Below are positions 1-64,000 of a stretch of DNA of 64,000 nt, one piece after another (position 1 is the first letter of the stretch; each line of letters starts with the position of its first letter). The DNA lies in the NCBI RefSeq assembly GCF_017352135.1, contig NZ_CP071454.1, forward strand, positions 806,001 through 870,000, read 5' to 3'. Origin of the DNA: Rhizobium lentis (GTDB lineage: Bacteria > Pseudomonadota > Alphaproteobacteria > Rhizobiales > Rhizobiaceae). A model generated the notes under the pieces. It was not told the origin of the DNA and made no database searches. It saw only the letters and a list, made by a program, of their open reading frames with translations. Position numbers and translations under genes: made by a program.

Positions 1-1491
1 CAGGCGGCAATCGGCTACATGCCGCAGCGCTTCGGCCTCTATGAAGACCTCTCGGTGCAGGAAAATCTCGATCTCTACGCCGACCTGCGCGGCCTGCCGA
101 AGAGCGAACGTCCTGGCGCATTCGACGAACTCCTGACCTTCACCGATCTCAAGCGTTTCACCAGCCGGCTCGCTGGAAAACTTTCCGGCGGCATGAAGCA
201 GAAGCTTGGCCTTGCCTGCGCGCTTCTGAAAAAACCGCGCCTGCTGCTGCTCGACGAGCCGGGTGTCGGCGTCGATCCGATCTCACGCCGTGACCTCTGG
301 AAGATGGTCGAGAACCTGACAAAGGAAGGTATCGGAGTGCTCTGGTCGACCGCCTATCTGGACGAGGCAGAAGCCTGCGACCATGTGTTGCTGCTCAACC
401 AGGGAAAGCTGCTCTTCTCGGGAAAGCCGGAGGAGATGACCGCCCGCGTTAACGACCGCGTCTTCCGGGTGTCCGGCGTCAAAGGCCGCCGCCGGCAGGT
501 ACTTGCCGAACTCCTGCAAGCCGACGGCGTCATCGACGGCGTAATCCAGGGCGAAGCGATCCGCCTGGTCGCAGCCAGGGACAGCAAGCCCGATATCGGC
601 AAAGGCGATGACGGCGAGTCGCTTGTCCCTGCCCCGCCGCGCTTCGAGGATGCCTTCGTCGACATGCTGGGCGGTGGCCCGGGCGGACGCTCCAGGCTGG
701 CCGAAGCGCAAGCGCTACTGAAGGTTGAGGGCGACAGGCCGGTAATCGAAGCCACGGGCCTGTCCAAGCGCTTCGGCGATTTCACCGCCGCTGACAATAT
801 CAGCTTCCATATCCACCGTGGCGAGATCTTCGGGCTGCTCGGGCCGAACGGCGCCGGCAAGTCCACAACCTTCAAGATGCTCTGCGGCCTGTTGAAGCCG
901 ACCAGCGGCGAAGGCCGCGTCGCCGGTTTCGATCTTCGCCGTGATGCCGCCGAAGCACGCAATCACCTCGGCTACATGGCGCAGAAATTCTCGCTCTACG
1001 GCGATCTCACCGTCATGCAGAATCTGGAATTTTTCGCCGGGGTTTATGGTCTTCGCGGCCAGCGCCGGCGCGAGAAGATCGCGCTGATGTCCGATATTTT
1101 CGATTTCGGCCGCCACGCCCGTCAAGCTGCCAAGGATCTGCCGCTCGGCCTGAAGCAGCGCCTGGCGCTGGCCTGCGCCGTCATGCATGAGCCGCGCGCC
1201 CTCTTCCTCGATGAACCGACCTCCGGCGTCGATCCGATCACCCGCCGCGAATTCTGGACGCATATCAACGGCTTGGTTGAAAAGGGCGTCACCGTGCTCG
1301 TCACCACCCATTTCATGGACGAGGCGGAATATTGCGACCGCATCTCGCTGATCTATCGCGGTCGCTCGATCGCGCTCGGTTCTCCCGACGAATTGAAAGC
1401 CCGGGTCGTAACAAAGGATGAGCCGGATCCGACGATGGAGGACGCCTTTATCGCGCTGGTGCAGCAGTCGGAAACGGAGGATGCCGCATGA
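1..1491 (+). CDS. ABC exporter ATPase with two fused nucleotide-binding domains (5' partial)
   Basis: The reading frame is open from the first base, so the start and the first Walker A lie outside the window; 496 residues are visible. The first NBD shows a Q-loop region, an LSGGMKQ signature (about nt 184) and an LLLLDEPG Walker B (about nt 241). The second NBD is complete, with GPNGAGKST Walker A (about nt 841), a degenerate LPLGLKQ signature and a LFLDEPTSG Walker B (about nt 1201). This tandem layout is that of the RbbA/YhiH type exporters that work with ABC-2 permeases. It overlaps the next permease gene by 4 nt (ATGA), so the three genes form one operon. A membrane-fusion (HlyD) partner is probably just upstream, outside the window. 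Substrate unknown. Confidence 0.93.
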   Translation, partial: QAAIGYMPQRFGLYEDLSVQENLDLYADLRGLPKSERPGAFDELLTFTDLKRFTSRLAGKLSGGMKQKLGLACALLKKPRLLLLDEPGVGVDPISRRDLWKMVENLTKEGIGVLWSTAYLDEAEACDHVLLLNQGKLLFSGKPEEMTARVNDRVFRVSGVKGRRRQVLAELLQADGVIDGVIQGEAIRLVAARDSKPDIGKGDDGESLVPAPPRFEDAFVDMLGGGPGGRSRLAEAQALLKVEGDRPVIEATGLSKRFGDFTAADNISFHIHRGEIFGLLGPNGAGKSTTFKMLCGLLKPTSGEGRVAGFDLRRDAAEARNHLGYMAQKFSLYGDLTVMQNLEFFAGVYGLRGQRRREKIALMSDIFDFGRHARQAAKDLPLGLKQRLALACAVMHEPRALFLDEPTSGVDPITRREFWTHINGLVEKGVTVLVTTHFMDEAEYCDRISLIYRGRSIALGSPDELKARVVTKDEPDPTMEDAFIALVQQSETEDAA

Positions 1492-2630
1492 TCGCTTCCC
1501 CCCTTCAATCCAAACTTGGCCGACTCAGGCGTCTTTTTGCCCTTGTACGCAAGGAAAGCTTCCAGGCGGTCCGCGATCCGAGCAGCATCCTCATCGCCTT
1601 TGTACTGCCGCTGATCCTGCTCTTTCTCTTCGGCTACGGCGTCTCCCTCGATACCGCGCGCACCCGAATCGGTCTCGTGACCGAGGAGATCACGCCGCTG
1701 ACGCAGGACCTTTCGGCCAGTTTCCGGGCCTCGCGCTATTTCGATGTGGCGATCGGCCGCGACCGGCGCCCGTTCGAGGAAGATCTCGTGCTCGGCAAGG
1801 TGCGCGGCATCGTCGTCATTCCGGCCGATTTCACGACGCGCTACACCGCCCGCAACGGTCCGGACATCCAGGTGATCGTCGACGGCTCCGACCCTAATAC
1901 CGCGAATTTCGTCCAGAACTACGCACAAGGCGCCGTTGCCAACTGGGAGCACCAGAGACAGGCGGACGTCGCCGCTTCCAGACCCGCCGTCACGGTCGAG
2001 CAGCGCTTCTGGTTCAATCCGGAGCTCACCAGCCGCAACTTCCTCGTGCCGGGTTCGATCGCCATCGTCATGACGCTGGTCGGTACACTGCTGACCTCGC
2101 TCGTCGTCGCCCGCGAATGGGAGCGTGGCACGATGGAGGCGATGATGGCGACGCCAGTGACGGCGGTCGAGCTGCTCGCCGGCAAGATCCTGCCCTATTT
2201 CCTGCTCGGCCTCACCTCAATGACGCTCTGCGTGCTGCTGGCGGTCTTTCTCTTCGGCGTGCCGTTCCGCGGCTCCGTCGCCGCCCTTTACACCCTGTCG
2301 GCCGCCTTCCTGATCCCAGCGCTGGGGCAAGGCCTGTTGATCTCGACGGCGACGAAGAACCAGTTCCTCGCCTCGCAGCTGGCACTGATCTCCGCCTTCC
2401 TGCCGGCCTTTCTGCTGTCGGGCTTCCTGTTCGAGATCAATTCCATGCCCACGATCATCCAGTGGATCACCTTCATCGTGCCGGCGCGTTACCTGATCCC
2501 CAGCCTGCAGACGGTGTTTCTCGCCGGCGACATCTGGCCGATGTTTGCTCAAGCAATCGCCGTCATGCTCACGATCGGCGGCATCATGTTCACGCTGGCG
2601 GCCCGCAGCACCCGAAAGAGGATCGGCTGA
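1488..2630 (+). CDS. ABC-2 type permease, first of pair
   Basis: This 380-residue inner-membrane protein belongs to the ABC-2 (YhhJ/YbhS/YbhR-like) permease family. An N-terminal transmembrane segment near residues 30-50 is followed by a large extracytoplasmic domain (about 55-190) and a C-terminal bundle of five hydrophobic segments (about 200-375). Its ATG overlaps the ATPase stop, which indicates translational coupling, and the second permease starts one base after its stop. The three genes should make an exporter that takes small hydrophobic molecules or drugs out of the cell. The sequence does not identify the cargo. Confidence 0.92.
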   Translation: MIASPLQSKLGRLRRLFALVRKESFQAVRDPSSILIAFVLPLILLFLFGYGVSLDTARTRIGLVTEEITPLTQDLSASFRASRYFDVAIGRDRRPFEEDLVLGKVRGIVVIPADFTTRYTARNGPDIQVIVDGSDPNTANFVQNYAQGAVANWEHQRQADVAASRPAVTVEQRFWFNPELTSRNFLVPGSIAIVMTLVGTLLTSLVVAREWERGTMEAMMATPVTAVELLAGKILPYFLLGLTSMTLCVLLAVFLFGVPFRGSVAALYTLSAAFLIPALGQGLLISTATKNQFLASQLALISAFLPAFLLSGFLFEINSMPTIIQWITFIVPARYLIPSLQTVFLAGDIWPMFAQAIAVMLTIGGIMFTLAARSTRKRIG

Positions 2631-2631
2631 G

Positions 2632-3744
2632 ATGGGATGGACAAGGCTTTACGCCCTCATCGTCAAGGAATTGCTCGCCGTGCTGCGCGACCCAAAGGGC
2701 CGCGCCATCCTGATCGGCCCGCCGATCGTCCAGCTTCTCGTTTTTTCCTATGCGGCGACCCTTGAGGTACGCAATGTCGACGTCATGATCCTCAACCGCG
2801 ACAGCGGCCATTGGAGCCAGGAACTGATCGAGCGCATCGATGGCTCGCCGACTTTTCGGACGATCGAGATTGCCGCCGATCAGGCGGAGGTCCGGGTCGC
2901 GATCGACAATCAGACTGTCATCGCGGCGATCGAAATCGGCCCGGATTTCTCCCGCAATATCGAGGCTGGGGCGCCGACCGACCTGCAGGTGGTGCTCGAC
3001 GGCCGCCGCTCCAACGCCTCGCAGATCGTTGCGGGCTACCTCTCGCAGATTGCAGCTGCGCTTGCCGCCGAGACGCCGGCCGGCAAACGCACCGGCCCCG
3101 GCATCGTCTCATCCGTGCCGCGCAACTGGTTCAACCCGAACCTCACCTATCAATGGTTCATGGTGCCGAATCTGATTGCCAGCATCGCGCTTCTGATCGG
3201 CCTGATCGTCACGGCGCTGTCGATTGCCCGCGAGCGCGAACTCGGCACCTTCGACCAGCTGATGGTGTCGCCGCTGCGCCTGCACGAGATCCTGATTGGC
3301 AAGCTGATCCCGCCGATGATGATCGGTCTCTTCCACATCACCGTCTACATCCTGGCCGCCGTCTTCCTGTTCGAGGTGCCGCTGCGCGGCTCGCTCTTGC
3401 TGCTTTACGGTAGCGCAATCTTCTATCTCGGTTCTGTTGCCGGCCTCGGTCTCTTCATCTCGGCGCTGTCGATGACGCAGCAGCAGGCGATCCTCGGCGC
3501 CTTTCTGTTCATGGTGCCGGCGATGCTGCTTTCGGGCTTTGCGACGCCGATCGAAAACATGCCGGGCTGGCTGCAGCCGATAACCTTCGTCAATCCGCTG
3601 CGCTATTTCCTGGTGATCGTCAAAGGCGTATTCCTCAAGGACATTCCCCTGAGCGAGGTGGTCAACCAGACGATTCCGTTGGCGCTGATCGCCGCCGTTA
3701 CGCTGAGCGCCGCCGCCTGGCTCTTCCGCCGGCGCCTGGAATAG
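2632..3744 (+). CDS. ABC-2 type permease, second of pair
   Basis: This 370-residue ABC-2 permease is paralogous to the preceding gene and has the same layout: one N-terminal helix, a periplasmic domain, then a C-terminal membrane bundle. The start was set at MGWTRLYALIVKE, because a longer frame upstream would run through the coding end of the first permease and the usual family N-terminus (a short amphipathic stretch before the first helix) begins here. The gene follows the first permease by one base. Two different permease subunits with one double-NBD ATPase suggest a heterodimeric exporter. No terminator was recognised directly after it. Confidence 0.92.
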   Translation: MGWTRLYALIVKELLAVLRDPKGRAILIGPPIVQLLVFSYAATLEVRNVDVMILNRDSGHWSQELIERIDGSPTFRTIEIAADQAEVRVAIDNQTVIAAIEIGPDFSRNIEAGAPTDLQVVLDGRRSNASQIVAGYLSQIAAALAAETPAGKRTGPGIVSSVPRNWFNPNLTYQWFMVPNLIASIALLIGLIVTALSIARERELGTFDQLMVSPLRLHEILIGKLIPPMMIGLFHITVYILAAVFLFEVPLRGSLLLLYGSAIFYLGSVAGLGLFISALSMTQQQAILGAFLFMVPAMLLSGFATPIENMPGWLQPITFVNPLRYFLVIVKGVFLKDIPLSEVVNQTIPLALIAAVTLSAAAWLFRRRLE

Positions 3745-3872
3745 TCCCCCGAGGAAGGCCCCAGCGGCCTCACAGAATGTGAATCAGGCTTCCAAAGCGT
3801 GACTCTTTGCGGCGGGAACATCGCATTGGCGGCGTCGTTACCAAGATGCAACCCCAGCAAAGGAGAAGCAAA

Positions 3873-4268
3873 ATGTACAAGATCCTACTTGTCTCCAGCG
3901 CCCTTGCGCTGTCGTCGCTTGCCACCAATGCGCTCGCTGATGGGGCCGTGACCGGTGCAGCCGGTGGCGCCATTACCGGCGCAATCGTCGGTGGTCCCGT
4001 GGGTGCTGCCGTTGGCGGTATTGCCGGCGGTGTTGCCGGTGCCGCGATTGACCCGCCGCCGCGCGAGGTCGTCACCTATGTCGAGCAGCAGCCGGCCCCG
4101 ACCTCCCGCGTGGTCGTCGAGCAACCGATCGTTGTCGGCAAGCCACTTCCGGCTGATGTCGTCGTGACGCCGGTGCCTGACAACCCGAAATATGCCTATA
4201 CCGTCATCAACGACCGCCGTGTGATCGTCGAACCCCGCACGCACCGCGTCGTGCAGGTGATTGAATAA
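3873..4268 (+). CDS. secreted glycine-zipper protein (DUF1236-like C-terminus)
   Basis: This 131-residue protein has a clear signal peptide (about residues 1-22, ending in NALA). A Gly/Ala-rich glycine-zipper stretch follows at about 25-55, of the kind that inserts in or associates with membranes. The C-terminal part ends in a YTVINDRRVIVEP segment like that of small rhizobial envelope proteins of the DUF1236 type. The start is fixed by the AAGGAG ribosome site at about 3863; a longer frame starting at 3807 lacks one. The gene stands alone and is closed by a strong terminator. Its role is probably in the cell envelope, but no specific function is known. Confidence 0.82.
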   Translation: MYKILLVSSALALSSLATNALADGAVTGAAGGAITGAIVGGPVGAAVGGIAGGVAGAAIDPPPREVVTYVEQQPAPTSRVVVEQPIVVGKPLPADVVVTPVPDNPKYAYTVINDRRVIVEPRTHRVVQVIE

Positions 4269-4308
4269 TCAACTCGTCGAGACCGCCTGCCGCGGCTCGG
4301 CTACCTCC

Positions 4309-4333
4309 AGCCCCGCTTCGGCGGGGCTTTTTT
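4309..4333 (+). terminator. Rho-independent terminator
   Basis: An 8-bp perfect stem (AGCCCCGC / GCGGGGCT) with a UUCG tetraloop is followed by a T run. It lies 40 bases after the glycine-zipper gene and ends its transcript. The stretch 4334-4473 after it holds nothing recognisable. Confidence 0.93.
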
Positions 4334-4473
4334 CGTGGGCAGCTCCTCCATCGGAATCGATCGCAGTAAAGTTTGCCCTGCTTGAGCGATAGAATATGCA
4401 TGCCGGAAAGCATCAGCCGAGCCTCCATCCCGATTGATGGGATCAGGGCCGCTGAAGCGAAGGGCCCGGGTCC

Positions 4474-4953
4474 TTAAAGAGGCGGCAACCGCTTTTTAAC
4501 GGACGTTCCTTTAACAACGGCCGTACTGGTGACGGCGTGCTCAGAGAGCGTTTCAAGAACATCGTCCATTTGTTCGATCGAATGGACAGCTAGGCGGGCA
4601 AGGAAAGGATCGTCACCAGTGATCTTGTCGCATTCGATAAATTCGGGTCGTTCCTGAATAAGCCGTTCGACTAGATGCAGTTTGCCGGGCAACGGCCTGA
4701 TCCTCACTATCGCCCGTATTTGGTAGCCGATAGCTCGCGTATCCACATCTACCGTGAAGCCTCGGATAACGCCGGCAGCTTCCAGCCGGCGAATCCGGTC
4801 CGACACGCTCGGTGGGGACATGCCCACGAGGCGAGCAAGCTCACTTATCGACAAGCGGGCGTCGGAATTGAGCGCGGACAGAATACGCGCATCTATTTCA
4901 TCTAGCGTCGATTTTCTAGTTTGAAGGTTCTGAGGTATTTTTGCCTTCGACAT
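4474..4953 (-). CDS. Lrp/AsnC family transcriptional regulator
   Basis: This 159-residue regulator has an N-terminal winged helix-turn-helix (about residues 18-65, including the LVGMSPPSVSDRIRRLE recognition region) and a C-terminal RAM/AsnC effector domain (about 75-150). The start MSKAKIPQ was preferred over a longer frame running back into the divergent gene, as family members begin about 15 residues before the HTH. It is divergent from the EamA transporter at 5039 across 85 bases, the classic layout for an Lrp-type regulator controlling a neighbouring amino-acid exporter. The effector is unknown. Confidence 0.9.
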   Translation of the reverse strand: MSKAKIPQNLQTRKSTLDEIDARILSALNSDARLSISELARLVGMSPPSVSDRIRRLEAAGVIRGFTVDVDTRAIGYQIRAIVRIRPLPGKLHLVERLIQERPEFIECDKITGDDPFLARLAVHSIEQMDDVLETLSEHAVTSTAVVKGTSVKKRLPPL

Positions 4954-5038
4954 GGCAAGCAATCTACTCGAACTCCTCTTCGCATTCCATAGAAATCGAT
5001 CGGATTGCATTGCATGATGGCTCCAAAAGGAGAAAATC

Positions 5039-5986
5039 ATGTTGCCTGGGATCATAGCCGGCCTGATCACTTGCGCCCTCTGGGGGCTGACTTTCGTCGC
5101 CCCACGCGCCGTCGCGCCATTCACGGCTTGGGATTTGACCATTGCCCGCTATGTTATCTTCGGTCTGGCCTGTCTTATCCTGATGGCAGATCGACGGTTC
5201 CGACCCGCCGGCATTGGCCCCTCGCGACTCCTGATCGGGATCCTGCTTGGCGGAGCGGGGTATGTCGGATATTTCGTCAGTGTCGCCTTTGCCGTTCAGC
5301 TTGCAGGTGCAACTGTCCCGCCCGTTATAGTGGGCACTATGCCGGTGCTTCTGGCAGTCATTGCCAATGTTCGGGACCATTCCGCGCCGTGGCGGTTTCT
5401 TCTCCTGCCGCTGTCGTTGATCGCGGCAGGGGTGACGATGGTGAATGTTGCGGCGATCCACGCGGCAAACGTTGCTGATACGGCGTCGATTTTGCTCGGC
5501 GTTCTCGCCAGTTTGGCAGCGCTTGCGATCTGGGTCGCCTATGGGTTGGCGAATGCGACGGTGATGCGATCGGTCGATGCCCCGGATGGTCTGCAATGGA
5601 CAGGGGTGCAAGGTGTCGGCGCGGCGGTTGGAAGCCTGCTGCTGCTTCCGTTGGCTTCGTTCGATCTGCTGGATATTGCAACGGCCTCCGAAACTTTGGG
5701 CTTTGTCGTATGGGCGCTGGTAATGGGGCTGGCCGGCTCGTGGCTTGCGACCTGGTGTTGGGTGGTTGCTTCTCGTCGCTTACCGCTGGCACTCTCCGCC
5801 CAACTCATTGTCGCGGAAACGGTCTTCGGTCTCGGCTACGGCTTCATATTCGAGGGCCGGCTCCCATCTCTCGCTGAGGCAATTGGAGCAACATTGCAGT
5901 TTGGCGGCGTTTGCTCCGCCATCGCAGTGTTCGGCAAGCCACGCAATCAACACGATTTGTCGCCAAATTCACTCGCGAAGGTCTAA
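5039..5986 (+). CDS. EamA/DMT superfamily transporter
   Basis: This 315-residue protein has about ten hydrophobic segments in two repeated EamA halves (about residues 5-140 and 150-305). The ATG is preceded by an AAGGAG site. DMT/EamA proteins of this type usually export amino acids or other metabolites. The divergent Lrp/AsnC regulator supports an amino-acid-related cargo, but this is inference. The gene is monocistronic: the next gene downstream is on the other strand, and the 286 bases between them hold only that gene's terminator. Confidence 0.9.
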   Translation: MLPGIIAGLITCALWGLTFVAPRAVAPFTAWDLTIARYVIFGLACLILMADRRFRPAGIGPSRLLIGILLGGAGYVGYFVSVAFAVQLAGATVPPVIVGTMPVLLAVIANVRDHSAPWRFLLLPLSLIAAGVTMVNVAAIHAANVADTASILLGVLASLAALAIWVAYGLANATVMRSVDAPDGLQWTGVQGVGAAVGSLLLLPLASFDLLDIATASETLGFVVWALVMGLAGSWLATWCWVVASRRLPLALSAQLIVAETVFGLGYGFIFEGRLPSLAEAIGATLQFGGVCSAIAVFGKPRNQHDLSPNSLAKV

Positions 5987-6171
5987 GTTCTGCAAGCGAC
6001 TTGAGTGACAGAAACGTTCTTCAGATTTCAGGTGTGGCCGAAAGCGGAAGCCGCACCGTGTCGAGAGACACGCTGATAAAGCGCTAATTTGCAACTGACT
6101 TTCACGACTTTGCAGAAGTGGTGTCCTGCGACAACTACCTGCGCAGAATGCTTCGCTAAGATACTCTAGGT

Positions 6172-6206
6172 AAAAAAGCCGCCCGTAACATCCGCGTTGC
6201 GGGCGG
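6172..6206 (-). terminator. Rho-independent terminator of the thuA-like operon
   Basis: Read on the minus strand, an 11-bp stem (CCGCCCGCAAC / GTTACGGGCGG, one A-C mismatch) with a 6-base loop is followed by CTTTTTT. It sits about 70 bases after the stop of the Gfo/Idh/MocA gene at 6273. Confidence 0.85.
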
Positions 6207-6272
6207 TTCAACAGCATCGCTTGTTCCAACCCACATTTCAGTAGCCAGTGGCTTGGCGGCCAGCGAACAAAG

Positions 6273-7316
6273 TCAAACCTTCAGCTCGCGCCGCTCGCGC
6301 TCGGTCACCATCGCGAGGTCGAGCACCTTCTGCAGGTTCGCGGCGTGGCGGAAATTCGGGTCGGGCTGGATGCCGCTTGCCACCGCTTCTGCAAAACGCT
6401 GGTAGTTGGTCGGCACCGGTGTCACCTCAATCTCCTTCCAGGTCGCCGTCTCGGCATCCTCGCCGAGGCAACCGCGCAGTTCCGATCCGGACGGTCGGTG
6501 GATGACCTCGAGGCTGCCCTTTTCGCCATAGATGCGCAGCTTCAGCTCATTCAGATGGCCGGTTGCCCAGCGGCTGGCGTGGATGACGCCGAGGGCGCCA
6601 TTGGCAAAATCGACCGACATGGTGAAGCTGTCATTGGCATCGAGCATATATTCGCCGATCTGGCCGCCCGGCGCCTTGTTGAAGGTCTTCAGCCGCGCAA
6701 AGACGTGGTCGATGTCGGTCGCGGCGCCATAGGCTGCGAAATCGAGAATGTGGATGCCGACATCGCCGAGCACACCGTTCGAGCCGTGACCGGTGGAAAG
6801 TCGCCACAGCCAGGTCGATTCCGTCCGCCAATCACCCCAGGCGCGCGAAACGAGCCAGCTCTGGAGATAGGAGGCCTCCACGTGCTTGATCGTTCCGAGC
6901 TCGCCGGCAAGCACCATCTCGCGGGCGCGCTGCAGCGGCGCGACGTTGCGATAGGTCAGGTTCACCATGTTGATGACGCCGGCCTTTTCGGCCGCTTCCG
7001 TCATCTCCAGCGCCTTCGGATAATTTTCCGCCAGAGGCTTCTCGCACAGCACATGTTTGCCCGCGGCGATCAGCGCCAGCGTCGTCGGGTGGTGGATCCG
7101 ATCCGGCGTGATGTTGGTCGCCGCGTCGAATTCGCCCCAAGCGATCGCCTCCTCCAGCGAAAGAAACCGCTTTTCGATGCTGAACTTGTCGGCGAAGGCG
7201 GAAAGCCGGTCGGGATCGGTGTCGACGGCGCCGACCACGGTCACACCATCGATTTTGCTGAAGTGGGTGAGCTGGTTTTTCGCCATCACCCCCGTGCCAA
7301 GAACGAGTAGTCGCAT
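6273..7316 (-). CDS. Gfo/Idh/MocA family NAD(P)-dependent oxidoreductase
   Basis: This 347-residue dehydrogenase has an N-terminal Rossmann domain (MRLLVLGTGVMAKNQ, residues 1-120) with the family EKPLAENYPKA motif near residue 93, and a C-terminal alpha/beta domain for the sugar substrate. It follows the ThuA-like gene by 9 bases and has a GAGG ribosome site. In rhizobia, ThuA-type proteins pair with a ThuB dehydrogenase of this family that oxidises trehalose and related disaccharides at C3. A role in sugar or polyol oxidation is therefore likely, but the thuEFGK transporter genes are not next to it, so I do not assign thuB. Confidence 0.9.
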   Translation of the reverse strand: MRLLVLGTGVMAKNQLTHFSKIDGVTVVGAVDTDPDRLSAFADKFSIEKRFLSLEEAIAWGEFDAATNITPDRIHHPTTLALIAAGKHVLCEKPLAENYPKALEMTEAAEKAGVINMVNLTYRNVAPLQRAREMVLAGELGTIKHVEASYLQSWLVSRAWGDWRTESTWLWRLSTGHGSNGVLGDVGIHILDFAAYGAATDIDHVFARLKTFNKAPGGQIGEYMLDANDSFTMSVDFANGALGVIHASRWATGHLNELKLRIYGEKGSLEVIHRPSGSELRGCLGEDAETATWKEIEVTPVPTNYQRFAEAVASGIQPDPNFRHAANLQKVLDLAMVTERERRELKV

Positions 7317-7325
7317 GAATGTACC

Positions 7326-8111
7326 TCAGCGGTAACCGGCTTCGCCGGCCTGGTGCAGTTTCGGTCCGCGTTCGACGATCGGTTCCAGTGCCTTTTCTAC
7401 CGGCACATTCGGAGCCTCGGTGATGCCGGTCAACGCGCCTTCAGGGTTATAGGCCCACTTGACGCCGTTGATCAGCACCTTCTGGATAGTGGCGTCGTGA
7501 TAGGTCGGATAGGTCTCGTGGCCGGGGCGGAAATAGAAAATGTTGCCGGCGCCGCGGCGCCAGGTCAGGCCCGAGCGGAACACCTCGCCGCCCTGGAACC
7601 AGGAGATGAATACCGTTTCGAGCGGCTCCGGCACCGAGAACTGCTCGCCATACATTTCCTCGTTCTCCAGCTCGAAATGCTCGCCGATGCCGGCGGCGAT
7701 CGGATGGCGGGGATTGATCGTCCACAGCCGCTCGCGCTCGCCCGCCTCGCGCCATTTCAGCGCGCAGGGCGTGCCCATCAGCCGCTTGAAGATCTTGGAG
7801 AAATGGCCGGAATGCAGAACCAGAAGGCCCATCCCTTCCCAGACGCGCTTGGCGACGCGCTCGACGACGACGTCGGAGACCGCGCCATGATCCTTATGGC
7901 CCCACCAGGTCAGGACATCGGTTTCGGCAAGACGGGCTTCGCTTAAGCCGTGCTCCGGCTCCTGCAGCGTCGCAGTGGTCGCCGAGATAGCGGGATCGAC
8001 GTTCAGCGCATTGGCGATCGTCGTGTGCATGCCCTCGGGATAGATGCCGCGGACGATCGCATTGGTAGTCTCGTGGATGTTTTCACCCCAGACGACGGTG
8101 CGTATGGCCAT
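7326..8111 (-). CDS. ThuA-like protein (trehalose utilisation family)
   Basis: This 261-residue protein of the ThuA family, a glutamine-amidotransferase-like fold, begins [14 protein letters not shown]. The family shares WGENVHE-type N-termini and a conserved [14 protein letters not shown] core, seen here at about residues 95-105. A good ribosome site (AGGAG) precedes the ATG. It is the first gene of a two-gene operon with the Gfo/Idh/MocA dehydrogenase. ThuA homologues act in disaccharide catabolism. The upstream palindrome at 8161 suggests control by a LacI/GalR regulator, whose gene is not in the window. Confidence 0.88.
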
Positions 8112-8160
8112 GATGTGCTCCTGGAAGCTGAAAGTATCGAAAGGTGGGAAAAGCAGGATT

Positions 8161-8172
8161 CAAAGCGCTTTG
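8161..8172. promoter_or_regulatory. LacI/GalR-type operator
   Basis: CAAAGCGCTTTG is a perfect 12-bp palindrome with the central CG typical of LacI-family operators. It lies 50 bases upstream of the ThuA-like start. Confidence 0.6.
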
Positions 8173-8302
8173 GAAAAGCGGCGTTATTCGCGCCTCGTCT
8201 CCTCCACGTTCAAGCAACTCATAGACCTTTGTCAGGAATTTGACAAAGGGGAAATTTTTCCGGGGGGAGCGCGAGGAAGTTTTCGCTAATATCGGTGCAA
8301 AA

Positions 8303-8644
8303 TCAATGAAAAACGGACTTTGAGAACAGGTTGACCACGACGACGCCTGATATAATCAGGCCGAGGCCTACAATGGCCGGCAGGTCGAGACGCTGCTTGA
8401 AGAAAATCAGGCCGACGGAAGAAATCAGGACGATTCCCAAAGCGCTCCAAATCGCATAGGCGATGCCGACGGGGATGCTTTTCAGCGTGAGCGACAGGCA
8501 ATAGAAGGCAGCCGCATAGCAGGCGACGACAAGCGCCGTCGGCCCGATGCGGGTGAACTGCTGCGACAATTGCAGCGCGGTCGTGCCGATGACCTCGAGC
8601 ACGATGGCTGCAAAGAGCAGCCCGTAGATGGCGGCCTGGCTCAT
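8303..8644 (-). CDS. SMR family small multidrug resistance protein
   Basis: This 113-residue protein has four transmembrane helices and matches the EmrE/SugE class. The membrane-embedded glutamate needed for proton/drug exchange is E17 in helix 1, and the third helix carries the AIWSALG motif. The protein works as an antiparallel dimer in the inner membrane, exporting cationic compounds. It begins 17 bases after the TetR regulator's stop, so the two are probably cotranscribed, with a GGGA ribosome site. Confidence 0.93.
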   Translation of the reverse strand: MSQAAIYGLLFAAIVLEVIGTTALQLSQQFTRIGPTALVVACYAAAFYCLSLTLKSIPVGIAYAIWSALGIVLISSVGLIFFKQRLDLPAIVGLGLIISGVVVVNLFSKSVFH

Positions 8645-8661
8645 GGTTGAATTCCCTGCTG

Positions 8662-9234
8662 TTACTTTCCGGTCAGTTCGACAAGGCGGTCGATGAGATT
8701 GCGCCTCAGAGCGTCGTTGATGTCATGGCTTTCCAACGTGTCTGCGAACCACAGCCCGTCGGCGGCGAAACGCACGATCTGCGCATCGAGCGAGGAATCG
8801 GTGCCGACATATTCCTCAGCCCGCGCCTGGACCCATTGACGCCAGCGCAGGCGCAGCCGGGGTTCGGCGAGAAGCGCGATGGTCACCTGGGTCCAGCTCC
8901 GGGAATCATCGGGACGATCCCTGAGGCCGGACACTGCCTCGAGATAGGCGCGGGTGAAGCGGCCCTGCGGCAATGGATCGCCGCGCATCAGTTCCTCGAT
9001 GTCGGCGTCGAACCTGTCGAGCAGGCTCTCGAACAGCGCGTCGAGCAGCGCATTCTTCGTCGGGAAGTGATGCAGCAGCCCGCCTTTGCTGACACTGGAG
9101 GCGGCAGAGACGGCATCGAGGGTTACCGCCGCCATGCCGTCGCTCGCCGCAAGACGCGCCGCGACCTCCAGCAACTGCTGGCGCACGAGCGCCGGTTGTT
9201 TCTTGCGATGATGAGCGGTCGACATACGCGTCAT
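8662..9234 (-). CDS. TetR/AcrR family transcriptional repressor
   Basis: This roughly 190-residue TetR regulator has its N-terminal HTH at about residues 15-60 (TLDAVSAASSVSKGGLLHHFPTK split over helices 2-3) and a ligand-binding C-terminal domain. A TTG-initiated frame from 9261 would overlap the likely -35 box, so the ATG at 9234 is used; the ATG at 9225 is equally possible. The gene lies directly behind the palindrome at 9241-9254 and in front of the SMR pump. The expected circuit is autorepression relieved by a drug-like ligand that also induces the pump. Confidence 0.9.
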   Translation of the reverse strand: MTRMSTAHHRKKQPALVRQQLLEVAARLAASDGMAAVTLDAVSAASSVSKGGLLHHFPTKNALLDALFESLLDRFDADIEELMRGDPLPQGRFTRAYLEAVSGLRDRPDDSRSWTQVTIALLAEPRLRLRWRQWVQARAEEYVGTDSSLDAQIVRFAADGLWFADTLESHDINDALRRNLIDRLVELTGK

Positions 9235-9240
9235 AAAGAT

Positions 9241-9254
9241 ACCGTCCAGACGGT
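9241..9254. promoter_or_regulatory. TetR-type operator and promoter of tetR-smr
   Basis: ACCGTCCAGACGGT is a perfect inverted repeat with 6-bp arms. On the minus strand it lies between a TTGACA -35 (9256-9261) and the TetR start, so bound repressor would cover the core promoter. Confidence 0.72.
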
Positions 9255-9394
9255 TTGTCAAGGGAAATCAGCTGAATCTCCTGCCGCGCTGGAATTATGG
9301 GCGAAATGCCGCGGCACTTTGATGACAGTTGCGATCATTTGCCATCAGGTGCATGAAGGGTCGGGCGCATAGGAACGATATCGGGGATGATTTC

Positions 9395-9784
9395 GTGACG
9401 GAGAAGGTCACCACTTTATATGAAGCGATCGGCGGCGATCCGGTCGTGCGGGCGCTGACGCGACGCTTCTACGCGCTGATGGATGCACTTCCGGAGGCAA
9501 GCCACGTGCGCGCCGTGCACCCGGCGAGCCTCGAAGGAAGCGAAGAGAAATTCTACGAATACATGACCGGCTATCTCGGCGGGCCGCCGCTTTATACCGA
9601 CAAACGCGGCCATCCGCGCTTGCGCAGCCGCCATTTCGTCGCCGAGATCGGCCCGATCGAGCGCGACGAATGGCTGCTCTGCTTTCGCCGCGCGCTTGAC
9701 GAAACGGTATCGAGCCAATCGCTTCGCGATCTCATCTGGGCGCCGGTCGAACGCCTTGCCTATCACATGCAAAACAAGGAATAA
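9395..9784 (+). CDS. group II truncated haemoglobin
   Basis: This protein of about 129 residues has the 2-on-2 globin signature: LYEAIGG at the N-terminus, an FYALMD helix B segment, and the YLGGPPLYTDKRGHPRLRSRH region around the proximal histidine. Group II (trHbO-like) globins bind O2 or NO and are linked to oxygen handling and nitrosative protection. The GTG at 9395 follows a GGGGA ribosome site; the ATG at 9353 is an alternative without one. The DUF423 membrane protein follows after two bases. Confidence 0.88.
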   Translation: MTEKVTTLYEAIGGDPVVRALTRRFYALMDALPEASHVRAVHPASLEGSEEKFYEYMTGYLGGPPLYTDKRGHPRLRSRHFVAEIGPIERDEWLLCFRRALDETVSSQSLRDLIWAPVERLAYHMQNKE

Positions 9785-9786
9785 TC

Positions 9787-10158
9787 ATGAGGCTCAACGC
9801 GCGCCTGGAGCCGGCGCTCTATTTCTTTGCCGGCCTGTTCGGCGTAGCCGGCGTGGCGCTCGCAGCGCTTGCCGTCCATGGCGGCGGTGATGCCAACCTA
9901 GCCGCATCCGCGTCCGCCATGTGCCTAGCGCATGCCCCCGCCTTGCTGGCATTGGCGCTCGGTGCCACCCGGCTTAAAACCGCCTGGCTGGCCGGTTTTC
10001 TAATGATCGTCGGAACCCTGCTTTTTGCCGGCGATCTCGTCACGCTCCGCTTTTCCGGCTCCGGGCTCTTCCCCTACGCCGCGCCGACCGGCGGCTGGGC
10101 GATGATGCTTGGCTGGCTGGCCGTTGCGGGAGGCGCTATCTTCCGACTGAGGGCTTAG
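9787..10158 (+). CDS. DUF423 small membrane protein
   Basis: This 123-residue, four-helix hydrophobic protein matches the DUF423/YgdD family, with an early FAGLFGVAGVALAALAVHG segment and a C-terminal PTGGWAMMLGWL segment. Function is unknown. It lies two bases after the globin gene and overlaps, tail to tail, the VOC gene on the other strand by 4 bases. It is probably cotranscribed with the globin. Confidence 0.85.
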   Translation: MRLNARLEPALYFFAGLFGVAGVALAALAVHGGGDANLAASASAMCLAHAPALLALALGATRLKTAWLAGFLMIVGTLLFAGDLVTLRFSGSGLFPYAAPTGGWAMMLGWLAVAGGAIFRLRA

Positions 10159-10526
10159 ACGCGCTGCTGCGGCACACGGCCAAAGCGCAAGAGATTGCCG
10201 TGCGGGTCATGGATGTAGAATTCCTCCATATTCCACGGCCGCACTTCCATCTCGGTCAGGCGCTCAATGCCCCTTTCGAGATATTCCGCGTGAAGAGCGC
10301 CGATAGCGCCGCCCCTGAGGTAGACAGAGGTCTTCTCGCAAAGCCCCGCATCTGTGGTGCGCCAAAAATGCAGTTCCATCTCGTCACGCCGCAGTATGAG
10401 ATAGTCTTCCGCCTGATAGACGACATTGGCAAAACCGAGCTTGTCTCGATAGAAGGCCAGCGTCGCGTCGATATCGAGCGACGGCAGAACCGGCAGGACC
10501 TCGATACGATCAGACCCCTGTTTCAT
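10155..10526 (-). CDS. VOC superfamily (glyoxalase/bleomycin-resistance fold) protein
   Basis: This 123-residue single-domain VOC protein contains two beta-alpha-beta-beta-beta modules, including LAFYRDKLGFANVVY (about 25-39) and the C-terminal FYIHDPHGNLLRFGR motif. It resembles bleomycin-resistance-like binding proteins more than glyoxalase I. It is the last gene of a four-gene minus-strand operon, and its ATG overlaps the stop of the IsdG-like gene by 4 bases. Ligand unknown; the operon context suggests a link to iron or haem. Confidence 0.82.
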   Translation of the reverse strand: MKQGSDRIEVLPVLPSLDIDATLAFYRDKLGFANVVYQAEDYLILRRDEMELHFWRTTDAGLCEKTSVYLRGGAIGALHAEYLERGIERLTEMEVRPWNMEEFYIHDPHGNLLRFGRVPQQRV

Positions 10527-10837
10527 ATGCCATCCACCACGTTGAAGCCTTCGAACACGGGCGGTCCCTTGTACATCGCCTTGCGGTCGCCGGCATTGCG
10601 GTGCGCCGCGCGAAAATTCTCGGATTTCGTCCAGTTCCGAAAATCGTCTTCGCTGCTCCAGACCGTGTGTGAGGAATAGAGCGTATAGCCCTCCTCTTCG
10701 TCGGCCTTGCCGCGCAGCAGGCGGAATTCGATGAAACCAGGCACCTCGGCCAGGCTGGAATCGCGGTTGCGCCAGACTGTTTCGAAATCGCCCTCGGTCC
10801 CGGTTACAACCTTGAAGCGGTTCATTGCGATATACAT
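10523..10837 (-). CDS. IsdG/HmuQ-like haem-degrading monooxygenase (ABM fold)
   Basis: This 104-residue antibiotic-biosynthesis-monooxygenase fold protein begins MYIAMNRFKV and contains PGFIEFRLLRG, TLYSSHTVW and FRNWTKSENFRAAH, as in the rhizobial HmuQ/HmuD and IsdG haem oxygenases that open the porphyrin ring and release iron. It has a strong GGAG ribosome site. It is third in an operon starting at a perfect RirA-type iron box (11602) and lies near hmuPSTUV. A role in releasing iron from imported haem is well supported; the symbol is withheld because no closer match could be checked. Confidence 0.8.
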   Translation of the reverse strand: MYIAMNRFKVVTGTEGDFETVWRNRDSSLAEVPGFIEFRLLRGKADEEEGYTLYSSHTVWSSEDDFRNWTKSENFRAAHRNAGDRKAMYKGPPVFEGFNVVDGI

Positions 10838-10846
10838 GGAGTCTCC

Positions 10847-11107
10847 TTACGCCTTCCTGGCCACGCGCGCGGGAAAGGCGAGAATATTATTGCCGTTTGC
10901 CGCCGCCGTGCCAACCGGCTTTGTCGCGGCTTCCCCGGGCATACGCGCCTCCCAGGTCGGGAACAGCGTTACGTTCTGATGGAACTGCTGGCGTTCGGCA
11001 TGCAGCAGGAAAAGTTCGTAGAGCTCGGGCACGAGGCCGTCGCCGCTCTGCGCGGCGAGCTTGTGCAGACCGATCATGGTGAAGCCATCGCGGCGCTGGT
11101 CGTTCAT
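10847..11107 (-). CDS. small conserved hypothetical protein in an iron-linked operon
   Basis: This 86-residue protein has no recognised domain. It is moderately charged at the N-terminus (MNDQRRDGFTMIGLHKLAAQ) and has the segment ELFLLHAERQQFHQNVTLFP. Its start overlaps the stop of the DUF2325 gene (ATGA) and it ends 9 bases before the IsdG-like gene, which is the best evidence that it is real. No signal peptide or membrane segment is visible. Confidence 0.72.
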   Translation of the reverse strand: MNDQRRDGFTMIGLHKLAAQSGDGLVPELYELFLLHAERQQFHQNVTLFPTWEARMPGEAATKPVGTAAANGNNILAFPARVARKA

Positions 11108-11511
11108 CGGGAGTTGTCTCGTTCGTTCATCGTCTGCAGCGCACGCTCCAGGCTGGACTTGCTGCCATTGCGAAGCGGGATGAAGGCCTTGCTGAACTTC
11201 TTGCAGCCGGTCTTCACGCGCAGGCAGGCATCGTGGCTGATACAGTCGATCGGGCAGAAGACGCAGTCGACCGAGGGAAGCAGCGTGTCGATGCGGGAAA
11301 CCGCCTCACGCAAGCCGCCATCATGATGGATGAGCTCGGCGCCGAAATTGCTGGCGATCTGGCGAAGATGCGCCACCTGGCAGTCACGACCGCCGACATA
11401 GAGGAAACTGCGGCCATCCAGTTTGGATCGTCCGTGGGATGCCTGGCCGGCGTCCTCAGCCGCGCTGTCGCGGACTTCCCGGTTCGATCCCTTCTTGCCC
11501 TTGCGAGCCAT
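11104..11511 (-). CDS. DUF2325 domain protein
   Basis: This 135-residue protein has a basic N-terminal 30 residues followed by a DUF2325 domain (about 33-125): GRSFLYVGGRDCQVAHLRQ, then an HHDGG segment, then a Cys cluster (VDCVFCPIDCISHDAC, with a further CLRVKTGC). The spaced cysteines could hold a metal or cluster, though this is not established for the family. It is the first gene of the operon that leads to the haem monooxygenase, downstream of the iron box. Coregulation with haem use makes a redox or metal role plausible. Confidence 0.85.
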   Translation of the reverse strand: MARKGKKGSNREVRDSAAEDAGQASHGRSKLDGRSFLYVGGRDCQVAHLRQIASNFGAELIHHDGGLREAVSRIDTLLPSVDCVFCPIDCISHDACLRVKTGCKKFSKAFIPLRNGSKSSLERALQTMNERDNSR

Positions 11512-11601
11512 ATCCCACCCGTTCGCTCGTTGATCGTCACACGATTCATGCGTGTGCGAACGGACCTTATTAAACTTGATTTTTGGAGTAAAGTATAAAG
11601 T

Positions 11602-11616
11602 TGAATGATTTTATCA
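11602..11616 (-). promoter_or_regulatory. RirA-type iron-responsive box (IRO)
   Basis: TGAATGATTTTATCA matches the rhizobial IRO pattern TGA-N9-TCA exactly. It is about 90 bases upstream of the DUF2325 start, inside the only AT-rich promoter-like stretch, with a possible TATACT -10 just downstream on the minus strand. Confidence 0.7.
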
Positions 11617-11618
11617 TA

Positions 11619-12941
11619 TTATTGAACCTCGATCACAAGCGAGTTGAAATTCCTTCCATTTCCACCGGGCGTTGGGCCAAATGGCGCGGCCCGCCTGATA
11701 GCATTGACGGCAAGTTGATCGATTTCGGCAACGCCAGATCCGTTCACCACGCGAACGGAGGTCAGGCCTCCGCTTCCATTCACCGAAAACGAGACAACCA
11801 CGGTTCCCTCGACACCACGTGGCGTTCTGACCGCACGGCGAATGCGACTGCGGACCTTGCCGTCGTAATTGGCAAAAGCTGCACTTCCGACACCATCATT
11901 GTTGCTGACGCCGCGTGAACTGTGATCCGACTGAGATGACGAATTACCCTCGGCAACACCTCGTACTGAATCCTGCTGCGCCTCGCCCTGGGAACCAGAG
12001 GCCTTTTTCGGCGGCCGCTTCCTCTCAACCTGTTTCGGTTTATCCTGAGCCGCCACTTTTGGCTTCGGCTTCGGCGTCACAATCTCTTGCGGCGCTTCCG
12101 GCTCGGGCTGAACCTCCGCCGTTTCGACCGGCTTCACCTCTTCGGGTTCGACCGCCGCAACAGGCGGCACCTCGGACGGCTGCACTTCCGCAGGGACTTC
12201 CTCAAGCTTCTGCTCCTCCGGAACAACCGTCGACAACGGCTGCGCAACGGCGGTTTCCGCCGGCACTTCCGAAACGAGAACTTCCGGCTCGACAGCTGCC
12301 ACGGCTTCCGGAGACACGCGCGTCACCTCTGGAGCCGGAACTTGCTGAACCGGATCTTGCGTCTCGACAGGTGAAACCGCGCTTGGCTGAACGGTTTCCG
12401 GCTGAAGGCTTGCCGTTTCCGTTGGCTGGATCGTATCGGGCTCGACAGCCTCCGGAATGATCTCCTCCTGTACCGTCACCTCGGCCTTGCCGGCAGCGGT
12501 CTGATCGACATCCGAATTGCCGAACATCACGACACTTACGGCTTCACCAGCTTCCTCGACCGCCTTCTCCGGGATGTGCGGAAAGGCAACGACCAGCGCC
12601 GCGGCCAATGCGACGTGAAAGAAGAACGAACCAACACACGTCAGCGCCACCCGCTGCCGCACCGGCGCCTTCTCGTCTTCCTGCTTCTCCACCGCCGCAT
12701 CCAAGGGCGGCGCGGAAACGGGAGCGGCCGGCGCGGTTTCCGGATGGTCGGGAAAGGAGGATATCTGCGCAAAACGCGTGTAGTGGAACACCGTCTCGCC
12801 GGCCGGCTGCCGCTGCGCGTTGCGCAGTTCGGGAAGTTCGTGGCCAGGGTGCATACCGGGTGTATTGTCGTTCAGGCTGCCGCCGGCGTCCGCCTCCCCG
12901 ATGAGCACGTGTCTCGATCTGGATTTCGCTGAAATCGCCAT
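11619..12941 (-). CDS. tonB: TonB family energy-transducing protein
   Basis: This 440-residue protein has a cytoplasmic N-terminus (about 1-95), one transmembrane helix (about 98-122), a long Pro/Glu/Val-rich periplasmic spacer (about 135-310) and a C-terminal TonB domain (about 350-440) with VEGTVVVSFSVNGSGGLTSV. TonB couples the proton-motive force via ExbBD to outer-membrane receptors, and here it likely serves haem uptake by the adjacent hmu system. The N-terminal cytoplasmic extension is longer than in enteric TonB, as is common in rhizobia. The start could lie further downstream. Confidence 0.9.
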   Translation of the reverse strand: MAISAKSRSRHVLIGEADAGGSLNDNTPGMHPGHELPELRNAQRQPAGETVFHYTRFAQISSFPDHPETAPAAPVSAPPLDAAVEKQEDEKAPVRQRVALTCVGSFFFHVALAAALVVAFPHIPEKAVEEAGEAVSVVMFGNSDVDQTAAGKAEVTVQEEIIPEAVEPDTIQPTETASLQPETVQPSAVSPVETQDPVQQVPAPEVTRVSPEAVAAVEPEVLVSEVPAETAVAQPLSTVVPEEQKLEEVPAEVQPSEVPPVAAVEPEEVKPVETAEVQPEPEAPQEIVTPKPKPKVAAQDKPKQVERKRPPKKASGSQGEAQQDSVRGVAEGNSSSQSDHSSRGVSNNDGVGSAAFANYDGKVRSRIRRAVRTPRGVEGTVVVSFSVNGSGGLTSVRVVNGSGVAEIDQLAVNAIRRAAPFGPTPGGNGRNFNSLVIEVQ

Positions 12942-12972
12942 TCTCTACGCCTCGGAAAGCCTGGAACATGTC

Positions 12973-13090
12973 CGCCGGGGTTCATCCCGGCGTTTTCGTG
13001 AGCAAATTCCAGCAAAACTGCGGAGCGGTTTTGCGTCCGGAATTGCGTGAAAACAAAGAGCTAGAGCATTTCCCCGCATGGAAATGCTCT
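12973..13090. repeat. rhizobial intergenic palindrome cluster
   Basis: Three inverted repeats lie between tonB and the secreted-protein gene: CGCCGGG...CCCGGCG followed by TTTT (12973-12996), GCAAAAC...GTTTTGC (about 13010-13034), and AGAGCATTTCC-ccgcat-GGAAATGCTCT (13063-13090), which begins inside the stop codon of the gene at 13089. The phrase GCGTCCGGAATTGCGT and the AGAGCATTTCC arms are of a kind I recognise as repeated in rhizobial intergenic spaces. The last one probably terminates the secreted-protein transcript. Confidence 0.65.
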
Positions 13091-13514
13091 AACCCTCGAA
13101 GGGAACGGAGATCTGCGAGCGGGTGACGAGAGCCTTCATGCACTCGCCGGCGACCGGCCCGTCGCACACCGGCGTGTAGTTGATGAGGATTCGGGTCACG
13201 CTCTCGCATTTGACATTCGGCATGTCGAACTGGCGCACGCGCTTCTTGCCTTGCGGCAGATCGCGGAAGTCGAGAACCGTGATGCGGTCGACGGCATTCT
13301 TGTCGTTGAAGAAGGCAAGCTCGAAGGAAACCTTGTTGATAGCGGCGGGCAGCTTGTTCAGTGCTACGAAGGTCATCATGCAGCCCTTCTGCGAGGGCGC
13401 CAGCGCATTGAGTTCGACATCCAGAGAAGCCGCGGGTGCCGCCTCCTGCGCCTGGCATACGCCAGCAGCCGCCATCATCAAGCCGGCCGCAACGGCCGCA
13501 AACCTACCCGTCAT
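13089..13514 (-). CDS. secreted protein of unknown function
   Basis: This 141-residue protein has a typical signal peptide (about residues 1-23, ending in CQAQ). The mature part carries four cysteines and the segment KVSFELAFFNDKNAVDRITVLDFRDLPQGK, and looks like a small beta-rich periplasmic domain. The ATG at 13514 is chosen for its GGAGAAG ribosome site; a longer frame from 13547 lacks one. It is divergent from hmuP. I do not recognise the family. Confidence 0.8.
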   Translation of the reverse strand: MTGRFAAVAAGLMMAAAGVCQAQEAAPAASLDVELNALAPSQKGCMMTFVALNKLPAAINKVSFELAFFNDKNAVDRITVLDFRDLPQGKKRVRQFDMPNVKCESVTRILINYTPVCDGPVAGECMKALVTRSQISVPFEG

Positions 13515-13576
13515 AATCTTCTCCGCATTGTCGCGAGCCGTGGGCAAACGGCTTCATATCAGCAATCTCAAAAACT

Positions 13577-13591
13577 TGACTGCGTTAGTCT
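13577..13591 (+). promoter_or_regulatory. IRO-like element upstream of hmuP
   Basis: TGACTGCGTTAGTCT fits TGA-N9-TCA except for the last base. GACT-N5-AGTC within it is a perfect palindrome. It lies about 25 bases before hmuP and overlaps a TTGACT -35-like hexamer. Confidence 0.5.
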
Positions 13592-13613
13592 CCTATTGCG
13601 TCTTTAAAAAACT

Positions 13614-13874
13614 ATGAGTAAGAAAGTCAAGATAATTGTAAACGCAACCGGAGACCTTCAGATCCCCGGTCTTACGGAATTGCCAGCCGAAATGATGGTT
13701 GAAAAGCCAGATACCTTTAAGCATGCGCCACTGCCTTCCGAGACGGCGGCGCAGCACCGAATCGTCGAAAGCGCGGATCTTTTCCGCGGCACGAACGAGA
13801 TCATGATTCGACACGACGGGCTGGTTTACCGCCTGAAGATTACCCGCCAGGGCAAACTCATTCTCAATAAATAG
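13614..13874 (+). CDS. hmuP: haemin uptake protein HmuP/HemP
   Basis: This 86-residue protein has the C-terminal HemP domain at about residues 48-86, ending in the family hallmark RHDGLVYRLKITRQGKLILNK-type sequence. In Bradyrhizobium and Sinorhizobium, HmuP is a small activator needed for expression of the haem receptor gene. It is the first gene of hmuPSTUV, with hmuS 8 bases downstream. The first 45 residues are longer than in minimal HemP proteins. Confidence 0.9.
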   Translation: MSKKVKIIVNATGDLQIPGLTELPAEMMVEKPDTFKHAPLPSETAAQHRIVESADLFRGTNEIMIRHDGLVYRLKITRQGKLILNK

Positions 13875-13882
13875 GGCAGGAC

Positions 13883-14932
13883 ATGACTGAGCAGAAAAGA
13901 CCGGCGCCAGCCGAAATCCGCGCGTTTCGCGCCGAGAATCCGAAGATGCGCGAGCGCGAAATCGCCGCTCAGCTGAAGATTTCCGAGGCAGCCCTCGTCG
14001 CCGCCGAAACCGGCATCAGCGTCACCCGCATCGATGGCAGCGCATTGAAGCTTCTCGAGCGCGTGGAACGCCTCGGCGAAGTGATGGCGCTGTCGCGCAA
14101 CGAAAGCGCCGTGCACGAAAAGATCGGCGTCTTCGAAAACATCAAGAGCGGCGCCCAGGCCGCGATCGTCCTCGGCGAGAACATCGACCTGCGCATCTTC
14201 CCCAACCGCTGGGAGCATGGCTTTGCCGTCTCCAAGAAGGATGGCGAACAGGAGCGTCTCAGCCTGCAATATTTCGACAAGGCGGGCAACGCCGTGCACA
14301 AGGTGCATCTGCGTCCGAATTCCAATATCGAGGCCTATCACGCGATCGTCGCCGAGCTGAGACTCGAGGATCAGTCGCAGGAATTCGTCGAGGCCGAGAT
14401 CTCGAATGCCGCCAATGAGACCGCCGATGTCAGCCGCGACGAGCTGCGCGACAATTGGAGCAAGCTCACCGATACCCACGAATTCTTCGGCATGCTGAAG
14501 CGCCTGAAGATCGGCCGCCAGGCGGCTGTACGCACCGTCGGCGACGACTATGCCTGGCAGCTCGACAACACTGCGACGGCGGGAATGATGCATGCTTCGG
14601 TGAAATCGGGCCTGCCGATCATGTGTTTCGTCGCCAATAGCGGCATCGTCCAGATCCATTCCGGCCCGATTTTCAACGTGCAGGCGATGGGTCCGTGGAT
14701 CAACATCATGGACCCGACCTTCCACCTGCATCTGCGCCAGGATCACATCGCCGAGACCTGGGCGGTGCGCAAGCCGACCAAGGACGGCCACGTCACCTCG
14801 CTGGAAGCCTACGATGCCGACGGCGAGATGATCATCCAATTCTTCGGCAAGCGGAAAGAAGGCTCCGACGAACGCGCCGAATGGCGCGAGATCATGGAAA
14901 ACCTGCCGCGAGCTGCCAGTGTCGCCGCATAA
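13883..14932 (+). CDS. hmuS: haemin-degrading factor HmuS
   Basis: This 349-residue protein consists of two tandem HemS/ChuX-type repeats (about 25-170 and 195-340). It binds haem in the cytoplasm and passes it on or degrades it. The N-terminus EIRAFRAENPKMREREIAAQL is typical of the family. The next gene, hmuT, begins 11 bases after its stop. With the IsdG-like protein at 10523, the window has two candidates for haem breakdown. Confidence 0.93.
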   Translation: MTEQKRPAPAEIRAFRAENPKMREREIAAQLKISEAALVAAETGISVTRIDGSALKLLERVERLGEVMALSRNESAVHEKIGVFENIKSGAQAAIVLGENIDLRIFPNRWEHGFAVSKKDGEQERLSLQYFDKAGNAVHKVHLRPNSNIEAYHAIVAELRLEDQSQEFVEAEISNAANETADVSRDELRDNWSKLTDTHEFFGMLKRLKIGRQAAVRTVGDDYAWQLDNTATAGMMHASVKSGLPIMCFVANSGIVQIHSGPIFNVQAMGPWINIMDPTFHLHLRQDHIAETWAVRKPTKDGHVTSLEAYDADGEMIIQFFGKRKEGSDERAEWREIMENLPRAASVAA

Positions 14933-14943
14933 GGATCACAGCG

Positions 14944-15873
14944 ATGACGATGCGTAACAATCTGCGCCGGATTCGTCTATGGGAACTGGCCTTGACGGCT
15001 GTTGTCATGGCGCTGCCGCTGATCCTGACAGCGCCGGCCGGCAAGCACTTCTCTCTCATCCGCACCGCTCACGCCGAGGAAAGGAAGCTCGATACGTCGC
15101 GCCTCGTTTCGGTCGGCGGCGACGTCACTGAGATCGTCTACGCCCTCGGCGAGGAAGGCCGGCTGATCGCCCGCGACACGACGAGCCTCTATCCGGAGGC
15201 GGCGCTGAAGCTCCCGAATGTCGGTTACATGCGGGCACTCTCGCCGGAAGGCATCCTTGCGATGAACCCGACGGCGATCATCGCCGTCGAAGGCTCCGGT
15301 CCGCCGGAGGCGCTTGCGGTGCTGAAGAATGCCAGCGTTCCCTTCGAGATGGTGCCGAACGCCTTTACCCGCGACGGCATCATCGCCAAGATCGACCGCG
15401 TCGGCACGCTGCTCGGCGTGCCTGACAAGGCAAAGACGCTCGAAGAAAAGGTCGCGGCCGATCTCGACGCAGCGATCGCCGATGCCGAAAGGCGCCCGGA
15501 GACGGAGCGCAAGCGCGTTCTCTTCATCCTCAGCGCCCAGAACGGCCGGATCATGGCATCGGGCACCGGCACGGCGGCCGATGGCGTCATCCAGCTTGCC
15601 GGGGCCGTCAACGCCGTCGGCGCATTCCCCGGCTATAAGCCGCTGACCGACGAGGCGATCATCGAAGCCAAGCCCGACATCATCCTGATGATGAACCGCG
15701 GCGACGGCGCCGGCACTAAGAACGAAGACCTGCTGGCGCAGCCGGCAATCGCGTTGACGCCGGCCGGAGAGAAGAAGGCAATCATCCGGATGGACGGCGT
15801 CTACCTGCTCGGCTTCGGCCCGCGTACGGCGAGCGCGGTGCGTGACCTCAATGCGGCGATCTACGGGGGCTGA
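14944..15873 (+). CDS. hmuT: haemin ABC transporter periplasmic binding protein HmuT
   Basis: This 309-residue periplasmic binding protein has a signal region of about 45 residues ending near RTAHAEE and a class III substrate-binding (BtuF/HmuT) fold with DTSRLVSVGGDVTEIVYALG at its start. The start at 14944 was chosen because an upstream-extended frame overlaps all of the hmuS end; ATGACG here follows AAGGATC. It delivers haem from the receptor to HmuUV. Confidence 0.92.
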   Translation: MTMRNNLRRIRLWELALTAVVMALPLILTAPAGKHFSLIRTAHAEERKLDTSRLVSVGGDVTEIVYALGEEGRLIARDTTSLYPEAALKLPNVGYMRALSPEGILAMNPTAIIAVEGSGPPEALAVLKNASVPFEMVPNAFTRDGIIAKIDRVGTLLGVPDKAKTLEEKVAADLDAAIADAERRPETERKRVLFILSAQNGRIMASGTGTAADGVIQLAGAVNAVGAFPGYKPLTDEAIIEAKPDIILMMNRGDGAGTKNEDLLAQPAIALTPAGEKKAIIRMDGVYLLGFGPRTASAVRDLNAAIYGG

Positions 15874-15875
15874 TC

Positions 15876-16988
15876 ATGGCTCTGTCGCAAGCCATGACGC
15901 GGCGAAGGCGACCATTCCGGATGGAAGAGATGCGTGATATCGGGCAGACAGGCGACCGGACGCGGCTCGCCCTGCTAGCAATCACCGTGCTTGCCGCCGG
16001 CTCGGTCTTCTCGATGCTGTTTTCGGTGACCACCGGCGCTTCGGATGCATCGATCCTCGACGTGATCCGCAACATGACGGGCACGGAGACCGCGCTCAGC
16101 GCCCGCGATCGAATAATCATCTTCGACATCCGCCTGCCGAGGGCGATCCTCGGCTTCCTGATCGGCGCCTCGCTGGCCGTTTCAGGCACGCTGATGCAGG
16201 GCCTCTTCCGCAATCCGCTGGCCGATCCCGGCCTCGTCGGCGTCTCCTCCGGCGCAAGCTTCGGCGCGGTCGCCATCATCGTGCTTGGCGGCGGTCTCGC
16301 GGCCCCGCTCGTAGCAATTTTCGGCATCTACGCTCTGCCGGCGGCCGCCTTCGGCGGCGGCCTCGCCACGACGCTGCTGCTCTACAGGATCGCCACCCGC
16401 CAAGGCCAGACCTCGGTGGCAACGATGCTGCTTGCTGGTATCGCGCTGGGCGCGCTCGCCCTGGCGCTGACCGGCCTGCTGATCTACATGGCGAACGACC
16501 AGCAGCTGCGCGACCTGACCTTCTGGAGCATGGGTTCGCTTGCCGGTGCCACATGGACGAAGATCGCCGCCGCCGGCCCGATCATTCTTCTTTCCTTCAC
16601 CGCCTTGCCCTTCATGGCTCGCGGGCTCAATGCCATCACGCTCGGCGAGGCCGCCGCCTTTCATATGGGCGTACCGGTGCAGCGGCTGAAGAATGTGGCG
16701 ATCGTCGGCGTCGCCGCTGCGACCGGCGCTTCCGTCGCCGTCAGTGGCGGCATCGGCTTCGTCGGCATCGTCGTGCCGCATATCCTGCGCATGGCGATCG
16801 GCCCGGATCATCGTTTCCTGCTGCCGGCCGCAGCTCTTCTCGGCGGCTCGCTGCTAATCTTCGCAGACGTTCTCGCCCGCACGCTGGTTGCCCCGGCCGA
16901 ACTGCCGATTGGCATCATCACCGCCGCGGTCGGCGGGCCGTTCTTCCTGTGGATTCTGCTGAAGCAGCGTTCGCGCGTTGCCCTGTGA
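15876..16988 (+). CDS. hmuU: haemin ABC transporter permease HmuU
   Basis: This 370-residue FecCD-type permease has about ten transmembrane helices and the family motifs RLPRAILGFLIGASLAVSG (about 86-104) and GLVGVSSGASFGA. The N-terminal 30 residues before the first helix are variable, so a later start is possible. It forms the inner-membrane channel with HmuV as ATPase. It starts two bases after the hmuT stop. Confidence 0.93.
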   Translation: MALSQAMTRRRRPFRMEEMRDIGQTGDRTRLALLAITVLAAGSVFSMLFSVTTGASDASILDVIRNMTGTETALSARDRIIIFDIRLPRAILGFLIGASLAVSGTLMQGLFRNPLADPGLVGVSSGASFGAVAIIVLGGGLAAPLVAIFGIYALPAAAFGGGLATTLLLYRIATRQGQTSVATMLLAGIALGALALALTGLLIYMANDQQLRDLTFWSMGSLAGATWTKIAAAGPIILLSFTALPFMARGLNAITLGEAAAFHMGVPVQRLKNVAIVGVAAATGASVAVSGGIGFVGIVVPHILRMAIGPDHRFLLPAAALLGGSLLIFADVLARTLVAPAELPIGIITAAVGGPFFLWILLKQRSRVAL

Positions 16989-16997
16989 GCGACTGAA

Positions 16998-17792
16998 ATG
17001 ATCGAAGTTTCCGGCGTCTCGGTGCGCCTTTCCGGCAAAGCCATCGTCAGCGACGTCTCCTTCACCGCAAAAGCCGGAGAACTGACGGCGATCGCCGGAC
17101 CGAACGGCTCCGGCAAAACGACGACGATGAAGGCGATTTCAGGCGAACTCGCCTATAACGGTTCCGTGCGCATCGGCGGCGACGAGGTGAAGGGCCTGAA
17201 ACCCTGGCAGCTTGCCGCCATTCGCGGCGTGCTGCCGCAGGCAAGCACCATTGCCTTTCCTTTCACCGTGCGCGAAATCGTCCGCATGGGCCTGACCTCC
17301 GGCCTGAACCTGCATCCCGACAAGGCCGATCAGACGGCGGCTGCCGCCCTTGCCTCGGTCGACCTCGTCGGCTTCGAAGGCCGTTTCTACCAGGAACTCT
17401 CAGGCGGCGAGCAGCAGCGCGTGCAGCTGGCCCGCGTCCTCTGCCAGATCGCCGAGCCCGTTGTCGACGGCGAGCCCTGCTGGCTGCTGCTCGATGAGCC
17501 GGTCTCGAGCCTCGACATCAGCCATCAGCTGGCCATCATGGCGCTTGCCCGCAATTTCTGCGAACGCGGCGGCGGCGTCATCGCCGTCATGCACGACCTC
17601 AACCTGACCGCCCTCTTTGCCGACCGGCTCGTGCTGATGAAATCCGGCCGCCTCGCCGCCGCCGGAAACGTCAAGGAGGTGCTGACCGACGAGACGATGC
17701 TGTCGGTGTTCGGTTGTGCACTCAGGATCAACCAGGTGCCTGCCGATGGCACGGCTTTCGTGCTCGCCCACAGCGCCCTTTCCCGTTTCTGA
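16998..17792 (+). CDS. hmuV: haemin ABC transporter ATPase HmuV
   Basis: This 264-residue ATPase has Walker A GPNGSGKTT (about 34-42), the signature LSGGEQQRVQLAR (about 134-146), Walker B LLLDEPVSSLD and a switch histidine in VMHDLN. The last gene of hmuPSTUV, it starts 9 bases after hmuU. No strong terminator follows; the EcfG-type promoter of the next operon begins 12 bases after the stop. Confidence 0.94.
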   Translation: MIEVSGVSVRLSGKAIVSDVSFTAKAGELTAIAGPNGSGKTTTMKAISGELAYNGSVRIGGDEVKGLKPWQLAAIRGVLPQASTIAFPFTVREIVRMGLTSGLNLHPDKADQTAAAALASVDLVGFEGRFYQELSGGEQQRVQLARVLCQIAEPVVDGEPCWLLLDEPVSSLDISHQLAIMALARNFCERGGGVIAVMHDLNLTALFADRLVLMKSGRLAAAGNVKEVLTDETMLSVFGCALRINQVPADGTAFVLAHSALSRF

Positions 17793-17804
17793 GCCTGCGC
17801 GGGC

Positions 17805-17829
17805 GGAACTTTTGCCCCCGCAACACGTT
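17805..17829 (+). promoter_or_regulatory. EcfG-type promoter
   Basis: GGAAC-N16-CGTT is a full match to the alphaproteobacterial general-stress sigma consensus. It lies 111 bases upstream of the YqjD-like gene on the same strand. Confidence 0.75.
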
Positions 17830-17939
17830 GTCGGCATTGATCTGGGTCAATGCCGGGCGACATCATTCATGCAACGGACGGTGGTGACCCTGGTGCGAAA
17901 CAGGCGGGCTTGTGCGCGCCCCAGCCAATGGAGACAGCC

Positions 17940-18284
17940 ATGACCTATTCCCTCTTCCACTCCGGCCGCAGCCGCCGCAATGGCACCTTCCATAACCTCG
18001 AATCCGGCATCGAAGAACAGATCGAGGCATTGCGCGACGAGCTCGCCGAACTGACGCGCCTCGTCGGCAAGAACTCACGCCATCAGAGCGAGAAGATTCG
18101 CAGCCAGGCCACCGCCGGCTTTGAGGATCTGCTCGGCCGCAGCGAGGATCTGCTGCGTGAGCTTCAGCACGGCTACGAACGCGGCGCGACCGAAATGCGC
18201 GAGACAGTGCGCAAACATCCCCTGGCAACCATCGGCGCCGCTGCCGCTTTCGGCTTGGCCATCGCCTTCCTCGCGCGTCGCTGA
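17940..18284 (+). CDS. YqjD/ElaB-like (DUF883) membrane-anchored protein
   Basis: This 114-residue protein has a long amphipathic helical stretch (about 20-85, Glu/Arg/Leu-rich, probably coiled coil) and a single C-terminal hydrophobic anchor with a terminal ARR, the layout of YqjD/ElaB proteins that tether ribosomes to the membrane in stationary-phase E. coli. The start uses the GGAGAC site just before 17940. The EcfG promoter upstream fits a stress or stationary-phase role. It is cotranscribed with the next gene. Confidence 0.82.
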   Translation: MTYSLFHSGRSRRNGTFHNLESGIEEQIEALRDELAELTRLVGKNSRHQSEKIRSQATAGFEDLLGRSEDLLRELQHGYERGATEMRETVRKHPLATIGAAAAFGLAIAFLARR

Positions 18285-18293
18285 GGAAACGCG

Positions 18294-18692
18294 ATGCTCT
18301 CGATCCTCAGCCTGCTGACGGGCGCAAGCGTGCATCGGACAATCGCGCGCGCCAAACGCAACAGCATCTTCATCGCGCTCGCCCTACTCTTCCTTCTCAC
18401 CGCCTATGCTCTGGCAGTCACAGCTGGCACCATCTGGCTTGCCGGCATTTATGGCCCGATTGGCGCGGCCCTTTTCCTCGCCGCTTGTGCGCTATTAATC
18501 GCCATTATAGCATTGGTAGTGATGGCGGTGATCAACGCCCAGGAGAAACGCCGGGCCCGTGAACGCCGCGCGGCGCTGGAATCGCTGGCGACGGTCGGCC
18601 TCGGCCTCGTCCGCGCCCAACCGCTCCTGACGGCCGGCGTGTTGGCGGCCATCGTGGCGGCGAATCTGGTGGGTTCGAAGCGCGACGATTGA
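18294..18692 (+). CDS. YqjE-like phage-holin-type membrane protein
   Basis: This 132-residue protein has two strong transmembrane helices (about 25-50 and 55-80), a basic cytoplasmic loop and a weak third hydrophobic region at the C-terminus. A YqjE-like membrane protein next to a YqjD-like protein mirrors the enteric yqjCDEK layout. Nine bases separate it from the preceding gene, with a GAGGAAA ribosome site. The 243 bases after it (18693-18935) hold no recognisable gene. Confidence 0.75.
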   Translation: MLSILSLLTGASVHRTIARAKRNSIFIALALLFLLTAYALAVTAGTIWLAGIYGPIGAALFLAACALLIAIIALVVMAVINAQEKRRARERRAALESLATVGLGLVRAQPLLTAGVLAAIVAANLVGSKRDD

Positions 18693-18935
18693 TGGTTGAG
18701 CCATGCGCAACGTGATGGGGAATTGACGAGGTCGCGGCATCTCCCCTTCGCCCCCGACGCGGAGAAGTGCCAGCCGAAGGGGCTGAGAGTCGACTGGTCG
18801 GCGATTTTTATGCGCCACGTCCTTGCGGTGCCACCCCTGTCGCACTCATCGGCTTCGCACTGACGAGTCGGCTGCTCCTCATCGATCCGCTGACGATCTC
18901 GGCGGCTGCCAATCGCCGGACTTGGAAACCGCTCC

Positions 18936-19337
18936 ATGCCAGAACTCCGCATCGACCCCTACCCCTCAAATGAGGAGCTCGCCGTACTTTGGGCCAGCGG
19001 CTGGGACACAACACGGCCGCCGGATTTTGCCTGCATCCTGCCGCGTAGCCTTGCCCATATCGGCGCCTATCACGAGGGCCGGCTGATCGGCTTCGTCAAT
19101 GTCGCCTGGGATGGTGGCATCCATGCCTTCATCCTCGACACTTGTGTGCATCACCATATGCGGCGGCAGGGCATCGGCACGGCGCTGGTGCAGGAGGCGG
19201 TACGGGTGGCGCGAGAGCGCAGGGCAGAGTGGCTGCATGTCGATTTCGAGACAAATCTGGCGGGCTTCTACCGTGCCTGCGGTTTCTGCTCGACCGAGGC
19301 CGGTCTAATCCGACTGCAAGACAGGAGCGGCCGGTAG
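18936..19337 (+). CDS. GNAT family N-acetyltransferase
   Basis: This 133-residue GNAT protein carries the acetyl-CoA motif A in HHMRRQGIGTALVQEAVRVAR (residues 70-90, the RRQGIG loop) and the C-terminal GFYRACGF motif. Substrate unknown. It points towards ecfG, and the two genes converge. No clear ribosome site is seen at the ATG, so a slightly different start is possible. Confidence 0.85.
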   Translation: MPELRIDPYPSNEELAVLWASGWDTTRPPDFACILPRSLAHIGAYHEGRLIGFVNVAWDGGIHAFILDTCVHHHMRRQGIGTALVQEAVRVARERRAEWLHVDFETNLAGFYRACGFCSTEAGLIRLQDRSGR

Positions 19338-19381
19338 CTGCCGGAGGAGAAGCAGTGCCCTCCTCCCCAATATAATCCGTC

Positions 19382-19939
19382 TCAGAAAGCAAACGCCTTC
19401 GACGTCAGCGGCGCAGATGTCGCGTCGGGGCCGAAATCAGCCTCGCCCGATATTTGCAGCAGTTCTTGCAGCCGCTGGCGAGCGCGGTTGACGCGGCTCT
19501 TGATGGTGCCGACGGCGCAGCCGCAGATTTCGGCGGCTTCCTCGTAAGAAAAGCCCGAAGCGCCGACGAGGATGATCGCTTCGCGCTGGTCCGGCGGCAA
19601 CTGGTCGAGCGCCTTCTTGAAGTCCTGCAGATCGAGCGCGCCGTATTGGGAGGGATGCATCGCCATCGATTCCGTGAACAGACCGTCGCTGTCCTGCACC
19701 TCGCGGCCACTCTTGCGCATCTGGCTGTACAGCTCGTTGCGCAGGATCGTGAAGAGCCAGGCCTTCATATTGGTGCCCATCTCGAAATGATCCTGCTTGG
19801 CCCAGGCCTTCATGATGGTGTCTTGAACGAGATCATCGGCGCGGTCGTGCCGGCCTATCAGCGAAATAGCAAAGGCGCGAAGGCTAGGGAGGGCCGCCAG
19901 CAATTCCCGCTTGAAGCTGGGTTGCACTTTTTCTTCCAT
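19382..19939 (-). CDS. ecfG: general stress sigma factor EcfG
   Basis: This 185-residue group ECF15 sigma factor has a sigma region 2 (about 20-85; DDLVQDTIMKAWAKQDHFE) and region 4 (about 110-160; PPDQREAIILVGASGFSYEEAAEICGCAVGTIKSRVNRAR). It directs RNA polymerase to GGAAC-N16/17-cGTT promoters under starvation, desiccation and heat. It sits 9 bases after nepR in one operon, next to phyR. Known rhizobial names include RpoE4 and RpoE2. Confidence 0.93.
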   Translation of the reverse strand: MEEKVQPSFKRELLAALPSLRAFAISLIGRHDRADDLVQDTIMKAWAKQDHFEMGTNMKAWLFTILRNELYSQMRKSGREVQDSDGLFTESMAMHPSQYGALDLQDFKKALDQLPPDQREAIILVGASGFSYEEAAEICGCAVGTIKSRVNRARQRLQELLQISGEADFGPDATSAPLTSKAFAF

Positions 19940-19948
19940 GCGACGATC

Positions 19949-20155
19949 CTATTCGGCCATCTTGGCGGAAGCCATCATCTCGGCATGGTCGAGCTTTTCG
20001 AGAAGATCGAGAAAACGATCCGGGATCGCCTCATCCTGTGCGGCCGCATAAAGCGACCGCAATTTGACACCGATCTGATTGTTCGGGTCCAGGATATCGC
20101 TTGCCCGCAGCTCCAGCTTTCGCTGATCGGCTGCATCCTTCTTGCGTGTCGTCAT
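19949..20155 (-). CDS. nepR: anti-sigma factor NepR
   Basis: This 68-residue NepR has the conserved core IGVKLRSLYAAAQDEAIPDRFLDLLEKLD (two helices that clamp EcfG). The ATG at 20155 was chosen for a GAGAAG site and the usual NepR length of 60-70; the frame stays open to 20266 but lacks ribosome sites. NepR binds EcfG until phosphorylated PhyR takes it away. Confidence 0.9.
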   Translation of the reverse strand: MTTRKKDAADQRKLELRASDILDPNNQIGVKLRSLYAAAQDEAIPDRFLDLLEKLDHAEMMASAKMAE

Positions 20156-20304
20156 CAATTCGTCTTCTCGCCGTTTATCCGTTCCAGAGGCGTGCATGGT
20201 AATCACGAAATCAACCATCGATACTGACCGTTGCACTATCGATGTCGCTGATGTTTGCCGCGGCATGGGTCAAAATGCTACGCCCTTCCTTTGTCGGCTG
20301 GAAT

Positions 20305-20329
20305 AATGCAGCGCGACAAAAAAAGTTCC
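20305..20329 (-). promoter_or_regulatory. EcfG-type promoter of nepR-ecfG (one mismatch)
   Basis: On the minus strand, GGAAC-N16-CATT lies upstream of nepR. The -10 differs from CGTT by one base. Autoregulation of ecfG from such a site is known in related species. Confidence 0.55.
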
Positions 20330-20338
20330 TCCCGTTCC

Positions 20339-20363
20339 GGAACTTTTTTATCAAGGCAACGTT
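20339..20363 (+). promoter_or_regulatory. EcfG-type promoter of phyR
   Basis: GGAAC-N16-CGTT is an exact consensus match ending 45 bases before the phyR start. Its -35 lies back to back with the minus-strand -35 element of nepR. Confidence 0.8.
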
Positions 20364-20408
20364 AATTGCTCATTGAACCTACGACCGGCCTGCATACGGG
20401 AGCCATTG

Positions 20409-21203
20409 ATGACACTTTCTACTCGAATTGCGCCGCACCTTCCTTATCTGCGTCGCTATTCCCGCGCCCTTACCGGCACCCAGACTTCAGGCGACGCTTA
20501 TGTCGCTGCCGTTCTCGAAGCTATTATAGCCGACCTGTCGATTTTCCCTGATACGGCAAATGACCGGGTCGCACTTTACAAACTGTTCACCCAACTGTTT
20601 GGTTCCACCGCAGTTCAGATTCCGGAGCCAACCTCGCCTTACGCATGGGAACAGCGCGCCACGCTCAACCTGTCGAAGGTTTCACCGGGCGCTCGTCAGG
20701 CCTTCCTTCTCGCTTCGGTGGAGAATTTCCGCGTTGCTGAGATCGCAGAAATTCTCGAACTCGACGAACAGGATGTCATGCACCTGCTCGACAAGGCCTC
20801 GCAGGAGATCTCCCGTCAGGTCGCAACCGACATCATGATCATCGAGGACGAACCGCTCATCGCCATGGATATAGAGCAGATGGTTGAAAGCCTCGGCCAT
20901 CGCGTCACCGGCATTGCCCGTACGCATGCTGAAGCCGTCGCGCTCTACAACAAGACAAAGCCGAGCATGGTGCTTGCCGACATCCAGCTTGCTGATGGCA
21001 GTTCCGGTATTGACGCGGTCAACGACATCCTCAAGACGTCGAGCGTGCCGGTGATCTTCATCACCGCGTTCCCGGAACGGCTTTTGACGGGCGAGCGCCC
21101 CGAACCCACTTTCCTCGTCACTAAGCCGTTCAATCCCGACATGGTCAAAGCACTGATCAGCCAAGCGCTTTTCTTCAATGAATCGACCAAGGTAGCCGCC
21201 TGA
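20409..21203 (+). CDS. phyR: anti-anti-sigma response regulator PhyR
   Basis: This 264-residue protein has an N-terminal sigma-factor-like domain (about 1-135), which mimics EcfG to bind NepR, and a C-terminal receiver (about 141-260) with the acidic pair E146/D147, phospho-acceptor D191 and a C-terminal TKPF lysine. Phosphorylation opens the protein and frees EcfG. The start at 20409 follows GGGAGCC. It is divergent from nepR-ecfG. Confidence 0.94.
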   Translation: MTLSTRIAPHLPYLRRYSRALTGTQTSGDAYVAAVLEAIIADLSIFPDTANDRVALYKLFTQLFGSTAVQIPEPTSPYAWEQRATLNLSKVSPGARQAFLLASVENFRVAEIAEILELDEQDVMHLLDKASQEISRQVATDIMIIEDEPLIAMDIEQMVESLGHRVTGIARTHAEAVALYNKTKPSMVLADIQLADGSSGIDAVNDILKTSSVPVIFITAFPERLLTGERPEPTFLVTKPFNPDMVKALISQALFFNESTKVAA

Positions 21204-21223
21204 GCCGCAATTTGCCGGCCTTC

Positions 21224-21248
21224 GGAACCAATCGCCGAAACAGGCGTT
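21224..21248 (+). promoter_or_regulatory. EcfG-type promoter of the HWE kinase gene
   Basis: GGAAC-N16-CGTT is an exact consensus match between phyR and the kinase gene, about 130 bases before the GTG start. Confidence 0.72.
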
Positions 21249-21376
21249 CCGGTGCAACCGGGATGCCCCGAAGGCTTTAACGGTTTTTGCAGCGCTTTGT
21301 TCTAGAGTTGGCAGGCAGTTTCGGGAAGGGCGCTCCCTTCGGCGACGTTCGAGATGTCACAAGGAAAGGCGGCCGA

Positions 21377-22390
21377 GTGAATACGACTGAACCATTGTCG
21401 GGCACGCCTTTCACTTTCGAAGGCAAAGCCGCAATGATGGAGCGGGCGCTCGGCAGCGCCGGGATTTCAATCCTTTGCCAGGACGCCCGGCTTTTGATCT
21501 TCTACGCCGAAAATCTGCCGCCGCATTTCGCCGCGCTTTTTATGCCCGGCGGCAGCGATGCCGCCCTGTTCGGCGAGGTCCATGGGCAATATCTGACGGC
21601 GCTGAAACGCAAGGTGCTGGAGACCGGCATTCCCAACAATGCCGAGGTCGAGATCGATGTCGACGGCGAAATGCGAACCTATGAATTGAAAATCCAACGC
21701 ACCGGCGAACGCGGCACGCTGGGACTGCTGTCCGTCATGACGGAAGTCACCGAAACCCGGCATCGTGAAAAAGTGCTGAAATCGCTGCTGCGCGAGCTTT
21801 CGCACCGCTCGAAGAACCTCCTTGCCATCATCCAGGGCATTGCGACGCAAACGGCGCGCAATACGCTTTCTCTCGACAGCTTCCTCCTGAAGTTCCGCGG
21901 CAGGCTGCAATCGCTTTCCAATTCCCAGGACCTGGTCACGGATTCGAGCTGGCGCGGCGCCTATCTCTTTGAACTTGCGGAAAAACAGTTCGCTCCTTAC
22001 TGGCCTGAGACATCAGGCTCCATGCCAATCTACGGCATCAACGCCCATCTGACGCCGAATGCCGCCGTGCATCTCGGCCTTGCGCTGCACGAACTGATCG
22101 TCAATTCCGCCTCCTACGGCGCGATATCGGGCGGCGCCGCCTCCATCACGTTGAACTGCCGCGAGGCCGGGATCAACGACAGGAAGGCCATCGAGATCAC
22201 CTGGAACGAAGTGCTGCAGGATCAGTCTGAAGTCCATGAATTCAGCGAGAACAGCTTCGGCCGCACCGTATTGGAGCGTGTCGTGCCCTCGTCGGTCAAC
22301 GGCAAAGCGGAATTGAACCTCGTGCCCGGCCGCATCGAATATCGTCTTACCATTCCGGAAACCGAATTCGAAATCTTCAAGCGTGTGTGA
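21377..22390 (+). CDS. HWE-family sensor histidine kinase next to phyR
   Basis: This 337-residue protein has an N-terminal PAS-like sensor region (about 10-130) and an HWE kinase core: LLRELSHRSKNLLAIIQGIA phospho-acceptor box (about 163-182) and an N-box in ALHELIVNSASYG (about 266). No transmembrane helix is visible, so it is probably cytoplasmic. The GTG at 21377 follows AAGGAAAGG. Kinases in this position (PhyK-like) phosphorylate PhyR, but the histidine context is HRSKN rather than the usual HRVKN. Its EcfG-type promoter would make a feedback loop. Confidence 0.86.
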   Translation: MNTTEPLSGTPFTFEGKAAMMERALGSAGISILCQDARLLIFYAENLPPHFAALFMPGGSDAALFGEVHGQYLTALKRKVLETGIPNNAEVEIDVDGEMRTYELKIQRTGERGTLGLLSVMTEVTETRHREKVLKSLLRELSHRSKNLLAIIQGIATQTARNTLSLDSFLLKFRGRLQSLSNSQDLVTDSSWRGAYLFELAEKQFAPYWPETSGSMPIYGINAHLTPNAAVHLGLALHELIVNSASYGAISGGAASITLNCREAGINDRKAIEITWNEVLQDQSEVHEFSENSFGRTVLERVVPSSVNGKAELNLVPGRIEYRLTIPETEFEIFKRV

Positions 22391-22416
22391 AGTCTGACAC
22401 CGCTAACAACGGAAAA

Positions 22417-22447
22417 ACAGCCGGTGCGAGGGCGGCGCACCGGCTGT
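22417..22447. terminator. hairpin after the HWE kinase gene
   Basis: A 12-bp perfect stem (ACAGCCGGTGCG / CGCACCGGCTGT) with a 7-base loop. On the plus strand the T tail is poor (CTTCAC); on the minus strand it is followed by TTTTT. It may act as a weak or bidirectional terminator. Confidence 0.55.
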
Positions 22448-22570
22448 CTTCACTCACCGGGAGGGGACCGTGAGTACGTCCGGATAGTGGGTTGGGGGCG
22501 CGCATGTTGGGTCGATGCGATCACCATCCGGATACCGCAATAACGGCGAGCGCAAACTTTGGTTCCCTTC

Positions 22571-22612
22571 CATCCGAAAAAAAGTCAGCTTTTTTGGATC
22601 TTTTTTCGGATG
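22571..22612. repeat. AT-tract inverted repeat upstream of preT
   Basis: CATCCGAAAAAA and TTTTTTCGGATG form 12-bp perfect arms around an 18-base centre. The A7 tract and two T6 tracts have centres 11-13 bases apart, which favours DNA bending. The rest of 22448-22793 contains no gene. Confidence 0.6.
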
Positions 22613-22718
22613 CTCCCCCGTCGCTCCCCCGTCAGGCATTCCATTGCTGCACATCGCACGAATTACGCTAACAAAAATACAGGCTTAGCCTCGTCGATTT
22701 TCCGGATCTTCAAAAAAT

Positions 22719-22734
22719 TTTACCGTTTGATAAA
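22719..22734. promoter_or_regulatory. RutR-like operator upstream of preTA
   Basis: TTTACCGTTTGATAAA matches 10 of the 14 defined positions of the RutR pattern TTGACCA-N2-TGGTCAA and is palindromic. It lies 60 bases before preT. Confidence 0.42.
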
Positions 22735-22793
22735 TTTTTAAACCTGAGTTACCCTTCGCTCACAGGCCGTTTACCAATAATGAGGGAACTTCA

Positions 22794-24155
22794 ATGGAAC
22801 GACTGGAAACTGGGATTCATGCCGGCCGGCTTTCGTCCGCTGAGTATGAGGCTAATTTTTCCGATCTGCATCCGCGCCTCGACAATCATGAAGCGCTGGT
22901 CGCCGCCGATCGCTGTTATTTCTGCTATGACGCGCCGTGCATGACGGCCTGTCCCACCTCGATCGACATTCCGCTCTTCATCCGCCAGATTTCGACCGGC
23001 AATCCGCTCGGGTCGGCAAAGACGATCTTCGATCAGAACATTCTTGGCGGCATGTGCGCCCGCGTCTGTCCCACCGAAGAGCTTTGCGAACAGGCCTGTG
23101 TGCGCAATACGGCCGAAGAGCGTCCCGTCGAGATCGGCCGCCTGCAGCGTTATGCCACCGATGCCGCGATGCAGGCCGGCAAGCAGTTCTATGTCAGAGC
23201 CGAACCGTCGGGAAAGAGGATTGCCGTCGTCGGCGCAGGCCCGGCAGGCCTTGCCGCTGCCCATCGCCTGGCCGTGAAGGGCCATTCCGTCACGATTTAC
23301 GACGCAAGGGAAAAATCCGGCGGCCTCAACGAATACGGCATCGCCACCTATAAGACGGTCGACGATTTCGCCCAGCAGGAAGTCGAATACATCCTCTCGA
23401 TCGGCGGCATCGAGGTGCGCCATGGCGCCCTTCTCGGCCGCGATTTTTCGCTTTCCGATCTGCAGGCGCAATATGACGCCGTCTTCCTCGGCATCGGCCT
23501 TGCCGGTGTCAATGCGTTGCGCATCGAGGGCGAAAACCTTGCGGGCGTCGACGATGCCGTCGATTTCATCGCGGCGTTGCGCCAAGCTGAAGACAAGAGT
23601 GACATCGCCATCGGCCGCCGCGTCGTCGTGCTTGGCGGCGGCATGACGGCAATCGACGCCGCCGTGCAGGCAAAGCTCCTCGGCGCCGAGGAGGTGACGA
23701 TCTGCTACCGCCGCGGCAAGGAGCACATGAACGCCTCCGAATACGAGCAGGATCTGGCCAGTTCCAAAGGCGTCATCATCCGCCACTGGCTGGCGCCGAA
23801 ATCGATCCTGTCGCAGGACGGCAAGGTCGCTGCGATCGAAGTGGAATACACCAAACTCGTCGAAGGCCGCCTCGTCGGCACCGGTGAAACGGGTGTGATC
23901 GCCGCCGACCAGATCTTCAAGGCGATCGGCCAGACCTTCGAGGCCTCCGGTCTCGGCTCGCTGCGCATGGAATCCGGCCGCATCGCCGTCGACACTGAAG
24001 GCCATACCTCGCTCGACGGCGTCTGGGCCGGCGGCGACTGCGTCTTCGGCGGCGAGGACCTCACGGTTTCCGCCGTTGCCCACGGCCGCGACGCGGCTGA
24101 ATCCATCCATCGCGCCCTCACCGCAGCCGCTGCTCCGGCTGTCGCGGTTGCTTGA
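22794..24155 (+). CDS. preT: NAD-dependent dihydropyrimidine dehydrogenase subunit PreT
   Basis: This 453-residue protein has an N-terminal alpha-helical Fe-S domain with two cysteine clusters (CYFCYDAPCMTACP at about 43-56 and CARVCPTEELCEQACV at about 84-99), then FAD- and NAD-binding Rossmann folds (VVGAGPAGLAAA at about 145). It receives electrons from NADH and passes them to PreA for reduction of uracil and thymine to the 5,6-dihydro forms. It begins the preTA operon; preA follows after 15 bases. Confidence 0.94.
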   Translation: MERLETGIHAGRLSSAEYEANFSDLHPRLDNHEALVAADRCYFCYDAPCMTACPTSIDIPLFIRQISTGNPLGSAKTIFDQNILGGMCARVCPTEELCEQACVRNTAEERPVEIGRLQRYATDAAMQAGKQFYVRAEPSGKRIAVVGAGPAGLAAAHRLAVKGHSVTIYDAREKSGGLNEYGIATYKTVDDFAQQEVEYILSIGGIEVRHGALLGRDFSLSDLQAQYDAVFLGIGLAGVNALRIEGENLAGVDDAVDFIAALRQAEDKSDIAIGRRVVVLGGGMTAIDAAVQAKLLGAEEVTICYRRGKEHMNASEYEQDLASSKGVIIRHWLAPKSILSQDGKVAAIEVEYTKLVEGRLVGTGETGVIAADQIFKAIGQTFEASGLGSLRMESGRIAVDTEGHTSLDGVWAGGDCVFGGEDLTVSAVAHGRDAAESIHRALTAAAAPAVAVA

Positions 24156-24170
24156 AGGGGAGAATGAACA

Positions 24171-25484
24171 ATGGCTGATCTCCGCAATAATTTCGTCGGC
24201 ATCAAATCCCCGAACCCGTTCTGGCTGGCATCGGCGCCGCCGACCGACAAGGCCTACAACGTCGAGCGCGCCTTCAAGGCCGGCTGGGGCGGCGTGGTCT
24301 GGAAGACGCTCGGCGAGGAAGGCCCGCCGGTTGTCAACGTCAACGGGCCGCGCTACGGCGCAATCTTTGGCGCCGACCGCCGCCTGCTCGGCCTGAACAA
24401 CATCGAGCTCATTACCGACCGCGACCTCTACACCAACCTGCGTGAAATGAAGCAGGTGAAGATGAACTGGCCGGACCGGGCGCTGATCGCCTCGATCATG
24501 GTGCCCTGTGAGGAACAGGCCTGGAAGGCAATCCTGCCTCTCGTCGAAGAGACCGGTGCCGACGGCATCGAACTCAATTTCGGCTGTCCGCACGGCATGT
24601 CGGAGCGCGGCATGGGCTCGGCCGTCGGCCAGGTGCCGGAATATATCGAGATGGTCGTGCGCTGGTGCAAGCAGTACACGCGTATGCCAGTCATCACCAA
24701 GCTGACGCCCAATATCACCGATATCCGCCGTCCTGCGCGGGCGGCCAAGGCCGGCGGCACCGATGCCGTGTCGCTGATCAACACGATCAATTCGATCGTC
24801 TCCGTAGATCTCGACAACTTCGCCCCCAACCCGACGGTCGGCGGCAAGGGCAGCCATGGCGGCTATTGCGGCCCGGCGGTCAAGCCGATCGCGCTCAACA
24901 TGGTGGCCGAGATCGCCCGTGATCCGGAAACCTACGGCCTGCCAATCTCCGGCATTGGCGGCATCACCACCTGGCGGGACGCGGCCGAATTCCTCGTTCT
25001 CGGCGCCGGCAACGTACAGGTCTGCACCGCGGCGATGACCTACGGCTTCAAGATCGTGCAGGAGATGATCACTGGCCTTTCCGACTGGATGGATGAAAAG
25101 GGCCACAAGACCCTCGACGACATTACCGGCCGCGCCGTGCCCAACGTCACCGACTGGCAGTATCTGAACCTCAACTATGTCGCCAAGGCGAAGATCGATC
25201 AGGACGCCTGCATTAAATGCGGCCGCTGCCACATCGCCTGCGAGGACACTTCGCACCAGGCGATCACCAACGTCGTCAACGGCCTGCGCCATTTCGAGGT
25301 GATCGAAGAGGAATGCGTCGGCTGCAATCTCTGTGTCAACGTCTGTCCGGTCGAGAACTGCATCACCATGGAACCGCTTGCCGCCGGCACTCTCGACAGG
25401 CGTACCGGCCGCACCGTCGATCCGAACTATGCCAACTGGACGACCCACCCGAACAACCCGATGGCGCGCCAAGCGGCGGAGTGA
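24171..25484 (+). CDS. preA: NAD-dependent dihydropyrimidine dehydrogenase subunit PreA
   Basis: This 437-residue FMN-containing TIM-barrel has the substrate-site cysteine in ELNFGCPHGMSERG (about residue 140) and a C-terminal ferredoxin module with two CxxCxxC-type 4Fe-4S motifs (about 346-356 and 380-392). With PreT it does the first step of the reductive pyrimidine pathway, whose later steps are encoded at 40294 and 42134. A strong GGGGAG ribosome site precedes it. Confidence 0.94.
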   Translation: MADLRNNFVGIKSPNPFWLASAPPTDKAYNVERAFKAGWGGVVWKTLGEEGPPVVNVNGPRYGAIFGADRRLLGLNNIELITDRDLYTNLREMKQVKMNWPDRALIASIMVPCEEQAWKAILPLVEETGADGIELNFGCPHGMSERGMGSAVGQVPEYIEMVVRWCKQYTRMPVITKLTPNITDIRRPARAAKAGGTDAVSLINTINSIVSVDLDNFAPNPTVGGKGSHGGYCGPAVKPIALNMVAEIARDPETYGLPISGIGGITTWRDAAEFLVLGAGNVQVCTAAMTYGFKIVQEMITGLSDWMDEKGHKTLDDITGRAVPNVTDWQYLNLNYVAKAKIDQDACIKCGRCHIACEDTSHQAITNVVNGLRHFEVIEEECVGCNLCVNVCPVENCITMEPLAAGTLDRRTGRTVDPNYANWTTHPNNPMARQAAE

Positions 25485-25489
25485 CGCTT

Positions 25490-25525
25490 CGTTACGCCGC
25501 GGACCAGCTCGTCCGCGGCGTAACG
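25490..25525. terminator. perfect 15-bp hairpin after preA
   Basis: CGTTACGCCGCGGAC and its exact complement surround the loop CAGCTC, 5 bases after the preA stop. There is no T tail, so it may act as an RNA-stabilising or Rho-assisted end rather than a classic terminator. Confidence 0.65.
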
Positions 25526-25572
25526 CTAGATTGCAAATCCGGATTTCGGGCTTGATGGGCGACCCGGCGGCG

Positions 25573-25597
25573 GGAACAACACGAGGCTGCCGAAGTT
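25573..25597 (+). promoter_or_regulatory. probable EcfG-type promoter of treZ
   Basis: GGAAC-N16-AGTT, with one mismatch in the -10, ends 27 bases before the treZ start. It keeps the essential GTT and the correct spacing. Confidence 0.5.
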
Positions 25598-25624
25598 AGC
25601 GCAGGCGATCTCCGCGAGAGAGCC

Positions 25625-27613
25625 ATGCACGACCACTCAAGCAGCGAAAAATCGAAACAGATGCCTCCCAGATCGAGCCGACGCCTTCCGATCGGAGCCG
25701 AGGTTGATGCCGGCGGCGTTTCGTTCCGACTCTGGGCCCCTGCCAGAGAGCGCTGTTTCCTCGTGATCGGGGGAAATTCCGAATACGAGATGAACGCGGA
25801 AGACGACGGCTACTTCTGCCTCAATCTGCCGGGCTTGAGTGAAGGGACGCGATATCAGTTTCACTTTGGCGACACGGATGATCTCCTTGCCGATCCTGCC
25901 TCGCGTTTTCAGCCGGAGGGTCTATCGGGGCCATCAGCTGTCGTCGATCCGGCGCGGTATCAGTGGAATGATCACGATTGGCAAGGGATCCAAGCCTTCG
26001 GAGCTGTTGTCTATGAGATGCATATCGGCACCTTCACGAGGGAGGGTACCTTTGCGGCAGCCCGGGAAAAGCTGGCTAAACTGCGGGCGATTGGCATCAC
26101 CTGCCTGGAGGTAATGCCGATCAACGAGTTTGAAGGCGAGTTCGGCTGGGGTTACGACGGCACGTTGCTCTATGCTCCGACCCGGCTCTATGGACTGCCT
26201 GATGACGTGCGCGCCTTCATCGACGAAGCCCACCGGATCGGCATTGGTGTGATCCTCGACGTGGTCTACAATCACTTCGGCAAAGGCGAGCGTTTTTGCG
26301 AATTTACACCAGACTATTTCACCGAGCGTTACTCGAACGAATGGGGCAAGTCGATCAATTTCGATGGTCCGAACTGCCGTGGCGTCCGCGAATATATCGC
26401 AAAGAACGCGACCTACTGGATCGACGAATTTCATTTTGACGGATTGCGCATCGATGCAACGCAGGCCTTGTTCGACTCAAGCCGCGAACACATCGTCACG
26501 GTCATTGCCAGGGAAGCTCGCGCAGCAACGAGACAGCGTCAAATCTATCTCGTCAGCGAAAATGAGCCGCAACAAACCGACATGGCGCGACCGGCTAAGG
26601 TGGGAGGGCATGGGCTGGACGCCTTGTGGAATGAGGATTTCCACCGCTCCGCGACAGTCGCGCTGACGGGCCGCAATGAAGCCTATTATCATGATCATCG
26701 CGGTACGGCTCAGGAACTCGTTTCTGCCGCCAAATATGGCTGCCTGTTTCAGGGACAAAGATACGATTGGCAGGACAAGCCACGGGGCACTGCGGGGTTC
26801 GACCTCAAGCCGTGGAATTTTGTCCACTTTCTCCAAAATCACGATCAGATCGCCAACTCCGGCACAGGAACCAGGATCGGCCACATAACATCGCCGGCTC
26901 GCCTTCGAGCCCTGACGGCGCTCCATTTACTGGGGCCGCAGACGCCCATGCTCTTTCAGGGGCAGGAGTTTGGTTCCTCTTCCCCGTTCTATTATTTCGC
27001 AGATCACGAGGGAGAAATCGCCGACGTGGTACGGCAGGGACGGCGCAGTTTTATAAGCCAATTCCCGAACCTGAGGGATGAAGAACTGCTTAGACACATG
27101 GCGGATCCATGTGCTCGCGCGACGTTCGACAAGGTGAAGCTTGATTGGGCCGAATGGGACAGGAACGCGGGAGTCGTTCAGCTTCATCGCGACCTGCTGA
27201 ATCTGCGTCAGACAGATAAGGCCTTTTCTCGCCAGGCCTGCGCCCGTGACGGCGAAATGGACGGCAGTATCTTGTCCAGCACCGCCTTTCTCCTGCGATT
27301 CTTCGCCGAGGAACCCTCTGACGAGAGACTATTGCTGATCAACTTCGGCAACGATCTCGCGATAGACAGTCTGCCGGATCCGCTTTTTGCTCCACCAGAG
27401 GCTCACCAATGGCATCTCTCGTGGTCCAGTGAAGATGCCTCATACGGTGGTAGCGGCCGCCGCCCCTATGATTTTCAAAAGCGCTGGGTATTGAATGGGG
27501 ATATTGCCCTCGTGCTCGCCGCCGCAAAATTCCATAATAAGCAAGACGCGCCAGCAGTGCCGATGGAGAAGTGGCAAGCCGGCATTTTGCGAGCCGGAGA
27601 TCCTGACACTTAG
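25625..27613 (+). CDS. treZ: malto-oligosyltrehalose trehalohydrolase TreZ
   Basis: This 662-residue GH13 enzyme has an N-terminal CBM48-like domain (about 18-110; GVSFRLWAPARERCFLV) and a (beta/alpha)8 barrel with the GH13 regions: DVVYNHFG, the nucleophile in DGLRIDATQA, the acid in YLVSENEP and LQNHDQIANS. TreZ releases trehalose from maltooligosyl trehalose made by TreY. No treY lies in the window, so the partner must be elsewhere. The C-terminus is longer than in typical TreZ of about 580-600 residues. Its stop overlaps that of the SIR2 gene by 4 bases. Confidence 0.9.
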   Translation: MHDHSSSEKSKQMPPRSSRRLPIGAEVDAGGVSFRLWAPARERCFLVIGGNSEYEMNAEDDGYFCLNLPGLSEGTRYQFHFGDTDDLLADPASRFQPEGLSGPSAVVDPARYQWNDHDWQGIQAFGAVVYEMHIGTFTREGTFAAAREKLAKLRAIGITCLEVMPINEFEGEFGWGYDGTLLYAPTRLYGLPDDVRAFIDEAHRIGIGVILDVVYNHFGKGERFCEFTPDYFTERYSNEWGKSINFDGPNCRGVREYIAKNATYWIDEFHFDGLRIDATQALFDSSREHIVTVIAREARAATRQRQIYLVSENEPQQTDMARPAKVGGHGLDALWNEDFHRSATVALTGRNEAYYHDHRGTAQELVSAAKYGCLFQGQRYDWQDKPRGTAGFDLKPWNFVHFLQNHDQIANSGTGTRIGHITSPARLRALTALHLLGPQTPMLFQGQEFGSSSPFYYFADHEGEIADVVRQGRRSFISQFPNLRDEELLRHMADPCARATFDKVKLDWAEWDRNAGVVQLHRDLLNLRQTDKAFSRQACARDGEMDGSILSSTAFLLRFFAEEPSDERLLLINFGNDLAIDSLPDPLFAPPEAHQWHLSWSSEDASYGGSGRRPYDFQKRWVLNGDIALVLAAAKFHNKQDAPAVPMEKWQAGILRAGDPDT

Positions 27614-28446
27614 CGGCAGTCGTCCGGATTTCGTCGTTCAAGCAGACGTCCGAGGAACTGAGCGAGGGAGTGACCTGAATTCTCGCCGTCGCCGCTGAGG
27701 ACGGTGACGCCCCACCTCTTGAGGACGTGCACCTGGACTTCGCTTGGCTCGTGCATGAAGAGAAATAGCGGCGGCCGGTGTCGGTCCAGCCCTGTTCGAC
27801 GCCACGTTGACCACAGATGATGGAGCAAAAAGCGAATATTCAGATCTGACATGCTGTAGCCGATGAACAGCAATGTCGAGGCGAAGGCATCACTCCTGAA
27901 TTTGATGTCCAAGGGGGCACCAAATGACAGGCGGTCGAAGTAGTCCGACTCGGTCAGCACCAGCGTGTCAGGATCGGAGAAATCGCCGTGATATTTGACA
28001 ATCTGAGTTTTGCCGGCCGGCGCCATGGCCATGTCTTTCGCGCTCGTGATCCGGGTGAATGGCCGCCCGAATGTTTCATAGGACATCTCGAGATTTGAAT
28101 CGTAATTCGTCGTGTAGACGAGAGGAAAGTCCAGTTCCACGATCAGCCGATGCAACTCCGAGTTTTTCAGTTGCGCCGGCGAAATCTGCCACTCGCGCTT
28201 CATCCAGTCGACCAACTGAGACAATGAGCCGTGCTTCAGGCGGTAATATTCGGCGATCTCCTGGTAGGTCGTGCCGTTCGCGACGGCGAACGACGAAGGC
28301 AGGCCTAGATCCATCAACATGTGGTCAATCAGGCAGGTCCACGACGGTAAGCCGACATTCATCGATATGCCTGCGCCAACGAACAACATAGCCTGCCGGC
28401 GTTCAAGCGCGCCGGCGATCGCCACTATCTGTTCATCGTGTGCCAC
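27610..28446 (-). CDS. SIR2-like domain protein (possible NADase)
   Basis: This 278-residue protein has the SIR2_2 pattern: FVGAGIS (residues 22-28) for NAD binding, YTTNYD (111-116), KYHGD with the likely catalytic H153, and GYSMSDLNIR (196-205). No zinc-finger cysteines are present, which separates it from protein deacetylase sirtuins and groups it with the bacterial SIR2 domains found in phage-defence NADases (ThsA, DSR, SIR2-APAZ families). Here it is almost the whole protein, with no visible sensor domain. The GTG start follows AGGAGGAG. Function is inferred only. Confidence 0.82.
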   Translation of the reverse strand: MAHDEQIVAIAGALERRQAMLFVGAGISMNVGLPSWTCLIDHMLMDLGLPSSFAVANGTTYQEIAEYYRLKHGSLSQLVDWMKREWQISPAQLKNSELHRLIVELDFPLVYTTNYDSNLEMSYETFGRPFTRITSAKDMAMAPAGKTQIVKYHGDFSDPDTLVLTESDYFDRLSFGAPLDIKFRSDAFASTLLFIGYSMSDLNIRFLLHHLWSTWRRTGLDRHRPPLFLFMHEPSEVQVHVLKRWGVTVLSGDGENSGHSLAQFLGRLLERRNPDDCR

Positions 28447-28471
28447 GGCTCCTCCTGACTTCCGCAGACCA

Positions 28472-28496
28472 AACGTCGTCTAGAGGGACTTGTTTC
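28472..28496 (-). promoter_or_regulatory. possible EcfG-type promoter of the SIR2 gene
   Basis: On the minus strand GAAAC-N16-CGTT has one mismatch in the -35 and lies about 25 bases before the GTG start. The surrounding 28447-28651 has no gene. Confidence 0.4.
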
Positions 28497-28651
28497 CGTC
28501 CGCTAGCGTACCTCCGTGCGGTGCTTGACCTCAAGCTGGAAAGAAGCGTGGCCACTCTCCTTTTTTACGTGGCTGCTTCGGGCGCCTCGACTGGCTCCGA
28601 CCGGCTGCGGGATGCAAACGACCGGCACCTCCGTGATCCGCCTGCGCCGGC

Positions 28652-29086
28652 CTAGGTGGCGTCGCCGATCCGTTTCGGGCCTCTTTGCGTCTCCAGCTCG
28701 TGGGCGTATGGACCCGCATGTCCACCGGTTCTCATGAAGTGTTTGTCGATCTCGGCGATGATCGCTTCAGCCTTCTCTCCGCCATTCAATCTGATCAGAG
28801 CGTCCAGTTTCGCTTCGGTGCGGTCATCGTTTTCCTTCGAAGAAGGAGATCCGATATAGAGAAAGTAGGCAAGACCCACGACCTGCCAGAGCAACTGCAA
28901 GAATTCGGACTGCCAATTTTCAAAGGTGTCTCGGCTCATCTCCATGAGGTAGGCATTGATATCAGGGGCTTGACCGTGGCTCTGTTGCTCGCCGACAAAA
29001 GCAAACCAGCCAAACAACCAATGGCCGGCGAGCGAAAATAGAAAGAAGCCGACTGTGATCCAGGCGTAGGCGTATTTCTTGAACAT
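28652..29086 (-). CDS. DUF6766-like small membrane protein
   Basis: This 144-residue protein starts MFKKYAYAWITVGFF with a transmembrane helix at about 8-28, a second hydrophobic segment at about 70-85 (LLQLLWQVVGLAYFLYIG) and a charged soluble C-terminus. The ATG at 29086 follows a near-perfect AAAGGAGG site. It is the last gene of the operon with the LLM oxidoreductase and GH13 enzyme. The family is uncharacterised; proteins of this shape occur with stress genes in soil bacteria. Confidence 0.78.
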   Translation of the reverse strand: MFKKYAYAWITVGFFLFSLAGHWLFGWFAFVGEQQSHGQAPDINAYLMEMSRDTFENWQSEFLQLLWQVVGLAYFLYIGSPSSKENDDRTEAKLDALIRLNGGEKAEAIIAEIDKHFMRTGGHAGPYAHELETQRGPKRIGDAT

Positions 29087-29135
29087 AATACCTCCTTTGG
29101 CAGGCAACTGGTGCGTCAGCCGCAATGAAGTCCGA

Positions 29136-30173
29136 TCAGCTGGTTCCTGGCCTGCCCTTCAGGTTTACCCGGATCGAGGGATCGGATGCAGCAGCTGTCG
29201 CGCCGGCCCTGAAAACGGGCAGGACCTCGCGTCCGTAGACTTCGATGAATTCGCACTGATTGCGCCCGACATTATGAATGTAGATCTCTTCGAATCCCAT
29301 CGCGACGTCAGCTTCCAGCCACTCGACATGCTGTTGCGGATCAGCCGAGATGCGCACATGTTCATCCAGGTCTTCCGGCCGCACCTTCAGACACGCCTCA
29401 TCGAATTCTTCCGGCAACCGAAGCGTTTCCGAGATTGCGGCCGAAATTGCGTTGCTCCGCCACTGCTCGAAGGCGTTTGCCCTGGCGTCCTCATCGGAGC
29501 CGGCGTATGAAACATGTGTCTGCAGGTAGAGCGGCTTTTCCTCCCCGCCGCCGCGCCGGAAGGCATCGACGATTTTGCGGAGCTTGTCGGGCGGTTGATT
29601 GATGGTGATAAGCGCATCCGCCCAGCCTCCCGCCCACTCAGCCGTTTCCGGCGAAAGAGCGCCGGCAACAATGCGAGGAATTTCGTCGGGAAGAGTGTGG
29701 ATGCGGGCCTGATCGACTTTGATAGGCCCTGCCCGGCTGACAAGCTTGCCCGACCACAAGTCGCGGATGATCTCGACGGCCGCGAGTAGCCGTTCGTTTC
29801 TTTCCGACTTGGAAGGCCAGCGTTCACCGATGACGTGTTCATTCATGGCTTGCCCGCTACCGACCGCGATCCACGGCAACCGTTCCGAAAACATCTCTGC
29901 GATCGTCGCGCCAGCCTGCGCGGTAATTGCCGGGTGATAACGCCAGCCCATAGGGATGGTGATGATACCGAACGGAATAGCCCGCGTGGCTTGGAGCGCC
30001 GCTCCTAACCAGGCCCAAGCAAAGCCCGACTGCCCCTGCCGCTCGCTCCATGGCGTCAGGTGATCGGACGACATCACGGCGTCGAAACCTGCAGCCTCCG
30101 CCGCTTGCACATATCCAATGAGCTCACTTGGCGAAAATTGTTCATGGGACGCGTGATAGCCGATGAGCGTCAT
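29136..30173 (-). CDS. LLM-class flavin-dependent oxidoreductase
   Basis: This 345-residue luciferase-like monooxygenase-fold protein begins MTLIGYHASHEQFSP. It has the AVMSSDHLTPW motif (about 32-42) and ERLPWIAVGSGQAMNEH, as in F420/FMN-dependent enzymes close to the non-F420 branch found in proteobacteria. Its ATG overlaps the stop of the GH13 gene (ATGA), so translation is coupled. Substrate unknown. The pairing with a trehalose-synthase-like enzyme suggests a stress-island role and not hydrocarbon oxidation. Confidence 0.87.
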   Translation of the reverse strand: MTLIGYHASHEQFSPSELIGYVQAAEAAGFDAVMSSDHLTPWSERQGQSGFAWAWLGAALQATRAIPFGIITIPMGWRYHPAITAQAGATIAEMFSERLPWIAVGSGQAMNEHVIGERWPSKSERNERLLAAVEIIRDLWSGKLVSRAGPIKVDQARIHTLPDEIPRIVAGALSPETAEWAGGWADALITINQPPDKLRKIVDAFRRGGGEEKPLYLQTHVSYAGSDEDARANAFEQWRSNAISAAISETLRLPEEFDEACLKVRPEDLDEHVRISADPQQHVEWLEADVAMGFEEIYIHNVGRNQCEFIEVYGREVLPVFRAGATAAASDPSIRVNLKGRPGTS

Positions 30174-31813
30174 GATCCGTTACCTTCGGAAATAAACCAG
30201 TGGTAGGCATAGGGCTCGAGCTCCAGGCGCGTCTGGGTGATACCTTCGTACTCAACATCGCCGATCAGATCTCGAAACCTCCTGGGCTGCATGCCGGCAA
30301 AATTTATCTCCGTCTCGATAGGCCGGCCCGCGAGGTTATGGACGAGCAACAGAAGCGCCCCAGCGTCTTCAAAACCGTGGACCAAAACGGCCGGATCCGC
30401 GGCGCTTACCCTCACCATCCGCCCCTTTGTGAAGATCGGCTGGTTCCTGCGAAGAGAGATAAAGCGCCTGATGCCGTTCAATAGGGAATCCGGATCCTTC
30501 GATTGGTCGGCAACATTGACCCTCTTGAAGGAAAACGGGCCATCGGCGACGATCGGTTGACACAGTTTTCCGGCATTGGCACCGGAGAAGCCGGCATTCT
30601 TCTCCGCCGACCATTGCATCGGTACCCTCACCGTATTGCGTCCGGACTGGGACAGGTCCTCGCCGATGCCGATCTCATCGCCGTAGACGATAAGCGGCGG
30701 CCCGCTCAGCGAGAAGATGATGCTGAAGGCAAGTTCGATTCGTCGCTGGTCGCCGCTCAACATGGGCGCAACGCGACGGCGGATACCGCGTCCGAATGCC
30801 TGCATCTCTTCCTTCGGCGCGAAGGCGTCGAATACGTTCTTTTTCAATTCCGCGGAAACTCGAGAAAAATCGAGCTCGTCGAGGTTGCGCAGGAAATTGA
30901 CCCAGCCGCAGCCGGGCGGTGGTTCCGGGAGCAGGCTCAGTCCGTGGTTGATCGAGGACGCATCTTCCCGGGCGAACCTCGCGAAGAGATAGCAAGCGAG
31001 CATGAAGTTGAGCAGAAGCTGGAGTTGCTCCCCTTCCCCGAAAAACGCGTCGGAAGCCTCCGGTGGAAGATTGACTTCGCCGACGAGCACACCGCCCGGC
31101 CGCCTGCTTTGCAGATAGCTGCCGATCTGCCTGAGGATGCCATGCGGATCACGGGGATTGGCATGCTCGAGTCCTTTATCGGCGATGATGAGCGGAGCAG
31201 CGTCGAGCCTGAACCCGCTGACGCCGAACGCAGTCCAGTAGTCGACAATGCGCAACATCTCTTCCCGGACCTGCGGGTTAGCAGCGTTCAATTCGGGTTG
31301 AAACTCGTAGAAACTATGGAAATAAGAGGCTCGCGCCACCTGATCATAGGTCCAAAGGCTTTCCACTTCGCCCGGAAAAATCGATTTGGCTCCTGGAGCG
31401 ACAGGTGGGGGATCGGCGCTCCAGACATAGTAACCGCGGTAGCGCGTCTCGTCGTCCCGCCTGGCGGCCTGGAACCAGGGATGCTGATCGGATGTGTGAT
31501 TGACGACGAGATCGACGATTACCCGAATGCCATGCTCACCCGCGCTGTGCAGAAATGTCAGAAAGTCATCAAGCGTTCCGACCTTCGGGTTGATCGAATA
31601 AAAGTCGCTGACGTCATAACCGTTGTCACGGTCAGGGCTGCGGTAAAACGGCAGGAGCCAGATGCAGGTGATCCCCAGTTCTGAAAGGTATGGCACCTTT
31701 TCGGTCAGTCCGATGAAGTCGCCAATTCCGTGATCATTGCCATCGGCGAATTTCTCGACATCGACACTGTAGATCACTGCCTCCTCATACCAGCTGCTGC
31801 TACGGTTCGGCAC
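30170..31813 (-). CDS. GH13 alpha-amylase family protein, trehalose-synthase-like
   Basis: This 547-residue protein starts at a GTG (31813) with a GGGAGA site; an open frame continues to 32101 but lies antisense to a pseudogene and past the promoter, so it was rejected. WYEEAVIYSVDVEKFADG opens the barrel. GH13 regions are DLVVNHTSD, the nucleophile in GFRLDAAPLI, the acid in VLVGEVNLP, and a region IV of NFLRNLDEL where most relatives have the HD pair; the histidine is replaced by leucine. It resembles TreS. This substitution may change activity. Confidence 0.84.
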   Translation of the reverse strand: MPNRSSSWYEEAVIYSVDVEKFADGNDHGIGDFIGLTEKVPYLSELGITCIWLLPFYRSPDRDNGYDVSDFYSINPKVGTLDDFLTFLHSAGEHGIRVIVDLVVNHTSDQHPWFQAARRDDETRYRGYYVWSADPPPVAPGAKSIFPGEVESLWTYDQVARASYFHSFYEFQPELNAANPQVREEMLRIVDYWTAFGVSGFRLDAAPLIIADKGLEHANPRDPHGILRQIGSYLQSRRPGGVLVGEVNLPPEASDAFFGEGEQLQLLLNFMLACYLFARFAREDASSINHGLSLLPEPPPGCGWVNFLRNLDELDFSRVSAELKKNVFDAFAPKEEMQAFGRGIRRRVAPMLSGDQRRIELAFSIIFSLSGPPLIVYGDEIGIGEDLSQSGRNTVRVPMQWSAEKNAGFSGANAGKLCQPIVADGPFSFKRVNVADQSKDPDSLLNGIRRFISLRRNQPIFTKGRMVRVSAADPAVLVHGFEDAGALLLLVHNLAGRPIETEINFAGMQPRRFRDLIGDVEYEGITQTRLELEPYAYHWFISEGNGS

Positions 31814-31852
31814 CGCAATGGTCTCCCGATAATCTCTGTTGCCACACCTCCT

Positions 31853-31877
31853 AACGGTTTCGAGAGGAGGGGGTTCC
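31853..31877 (-). promoter_or_regulatory. EcfG-type promoter of the GH13-LLM-DUF6766 operon
   Basis: On the minus strand GGAAC-N16-CGTT is an exact consensus match 40 bases before the GTG start of the GH13 gene. Confidence 0.75.
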
Positions 31878-31949
31878 TCGGGTCGGCTGGTCTGCCGACG
31901 TGCGGGATGCGGAAGGAAGGATTGGCCCGGTGGAACCCGCAAGCATCCC

Positions 31950-32515
31950 CAGATCGGAATGACCAACGTCCCTTTCACCTCGATCTCACAGTATCGGGAT
32001 ATCGAAACCATCAACATGCACAGGCTCCACGTGGAGGCCGGGCTTTCACCGGAGGAATTCATCCGCGGAGCAAACGAGAACGGCCGCGACAACGCCCGCA
32101 CACCGATGCAATGGAGTGCTGCCCCCTACGGCGGTTTCTCTGCCGGCGTGCCCTGGATCGAGGTCAATCCTAATTACCCGAAGGTCAACGCCGAAGCGGC
32201 CATCAAGGACGAGAGGTCGATCTGGAACCATTATCGCAAGCTGATCGCTCTCCGGAAAACCCACCCTGTCATCGTCTATGGGGAGTACCGGTCCTGGCTC
32301 GACCAGCACCCCGATGTCTTCGTTTATACCCGCGCGCTCGACAGGAGCTGGATCATAGTGGTTGCCAACTTCACCCCTAGGAATATTGCGTTGAGTTTAC
32401 CGACGGAGCTCGCCATCATGGGAGAATGCCTTATCTGAATTATGAACCGGTGCACATGATCGGGGAAACGGTTGAGCTCAAGCCGTACGAGACGTTTGCC
32501 ATAGAGTGTAAGTGA
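31950..32515 (+). pseudogene. 3' remnant of an oligo-1,6-glucosidase/alpha-glucosidase gene
   Basis: The translation from about 31950 (IGMTNVPFTSI..YRDIETIN) through ARTPMQWSAAPYGGF matches the C-terminal third of GH13 alpha-glucosidases (after the catalytic acid). The barrel with the nucleophile and acid is missing upstream. Near 32400-32430 the frame stops early (GECLI) while the true C-terminus (MPYLNYEPVH...LKPYETFAIECK) continues in another frame to 32515, so there is also a frameshift. There is no start site; not expected to make an active enzyme. Confidence 0.85.
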
Positions 32516-32536
32516 AGCAAGTGGCACCGTCAGGCG

Positions 32537-33535
32537 CTAACCGCCGAATGACTTCCGATAGGCATGCGGACTCGTGCCCAGCCGCTTGCGGAAGTGATGC
32601 CGCATCGTCGCCAGCGTGCCGAAGCCGCTTGATATCGCGATGTCGTCGAGCGATACGGCAAGCTCTCTTTCGAGAAGGTCGCGGGCGTGGCGCAGCCGCT
32701 CCTTCAGCAGCCATTCGCCGACGCTGAGACCGGTCGTCGCTTCGAAGCGGCGCTGGAAGGTGCGCATGCTCATGCCGGCCCTCTCGGCGAGCAAGCTGAT
32801 CGGCTGCTCCTCGGCAAGGCTTTGACGCATCCATTCGATCAGCGGGCCCAGGCGAATACCTTCGCGTTCCTGCGGAACCGGCACGCTGATGAACTGCGCC
32901 TGTCCCCCTTCTCGGTGCGGCGGCACGACGAGGCGGCGGGCGACACTATTGGCGGCCTCCGAGCCGAAATCGCTGCGCACGACATGTAGGCATAGATCGA
33001 TGCCGGCAGCGCTGCCGGCCGCCGTCAGCAGGCTGCCCTCGTCGATGTAGAGAACGTCGGCATCGAGCGTGATGTCGGGATAACGTGCCGCGATCGAGGC
33101 GACATAGCGCCAATGCGTCGTCGCCCTGCGGTTGGCGAGCAGGCCGGAGCCTGCAAGGACGGCAACGCCGGAGCAGAACGACATGATGCGCGCGCCGCGC
33201 CGATGCGCCGCCCTTAACGCGGCGGCGAGCGGTTCCGGCACAGGCGCATCGATCGACCGCCAGCCGGGCACGACGATCAGTTCCGCCTCGTCGAGCACCT
33301 CCAGCCCGTTGTCGACCGCGACCGTCAATCCGCCGGCGGCGCGAAGCGGCCCCGGCTCGATGCCGCAGACCGAGAAGCGATACCAGCCCTCGCCCATCTC
33401 CGGACGCGGCAGCCCGAAGACCTCGTAGGCAATGCCGAATTCGAAGGTGCAGAGCCCGTCATAGGCAAGAACTGCGACCAGTGGTCCCTTCGTCTGCAGA
33501 GATGCGTTTGGCATGATCTTTACGCTGTCAGTCAT
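32537..33535 (-). CDS. ftrA: GlxA/FtrA-type AraC regulator with DJ-1/PfpI domain
   Basis: This roughly 332-residue regulator has an N-terminal DJ-1/PfpI-like domain (about 20-185; LVAVLAYDGLCTFEFGIAYEVFG and SFCSGVAVLAGSGLL) and two C-terminal AraC helix-turn-helix motifs (about 230-325; SMRTFQRRFEATTG and SSGFGTLATMRHHFRKRLG). It is divergent from a rhodanese gene, the usual pairing for FtrA, so the symbol follows that context. The ATG at 33535 replaces a TTG three codons earlier. The effector is unknown. Confidence 0.86.
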   Translation of the reverse strand: MTDSVKIMPNASLQTKGPLVAVLAYDGLCTFEFGIAYEVFGLPRPEMGEGWYRFSVCGIEPGPLRAAGGLTVAVDNGLEVLDEAELIVVPGWRSIDAPVPEPLAAALRAAHRRGARIMSFCSGVAVLAGSGLLANRRATTHWRYVASIAARYPDITLDADVLYIDEGSLLTAAGSAAGIDLCLHVVRSDFGSEAANSVARRLVVPPHREGGQAQFISVPVPQEREGIRLGPLIEWMRQSLAEEQPISLLAERAGMSMRTFQRRFEATTGLSVGEWLLKERLRHARDLLERELAVSLDDIAISSGFGTLATMRHHFRKRLGTSPHAYRKSFGG

Positions 33536-33604
33536 GATGGCCAATTTCGCAAATCTCTAACATCGGCGATACCAGGCGGCAATCCAACACGATAGGAAAG
33601 ACCG

Positions 33605-34015
33605 ATGCCCAGCGCCGTCTCCGAAATGTCAGCCGCCGAACCCGATATCGCCGCCGCCCATTACGCTGCCAAGCTCGCCTTCGAAACCGATTGTTCGGAT
33701 GTCCGCGCAGCCTTTGCCGCCGGCAAGGTCGATTTCGTCCTTCTCGACGTGCGCTCGCCGGCGCTGTTTGCGCAATCCCACGTGCCGGGCGCGATCAACC
33801 TGCCCCATGGCAAGATGACCGCGCATCGCATGTCGGAATGGGCCAGCGACACGCTCTTCGTCGTCTATTGCGCCGGTCCGCATTGCAACGGCGCCGACAA
33901 GGCCGCTTTCCGCCTCGCCAAGCTTGGCCTCCAGGCCAAGCTGATGATCGGCGGTGTGACCGGCTGGGCCGACGAGGGTTTCGAGTTCGAACGCAAGGCC
34001 ATCGCCGCCGAATGA
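33605..34015 (+). CDS. rhodanese-like domain protein
   Basis: This 136-residue single rhodanese domain has the active-site loop YCAGPHCNGA (cysteine at about 90) and the CH2-type start VLLDVRSPALFAQSHVPGAINLPHG. It could transfer sulfur or act as a thiol sensor. An AGGAAAG site precedes the ATG. It is transcribed divergently from the FtrA-type regulator, its probable controller. Confidence 0.9.
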   Translation: MPSAVSEMSAAEPDIAAAHYAAKLAFETDCSDVRAAFAAGKVDFVLLDVRSPALFAQSHVPGAINLPHGKMTAHRMSEWASDTLFVVYCAGPHCNGADKAAFRLAKLGLQAKLMIGGVTGWADEGFEFERKAIAAE

Positions 34016-34020
34016 AAGAA

Positions 34021-34047
34021 CGCTCCCTTCCATAATGGGAGGGAGCG
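34021..34047. terminator. bidirectional hairpin between convergent genes
   Basis: CGCTCCCTTCCAT and ATGGGAGGGAGCG form a stem of about 12 pairs with a 3-base loop. It lies 5 bases after the rhodanese stop and 6 bases from the stop of the minus-strand dehydrogenase. No long T run. Confidence 0.6.
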
Positions 34048-34053
34048 CCTGTC

Positions 34054-35076
34054 TCAAAATTCGATGACGACCTTGCCGAACGGACCTCGATAGAGATGAT
34101 CGAGCGCCTGCGGCAGTTCCGCGAAGGCATACCGCCGGTCGATGACCGGCTTCAACCCGGTCTGGTCGACCGCCCGCACCAGATCTTCCAGCGCCCGCCG
34201 ATGACCGACCGCAATCCCCTGCACGACAGGTGCCTTGAGAAGCAGCGGCGCCGCCGGCGCCGAAACCTCGAAGCCCTCGAAAACACCGATCACCGAAATC
34301 CGGCCGTTGACCGCCACGGCCTTCAGCGCCTGGCCGAGATGCGGTCCGCCGACGATTTCGAGCACGTGGTCGACGCCATAGTCGCCGGTCAGGCGATGGA
34401 GCTGCTCCACCCAGTCGCCCTCATGCCGGTTGATCAGATGATCGGCGCCGAGCGCCTGCGCCCGGTCGAGCTTTTCGCTGCTGCCCGACGTGACGAAGAC
34501 CTCGGCGCCCTGTGCCTTGGCGATCTGCAGGCCGAAGAGCGCGACGCCGCCGGTTCCCTGCACCAGCACCTTATCGCCGGCCTTCAGCTTGCCGCATTCG
34601 ATCAGCGCGAACCATGCCGTCAACCCGGCGCAGGGCAGCGTGCTCGCTTCGGCGGCATCGAGCGTTTTCGGTGCAAGGGTAAACCACTCCTCGGAAAGCA
34701 CCGTGTATTCGGACAGCACGCCCGGATAGAAACCGCCGCGCGTCTGGTAAGGTAGATCACGCGCCGTACCGGGGCCGCGGCCGTCGATCCAGTCCGGGGA
34801 AAAGGTGGAGATAACGAGATCGCCGGGTTTGAAGCGGGTAACATCTGGCCCGACGGCCTCGACCATGCCTGCCATGTCCGAGGCCGGCACGAAGGGAAAC
34901 TGCAACGGCAGCCCCATGCCGCTTTCGAGCACCAGCCTGTCGCGGAAATTGAGGGAGACCGCCTGCGTCCGCACCCGGATCATCGCGCCGGACACCTCGG
35001 GAATTCTGGCTTCACCGATCGTCAGATTGGCCTCCGGCCCGATCGCATCGGTTTGCCACTGCCTTGTCGTCTGCAT
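34054..35076 (-). CDS. zinc-type alcohol dehydrogenase-like (MDR) protein
   Basis: This 340-residue MDR-superfamily oxidoreductase has an N-terminal GroES-like domain (ASDMAGMVEAVGPDVTRFKPGD at about 71-92) and a Rossmann domain with VLVQGTGGVALFGLQIAK (about 160-178). The catalytic-zinc ligands of true ADHs are not evident, so a quinone-reductase-like reaction is possible. The start MQTTRQW has an AAGGAG site. It is divergent from a LysR regulator. Confidence 0.88.
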   Translation of the reverse strand: MQTTRQWQTDAIGPEANLTIGEARIPEVSGAMIRVRTQAVSLNFRDRLVLESGMGLPLQFPFVPASDMAGMVEAVGPDVTRFKPGDLVISTFSPDWIDGRGPGTARDLPYQTRGGFYPGVLSEYTVLSEEWFTLAPKTLDAAEASTLPCAGLTAWFALIECGKLKAGDKVLVQGTGGVALFGLQIAKAQGAEVFVTSGSSEKLDRAQALGADHLINRHEGDWVEQLHRLTGDYGVDHVLEIVGGPHLGQALKAVAVNGRISVIGVFEGFEVSAPAAPLLLKAPVVQGIAVGHRRALEDLVRAVDQTGLKPVIDRRYAFAELPQALDHLYRGPFGKVVIEF

Positions 35077-35137
35077 CTTCCTGCTCCTTCTCCATTGGAG
35101 GAGCAGCACATATATCGTTGAATAATGATCTCCTGTT

Positions 35138-35152
35138 GCGATATTAAATCGC
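35138..35152. promoter_or_regulatory. possible LysR operator
   Basis: GCGAT-ATTAA-ATCGC is a perfect inverted repeat with 5-base arms between the divergent LysR and dehydrogenase genes, 28 bases from the LysR start. Confidence 0.45.
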
Positions 35153-35179
35153 CATAATGGTGCCATTGAGGAAACAAAT

Positions 35180-36079
35180 ATGGAGCGGCTGAAGGGCATT
35201 TCGATCTTCGTCGAGACGGTTGAAGCCGGTGGTTTCGCAGCTGCCGCCGAACGGCTTCATCTCACACGCTCGGCCGTCAGCAAGACGATTGCAAGGCTCG
35301 AGCAGCGGCTCGGCGTCCGGCTCTTCAACCGCACAACCCGGACCCAGAGCCTGACCGACGAAGGCCGCTTCTTCTATGAGCGCTGCCTGAGAGCCATCGA
35401 GGAAATCCGGATCGGCGAGGCGCAGCTTGAATCGGGCAGGCGCGAGGTGCGCGGCAGGCTGAGGGTATCGATGCCGGCGCTGTTCGGGCGCCACTGCGCC
35501 GCTCCGATCCTCACCCGCCTGCTGGACGATCACCCGGATCTCGAACTCGACTTGTCCTTCAGCGATCGCGTCGTCGATCTCCTGGAGGACGGATTCGACC
35601 TTGCCGTCCGCAACGGCCCGCTGAAGGACAATCCCGATCTGATGGCGCGGAGGATCGCCCGGCAGTCAATGACGGTCTGCGCCTCGCCCGCCTATCTTCA
35701 AAAACATGGCGTGCCGCAAACGCTCGACGACCTCGCCCACCATCAGGGCATCGTCTATCGCAGGGGCGACAATGACAGGGCCTGGATCTTCCCGGCGGCG
35801 GCCGGTTCCCCACGCGAAGTTCTGCCGAAATCGCGGCTGCGGCTCGACGATCTCGCCTCGATAGCGGACGCTGCGGTTGAAGGCCGCGGGCTAGCCTGGC
35901 TGACCTGCTGGCTGGTGCGGGACAGGGTCCAGTCTGGTGAACTCGTGCGGGTCCTGACCGATATGCCGTCCAGCATTTTCGAAGCCTATGCCGTCTGGCC
36001 GAGATCGCCGGTGATGCTGCCGAAAGTGCGCCTTGCGATCGATACGCTGGCTGCGGAGCTGCCTGAGATAATGAGCTGA
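35180..36079 (+). CDS. LysR family transcriptional regulator
   Basis: This 299-residue LTTR has the N-terminal winged HTH (about 1-60; FAAAAERLHLTRSAVSKTIARLEQRLGVRLFNRTTR) and a C-terminal periplasmic-binding-type effector domain (about 92-295). It is divergent from the MDR dehydrogenase at 34054 and probably controls it. A weak hairpin at 36116-36138 may end its transcript. Confidence 0.92.
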   Translation: MERLKGISIFVETVEAGGFAAAAERLHLTRSAVSKTIARLEQRLGVRLFNRTTRTQSLTDEGRFFYERCLRAIEEIRIGEAQLESGRREVRGRLRVSMPALFGRHCAAPILTRLLDDHPDLELDLSFSDRVVDLLEDGFDLAVRNGPLKDNPDLMARRIARQSMTVCASPAYLQKHGVPQTLDDLAHHQGIVYRRGDNDRAWIFPAAAGSPREVLPKSRLRLDDLASIADAAVEGRGLAWLTCWLVRDRVQSGELVRVLTDMPSSIFEAYAVWPRSPVMLPKVRLAIDTLAAELPEIMS

Positions 36080-36230
36080 AAGACGCGGCCTCTCGGGAAG
36101 CTCAAGCCAAACGGGAAGCCCATGTTTTTCTGTGGGTTTGTCTGGAAGTACCGAGATGCCGCAATATATCGTTAGTTCGTCGCTCCCGCATAAACGGCAT
36201 CCGTGCCATATCACTCAGAACACGGTCCAC

Positions 36231-36767
36231 ATGTCACTTCGCAGCGTGCTCCGCGCACAAACAGCAGATTGCCACGCCGAAGTCGATAAGCTCTTCGGCA
36301 CTTTCGACCTCTCCAGCAACGTGCAGTACAGGACATTCCTGCGCGCGCATGCCCGGGTCGTACCGGCGGCGGAAAATGCACTCGACGAGGCCGGGGTCGT
36401 TCGGCTGCTGCCCGACTGGCCGGAACGAAGGCGAGCGCAGCTGCTGCTTGCCGATATCGGCGAACTCGGCGACCGTTTGCCCGAGCGCCTTCCGGCGCCG
36501 GCATTGCATGATGAAGCGGCGCTCTGGGGTGCCCTCTACGTCCTCGAAGGCTCGAAACTCGGCGGCGCCGTGCTCGCGAGATCCGTACCCGATCCCCTGC
36601 CCAGCCGCTATCTCACGCCACGAGGTCCAAAGGGTGCCATCAGGATCTTCATGGATCGTCTCGAGGCAATCGGGGCCGACGATCCCTTCGCCGCCGTTTC
36701 CTCGGCGCGCACGCTCTTCGATCTTTTCCTCAAAGCCGGGCAGCTCGAACTGGAAGCCGTCCCATGA
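36231..36767 (+). CDS. bphO: biliverdin-producing haem oxygenase
   Basis: This 178-residue haem-oxygenase-fold protein has the proximal histidine in LRAQTADCHAEVDKLFG (about residue 16) and the helix motif ALYVLEGSKLGGAVLAR. It opens haem to biliverdin, CO and iron. It ends 4 bases inside the start of the bacteriophytochrome gene, so its product makes the chromophore for that kinase. The ATG at 36231 has a weak ribosome site; an upstream frame to 36132 is less like the family. Confidence 0.88.
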   Translation: MSLRSVLRAQTADCHAEVDKLFGTFDLSSNVQYRTFLRAHARVVPAAENALDEAGVVRLLPDWPERRRAQLLLADIGELGDRLPERLPAPALHDEAALWGALYVLEGSKLGGAVLARSVPDPLPSRYLTPRGPKGAIRIFMDRLEAIGADDPFAAVSSARTLFDLFLKAGQLELEAVP

Positions 36768-39340
36768 GCGGCACACCCGAACCCGTCGATCTCACCAACT
36801 GCGACCGTGAGCCGATCCACCAGCTCGGCGCCATCCAACCCTTTGGCTTCCTGCTGACGATATCGCTCGACTGGATGGTCACGCGGGCCTCCGCCAATCT
36901 TGCGGAGTTTATAGGCGTGTCCCAGGCCGATGCGCTCGGCCGTCCGATTTCCTCGCTGATCACGCCGGAGGCGCTGCACACGATCCGCAACAAGCTGACC
37001 ACGCTGCGCGGTCCCGATGTCGTCGAGCGCATTTTCGACATTGCCCTGCTGCCCGATCAGTCGCGTTTCGACCTTGCCGTTCACGTCAACGAAAATCAGG
37101 TCATCCTCGAAGGCGAACGCTGCCAGCAAGAAAAGCGCAACGCTCCGTCGCTTTCCATGCGCAGCATGATGTCCCGCCTCGACCAGACGGAAACGCTGGA
37201 GGCTTTTTTCCGCGAGGGCGCGAGGCAGGCACGCGCGCTCACCGGCTTCGACCGGGTGATGGTCTATCGTTTCGATGAAGGGGGTTCCGGCGAGGTCGTG
37301 GCGGAGGCCGCCCGCAGCGGCATCGGCTCGTTCCTCGGGCTGCACTATCCGGCCTCCGACATTCCAATTCAGGCGCGCGCGCTTTATCTGCGCAACCTAT
37401 TCCGCATCATCGCCGATATCGAGGCGGTGCCTGTGCCGGTTCTCCCGCAGCTCGACGAACAGGGCCAGCCGCTCGATCTCTCCATGTCGGTGCTGCGTTC
37501 GGTCTCGCCGATCCATATCGAATATCTGAAAAACATGGGCGTCGGCGCGTCGCTTTCCATATCGATCGTCGTGGACGGCAAGCTCTGGGGCCTGTTTGCC
37601 TGCCATCATTACGGCCCGCGCCTGCCATCGGCGCAAAGCCGCTCGACTGCCGAACTCTTCGGCCAGATGTTCGCGTCGCGTCTTGAAAGCCGTGAACGGC
37701 GGCTGGCGCTCGACTACGAGACCAAGGCGCGTCGCATCGCCGATCGTCTTCTCACCTCCGTCGCCGATAATGCCAGCCTGCTCGACGATCCGGCCTGGTT
37801 GATCGAGGCGCTCGCCGACGCCATTCCTGCCGACGGCATCGGCGTCTGGATCAATGGGCGCCTCGCGCTTGCAGGCATCGGGCCGGATGAGCGAGGCTTT
37901 TCCGCTCTCATCCGCCATCTCAACCGCAACGCCGGCGGGCGCATCTATGCCGTCGACAGGCTTGGCGAAACCTATCCGGATCTTGAAATCGACGATGTGG
38001 TGGCAGGCATGCTTGCCATCCCGATCTCGCGTTCGCCGCGCGATTACGTCGTGCTTTTCCGTCAGGAACTGGTGCGCACCGTCCGCTGGGGCGGCGATCC
38101 GCACAAGCCGTTGGAATATGGCCCCAACGGCCCGCGGCTGACGCCGCGCAAGAGCTTCGAAGCCTGGTCGGAACTGGTGCGCGGCCGCTCGCTGCCCTTT
38201 ACGGAAGCCGAGCGCCGGGTCGCCGAAACGATCCGCCTCACGCTGATCGAAGTGGTGCTGCGCCTGACCGACGAGGCCAGCATGGCGCGCCAGATGGCGA
38301 ACGAGCGGCAGGAACTGCTGATCGCCGAACTCAACCACCGCGTCCGCAACATATTGAGCCTCATTACCGGAATCATCCGGCAGTCGCAGACGACGTCGGT
38401 CGGCCTCGGTGACTATGTCCGTCAACTCGAGGGCCGCATTCAGTCGCTCTCCCGTGCCCATGACCAGATCACCAGGGATCACTGGGCGCCCGCTTCGCTG
38501 CGGCAATTGTTATCGGCCGAAACCGCGGCCTATCTTGGAAAAAACGCGCAACGCTTCCGGATGAGGGGCGAAGACGTGCTGCTGGAGCCGCAGGCCTTTT
38601 CCACCGCCGCCCTGGTTTTCCATGAGCTGATGACCAACAGCGCCAAATACGGCAGCCTCTCCATCGCCGGCAGCGGCACGATCGAACTCAGCTGGGAGCG
38701 CGACAATGAAGGCAATCTGCGCATCGATTGGCGCGAAAAGGACGGCCCGCCCGTCATCGAGCCGAACCGCCACGGGTTCGGTTCGACGATCATCCGGCGC
38801 TCCATTCCCTACGACCTCGGCGGCAAGGCCGAAGTCCGCTACATCAAGGAGGGGCTGGAGGCGGATTTCCTGATTCCGGCTCGCTACGTGAACGCCGTCG
38901 ACCCCAGCCTGTTGCAGAACGCGACGACTGCCGGCGTTGCGCCAAGCAAAACCGCGCCCGCCGATGATCAGGAGCCGCTATCAGGTCTGAAGATCCTGCT
39001 GGTGGAAAACAACCTGATCATCGCCATGGATGGAGAGGACATCCTGCGCCGCCTGGGTGCCGACGTGAGCACGGCGCCGAGCGTCGCCGAGGCGATGGAG
39101 ATCCTCGCCGGCCAGTCCTTCGATTTCGCGCTTCTCGATGTCAATTTGGGAGACGAGACGAGTTTCGGGATTGCCGACCGATTGGCAGCCGCAGGCGTTC
39201 CCTTCGTGTTTGCCACGGGTTACGGCGAAGGGATCGCCCAGGCGAATAGCCACTCGGGCGCACCCGTCTTGCAGAAACCCTATACGACCGAAGGCATAAC
39301 CGATCTCCTCGCCCGGGTGGAGCTTCCCAAGAGGAAATAA
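36764..39340 (+). CDS. bphP: bacteriophytochrome sensor kinase with HWE core and fused receiver
   Basis: This 858-residue protein is laid out PAS (about 15-115; bilin-binding C13 in LTNCDREPIH), GAF (about 140-310; HYPASDIP), PHY (about 320-500), HWE kinase (about 520-710; LLIAELNHRVRNILSLI with N-box in FHELMTNSAKYG) and a C-terminal receiver (about 740-855; phospho-acceptor in FALLDVNLG). It senses red and far-red light through biliverdin. The receiver on the same chain may take the phosphate from the HWE core. It overlaps bphO by 4 bases. Confidence 0.93.
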   Translation: MSGTPEPVDLTNCDREPIHQLGAIQPFGFLLTISLDWMVTRASANLAEFIGVSQADALGRPISSLITPEALHTIRNKLTTLRGPDVVERIFDIALLPDQSRFDLAVHVNENQVILEGERCQQEKRNAPSLSMRSMMSRLDQTETLEAFFREGARQARALTGFDRVMVYRFDEGGSGEVVAEAARSGIGSFLGLHYPASDIPIQARALYLRNLFRIIADIEAVPVPVLPQLDEQGQPLDLSMSVLRSVSPIHIEYLKNMGVGASLSISIVVDGKLWGLFACHHYGPRLPSAQSRSTAELFGQMFASRLESRERRLALDYETKARRIADRLLTSVADNASLLDDPAWLIEALADAIPADGIGVWINGRLALAGIGPDERGFSALIRHLNRNAGGRIYAVDRLGETYPDLEIDDVVAGMLAIPISRSPRDYVVLFRQELVRTVRWGGDPHKPLEYGPNGPRLTPRKSFEAWSELVRGRSLPFTEAERRVAETIRLTLIEVVLRLTDEASMARQMANERQELLIAELNHRVRNILSLITGIIRQSQTTSVGLGDYVRQLEGRIQSLSRAHDQITRDHWAPASLRQLLSAETAAYLGKNAQRFRMRGEDVLLEPQAFSTAALVFHELMTNSAKYGSLSIAGSGTIELSWERDNEGNLRIDWREKDGPPVIEPNRHGFGSTIIRRSIPYDLGGKAEVRYIKEGLEADFLIPARYVNAVDPSLLQNATTAGVAPSKTAPADDQEPLSGLKILLVENNLIIAMDGEDILRRLGADVSTAPSVAEAMEILAGQSFDFALLDVNLGDETSFGIADRLAAAGVPFVFATGYGEGIAQANSHSGAPVLQKPYTTEGITDLLARVELPKRK

Positions 39341-39345
39341 GATGG

Positions 39346-39996
39346 TCAGGTTATCGGAAGATTTGGCCGCAATCCGCCGATAAAGAGCTGTTCGAGAAAC
39401 CGCGCCGCATCCTCGAAGCGTCCTTCCCCGGCATGCTCCTGCCCCAACACGGCGCGCACCTGGACGTCGAAATCGGCATAGTGCTGCGTCGTCGACCAGA
39501 TCGCGAAGATCAAGTGATAGGGATCGCATTTGGCGATCTTGCCCGATTTCGTCCAGGCGCGGATGACCTCCGCCTTCTCGTCGACGAGTTGCTTCAGCGG
39601 GCCCTTCAGCTCGTCCTCGATATGCGGCGCGCCCTGCAGCACCTCGTTGGCGAAAAGCCGGCTCTCGCGCGGAAAATCGCGCGCCATCTCCAGCTTGCGT
39701 CTGATGTAGCTGCGGATTTCCTCCTCCGGATTGCCTTCGGCATCGAAGGCGCGCAACGGCTCCAGCCAGGTGTAGAGCACCCGGTCGATCAGCGCCCGGT
39801 GCATGGCTTCCTTGGTGCGAAAATAATAGAGCAAATTGGGTTTCGACATGCCGGCCACTTCGGCGATCTGGTCGATCGTCGAGCCGCGAAATCCACGGGC
39901 CGAGAAAACGTCGAGCGCGGCTTCGAGAATCTGCTCTTCCTTCTCCTCCTGGATTCGGGTCCGTCTCAAGGTCTTCGCTGCTCTCGGAATAGCCAT
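39346..39996 (-). CDS. rutR: pyrimidine-responsive TetR regulator RutR
   Basis: This 216-residue protein matches RutR, a TetR-family regulator that is released from DNA by uracil. The HTH is at about 20-65 (TIDQIAEVAGMSKPNLLYYFRTKE) and the C-terminus includes the family WSTTQHYADFDVQV stretch. It is divergent from the hyuC-type gene of the pyrimidine operon, with a RutR-like operator between them, and probably controls preTA as well. Confidence 0.9.
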   Translation of the reverse strand: MAIPRAAKTLRRTRIQEEKEEQILEAALDVFSARGFRGSTIDQIAEVAGMSKPNLLYYFRTKEAMHRALIDRVLYTWLEPLRAFDAEGNPEEEIRSYIRRKLEMARDFPRESRLFANEVLQGAPHIEDELKGPLKQLVDEKAEVIRAWTKSGKIAKCDPYHLIFAIWSTTQHYADFDVQVRAVLGQEHAGEGRFEDAARFLEQLFIGGLRPNLPIT

Positions 39997-40139
39997 CGGC
40001 TATTGTTTCCCCTTGAAATTCAACTTCTTCGCTCAAGTTTGGGCCGAAGATGGTCCAGTTGTTTCTTGAGCAACTGCCCGCATTTTTATCGGCAATTTTC
40101 GTGATTTTCGTCTTGAGCCCGGCGGTGGAAGTTGTAATG

Positions 40140-40155
40140 TTTACCAATCGGTCAA
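40140..40155. promoter_or_regulatory. RutR operator
   Basis: TTTACCAATCGGTCAA matches the RutR pattern TTGACCA-N2-TGGTCAA at 12 of 14 defined positions. It lies in the 297-base space between rutR and the hydrolase gene. The rest of that space holds nothing recognised. Confidence 0.65.
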
Positions 40156-40293
40156 ATATCCGCCAGATGCAAAACAAAGGCAACTGGCGTTTTTGCGGCG
40201 CTCAACAAAACCAATAAGAGGCGCAGGAACTGACCACGGGAACAGGCGGGCATGCCCTTGCATGCCTGCCGCAAACAGGTGAGGGCTTGAAGA

Positions 40294-41547
40294 ATGGTGG
40301 CAGCACCAGGCGAGAACATGCGCGTCAATGGCGACCGTCTCTGGGACAGTCTCATGGACATGGCGAAAATCGGCCCCGGCATTGCCGGCGGCAACAACCG
40401 CCAGACGCTGACGGATGCCGATGCCGAGGGCCGCAGCCTTTTCAAGACATGGTGCGACGAAGCGAGCCTCACCATGGGCGTCGACCGCATGGGCACGATG
40501 TTCGCCACTCGCCCCGGCACCGATCCCGATGCCCTGCCCGTCTATGTCGGCTCGCACCTCGACACCCAGCCGACCGGCGGCAAATATGACGGCGTACTCG
40601 GCGTGCTCTCAGCGCTCGAAGTCGTGCGCACGATGAACGATCTCGGAATCAAGACCAAGCACCCGATCGTCGTCACCAACTGGACGAACGAGGAAGGCGC
40701 GCGTTTCGCCCCGGCCATGCTCGCCTCGGGCGTCTTCGCCGGCGTGCACAGCCTTGATTTCGCCTATAACCGCAGGGATCCCGAAGGCAATCTCTTCGGC
40801 GACGAGCTGAAGCGCATCGGCTGGGTCGGCGACGAAGAGGTCGGCGCCCGCAAGATGCACGCCTATTTCGAGTATCACATCGAGCAGGGGCCGATCCTCG
40901 AAGCCGAAGACAAGCAGATCGGCGTCGTCACACACTGTCAGGGCCTGTGGTGGCTGGAATTCACGCTGACCGGCAAGGAAGCCCATACCGGCTCGACGCC
41001 GATGAACATGCGCGTCAATGCCGGCCTTGCCATGTCGCGCATCCTGGAAATGGTTCAGGGGGTGGCGATGGGCGAACAGCCGGGCGCCGTCGGCGGCGTC
41101 GGCCAGGTGTTCTTCTCGCCGAATTCGCGCAACGTCCTGCCGGGCAAGGTGGTCTTCACCGTCGACATCCGCTCGCCCGACAAGGCCAAGCTCGACCGCA
41201 TGCGGGCAAAGATTGAGGCGGAAGCGCCGAAGATCTGCGACGCCCTAGGTGTCGGCTGTTCCATCGAGGCGATCGGCCATTTCGAGCCGGTCACCTTCGA
41301 CGAAAAGCTGGTCACGGCCGTTCGCTCTGCCGCCGAACACCTCGGTTACAGCCACATGAACATTATCTCCGGCGCCGGCCACGACGCCTGCTGGGCCGCC
41401 AAGGTCGCCCCCGCCACCATGGTCATGTGCCCCTGTGTCGGCGGGCTTAGCCACAATGAGGCGGAAGAGATCTCCAAGGAATGGGCGACGGCTGGTGCCG
41501 ATGTACTGTTCCACGCGGTGGTCGAGACGGCGGAGATCGTGGTGTGA
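40294..41547 (+). CDS. Zn-dependent hydrolase: beta-ureidopropionase / N-carbamoyl-amino-acid amidohydrolase type
   Basis: This 417-residue M20-family amidase has metal ligands in GSHLDTQPTGGKYDG (about 87-101) and TNWTNEEGARF (about 128-138), plus FEYHIEQGPILE and AGHDACWAAK near the C-terminus. It should hydrolyse N-carbamoyl-beta-alanine, the last step of reductive pyrimidine breakdown. It is the first gene of the operon with the DUF559 gene and dihydropyrimidinase. Symbols in use include hyuC, amaB and pydC, so none is fixed here. Confidence 0.9.
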   Translation: MVAAPGENMRVNGDRLWDSLMDMAKIGPGIAGGNNRQTLTDADAEGRSLFKTWCDEASLTMGVDRMGTMFATRPGTDPDALPVYVGSHLDTQPTGGKYDGVLGVLSALEVVRTMNDLGIKTKHPIVVTNWTNEEGARFAPAMLASGVFAGVHSLDFAYNRRDPEGNLFGDELKRIGWVGDEEVGARKMHAYFEYHIEQGPILEAEDKQIGVVTHCQGLWWLEFTLTGKEAHTGSTPMNMRVNAGLAMSRILEMVQGVAMGEQPGAVGGVGQVFFSPNSRNVLPGKVVFTVDIRSPDKAKLDRMRAKIEAEAPKICDALGVGCSIEAIGHFEPVTFDEKLVTAVRSAAEHLGYSHMNIISGAGHDACWAAKVAPATMVMCPCVGGLSHNEAEEISKEWATAGADVLFHAVVETAEIVV

Positions 41548-41561
41548 TGTCTGCTGCAGCA

Positions 41562-41692
41562 CCCGGAGCCCCCTCATCCGACCCTTCGGGCCACCTTCTC
41601 CCCGCTGGGGAGAAGGGAATGGCGGACGTCGCGGCTTGTCCCTTCTCCCCTCGGGGAGAAGGTGCCCGAAGGGCGGATGAGGGGGCTCCGGG
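41562..41692. repeat. rhizobial palindromic intergenic element (RIME-like)
   Basis: Long inverted repeat: left arm CCCGGAGCCCCCTCATCCG... with CCACCTTCTCCCC/GGGGAGAAGGG inner hairpin, a short centre, then GGGGAGAAGGTG... GGATGAGGGGGCTCCGGG. The arms are nearly identical. Copies of this CCCTTCTCCCC-type element are common in rhizobial genomes. Confidence 0.82.
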
Positions 41693-42137
41693 CGCGACAA
41701 AAGTTATCAAACAGGATATCCGCAAACATCGTCCGGCCAAAACAGCACAAGCTCGACAGCTCCGTCAAAACGAAACCGAAGAAGAATACCATCTCTGGGG
41801 CGACCTGCGCGCCCGCCGCTTGAACGGTTATAAATTTGCAAGGCAAGTTCCGCTCGGCCCGTTCATTGTCGATTTCCTCTGTCGCGAAAGACGATTGATC
41901 GTCGAAGTCGATGGCTTCCAGCATGCCGAAAACGTCACCGATCAATGGCGAACCGAATGGCTCAATGCGAATGGCTATTCGGTCCTGCGCTTCTGGAATC
42001 AGGAAGTCTCTCGCGAAAGACGCTCGGCACTCGAAACAATACTGGCAGCATTAGAAGGCCGGCTTGAAGCCAGCAAGGGAACGCTCAGCTTCTATTCACC
42101 AGGCGAATCCAAAGAAAAGAAGAGGGAACGATCATGA
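41619..42137 (+). CDS. DUF559 endonuclease-fold protein
   Basis: The C-terminal 120 residues are a DUF559 (VSR-like) domain: ARQLRQNETEEEYHLWGDLR, FARQVPLGPFIVDFLCRERRLIVEVDGFQH, then WLNANGYSVLRFWNQEV. The core D...E.DG residues resemble a nuclease active site. The first 25-30 residues come from the RIME-like repeat, as no start codon exists in the short space after it. The ATG at 41619 has GGAG 6 bases ahead; one at 41547 overlapping the previous stop is also possible. It ends 4 bases inside the dihydropyrimidinase gene. Confidence 0.8.
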   Translation: MADVAACPFSPRGEGARRADEGAPGATKVIKQDIRKHRPAKTAQARQLRQNETEEEYHLWGDLRARRLNGYKFARQVPLGPFIVDFLCRERRLIVEVDGFQHAENVTDQWRTEWLNANGYSVLRFWNQEVSRERRSALETILAALEGRLEASKGTLSFYSPGESKEKKRERS

Positions 42138-43588
42138 CCACAGTCATCAAGAACGGCACCATCGTCACGGCCGACCTCACCTATAAGGCTGACGTCAAGA
42201 TCGACGGCGGCAAGATCATCGAGATTGGTCCGAACCTCTCGGGCGACGAGACGCTCGATGCCTCCGGATGTTATGTCATGCCCGGCGGCATCGATCCGCA
42301 CACCCATCTCGAAATGCCCTTCATGGGCACCTATTCCTCCGACGATTTCGAGAGCGGCACGCGGGCGGCCCTTTCCGGCGGTACGACCATGGTCGTTGAT
42401 TTCGCCCTTCCCGCCCCCGGCCAGTCGCTGCTCGAAGCGCTGACGATGTGGGACAACAAATCGACCCGCGCCAATTGCGACTATTCCTTCCATATGGCGG
42501 TCACCTGGTGGAGCGAACAGGTCTTCAAGGAAATGGAGACCATCGTCCGCGACAAGGGCATCAACACCTTCAAGCACTTCATGGCCTACAAAGGCGCGCT
42601 GATGGTGGATGACGACGAGATGTTCGCCTCCTTCCAGCGCTGCGCCGAACTCGGCGCCCTGCCGCTGGTGCACGCCGAAAACGGCGATGTCGTCGCCTCG
42701 ATGTCGGCTAAGCTGCTCGCCGAGGGCAATAACGGCCCCGAGGCGCATGCCTATTCGCGCCCAGCCGAGGTTGAAGGCGAGGCCACCAACCGCGCCATCA
42801 TGATTGCAGACATGGCCGGCTGCCCGGTTTACATCGTCCACACCTCCTGCGAACAGGCGCACGAGGCGATTCGCCGCGCCCGCTCCAAGGGCATGCGCGT
42901 TTACGGTGAACCGCTGATCCAGCACCTCACGCTCGACGAAAGCGAATATTCCAATCCGGATTGGGATCACGCCGCCCGCCGCGTCATGTCGCCCCCCTTC
43001 CGCAGCAAGCAGCATCAGGACTCGCTCTGGGCCGGGCTTGCCTCCGGTTCGTTGCAGGTGGTCGCAACCGACCATTGCGCCTTCACCACGGCGCAGAAAC
43101 GTTTCGGCGTCGGCGACTTCACCAAGATCCCGAATGGCACAGGCGGCCTCGAAGACCGCATGCCGATGCTCTGGACACATGGCGTCAACACCGGCCGGCT
43201 GACGATGAACGAGTTCGTCGCCGTTACCTCGACCAACATCGCCAAGATCCTCAACATCTATCCGAAAAAGGGCGCGATCCTCGTCGGCGCCGATGCGGAC
43301 ATTGTCGTGTGGGACCCGAACCGTTCGAAGGTTATCTCGTCGAAGACGCAACAGTCGGCGATCGACTACAACGTTTTCGAAGGCAAGGAAGTGATCGGCC
43401 TGCCCCGCTACACGCTGACCCGCGGCGTGGTGGCGATCGAGGAAAGCACGATCAAGACTCGTGAGGGCCATGGCGAGTTCGTCAGGCGCGAACCGGTCAC
43501 AGCCGTCAGCAAGGCTTTGTCGACCTGGAAGGAGATCACCTCTCCGCGCAAGGTGGAGCGCTCGGGCATTCCGGCAACCGGCGTATGA
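42134..43588 (+). CDS. hydA: dihydropyrimidinase
   Basis: This 484-residue cyclic amidohydrolase has metal ligands GGIDPHTHLEMPF (about 54-66), the carbamylated-lysine motif FKHFMAYKGAL (about 146-156), VHAEN and VVATDHCAF. It converts dihydrouracil to N-carbamoyl-beta-alanine between PreTA and the amidohydrolase at 40294. The start overlaps the DUF559 gene by 4 bases. The extra C-terminal region after about 450 is usual for the family. Confidence 0.93.
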   Translation: MTTVIKNGTIVTADLTYKADVKIDGGKIIEIGPNLSGDETLDASGCYVMPGGIDPHTHLEMPFMGTYSSDDFESGTRAALSGGTTMVVDFALPAPGQSLLEALTMWDNKSTRANCDYSFHMAVTWWSEQVFKEMETIVRDKGINTFKHFMAYKGALMVDDDEMFASFQRCAELGALPLVHAENGDVVASMSAKLLAEGNNGPEAHAYSRPAEVEGEATNRAIMIADMAGCPVYIVHTSCEQAHEAIRRARSKGMRVYGEPLIQHLTLDESEYSNPDWDHAARRVMSPPFRSKQHQDSLWAGLASGSLQVVATDHCAFTTAQKRFGVGDFTKIPNGTGGLEDRMPMLWTHGVNTGRLTMNEFVAVTSTNIAKILNIYPKKGAILVGADADIVVWDPNRSKVISSKTQQSAIDYNVFEGKEVIGLPRYTLTRGVVAIEESTIKTREGHGEFVRREPVTAVSKALSTWKEITSPRKVERSGIPATGV

Positions 43589-43646
43589 CGATGGAGTGTA
43601 ATGATACGGTTACCAACTGGAGGACGGCGCCTCCATGCTGATGAGC

Positions 43647-44060
43647 TCACGCCGGCACCAACGCGTCGAGTTCCGGCAGAAGCACGACGCTTTCCTGCTC
43701 GTGCGGATCGGTGCGCGCGATGACCGCCGTGCAGGGCGTGCTGCTGAGGTTCGCCGGCATGTGCGGCACACCGGCCGGGATATAGAACAGTTCCCCCGCA
43801 TGGGTAATGACGTGATGTTCCAGCCGATCGCCGTACCAGGTATGGGCCTCGCCGGAGAGCACGTAGATCGCTGTTTCGTGCGCTTCATGCAGATGCGCCT
43901 TGGCCCGCACGCCGGGCGGGATCGTCAGCAGGTGCATGCAGATGCCTTTGGCGCCGACGGTTTCGGCCGCTATGCCTTGGAAATAGCTGAGCCCCTGCTT
44001 GCCGTCATAGGCATGGTTGGGTCGAATGATGTGGCAGGTGGGTTTTGATGTGGCGTCCAT
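43647..44060 (-). CDS. cupin domain protein
   Basis: This 137-residue single-cupin protein has GVRAKAHLHEAHETAIYVLSGE (metal-binding histidines and glutamate) and a second motif GELFYIPAGVPHMPAN. The start MDATSKPT has a GGAGGAAG ribosome site. It lies between dihydropyrimidinase and the ABC genes, divergent from the latter. It resembles rhizobial cupins of unknown substrate. Confidence 0.85.
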   Translation of the reverse strand: MDATSKPTCHIIRPNHAYDGKQGLSYFQGIAAETVGAKGICMHLLTIPPGVRAKAHLHEAHETAIYVLSGEAHTWYGDRLEHHVITHAGELFYIPAGVPHMPANLSSTPCTAVIARTDPHEQESVVLLPELDALVPA

Positions 44061-44154
44061 TCTCTTCCTCCATGAATTGTGCCGCCGCCAGAGCCTGCGG
44101 CGATGGTAACACGCAAACCGCGCTTGCGCGGGGAAAACAAGACTGGTCGCATTG

Positions 44155-44940
44155 ATGCAAGCACCCTCCGTCGTATCCGCCAAGGATCTCTGTCTCACCT
44201 ACCAGGCGAATGACGGCCCGGTGCGTGCCCTGAGCGATGTCAACCTCGACGTCCGCAAGGGCGATTTCGTTTCCTTCATCGGCCCGTCGGGCTGCGGCAA
44301 GACGACCTTCCTGCGCGTTATCGCCGATCTCGAGAAGAGTACGTCCGGCCAGATCTCGATCAACGGCATGACGCCGGAGGAAGCCCGCAAGGCCCGCGCC
44401 TACGGCTATGTCTTCCAGGCGCCGGCGCTCTATCCCTGGCGCACCATCGAGAACAACATCGCTCTGCCGCTGGAAATCATGGGTTACGGCGGCGCCGACC
44501 GGACAAGGCGCATCGCCGAGGCGCTCGACCTCGTCGGCCTTTCCGGCTTCGAGAAGAAATTCCCCTGGCAGCTTTCCGGCGGCATGCAGCAGCGCGCCTC
44601 GATCGCCCGCGCGCTCGCCTTCGACGCCGACCTGCTTCTGATGGACGAGCCCTTCGGCGCGCTCGACGAGATCGTCCGCGACCACCTGAACGAAGAACTC
44701 TTGAAACTCTGGGCCCGCACCAACAAGACGATCTGTTTCGTCACCCACTCCATCCCCGAAGCGGTCTACCTCTCGACCAAGATCGTGGTCATGTCGCCGC
44801 GCCCCGGCCGTGTGACCGATGTCATCGATACAACGCTGCCGGCCGAGCGCCCGCTCGACATCCGCGACACCCCCGAATTCCTGGAGATCGCCCATCGCGT
44901 GCGCGAGGGGCTGAGGACGGGGCATAGCCATGAGGTTTAG
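44155..44940 (+). CDS. ABC importer ATPase (nitrate/taurine/pyrimidine type)
   Basis: This 261-residue ATPase has GPSGCGKTT (about 43-51), LSGGMQQRASIAR (about 141-153) and LLLMDEPFGALDE, with the LYPWRTIENNIALPLEI segment of the SsuB/TauB/NMT1-type importers. The ATG at 44155 is used; a TTG one codon earlier exists. It is the first gene of a four-gene importer operon directly downstream of pyrimidine catabolism genes. Confidence 0.9.
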   Translation: MQAPSVVSAKDLCLTYQANDGPVRALSDVNLDVRKGDFVSFIGPSGCGKTTFLRVIADLEKSTSGQISINGMTPEEARKARAYGYVFQAPALYPWRTIENNIALPLEIMGYGGADRTRRIAEALDLVGLSGFEKKFPWQLSGGMQQRASIARALAFDADLLLMDEPFGALDEIVRDHLNEELLKLWARTNKTICFVTHSIPEAVYLSTKIVVMSPRPGRVTDVIDTTLPAERPLDIRDTPEFLEIAHRVREGLRTGHSHEV

Positions 44941-44982
44941 GGTGTTGAGCTCAAGGCGAGGCTGCACATTCGACGCCAACAT

Positions 44983-45927
44983 ATGGGGGCAGTCGCTGTG
45001 AAACCAGACACCTTCAAAAACAAAATCATCCCCGTCGCCACCATCCTGCTCGCCCTCGTCGCCCTCTGGTATGTCGCAGCCGTCCTGATGAATGCGCCGT
45101 TCCAGCGCGACATGGACAGTCGCGCTGGCGCAACGCCAACCACTTGGGAATTCATCGGCAAGACGCTCGCCCAGCCGAAGCCGATTCTGCCGGCGCCGCA
45201 TCAGGTGGTGCAGAACGTCTATGAAAATACTGTCCTGCGAAAACTTTCGAGCAACCGCAGCCTCGTCTATCATAGCTGGGTGACGCTTTCCTCCACCCTG
45301 CTCGGCTTTGGCTTCGGCATGCTGCTCGGCATACTCCTAGCCGTGCTGATCGTGCATAACCGTGCCATGGACCGGTCGCTGATGCCCTGGTTGGTGGCGA
45401 GCCAGACCATACCGATCCTCGCCATCGCGCCGATGATCGTCATCATCTCCTACAACGTGCTGACCGGCGACAACGCGCTGGCGCATCTCCTGAACCTCGA
45501 TTCAGACGCCTCCCGCCTTGTCTCCAAGGCGTTGATCTCGACTTACCTCTCCTTCTTTCCCGTCGCCGTCGGCATGGTGAAGGGGTTGCGGTCGCCTGAA
45601 ATTATGCATCTCGACCTGATGCGCACCTATAACGCCAGCCCAATGCAGACCTTCTGGAAACTTCGCGTTCCGGCCTCGATCCCCTTCCTCTTCACCTCGA
45701 TGAAGGTCGCGATCGCCGCAAGCCTCGTCGGTGCCATTGTCGGCGAGCTGCCGACGGGTGCGACCGCCGGCATCGGTTCCAAACTGCTTGCCGGCTCCTA
45801 TTACAGTCAGACCATCGACATCTGGGCAGCCCTGGTCGCCGGGTCGCTGCTGGCGGGGATCCTGGTTGCAATCGTCGGACTTGCCGGCAAGATGGTTGAT
45901 CGCGCCATGGGCGGGAGACCGGCATGA
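44983..45927 (+). CDS. ABC importer permease, first
   Basis: This 314-residue permease has six or so transmembrane helices and the EAA-type loop DLMRTYNASPMQTFWKLRVPASIPFLFTS (about 211-238). There is a long first periplasmic loop (about 35-95). The ATG at 44983 has no ribosome site; a GTG at 44998 with GGGGG before it is a good alternative. It overlaps the second permease by 4 bases. Confidence 0.88.
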   Translation: MGAVAVKPDTFKNKIIPVATILLALVALWYVAAVLMNAPFQRDMDSRAGATPTTWEFIGKTLAQPKPILPAPHQVVQNVYENTVLRKLSSNRSLVYHSWVTLSSTLLGFGFGMLLGILLAVLIVHNRAMDRSLMPWLVASQTIPILAIAPMIVIISYNVLTGDNALAHLLNLDSDASRLVSKALISTYLSFFPVAVGMVKGLRSPEIMHLDLMRTYNASPMQTFWKLRVPASIPFLFTSMKVAIAASLVGAIVGELPTGATAGIGSKLLAGSYYSQTIDIWAALVAGSLLAGILVAIVGLAGKMVDRAMGGRPA

Positions 45928-47051
45928 GACATCTGAGCTTCTCCTGGCAGGGCGTCGTCGCCCTCCTCCTCTGCCTCTTGGCGCTGACGAGCCTACCGCT
46001 TCTGGCCGAGGGCGCGGCGCAACCCTTGACGGACGGCATGGCAAGCCTCGTCTTCATCATCATCATTGCGGCCGCCCTCCTGTCTTTCGCGCCGCAGCCA
46101 CCGGCCTACCGCGCCACCGTGCTGTTTATCGGCGCGCATGGCGCTGCCTGGATGCTGCTTTCGGCTCTTTCCGGCAATGAAGGCATGGCGACGCGGGCGT
46201 TCTTTTTGCTGCTCTTCGCCTGCTGGCTGCTTGCCTGGCGCTGCGTCACGGAGCTGTCGAACCAGCAGCCCGTCACCAGCTTCGGAAAGTCGGCGTTTGA
46301 GCTGCTGATCCCGGCGATCTTCGGCGCCTGGATTCTCATCCTCTGGGAGGCGATCACGCGTGGCGCCGGCGTCCCCTTCATTCTGCTGCCGCCTCCGAGC
46401 GCGATCGGCGCGCGCATCATGGCCTCGCTGCCGATCCTTGGTGACGACGTCAGGCAGACGATCTTCAAGGCAGTGCTGATCGGTTATATCATTGGCTGCC
46501 TCGCCGGCTTCGCGGTGGCGGTTCTGGCCGACCGCATCGCCTTCCTGCGCCGCGGTCTGCTGCCGATCGGCAATATGGTATCTGCTCTACCGATCATCGG
46601 CATCGCACCCGTCATGGTCATGTGGTTCGGCTTCGACTGGCCGTCCAAGGCCGCCGTCGTCATCATCATGACCTTCTTCCCGATGCTGGTGAACACCGTC
46701 GCGGGCCTTGCCGCCTCCGGCAGCATGGAGCGCGACCTGATGCGCACCTATGCCGCGAGCGACTGGCAGACGCTGCTCAAGCTTAAGCTGCCGGCAGCGA
46801 TGCCCTTCATTTTCAACGCCCTGAAGATCAACTCGACGCTAGCGCTGATTGGTGCCATCGTTGCCGAATTCTTCGGGACGCCGATCGTCGGCATGGGCTT
46901 CCGCATCTCCACCGAGATCGGCCGCATGAATGTCGACATGGTCTGGGCGGAAATCGCTGTTGCGGCGCTGGCCGGCTCGATCTTCTATGGCATCATCGCC
47001 CTCACCGAACGGGCGGTGACGTTCTGGCATCCGTCTATCCGTGGTGGCTAG
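45924..47051 (+). CDS. ABC importer permease, second
   Basis: This 375-residue permease has an extended N-terminal region with several extra hydrophobic segments (about 5-105) before the core permease domain (about 125-370; EAA loop DLMRTYAASDWQTLLKLKLPAAMPF). It forms a heterodimer with the preceding permease. The duplication of the permease sets this importer apart from the simple SsuC type. Confidence 0.88.
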   Translation: MRHLSFSWQGVVALLLCLLALTSLPLLAEGAAQPLTDGMASLVFIIIIAAALLSFAPQPPAYRATVLFIGAHGAAWMLLSALSGNEGMATRAFFLLLFACWLLAWRCVTELSNQQPVTSFGKSAFELLIPAIFGAWILILWEAITRGAGVPFILLPPPSAIGARIMASLPILGDDVRQTIFKAVLIGYIIGCLAGFAVAVLADRIAFLRRGLLPIGNMVSALPIIGIAPVMVMWFGFDWPSKAAVVIIMTFFPMLVNTVAGLAASGSMERDLMRTYAASDWQTLLKLKLPAAMPFIFNALKINSTLALIGAIVAEFFGTPIVGMGFRISTEIGRMNVDMVWAEIAVAALAGSIFYGIIALTERAVTFWHPSIRGG

Positions 47052-47110
47052 GCGCGCGCGGTCTTCGCAAATGAGGTCCGGGCATAACTTCAGAGGGTAA
47101 GGACAAGAAA

Positions 47111-48082
47111 ATGAAAAAGTTGATGGTTGCAATGGTGGCAAGCGCCATGTCGCTGGCCGCTGCTCATGCGATGGCCGCCGACAAGGTGGTGCTGCAGCTA
47201 AAATGGGTCACACAGAGCCAGTTCGCCGGTTATTACGTCGCCAAGGACAAGGGTTTCTACAAGGAAGAAGGCCTCGACGTCGACATCAAGCCGGGCGGTC
47301 CCGACATCGCCCCCGAGCAGGTGATAGCCGGCGGCGGCGCCGATGTTATCGTCGACTGGATGGGCGGCGCCCTGGTTGCACGCGAAAAGGGCGTTCCGCT
47401 CGTCAACATTGCCCAACCCTACCAGAAGTCCGGCTTGCAAATGATCTGCCGGAAGGACGGCCCCGTTAAGACCGAGGCCGATTTCAAGGGCCATACGCTC
47501 GGCGTCTGGTTCTTCGGCAACGAATATCCGTTCTTCGCCTGGATGAATAAGCTCGGCCTATCCACGGATGGCGGCCCGAACGGCGTCACCGTGCTGAAGC
47601 AGAGCTTCGACGTCCAGCCGCTCGTCCAGAAGCAGGCCGACTGCATCTCCGTCATGACCTATAATGAATACTGGCAGGCGATCGATGCCGGTTTCAAGCC
47701 GGAGGAACTGACGGTCTTCAACTATACCGAGATGGGCAACGATCTTCTGGAAGACGGCCTGTATGCGATGGAAGACAAGCTGAAGGATCCGGCCTTCAAG
47801 GAGAAGATGGTCAAGTTCGTTCGCGCCTCGATGAAGGGCTGGAAATATGCGACCGAAAACCCGGACGAGGCGGCCGAGATCGTCGTCGACAACGGCGGCC
47901 AGGACGAAAACCATCAGAAGCGGATGATGGGCGAAGTCGCTAAGCTCGTCGGCGACGGCTCCGGCAAGCTGGACGAAGCGCTCTACGCCCGCACTGCAAA
48001 GGCGCTGCTCGACCAGAAGATCATTAGCAAGGAGCCCGCAGGCGCCTGGACCCACGAGATCACAGACGCGGCTTCCAAGTAA
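47111..48082 (+). CDS. ABC importer substrate-binding protein (NMT1/ThiY-like)
   Basis: This 323-residue periplasmic protein has a signal peptide (about 1-22, AHAMAA) and an NMT1/ThiY-type fold beginning DKVVLQLKWVTQSQFAGYYVAKDKGFYKEEGLDV. ThiY-like proteins bind pyrimidine compounds such as HMP precursors. The neighbouring pyrimidine catabolism genes suggest a pyrimidine ligand. An AAGGAC site precedes the start, and a strong terminator ends the operon. Confidence 0.88.
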   Translation: MKKLMVAMVASAMSLAAAHAMAADKVVLQLKWVTQSQFAGYYVAKDKGFYKEEGLDVDIKPGGPDIAPEQVIAGGGADVIVDWMGGALVAREKGVPLVNIAQPYQKSGLQMICRKDGPVKTEADFKGHTLGVWFFGNEYPFFAWMNKLGLSTDGGPNGVTVLKQSFDVQPLVQKQADCISVMTYNEYWQAIDAGFKPEELTVFNYTEMGNDLLEDGLYAMEDKLKDPAFKEKMVKFVRASMKGWKYATENPDEAAEIVVDNGGQDENHQKRMMGEVAKLVGDGSGKLDEALYARTAKALLDQKIISKEPAGAWTHEITDAASK

Positions 48083-48101
48083 ATACGGCAGGAGCCAAAG
48101 C

Positions 48102-48139
48102 GAAACGCGCGGAGAAATTATCCGCGCGTTTCTTATTTG
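48102..48139 (+). terminator. Rho-independent terminator of the ABC importer operon
   Basis: A perfect 12-bp stem (GAAACGCGCGGA / TCCGCGCGTTTC) with a 7-base loop is followed by TTATTTGT, 20 bases after the binding-protein stop. Confidence 0.85.
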
Positions 48140-48480
48140 TCGGATGAAATGAAAAAAAGTGTCTCCGATGTCGCATTTTTCCGGCGTCAAACGTCATTAG
48201 GAGAGGAGCAGGATCAATCATCGTCATGTTCGCATAATCTTGCGATGATTGATTCAGGTTCTGATGGTAATTATTATCGGCTCATGGGGAATTGTTTTCT
48301 GCCGGGCTTGCATATCGAGCAAATCGATACCAATTGGAAGCCGATTTGCCGGCGAGGGATGAAACTGGCAGATGAAGTGTGGATACCCCTGAGAATGCAG
48401 GAAAGGCAGTGGCCTTATCGCGAGCTGAGTGGCAGACGCGCGAATTCGGCTAAGCTTGTCACAGGATTGGACGAAGACGC
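48140..48480. other. 341-base intergenic region without a recognised gene
   Basis: This region looks more AT-rich than its neighbours and carries the promoter area for the RND efflux operon. A 123-codon frame crosses it but has no ribosome site, matches nothing I recognise and overlaps the next gene's start. No operator palindrome stands out. Confidence 0.6.
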
Positions 48481-49671
48481 ATGGCACGCAAGCCAATTGG
48501 AATTCTAGGCATATCCACCCTTTTTGCAGCGGCACTGGCTGCATCCGCCGCCTTTTCGCAGGAAACGCCGGTCGCAAAGCCGCAGCAGAACCTGCCGGCG
48601 ATCGTCGTCACCACGGCGGTCAACCGCACGCTCGTCGACCGCGTCATCGGCACCGGAACGGTCAAACCTGTCGAGGAAGTCTACATCCAGCCGCAGGTCG
48701 AAGGCCTCTCGATCCGCACGCTGAAGGCTGATGTCGGCGACAAGGTTCAGGCCGAAAGCACGCTGGCGACGCTCAACGACGACGCACTGGTGCTGGAGAA
48801 GAGCCAGATGATGGCAACGAAGGCCAAGGGCGAGGCAAGCCTTGCCCAGCTGCGCGCCCAGCTCATTGAGGCCCAGGCGAATGCCGAACAGGCACGGCAG
48901 CAGCAGGCGCGCGCCCAGGAAATGGTCAAGAAGGGCACGGTTTCCACCGCCCAGGTCGAGCAGGCCGATGCGACCGCCGCTGCCGCCAATGCCCGCGTCG
49001 TTTCCGCCGAACAGGCAATCGAGGTCGCCGAAGCCGATCTCAAGGTCTTCGACAGCCAGATTGCCGACGCCGATCTGAAGCTTGCTCGCACCGACGTGAA
49101 GACGCCGGTCGCCGGCACGATCTCGGCAAAGAACGCCAAGGTCGGCGCCATTGCCGCCGGCAACGGCGATCCGCTGTTCACCCTCATCCGCGATGGCGAT
49201 ATTGAGCTTGTCGCCGAAGTCGCAGAAAGCGACATCGTCAGGGTCATGGCCGGTCAGAAGGCGACGATTTCGCTTTCCGGCAGCCGTGAAAAGCTTTCCG
49301 GCGCCGTGCGCCTGGTTTCGCCGACTGTCGATGCCAGCACCCGCCTCGGCCTCGTCCATATCTCCATCGACGATGACAGCAAGGCGCGTTCCGGCATGTA
49401 TGGCAGCGCCGAGATCATCGTCCGCGAAACCGAGGGCGTCTCGCTTCCCTTGACTGCGGTGCTCACGGGCAATGAGGGCTCCTCCGCCCGCAAGGTCGAA
49501 GACGGCGTGGTGAAATTCGCCAAGATCGAAACCGGCATCCAGGACGGCGCCTATGTCGAGATCGTCAATGGATTGAAGAGCGGCGACGAAGTCGTCGCCA
49601 AGGCGGGCGCCTATGTCCGCGACGGCGACCACATCACGCCGGTGCGCGAACAGCCCTCGGCTTCCAACTAA
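48481..49671 (+). CDS. RND efflux periplasmic adaptor
   Basis: This 396-residue membrane-fusion protein has a signal peptide (about 1-26), a split lipoyl/barrel-sandwich domain, a Gln/Ala-rich coiled coil (about 100-200; QARQQQARAQEM) and a beta-barrel with TPVAGTISAKNAKVGA. It links the inner-membrane pump at 49684 to an outer-membrane channel not encoded here. The start has only a weak ribosome site. Confidence 0.92.
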   Translation: MARKPIGILGISTLFAAALAASAAFSQETPVAKPQQNLPAIVVTTAVNRTLVDRVIGTGTVKPVEEVYIQPQVEGLSIRTLKADVGDKVQAESTLATLNDDALVLEKSQMMATKAKGEASLAQLRAQLIEAQANAEQARQQQARAQEMVKKGTVSTAQVEQADATAAAANARVVSAEQAIEVAEADLKVFDSQIADADLKLARTDVKTPVAGTISAKNAKVGAIAAGNGDPLFTLIRDGDIELVAEVAESDIVRVMAGQKATISLSGSREKLSGAVRLVSPTVDASTRLGLVHISIDDDSKARSGMYGSAEIIVRETEGVSLPLTAVLTGNEGSSARKVEDGVVKFAKIETGIQDGAYVEIVNGLKSGDEVVAKAGAYVRDGDHITPVREQPSASN

Positions 49672-49683
49672 AGAGACCATCCG

Positions 49684-52600
49684 ATGAATTTTTCAGCCTG
49701 GTCCATTCGAAATCCTATCGCGCCGCTCCTGGCCTTCTGCCTGCTGATATTCATCGGCATCCAGTCCTTCAACACGCTGCCGATCACCCGCTTCCCCAAC
49801 ATCGACGTGCCGCTCGTGTCGATCAGCGTCACGCAGAGCGGCGCTTCGCCGGCAGAGCTCGAAATGCAGGTGACGAAGGAGATCGAAGATGCGATCGCCT
49901 CTATTACCGGCATCGACGAAATCCAGTCGACGGTGACCGACGGCAGTTCGCAAACCAACGTCATGTTCAGGATGGAAGTGCCGACGGAACAGGCCGTGCA
50001 GGACGTCAAGGATGCGATCGACCGCATTCGCAGTGATCTGCCGGCGACGGCCGAGACGCCGATTGTCACCAAGGTCGATGTCGAGGGCCAGGCGATCCAG
50101 AGCTTCGCGGTTTCCTCGCCCGCCATGTCGCTTGAAGAACTCTCCTGGTTCGTCGACGACACGATCAAGCGCGCCCTGCAGGGCCAGGCCGGCATCGGCC
50201 GCGTCGACCGTTACGGTGGCGCGGAGCGCGAAGTGCGCATCGAACTCACCCCCGCTAAGCTTGATGCCTACGGCATCACCGCTGCAAGCGTGAACCAGCA
50301 GCTGCGCGGCACCAACGTCGACCTCGGCTCCGGCCGCGGCCAGGTGGCAGGCAGCGAACAGGCGATCCGCGTTCTCGGCGACGCCCGCAACGTCGCCGAA
50401 CTTGCCGACACGACAATTGCGCTGCCGAACGGCCGCTTCGTCAAGCTGTCCGATCTCGGCGTCATCAAGGACACTTATGAGGAGCCGAAATCCTTCTCGC
50501 GCTTCAATGACACGCCGGTTGTTACCTTCGGCGTCTTCCGCTCGAAGGGTGCCAGCGAAGTCAGCGTCGCCGAAACGGTGGCGCAGAGCCTCGACAAGGT
50601 GCGGAGTGAGAACCCGAATGTGAAGATCGAGATGATCGACGATTCGGTTTATTTCACCTACGGCAACTACGAAGCCGCCATTCACACGCTGCTCGAAGGC
50701 GCCCTGCTCGCCGTCATCGTCGTGCTTCTGTTCCTCCGGAACTGGCGTGCCACGTTGATCTCGGCCATCGCGCTGCCGCTTTCCGCGATCCCGACCTTCT
50801 GGGTCATGGACATGATGGGCTTCTCGCTGAACCTCGTCAGCTTCCTCGCCCTGACGCTCGCGACAGGTATCCTGGTCGACGACGCCATCGTCGAAATCGA
50901 GAACATTGCCCGCCACATCAAGATGGGCAAGACGCCCTACCGGGCGGCGATCGAGGCGGCAGATGAGATCGGACTCGCCGTCATCGCTACGACCTTCACC
51001 ATCATCGCCGTCTTCGTACCGGTTTCCTTCATGCCGGGCATTCCGGGCCAATACTTCATCCAGTTCGGCCTGACCGTCGCCTTCTCCGTCTTCTTCTCGC
51101 TGATGGTCGCGCGCCTCATCACCCCAATGATGGCCGCGTATCTCATGCGCGCCGAAGACGGCGTTGACGACCATCATGATAATGACGGTCTGTTGATGAA
51201 GGGCTATACGCGCCTGATCCGCGCCACGACCGGGCATAAATATTCGCGATATCTGACGCTTTTTGCAGCGGTTGGCTTCCTCGTCGGTTCGGTTATGCTG
51301 CTGATGAAGGTTCCCGGCAGCTTCCTGCCGCCGGAAGATGCCTCGCGCATCGTCCTCTCCGTCGAACTGCCGCCCAATGCGCGGCTCGACGATACCGAGA
51401 AGACGACAAAGTCGATCTATGACCGGGTCAAGGACATTAACGGCGTCGAAAGCGTCTTCGTCCTGGGCGGCGCGTCGCCGAAGGGCGATCTCGAACTTCG
51501 CCGCGCCACCATTACGCTGGCGCTTCACAAGCTCGACCAGTCGCTGATCAAGAAGGTGGTCAACGACGTCTTCGGCGCCATCCCGGTCATCGGGCCAATG
51601 CTGCCGAAGGTGGAGGTCCATGGCCGTGAACGCCCGCAGTGGGATATTGAAAAGGAAGTCTTCGCCAAGGTGCGCGACATTCCCGACGTTCATATCCTGA
51701 AGCTTAACGACCGCGGCGAGCGCGACCTCTCCTTCAACTTCCTCTCCAAGAACGAGAAGGACCTGAACGACGCCGTCGGCATTCTGGAATCGAAGCTCCG
51801 TGCCGACCCGTTGCTCGCCAATGTCAGCGCCGACGGCGCCTTGCCCCGTCCGGAACTGCAGGTCTACCCGCGCAAGGATGAAGCTGCCCGCCTCGGCATC
51901 ACGCCGCAGCAGATCTCCGAGACGATCCGCGTCGCCACCATCGGCGATGTCGATGCAGCACTTGCCAAGATCTCGCTCGACGATCGCCAGATCCCGATCC
52001 GCGTTCAGGCAGCGCTCGACATGCGCCGCGATCTTGCAGCCCTCCGGGCACTGAAGATCCAGACCGCCAGCGGCGGCACCGTTCCGCTTTCGAGCGTCGC
52101 CAATATCGACTATTCGGAAGGCGTCAGCTCAATCAAGCGCAATAACCGCAACCGCGTCGTCTCGATCGGTTCCGACCTGCCGCAGGGCGTGGCGCTCGAC
52201 ACAGCTTCTGCCCGTTTCCGCGAGATCGTCAACGACGCCAAGATCCCGGCTTCCGTGCATCTTGCCGAAAGCGGCGATACCAAGGTGCAGACCGAGATGC
52301 AGCAGAGCTTCGTCAATGCCATGTTGATGGGCCTCCTGCTGGTGCTGACGGTGCTGATCCTGCTCTTCAAGGACGTGATCCAGCCCTTCACCATCCTGTT
52401 CTCGCTGCCGCTTGCGATCGGCGGCGTCGCGGCAGGCCTGATCATCACCAGCAACCCGCTGTCCATGCCCGTCATGATCGGCATTCTGATGCTGATGGGT
52501 ATCGTCACCAAGAACGCCATCCTTCTCGTCGATTTTGCGATCGAGATGCGCCACCAGGGCATGTCCCGTGTCGAGGCCATGGTCGAAGCCGGCCGCAAAC

Positions 52601-53004
52601 GCGCCCGGCCGATCATCATGACTTCGATCGCCATGTCGGCAGGCATGCTGCCTTCCGCTCTCGGTGTCGGCGAAGGCGGCTCGTTCCGCGCGCCGATGGC
52701 AATCGCCGTGATCGGCGGCATCATCGTCTCGACCGTGCTGTCGCTGGTTGTCGTGCCCTCCTTCTTCCTGATCATGGACGATCTCTCCCGCCTGCTCGGC
52801 TGGATCTTCGGCCGCATGGTCGGCAGGAAAGACCAGGAGGAACTGCCGCTGTCACGCGAGGATCTCACCCGTGTCACCCGCGAGAACCGCAGCGATATCG
52901 ACGCGCTTGACGAGCGCCTGACGGCGATCGAAAAGCCGGAAAGCAAGCGAAAGGGCGCCAACGACACCAATGTGCTGCGGCTGCCGCCGTTTGCAGCTGA
53001 GTGA
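49684..53004 (+). CDS. RND efflux permease (AcrB/MexB-like)
   Basis: This 1106-residue pump has 12 transmembrane helices with the usual layout: helix 1, large periplasmic domain (about 40-330), helices 2-6, second periplasmic domain (about 550-850), helices 7-12. The proton-relay motif shows in LATGILVDDAIVEIENI (about 395-411) and the second-half GIVTKNAILLVDF. It carries a cytoplasmic C-terminal extension of about 60 charged residues. It exports drugs or metabolites using proton flow; substrate unknown. Confidence 0.94.
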   Translation: MNFSAWSIRNPIAPLLAFCLLIFIGIQSFNTLPITRFPNIDVPLVSISVTQSGASPAELEMQVTKEIEDAIASITGIDEIQSTVTDGSSQTNVMFRMEVPTEQAVQDVKDAIDRIRSDLPATAETPIVTKVDVEGQAIQSFAVSSPAMSLEELSWFVDDTIKRALQGQAGIGRVDRYGGAEREVRIELTPAKLDAYGITAASVNQQLRGTNVDLGSGRGQVAGSEQAIRVLGDARNVAELADTTIALPNGRFVKLSDLGVIKDTYEEPKSFSRFNDTPVVTFGVFRSKGASEVSVAETVAQSLDKVRSENPNVKIEMIDDSVYFTYGNYEAAIHTLLEGALLAVIVVLLFLRNWRATLISAIALPLSAIPTFWVMDMMGFSLNLVSFLALTLATGILVDDAIVEIENIARHIKMGKTPYRAAIEAADEIGLAVIATTFTIIAVFVPVSFMPGIPGQYFIQFGLTVAFSVFFSLMVARLITPMMAAYLMRAEDGVDDHHDNDGLLMKGYTRLIRATTGHKYSRYLTLFAAVGFLVGSVMLLMKVPGSFLPPEDASRIVLSVELPPNARLDDTEKTTKSIYDRVKDINGVESVFVLGGASPKGDLELRRATITLALHKLDQSLIKKVVNDVFGAIPVIGPMLPKVEVHGRERPQWDIEKEVFAKVRDIPDVHILKLNDRGERDLSFNFLSKNEKDLNDAVGILESKLRADPLLANVSADGALPRPELQVYPRKDEAARLGITPQQISETIRVATIGDVDAALAKISLDDRQIPIRVQAALDMRRDLAALRALKIQTASGGTVPLSSVANIDYSEGVSSIKRNNRNRVVSIGSDLPQGVALDTASARFREIVNDAKIPASVHLAESGDTKVQTEMQQSFVNAMLMGLLLVLTVLILLFKDVIQPFTILFSLPLAIGGVAAGLIITSNPLSMPVMIGILMLMGIVTKNAILLVDFAIEMRHQGMSRVEAMVEAGRKRARPIIMTSIAMSAGMLPSALGVGEGGSFRAPMAIAVIGGIIVSTVLSLVVVPSFFLIMDDLSRLLGWIFGRMVGRKDQEELPLSREDLTRVTRENRSDIDALDERLTAIEKPESKRKGANDTNVLRLPPFAAE

Positions 53005-53019
53005 ACAAAGCGGAAAACC

Positions 53020-53055
53020 AACGGGCCGGGATCATCTCCCGGCCCGTTTTGTTTT
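53020..53055 (+). terminator. Rho-independent terminator of the RND operon
   Basis: A perfect 12-bp stem (AACGGGCCGGGA / TCCCGGCCCGTT) with a 5-base loop is followed by TTTTGTTTT, 15 bases after the RND permease stop. Confidence 0.92.
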
Positions 53056-53108
53056 ATCGCTTCGCCACCGTCACCGGTTGTCTCTGCCTCTTGTGGCAGG
53101 CTCGCCGC

Positions 53109-53720
53109 TCACAGTCCACCCTGCTCTCTCAGAAAGCTGATGATCGAGCTGACGCCGTCGCCGCGTTTCATGTCGGAGAACACGAAGGGTCGGCTTGCGC
53201 GCATGCGCGTCGCGTCCCGATCCATGATGTCGAGATCGGCGCCTACATAGGGGGCGAGATCCTTCTTGTTGATGACGAGCAGGTCCGAGCGTGTGATGCC
53301 GGGCCCGCCCTTGCGCGGGATTTCCTCGCCCTGGCAAACGGAAATGACATAGATGGTGATATCGGCAAGATCGGGTGAAAAGGTCGCTGCCAGATTGTCG
53401 CCACCGGATTCGATGAAGACGACGTCGAGATCGGGAATCCGCTGGTTGAGATCGGCGATCGCCTGAAGATTGATCGTAGCATCCTCGCGAATGGCGGTGT
53501 GCGGGCAGCCGCCCGTCTCGACGCCGACGATGCGATCCGAAGGAAGTGCCTGCATGCGCACCAACGCCTCGGCATCCTCGGTCGTGTAGATGTCGTTGGT
53601 GACGACGGCGACTGAATAGTCGTCGCGCATCGCCTTGCAGAGCTTTTCAGTCAGTGCCGTCTTGCCGGAGCCGACCGGCCCTCCGATGCCGACGCGCAGA
53701 GGTCCGTTTCTTGATTTCAT
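53109..53720 (-). CDS. ureG: urease accessory GTPase UreG
   Basis: This 203-residue GTPase has the P-loop GPVGSGKT (residues 14-21), the switch [17 protein letters not shown] and the metal-binding CPH in [17 protein letters not shown]. It supplies GTP hydrolysis and nickel handling for urease activation with UreE, UreF and UreD. The start is preceded by GGAG. It is the last urease gene. Confidence 0.95.
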
Positions 53721-53809
53721 AGGTATTACTCCAATCGCACCGCATGATAGCGATGGCTGCGGTGCGCGCCACCGTCAAATGACGCAGTTCCCGCGGATAA
53801 TTTTGCAAG

Positions 53810-54481
53810 TCACGAGCGGAATAGCCGCGTCGGCAATGTTTCGTGCCGCAGGCTTGCAATATCAGCTTGAACGGTGGCGGAACCGAGATCATCGAGCGTC
53901 GAGGCTGCCGCCTGGCCGGCGACCTCGGCAATGCAATCTTCGAGACCGGCAAGCACGGCCACGCCATCCCTCTGCCCGGCGACGCCGAGGCGAATGCCGG
54001 ATGAAACCGCCTGCGAGGCATAGGCATGCAGGAAGACCGCAAGGACTTTCTCAGACTCTAGGCCATGCGCGCCTGCGACGGCCCCGACCGCAACCGGATA
54101 AGCTGCCCTGGGGGGCAGCCTGTCGAAAACCTTGTCCGGCCAGGCCCGTGCCGCTGCGAGGAAGGCGTCTCCGAGCAACATCGTTTCCTGATGACGCTCG
54201 CGCGATCCGGCAAGCGCCTCGGCGAGCACCGCGACCTCCGCAAGGCGCGCGGCATCCGCCTGTTGCCTGTGGCTCTCGGCCAGAAACACCGCATCGTTCC
54301 AGACCGAACCATGGCCGATCAGCGTGCCGATCCAGCTGCCAAGAGAAGCCGCATCGATCACGAGCCCATCGGCAACTGCCCGCTCCAACCCGCCCGAATA
54401 GGCAAAGCTGCCGACCGGAAAGGCCGGCGACAGCCACGCCGTCAGGCGCAGCAATGCCTGCAGCTCACGATCCCGAGCCAT
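53810..54481 (-). CDS. ureF: urease accessory protein UreF
   Basis: This 223-residue all-helical protein has the N-terminal [24 protein letters not shown] hallmark. It joins UreD and UreG in the activation complex. The ATG at 54481 is used; a TTG at 54490 overlaps the ureE end. The 89 bases to ureG hold no gene. Confidence 0.92.
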
Positions 54482-54486
54482 TGTGT

Positions 54487-55077
54487 TCAATCGTGCTTGT
54501 GACCGGGACGGTCATGGTGATGATCCCGCCCGTGATCATGGTCATGATCGTGGTTGCAGCTGTGATCATGTTTGTGGTCATGGCCATGAGCATGGTTATG
54601 CCCGTGGTCATGCGCGGCATGGCCGTGGTCATGCGAATGCCCACCATGGGAATGATAGGCGCCGCGCGCGGGCTGGAAAGGCTCGTCGATCTCAAGAACG
54701 GTAGCGCCGAGGCCCTGCAGCATCGAGCGGATGACATGGTCGCGCAGGATGACGATACGGTCTTCCTCGATCTGGGCGGCGAGATGACGATTGCCGAGAT
54801 GCCAGGCCAGCTCGACCAGATGTGTGCGGTCGCGGCCGCGAATTTCAAAGAGCTTCTCGTCGGCGGCCAGAATCTCGATCAGTTCACCATCCTCGCGCAC
54901 AAGAAGATCGCCATTGGCGAAGAGTACCGGATCCTTGAGGTCGAGCATGACCATCTCGCCATTCTCCAGATGCAGCAGTTTGCGGCGCAGATGGCGCAAA
55001 TCATGCGGCAGCTTGACCTGGGCGGTCGGATGGGAGGAAGGGGTTCCGGCTGGAAGATAGGAAGTGACGCGCTGCAT
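54487..55077 (-). CDS. ureE: urease nickel chaperone UreE with His-rich tail
   Basis: This 196-residue UreE has an N-terminal peptide-binding domain (about 1-75), a metal-binding domain (about 76-140; [34 protein letters not shown]) and a tail of about 50 residues dominated by His, Asp and Gly (from about 144). The tail is expected to bind several nickel ions. It ends 5 bases before the ureF ATG. Confidence 0.94.
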
Positions 55078-55166
55078 GACATGTCCGTTTTGCTGAAAGG
55101 ACGACCATGCAAAATAGCTCTCGCTGATGCAAGCGCCAATGGCAGCCTTTCACTTGAGGGCCGGCC

Positions 55167-56030
55167 TTATATTCCGTAGGCCTGCATCACGTTGTCGCTC
55201 CCATTTGCCCTTGTCTCGGCATCGGGACCATTTTCGGCAAGTCCGTGCCACGCATGATGCAGACCTTCCCGTTCGTGCACGACGCGATTGCGTCCAAGCG
55301 CCTTGGCGAGATAAAGCGCCCGGTCAGCCGAGGCGTAGACCATCTGCTTGCTGCGCCCGGCAACAAGATCGGCAACGCCACCGGAAACCGTGATGCGGAT
55401 ATCGTGTCCGTCGGCCGCAATGACGCCGCTGGCGATCCGGGTCCGGACGCCTTCGATGCGCTCCATGCGCGACTCCAGCAACTCCCCGCCCACGATGACG
55501 CCAAACTCCTCTCCGCCCAGCCGTGCGACCACGCACATCTCGTCAAAGGCGGACGTGAGTATGGACGAGACTGCGGTGATGACGGCATCGCCGCAAGCAT
55601 GGCCGAAACGGTCGTTGATCGCCTTGAACCGGTCGACGTCGAAAATGACAAGCGAGGCATTGTCTTCGGCTTTATCAAGCGCCTCTGTGAAGGCACGCCG
55701 GTTCAGGAGACCGGAGAGCGTATCCGTGCGGCTGAGCTTTTCGAATTCCGCCCGCGACAGCGTCAGCTCATGCATGGTGAAGCCTGCGGCCAGCGACAGC
55801 ATGCCGGAAACCGTCCCGCCGACAAGCCACGAAAGAATGGCGCCGAAGCCGATCGCATGCGAAAGGGTCACCGGCAGCAGCCCGAGAAAGCCGAGCGGCG
55901 GTATCGTCAGAGCAATGATGAAGCCGGAGAGAATGACGGCAACAAAGCTCATTTTCAGCGCAAACAGATAGACATGCCTGCGATATTGAAAATCGCCAAA
56001 ATCGGCCTGCAGCGACATCCAGTTTCTCAT
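55167..56030 (-). CDS. GGDEF diguanylate cyclase
   Basis: This 287-residue protein has two transmembrane helices (about 25-45 and 60-85) followed by a GGDEF domain (about 105-275) with the active-site motif GGEEF. It should make cyclic di-GMP. The ATG at 56030 replaces a TTG ten codons earlier. It lies between ureC and ureE, an unusual place, but 330 bases from the upstream gene suggest its own promoter. No RxxD inhibitory site was found. Confidence 0.88.
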   Translation of the reverse strand: MRNWMSLQADFGDFQYRRHVYLFALKMSFVAVILSGFIIALTIPPLGFLGLLPVTLSHAIGFGAILSWLVGGTVSGMLSLAAGFTMHELTLSRAEFEKLSRTDTLSGLLNRRAFTEALDKAEDNASLVIFDVDRFKAINDRFGHACGDAVITAVSSILTSAFDEMCVVARLGGEEFGVIVGGELLESRMERIEGVRTRIASGVIAADGHDIRITVSGGVADLVAGRSKQMVYASADRALYLAKALGRNRVVHEREGLHHAWHGLAENGPDAETRANGSDNVMQAYGI

Positions 56031-56358
56031 CAGAATCGACCTTCCTGCCCGGCGTTTCAAGGCATTGATAAGAGCCCAATTGCTGCGGGTGTCTTAATCG
56101 ACTCGCTAAAATTCGAACGGTTTTTGACGATTCAGTAGACAGATTTTTTCTAGCAGTGGCTGTAAACCTCAAGTCCCTGAATCGAACAGGGCGCGGATGT
56201 ACGTAGAGAATTGATATAAAACAACTTTTTTGGGATCGGCGGCGAGGCTGTTCCAGAATGGTCTAATCGGAGAAAATTGCGGCTTCCCATTGATTTTTAC
56301 AACCGCTGGAGAGTTTCGATCACAATTTCGTTTCAGTGCGAACCGGCCGGCGGATGCA
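56031..56358. other. 328-base intergenic region
   Basis: No gene recognised. This AT-richer stretch lies between the DUF2459 gene and the diguanylate cyclase, both on the minus strand, and presumably holds the promoter for the latter. No known operator pattern stands out. Confidence 0.6.
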
Positions 56359-57039
56359 TCAATTGTAGACACTCGCCGACAATCGCAATGATTGTGGAAG
56401 CGGGTTCCATAAGCCGGTCCGGAGCCCTGCCGAACGGAGCGCAGCGGCGGTCCAGGTGTTGCAGCCGACGAGGGCGTTGAAGTATCCCTCGGCCTCGAAG
56501 AACCGGTCGATTCCGCCGTAACCCGCATTCGGAATCGGCGCGATCTCGCCTGCCTCGCCGTCGAAGCTGTCCAGGATGAAGTTGCGCAGCTGCGCCAATT
56601 GATCCTCACCGATATCGAATGCCGTAACAGCGGGCTGTGGCTCGGTGATGTGGCCGGCGAGATCCACATGCAGCACCGAACGATCGATTGTCAGCGCCCG
56701 CAGCACCGGCAGCGGCTTCAGCTCGGCCCAGGTCGGTGTTTCCAGATAGAAGGCGCGGCCGCCCCAACCGACGACGAGCCATTCCGCGTTCGGATGAGCG
56801 AGCGGAAAATCGGTATCGGCGAGGAAGGAAAAGGCCGCCCGCGTTTCTTCATCGAGCGGAATGGCGATATCGGTATGAATCGGTCCCGCCAGCAGGAGAA
56901 TCTGATGGGTTGCCGCCGACGATGACGCCTTGACCGGAGCGATCAGCGGCCGGGGAATGAAGGTTCCTGCCGTTGCCAGAAACACCAGCAAGAATACGAT
57001 CCGCAGCAGCCAGCGGATGCCAGTCCTCATCGCAGTCAT
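56359..57039 (-). CDS. DUF2459 (TIGR02117-type) protein
   Basis: This 226-residue protein has an N-terminal membrane anchor or signal (about 8-28) and a DUF2459 domain: HTDIAIPLDEETR, WLVVGWGGRAFYLETPTWAE and a C-terminal CNTWTAAALRSAGL. Related proteins are often found near urease genes in rhizobia. The fold may be that of a periplasmic cysteine-hydrolase-like domain, given the CNTW motif. Function unproven. Confidence 0.82.
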   Translation of the reverse strand: MTAMRTGIRWLLRIVFLLVFLATAGTFIPRPLIAPVKASSSAATHQILLLAGPIHTDIAIPLDEETRAAFSFLADTDFPLAHPNAEWLVVGWGGRAFYLETPTWAELKPLPVLRALTIDRSVLHVDLAGHITEPQPAVTAFDIGEDQLAQLRNFILDSFDGEAGEIAPIPNAGYGGIDRFFEAEGYFNALVGCNTWTAAALRSAGLRTGLWNPLPQSLRLSASVYN

Positions 57040-57061
57040 CGGCGCACGCGGATGATCGAGC

Positions 57062-58774
<1,713 letters not shown>

Positions 58775-58777
58775 CCA

Positions 58778-59416
58778 TCAGGCTCCGTAGGAGGAAGAGA
58801 CAAGTGTTTTTTCGCCGAGCCGCGTGAGGCGACCGGCAGCAATAGAGCTATCGACAAGCTGCCGTTCGGCCGCAAACGGGTGCCATTCCCAGCCGGCGTG
58901 CCCGAAGCCGGCCAGCATGACCTCGGCCTCGGCAAATTTATTCATCACTTCGGCAACGACGATCATGCCGCTGCTCGGCACGACATAGGGCTCAGGCGCA
59001 AAGGCCGAAAGCGAGGCGTCGACTGCCTCGTGGACCGCCTTGCCGACGACGACATGCGTCTTGCCGGTCTCCGCGCAGAATGCGGCGAATGCATTCGTAT
59101 AGTCGTCGCAGAAATCATCAAGATCGGGATGGGAGACGGCAAGCGGCTCCCGCATCGCAGCAAATTTTTCCGGGTCGCGAACGCTCCAGATTTCGCGAGC
59201 AGCAACGACGCCGGGATGAACGCGCCACTCAGGCGAACCGAGCATCGCCTTGGCCGGCCGACCGGTATTGCAGACCGCGACGGCATCGGTGCGGCTGCCG
59301 CCTGCCCCATAGGAGCGGCAATCGTTGAAGCGGATGACGAAATCGGCGGCATCGATCATGCCTGCCTGTCCTTCTCCGACCTCGCCATTGCCGACGATCA
59401 CGATCTTTTTGATCAC
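58778..59416 (-). CDS. urease-operon protein resembling GT29 sialyltransferases
   Basis: This 212-residue protein begins IVIVGNGEVGEGQAGMIDAADFVIRFND, with GSRTDAVAV later, a pattern like the L motif of family 29 sialyltransferases (VGNG...ID..D.V.R.N). No signal peptide is visible. It lies inside the urease operon between an LprI-like gene and ureC. In rhizobial genomes it has been labelled only as a urease-operon accessory protein. Glycosyl transfer is inferred from the motif. It starts with GTG. Confidence 0.72.
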   Translation of the reverse strand: MIKKIVIVGNGEVGEGQAGMIDAADFVIRFNDCRSYGAGGSRTDAVAVCNTGRPAKAMLGSPEWRVHPGVVAAREIWSVRDPEKFAAMREPLAVSHPDLDDFCDDYTNAFAAFCAETGKTHVVVGKAVHEAVDASLSAFAPEPYVVPSSGMIVVAEVMNKFAEAEVMLAGFGHAGWEWHPFAAERQLVDSSIAAGRLTRLGEKTLVSSSYGA

Positions 59417-59417
59417 T

Positions 59418-59825
59418 TTAATTGCTCATCGTATCTTCGAGCCGTTTCAGCTCTTTCGTGCGTTTTTCCGTCTCTTCAGCCAGGCATCCGGCCACCAACA
59501 TTGGCTCCAACGTTCCGCCGCGGGCCTGAAAGCCGAAGGCATCGCATTCGGCGTCGCGATAATCGATCCAGGCGCGCTGTGCCTTGACCAGCGCTTTCTC
59601 TGCACCCTTCATGTCGCCGTCGAGATCCTTGTCGACCGCCACCATGGCTGCGCGCGTCTTCTTGTACTGTTCGTTCAGCGCCTTGTCGGCGGTCTCGTGG
59701 CGCGCCACCTCGCAGGAGGTCATGTCCGATTGCGTCTGGGGATTCTTGCAATCGACATCCTGGGCCGAGGCACCGCCGGCCGCAACCAGCATCGCCGCCC
59801 CGGTAAGGCACATATTCAGACGCAT
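59418..59825 (-). CDS. LprI/DUF1311 family secreted protein
   Basis: This 135-residue protein has a signal peptide (about 1-21, GASAQ) and a mature domain with four cysteines and the family pattern DCKNPQTQSDMTSCEVARHETADKALNEQYKK, then WIDYRDAECDAFG. LprI-type proteins inhibit lysozyme; this role is possible here. The GGGAGG site supports the start. It sits between ureB and the GT29-like gene. Confidence 0.85.
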   Translation of the reverse strand: MRLNMCLTGAAMLVAAGGASAQDVDCKNPQTQSDMTSCEVARHETADKALNEQYKKTRAAMVAVDKDLDGDMKGAEKALVKAQRAWIDYRDAECDAFGFQARGGTLEPMLVAGCLAEETEKRTKELKRLEDTMSN

Positions 59826-59843
59826 ACATGCCTCCCGATTGAT

Positions 59844-60149
59844 CTAGAGCTTGCCCATCACTAGCTGACGGAAGCCGTAGACCTCACGCTTGCCGGACAG
59901 CGGGATCAGCGTCACCGAGCGCGTCTGCCCCGGCTCGAAGCGCACGGCCGTACCTGCCGGAATATCGAGCCGCTTGCCATTGGCCGCCGCCCGATCAAAG
60001 GAAAGCCCGGCATTGGTTTCCGCGAAATGGTAGTGACTGCCGACCTGCACCGGCCGGTCGCCCGTATTTGAAACCTCCAGCGTCACGGTCGGCGCGCCGG
60101 CGTTGAGTTCGATGTCGCCGCTTGCGGCAATGATCTCGCCCGGAATCAT
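59844..60149 (-). CDS. ureB: urease beta subunit UreB
   Basis: This 101-residue subunit has [18 protein letters not shown] at its start and [20 protein letters not shown] in its core, typical of UreB. The ATG at 60149 has GAGGAG 7 bases ahead; a longer frame exists upstream but does not match the family. It assembles with UreA and UreC. Confidence 0.96.
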
Positions 60150-60160
60150 CTTCATTCTCC

Positions 60161-60412
60161 TCAAGCCGCCTTGGGCGCGCAGCCCTCGGCCTTCAACACG
60201 CGTTTCGTCGATGCCGGATTTTTGGCGAGCATGGCGGCCGGCCGGATGGGCCTGGCGACGAGATTGCCGCCGCAATTCGGGCAGGCGTCCTTCAATACGC
60301 CATCGGCGCAATCGGCGCAGAAGGTGCATTCATAGGTGCAGATCCGCGCTTCAGCGCTCGCCGGCGGCAAATCCTTGTCGCAGCATTCGCAATTGGGCCT
60401 GAGTTCCAGCAT
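60161..60412 (-). CDS. DUF1272 cysteine-rich protein
   Basis: This 83-residue protein begins [17 protein letters not shown] and has cysteine pairs (CECC, CTFCADC, CPNC) that should bind zinc or another metal. It is of the DUF1272 family. It sits between ureA and ureB, with short gaps to both, so it belongs to the urease operon. A metal-linked role is inferred. Confidence 0.88.
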
Positions 60413-60421
60413 TCTACATCC

Positions 60422-60724
60422 TCACCTGATCGGTTCATGCACGGTGACGAGCTTGGTGCCATCCGGGAAGGTCGCCTCCACCTGCACGTCGTGGATCATC
60501 TCGGCAACGCCTTCCATCACCTGGCCGCGGCCGATCACGTGGGCGCCGGCCTCCATCAGCTCGGCGACCGGACGGCCGTCGCGGGCGCCTTCGACGACGA
60601 AATCGCTGATCAGCGCGATCGCCTCGGGATAGTTCAGCTTGACGCCGCGCTCAAGCCGCCGCCGCGCCACCATCGCCGCCATCGATATCAGCAGCTTGTC
60701 TTTTTCTCTCGGAGTGAGGTTCAT
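60422..60724 (-). CDS. ureA: urease gamma subunit UreA
   Basis: This 100-residue subunit has [24 protein letters not shown] at the start and [29 protein letters not shown] at the end, diagnostic for UreA. The start at 60724 was set on the family N-terminus. It follows ureD by 22 bases. Confidence 0.97.
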
Positions 60725-60746
60725 TGCTTGCCCATCATGCTTCGCT

Positions 60747-61568
60747 TCATAAATTCCAGACTTTCGGCACGGACGCACCATTGCGCAAGACGGAAATGAC
60801 TGGGATCAGTATTTTTCTCAGCGTGAAGCCGTCTGATGCCGCAAGGCGAACGACGAGCTTGTCGCTCCAGGCGCTCGCGCCGCCCATCGTTCCTTCGACG
60901 AGCGGCCGCACCTTGCCAAGATAAGCTTCCGCCAGCGGACCGGCATAAAGCAACGTCGCAAAGGCAACCTGCCCGCCGAGCACGGCCTGGCGCGCGGCGA
61001 TTGCCGCGATGCCCTCGGAAAGCCTGAGCTCCTCGGCATGGATCAGCCGGCCCGAGCGGCGGATACGCCAACGGTCGCGGAAAAGCCCGGTCTCCACCGC
61101 CTCGCCCATCGCCTTGCGGCCGAGCAGCACGGCTTCGACGGCCAGAAATTCGGCGCTCTCGTCGAGATCGACATCGAGCCGGCGAAAAAGTGAAGCACGG
61201 TCGAAGAGGATCGTTTCCTGCGGCAGCCAGTCGACGCGCGCGCCCGCTCCGACGTCGATTCGGGTCGTCACCTCTGCGGTGCCCGCCGATGCCTTGTAGA
61301 TCTTCTCGCAGGCCTGGGTCGTGACGTCGATGCGCGTGCCGGCGCCGGCAACGAAACTCCAGTCCATCCGGTCGCCGCCGGTCAGCCCGCCAGCGGTATT
61401 GATGATGACGGCTTCCATCGAGGCATCGAACGTATCGGGCAGGCGGATCTTCGCCGCGCCCTCCTGATAGAGTTCGTGGATGCGCGTGCGCCGGTCAAGC
61501 AGCCTTGCCGCCAGACGCCCGCGTCCTTCCGCTCTTTGCGGTCTCGTGATGGCCGCCGCAATGGTCAT
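60747..61568 (-). CDS. ureD: urease accessory protein UreD
   Basis: This 273-residue protein has the family segment [37 protein letters not shown] (about 54-90). It is the scaffold that binds apo-urease for nickel loading. The ATG at 61568 has an AAGGAA site. It is the first urease gene, 154 bases after urtE, on the same strand. Confidence 0.94.
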
Positions 61569-61722
61569 ATCGTTCCTTTCGGTCACGCGATCGGCTTTCC
61601 ATTCGACCGCGCCGATCACGGAAACCAAGCAATTCCCATGCCGTCCGCGAGATATCGGCGACGCGCTCGGGAGAATGACGAAGCGCCCGCACACCCCTGC
61701 CGCAAAATGCGGCATCTGCCCC

Positions 61723-62418
61723 TCAGACGGTCAGATGGCGACGGGCCTCCGGCGTATCCAGCGCCTCGGCAAGCCCTTCATGCACGATCTCGCCGCGATC
61801 CATGATGTAGACGTAGTCGGCAAGCTCGCGGCAGAAATCGAGATATTGCTCAACGAGCAGGATCGCCATGCCGGTGGAATCACGGAGATAGCGGATCGCC
61901 CGGCCGATATCCTTGATGATCGACGGCTGGATGCCTTCGGTCGGCTCGTCGAGCACGAGGATTCTCGGCCGCGTCACCATGGCCCGTCCGATCGCCAGCT
62001 GCTGCTGTTGCCCGCCGGAAAGATCGCCGCCACGCCGCGACAGCATCGACTTCAGCACCGGGAAGAGACTGAAGATGTCGTCGGGAATGTTGCGGTCGCG
62101 CCGGCCAAGCGGAGCGAAACCGGTTTCGAGATTTTCCTTGACTGTGAGCAGCGGAAAGATTTCGCGCCCCTGCGGCACATAGCCGATGCCTTGCTTGGCG
62201 CGGGCAAAGGGCGGCAGGCCGTTGAGCCTGGTATCGTTGAAGGTGACGGTGCCGGCCGACAGCGGATGCTGGCCGGTAACGGCGCGCAGAAGAGAACTCT
62301 TCCCCACGCCGTTACGCCCCAGCACGCAGGTGATCTTGCCCATCTCCGCCTTGATGGAGATGCCGCGTAGCGCCTGCGCCGCGCCATAGTGCAGATTTGC
62401 GTTTTCGACTGTCAGCAT
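61723..62418 (-). CDS. urtE: urea ABC transporter ATPase UrtE
   Basis: This 231-residue LivF-like ATPase has [15 protein letters not shown] (Walker A), [15 protein letters not shown] and [14 protein letters not shown]. The EGIQP sequence is typical of UrtE. With UrtD it powers urea import. It precedes ureD on the same strand. Confidence 0.95.
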
Positions 62419-62436
62419 CCGTTCACCCGTTCCCCA

Positions 62437-62955
62437 TCAGTTCATCAGACTGCGCCTCAGCGTCTGCAGGGCGTAGTCCTGTTCTTTCGTTGCCTCGCCG
62501 CCGACCGCGGCCACGTCCTCGGCAATACCGATCAGCTGCTGGCGCTCCTGCATGTCGAGCGCCTTTATCCAGAGGTCCCGGAATCGGCGGATCGGATCTT
62601 CGGGACTGGTGACGTTCTTGGACGCCCATTCGCCGAAAACCAGCACCTCTTCCATGTCGCCCGGCCGGATGATGCCTTTCATGCGGTTGCGCACGACATT
62701 CTTCGCCGCGTCGACATAGATCGGCTTCTCCTTGGCCAGACAGAAGAAGAAGGCCACCGCCGCAATCGCCGGATCGGCAATCGAGGCCAGCGGCGCGACC
62801 TCGGCCTGCTTGCGAAACTTTCTGCGCTTATAAGCGCCCCGCATGCGCTCGACGGAATCGATGATCTCGTTTCCCGCCTCGCGCACCATTTTAAAACGCC
62901 AATACCAGATGACCGCGCCGCTGAGCGCCGCGACCAGAATACCGAGAAAAGCCAT
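62437..62955 (-). CDS. hypothetical membrane-anchored protein between urtD and urtE
   Basis: This 172-residue protein has one N-terminal transmembrane helix (about 1-20), then a basic segment (RMRGAYKRRKFRKQ) and a helical, charged domain that may have a TerB-like fold. The ATG at 62955 has GGGG 7 bases ahead. It lies between urtD and urtE, where most urt operons have no gene. Function unknown. Confidence 0.78.
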   Translation of the reverse strand: MAFLGILVAALSGAVIWYWRFKMVREAGNEIIDSVERMRGAYKRRKFRKQAEVAPLASIADPAIAAVAFFFCLAKEKPIYVDAAKNVVRNRMKGIIRPGDMEEVLVFGEWASKNVTSPEDPIRRFRDLWIKALDMQERQQLIGIAEDVAAVGGEATKEQDYALQTLRRSLMN

Positions 62956-63031
62956 GATGAAACCCCACAATAGACCCCGCTCGTTTTAGAACGTCTTCCT
63001 CTGTCAGGTTCAAGCCTGGAAGTTGCATTCC

Positions 63032-63787
63032 TCACCTTCCTAGATAGTTCTCGATCACCTTCGGATCCGAACTGACGAAGTCGATCGATCCTTCCGCCAG
63101 CACCGAGCCTTCCGCGAGGCACGTCACCTTGACACCAAGGTCGCGGATGAAGCCCATGTCGTGCTCGACGACGACGACCGACCGGGTCTTGGCGATATCC
63201 TTGAGCAGGATCGCCGTTTCCGCCGTCTCCGCATCCGTCATGCCGGCCACCGGCTCGTCGACGAGGAGCAGCTTCGGCTCTTGCGCCAAGAGCATTCCGA
63301 TCTCCAGCCATTGCTTCTGTCCGTGCGAAAGGTTGGCGGCCAATTCGTCGCGCCGGTGCGTCAGTCGTACTGTTTCCATAATCTCGTCTATGCGCGCCCT
63401 GTCCTCGCCTGAAAGACGGTAGAACAGGGTCGAAAAGACTGAGCGTCGGCGGTTCAGCGCCAGTTCCAGATTGTCCCACACCGTATGGCTTTCGAAGACC
63501 GTGGGCTTCTGGAACTTGCGGCCGATGCCGAGCTGAGCGATGTCGGCCTCATCCTTCTTGGTGAGATCGACGGTGCCGTTGAAGAAAACCTCGCCTTCGT
63601 CGGGCCTGGTCTTGCCGGTGATGATATCCATCATCGTCGTCTTGCCGGCGCCGTTCGGGCCGATGATGGCGCGAAGCTCGCCCGGCTCGATGACGATCGA
63701 GAGCGAATTCAGCGCCTTGAAGCCGTCAAAGGAAACGGAGACGCCGCTGAGATAGAGGACGCTGTTGGGTTTGACGTCGGGAATCAT
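63032..63787 (-). CDS. urtD: urea ABC transporter ATPase UrtD
   Basis: This 251-residue LivG-like ATPase has GPNGAGKTTMMDIITGKTRP (Walker A region), LSHGQKQWLEIGMLLAQEPKLLLVDEPVAGMT and the UrtD-type C-terminus. The ATG at 63787 has GGAG 8 bases ahead; a GTG at 63796 overlapping the urtC stop is the alternative. Confidence 0.94.
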   Translation of the reverse strand: MIPDVKPNSVLYLSGVSVSFDGFKALNSLSIVIEPGELRAIIGPNGAGKTTMMDIITGKTRPDEGEVFFNGTVDLTKKDEADIAQLGIGRKFQKPTVFESHTVWDNLELALNRRRSVFSTLFYRLSGEDRARIDEIMETVRLTHRRDELAANLSHGQKQWLEIGMLLAQEPKLLLVDEPVAGMTDAETAETAILLKDIAKTRSVVVVEHDMGFIRDLGVKVTCLAEGSVLAEGSIDFVSSDPKVIENYLGR

Positions 63788-63792
63788 GGCAC

Positions 63793-64000
63793 TCACTCCG
63801 CTGCCTGGATTTTCGGCTCGATGCCGTCTTCCTGCGCAGGCGGCGGCGCAGCTTTGGTAACGGCTTTCCGCCCGCCGAGATAATGCGAGATCGTGCCGAC
63901 GACGCCCTTCGGCAGGAACAGCGTGACGGCAACGAAGAGGCCACCCAGCGCAAACAGCCAGATCTCCGGGAACAGGCCGGTGAAGATCGTCTTGCCGCCA
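63793..64000 (-). CDS. urtC: urea ABC transporter permease UrtC, C-terminal part
   Basis: The frame entering from the window end reads GKTIFTGLFPEIWLFALGGLFVAVTLFLP...GVVGTI then a soluble tail ending IQAAE, the C-terminus of LivM-like UrtC. Its stop overlaps the possible GTG start of urtD. The rest lies outside the window. Confidence 0.88.
   Translation of the reverse strand, partial: GGKTIFTGLFPEIWLFALGGLFVAVTLFLPKGVVGTISHYLGGRKAVTKAAPPPAQEDGIEPKIQAAE

Follow-up and report, generated by a model that had tools for sequence, protein, structure and literature searches.

Genomic context of the SIR2 gene

The stretch of DNA analysed here (hereafter the window) comprises 64,000 nucleotides from a 4.5-Mb contig of the Rhizobium lentis genome. 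It contains a gene for a SIR2-type protein, located 5–8 kb from the ecfG-nepR-phyR-kinase locus of the host. The genes and features considered below are the following:

19382..19939, minus strand: EcfG-type sigma factor, general stress response core
19949..20266, minus strand: NepR anti-sigma factor
20373..21203, plus strand: PhyR anti-anti-sigma response regulator, with an exact EcfG motif at 20339-20363
21287..22390, plus strand: HWE histidine kinase, with an exact EcfG motif at 21224-21248
24171..25484, plus strand: PreA, bordering the accessory island on the left
25625..27613, plus strand: TreZ, malto-oligosyltrehalose trehalohydrolase, convergent with the SIR2 gene, with GGAAC-N16-AGTT upstream
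27610..28446, minus strand: SIR2_2 protein of 278 aa, orphan KomC-type NADase candidate (from the open reading frame, Pfam and the KomC alignment)
28450..28456, minus strand: Shine-Dalgarno-like AGGAGGA ahead of the GTG start of the SIR2 gene
28472..28497, minus strand: EcfG-like promoter GGAAAC-N16-CGTT, with a variant box
28652..29086, minus strand: DUF6766 protein, upstream neighbour of the SIR2 gene
29136..30173, minus strand: LLM-class oxidoreductase of the TIGR03885 family
30170..32101, minus strand: TreS-like GH13 enzyme (TIGR02456, 524 bits, under the cut-off of 678)
32537..33544, minus strand: FtrA regulator, bordering the accessory island on the right

The SIR2 gene lies in an accessory island of the order TreZ-SIR2-DUF6766-LLM-TreS-like, bounded by preA and ftrA. 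A first-pass annotation of this DNA had described a stand-alone SIR2 gene within a stress/trehalose block, and TreZ, DUF6766, the LLM oxidoreductase and the TreS-like GH13 enzyme were all confirmed; the ecfG/nepR/phyR locus in the window and the kinship with KomC described below are additions to it. The island is variable among related genomes. All five genes are present in genome G034 and at locus L002. In G009, the aligned parts of TreZ and DUF6766 are separated by 84 bp, compared to 1,053 bp with the SIR2 gene in the window; this is an empty site. G019 carries the LLM and TreS-like genes at the island site without TreZ, SIR2 and DUF6766, while G023 and G012 possess none of the five genes there, the latter genome having an 80% identical SIR2 gene elsewhere.

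A search for co-occurrence of SIR2, DUF6766 and LLM genes, suggested in the first-pass annotation, did not reveal a conserved system. DUF6766 was found at most four genes away from SIR2 only in the window, L002, L024 and L031, and an LLM gene near SIR2 only in the window, L002 and L117. Such company is too local for a SIR2-DUF6766-LLM system, and G019 and G009 contain LLM and DUF6766, respectively, without SIR2 at that place.

Among solved structures, the SIR2 protein is closest to KomC

The only Pfam domain in the SIR2 protein is SIR2_2 (E 8e-26), and the NAD-site motifs GAGIS, TTNYD, KYHGD and GYSMSDLNIR are all present. The two cysteines, C38 and C277, are both lone and there is consequently no CxxC pair; neither a Pfam sirtuin profile nor the zinc-binding cysteines of a classical sirtuin could be detected in the protein. 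The earlier proposal of a SIR2-type NADase candidate devoid of a zinc site and a sensor domain therefore holds. Its range, 27610..28496, contains a real gene but also takes in the promoter, the open reading frame stopping at 28446. The nearest relatives of the protein are from Rhizobium, and the gene is under purifying selection, with dN/dS values of 0.064-0.194 (9 pairs).

Among proteins of known structure the best match was to KomC (PDB ID: 8zsf), covering residues 16-267 with an E-value of 8e-73. KomC also ranked first (E 9e-105) when the search was performed with a profile built from 28 orphans, i.e. SIR2 relatives encoded without an adjoining KomB-like gene. H153 of the SIR2 protein aligns with H146 of KomC. 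The GAG/S28 loop and residues N114, D116, H153, G154, D155, D201 and R205 reach a conservation of ≥95% in 43 orphans and of ≥90% in 10 KomB-paired proteins. In addition, the orphans display near-invariant residues of their own beside the active-site motifs, namely M29, S35, P108, N118 and M199. The next solved relatives were 9v0g (E 4e-35), followed by ThsA and DSR2. PADLOC matched the protein to the ThsA, PDC-S25, LmuA and Dsr types, and its single NCBIfam match was to Dsr2, far under the cut-off of that model.

The KomB partner

In the Kongming system, KomB binds dITP and KomC then depletes NAD+ (PMC12948488, PMC12774641). A KomB/HAM1-like gene was found beside SIR2 at none of the 79 loci with ≥45% identity, the group to which the window belongs and which includes duplicates and fragments (L071, L074) as well as two loci (L003 and L012) with a flank shorter than 1 kb on one side. 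At 37-45% identity, such a gene was present at 9 of 11 loci; the two exceptions are broken copies: L109 has internal stops, and L111, on pSymB in the same position as the S. meliloti gene, is degraded. Below 37% identity only L110 out of 11 loci has a KomB-like gene, and pairing with KomB is therefore a rule limited to the KomC-like range. In the two Pantoea plasmids examined, the HAM1-like gene overlaps the SIR2 gene, and its product matches the KomB of 8zsg with an E-value of 1.5e-65.

We rejected the idea that another part of the host genome provides a KomB: the genome contains a single HAM1 gene, 1.4 Mb from SIR2, and its product is RdgB-like (E about 1e-28 to ordinary RdgB versus 1e-7 to KomB). 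The genomes of 50 SIR2 carriers were searched, out of 80 related loci; a single HAM1 gene is present in 48, two in one genome and none in another. The genome with two is that of Bradyrhizobium archetypum, which contains the orphan L030 and a separate KomB adjoining another SIR2 gene, L141. The latter aligns in two pieces that lie in different frames and, having been found via its HAM1 gene, is not an unbiased case.

In an unrooted tree of 53 proteins, one branch (support 96/90) separates 43 orphans from 10 KomB-paired proteins, so that KomB pairing amounts to one change on this tree. A tree of 51 proteins, also unrooted, similarly separates 43 orphans from 8 KomB-paired proteins (support 96/91). 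L098 and L110 were included in the larger tree only, L110 forming a very long branch, and L109, L111 and L141 are in neither. Since the trees are unrooted and some of their branches are long, we infer, rather than observe, that it was the orphans that lost KomB. Orphans were seen only in Alphaproteobacteria.

EcfG-type promoters upstream of orphan SIR2 genes

The promoter recognized by sigma-EcfG in R. etli is given as GGAAC-N16-CGTT (PMC3892343) and that in S. melonis as GGAAC-N17-20-GTT (PMC6599016); a regulon table of the latter also lists malto-oligosyltrehalose trehalohydrolase and Ku. The first-pass annotation had pointed to an EcfG-like GAAAC-N16-CGTT upstream of the SIR2 gene. We located GAAAC at 28492-28496 and CGTT at 28472-28475, one mismatch away from GGAAC-N16/17-CGTT. 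Taken alone, this site says little, because 8 of 413 host genes match equally well, but the relatives of the gene strengthen the link to stress considerably.

The upstream regions of 70 orphan loci were compared (72 minus L092 and L096, which represent duplicate places). The loci are interdependent, about ten of them being closely alike Mesorhizobium loci. A preset rule, under which GGAAC-N16/17-CGTT must occur in the 120 bp upstream of the gene with no more than one mismatch, was satisfied by 40 of the 70 loci, compared to a mean of 1.83 and a maximum of 5 in 200 shuffles. When the -10 rule was relaxed after inspection of the sites, GGAAC-N16/17-NNTT was found at 45 of the 70 loci (shuffles: mean 0.86, largest 4). 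The same motif precedes 23 of 132 adjacent and 81 of 902 more distant genes of these loci. In the host background of 413 genes it occurs in 4, and the preset rule holds for 8. After dereplication at 85%, the promoter remained in 21 of 33 cases. Of the 70 loci, 41 have a match with 16 and 14 a match with 17 nucleotides between the boxes, against 0-10 for any other spacing in the range of 8 to 27. An alignment of 19 sites shows an almost random spacer, while the third base of the -10 box, which was not selected for, is G or A in all 19.

The motif spans seven named families but is missing in two Methylobacteriaceae and two Roseomonadaceae loci. The strict form is missing in 25 of the 70 loci, which argues against the stress reading; among the later-found orphans L099-L103 it is present in 2 and missing in 3. 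None of the 10 KomB-paired loci has the motif upstream of komB. In the Rhizobium branch to which the window belongs, the GGAAAC box lies at the same place in the window, L002 and L117, whereas L003-L005 have no good match, the box of L004 and L005 being a further-drifted form. Control by the stress response is therefore less sure in this branch. As judged from these alignments, a predicted EcfG-type promoter recurs across the SIR2 gene family, the window copy being one mismatch off.

Distribution and neighbourhoods

Within the genus, 5 of 60 genomes, the host among them, have a SIR2 gene at ≥60% identity. The class-wide search returned 2 of 385 genomes, the host and one with a KomB-paired gene, and the phylum-wide search 12 of 398, six of which carry orphans, again including the host. 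Such a patchy spread is often seen for defence genes and speaks against the stress reading. The neighbourhoods vary as well. Open reading frames in this custom analysis were called by length and GC3 with a crude caller, not a trained gene finder. A Pfam tally of 124 adjacent proteins contained no dominant stress family, and a fixed stress-gene neighbourhood was accordingly rejected; the commonest family, with 6 of the 124, was a generic short-chain dehydrogenase. Single neighbourhoods are nevertheless telling: CsbD/BON/DUF2934 in S. meliloti, which has its SIR2 gene on pSymB (NC_003078.1, about 997304-998071), LigD/DinB in R. etli and a Mn-catalase in Mesorhizobium. The recurring unit is the SIR2 gene with its promoter, found in varying company.

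We also considered whether the gene might be phage-borne. No relative was confirmed in a scan of viral contigs with short peptide patterns of one query, and phage records yielded distant matches only, weak ones of about 30% or less in 6 of 50,697 records.

Possible coupling to NAD salvage

At four orphan loci (L042, L048, L060 and L062) the next gene on the same strand after SIR2 belongs to one cluster. Three of these genes were recognized in an NCBIfam scan as nicotinate phosphoribosyltransferase (NAPRTase), and the fourth, in the same place, was found by PF04095. If the first in-frame start is assumed, the NAPRTase gene overlaps the SIR2 stop by 4 bases in three of the loci and begins 22 bases further on in the fourth. 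In each of the four genomes the adjoining gene is the only NAPRTase found, and in three related carriers no NAPRTase was found. Across 150 genomes of the same bacterial family, strong matches to NAPRTase (E <1e-20) were obtained in 3 and any match in 16. G990, another SIR2 carrier of the family, has no NAPRTase within 1.5 kb of the gene. The adjoining NAPRTase suggests that the SIR2 protein does free nicotinamide from NAD+ in a cell that is meant to recover. Against this stands the fact that NAPRTase adjoins just four orphans and that the host of the window has its NAPRTase elsewhere.

Possible role of orphan SIR2 proteins

We propose that the protein encoded in the window is a KomC-type SIR2 NAD+ glycohydrolase which lost its dITP-sensing partner KomB and now stands under the alphaproteobacterial general stress response. 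Judging from the sequence comparisons, the chances that this reading is correct may be put at about even. Under stress, PhyR would bring about the release of sigma-EcfG from NepR, and the free sigma factor would then lead to synthesis of the SIR2 protein, the control of which would be mainly transcriptional. The enzyme is expected to split NAD+ into nicotinamide and ADP-ribose. The resulting fall in NAD+ would slow metabolism and growth in a reversible manner, with dormancy, lower reactive oxygen and stalled infection as the presumed benefits, and salvage would restore NAD+ during recovery. In its broader form, towards which we are somewhat more reserved, the proposal is that the general stress response possesses an NAD+-burning arm: a KomC effector freed from its infection sensor and put under sigma-EcfG, with translational coupling to NAD salvage in some lineages. 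A suicide weapon may in this way have turned into a releasable brake on metabolism that serves in stress and perhaps during infection as well. If true, this would make it possible to trace how an antiviral effector swapped regulators, from a ligand-sensing partner to a stress sigma factor, and it would tie the level of NAD+ to the general stress response in rhizobia and other Alphaproteobacteria. No such link was found in print, although subscription papers lay mostly outside the search, which is thus no proof of novelty. Likewise, no stand-alone SIR2-domain NADase in the alphaproteobacterial stress response was encountered in the literature searched.

The first-pass annotation had wavered between a stress-controlled NADase and a defence gene, and both keep some support, the promoter pointing to stress and the kinship with KomC to defence. 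The protein might be primarily a phage-defence effector, the standing level of which is lifted by the stress response while a phage cue triggers lethal depletion of NAD+. Its nearest characterised relatives are indeed antiphage NADases, and the patchy distribution fits such a role, as does the mobility of the gene, which lies in a chromosomal island in the window but next to ligD on a plasmid in R. etli, and is missing from the empty site in G009. However, the flanks examined contain neither a KomB-like partner nor a fixed neighbour, those neighbours for which an annotation was available act in metabolism and stress, the viral-contig and phage-record searches gave nothing beyond the weak matches described above, and in the tree the orphans largely cluster by bacterial family. 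We consider a primary role in defence unlikely, but by no means negligible. In a related scenario, the housekeeping RdgB would replace KomB as the sensor, and the SIR2 protein would be activated by dITP, ITP or XTP, deaminated purine nucleotides that arise under stress. In its favour, the similarity to KomC extends over nearly the whole length, beyond the catalytic motifs. KomB itself is a relative of HAM1/RdgB, and a HAM1-family gene is present in 49 of the 50 carriers searched; the presence of HAM1 says little, since it is kept almost everywhere, including all 14 control genomes. This scenario appears improbable, given that the host RdgB is far closer to ordinary RdgB than to KomB and that the orphans have their own near-invariant residues by the active-site motifs.

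SIR2-fold enzymes include deacylases, and NAD+ could be used for protein deacylation, ADP-ribosylation or the making of a signal rather than for bulk hydrolysis. The strong purifying selection would be compatible with this, and the coupling to salvage suits any reaction that consumes NAD+ and frees nicotinamide. We nonetheless give little credence to such activities, as the protein has SIR2_2 as its only Pfam domain, with no classical sirtuin profile or zinc cysteines, and its nearest solved relative is named an NADase. That the SIR2 gene is an ordinary accessory gene placed by chance downstream of a meaningless motif seems very improbable indeed: variable neighbourhoods and a window site no better than those of eight host genes would be expected in that case, yet the motif recurs in 45 of 70 relatives from seven named families at one spacing, and the gene is evolving at a dN/dS of 0.06-0.19. 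The reading that we prefer is therefore that of a KomC-type enzyme under probable stress control.

Comparison with known systems

The sigma-EcfG promoter motifs of R. etli and S. melonis agree with the motif of the orphan SIR2 genes, and the word SIR2 is missing from both main texts (PMC3892343, PMC6599016). The NatT toxin of P. aeruginosa resembles the proposed enzyme in that depletion of NAD/NADP is linked to persister formation but differs in being part of a toxin-antitoxin pair (PMC11535050). ThsA of Thoeris, DSR1/DSR2 and LmuA share the SIR2-type domain but are longer, with profiles or chains of ~430 to 1275 residues, except for one ThsA profile of 242; unlike Thoeris ThsA, the 278-aa protein of the window has no further domain past SIR2_2. 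PDB 9v0g and its related entries represent a HAM1-SIR2 pair and contain a xanthosine/inosine triphosphate pyrophosphatase chain besides the SIR2 chain. The latter aligns over residues 19-265, is more distant from the window protein than KomC and was, like KomC, solved together with a HAM1-type protein. Kongming KomC differs in several respects: the window gene has no adjoining komB, its host has no second HAM1 gene, no KomA deaminase was found among the window neighbours scanned, a predicted stress promoter is present instead, and the near-invariant residues of the orphans around the active-site motifs are different. The two proteins are alike, however, in being single-domain SIR2 proteins of near-equal length with catalytic residues common to both.

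Surroundings of the stress switch and the accessory island

Three further features of the window lie in the surroundings of the stress switch (the ecfG-nepR-phyR-kinase locus):

17805-17829, exact EcfG motif, upstream of a DUF883-like gene at 17850
22542-22566, minus strand, exact EcfG motif, near 22542, with no gene assigned to it
36764-39340, phytochrome-HWE hybrid kinase, ∼14 kb from the stress switch

PhyR may receive input from the hybrid kinase. In the relative genome G009 (locus L119), TreZ and DUF6766 of the accessory island are kept, and only fragments are left of the LLM gene and of part of the TreS-like gene (4837-5397).

Orphan and paired SIR2 proteins in other genomes

The orphan SIR2 is degraded or in two pieces on the pSymB replicon of some Sinorhizobium meliloti strains (locus L111; hits H27-H30 and H34). 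Bradyrhizobium archetypum carries both an orphan SIR2 (locus L030) and a KomB-SIR2 pair (locus L141, 2809-4127), and the alignment of the paired SIR2 is split into two pieces in different frames.

Pantoea accounts for 95 of the 314 plasmid records matching the SIR2 query. On two Pantoea plasmids (loci L094 and L095, 5423-6774) the komB and komC genes overlap and are followed by a YebG gene; no KomA was found among the annotated neighbours of these pairs. A second HAM1-SIR2 pair with a solved structure is represented by PDB entry 9v0g and related entries, and is apparently a distant cousin of KomB-KomC.
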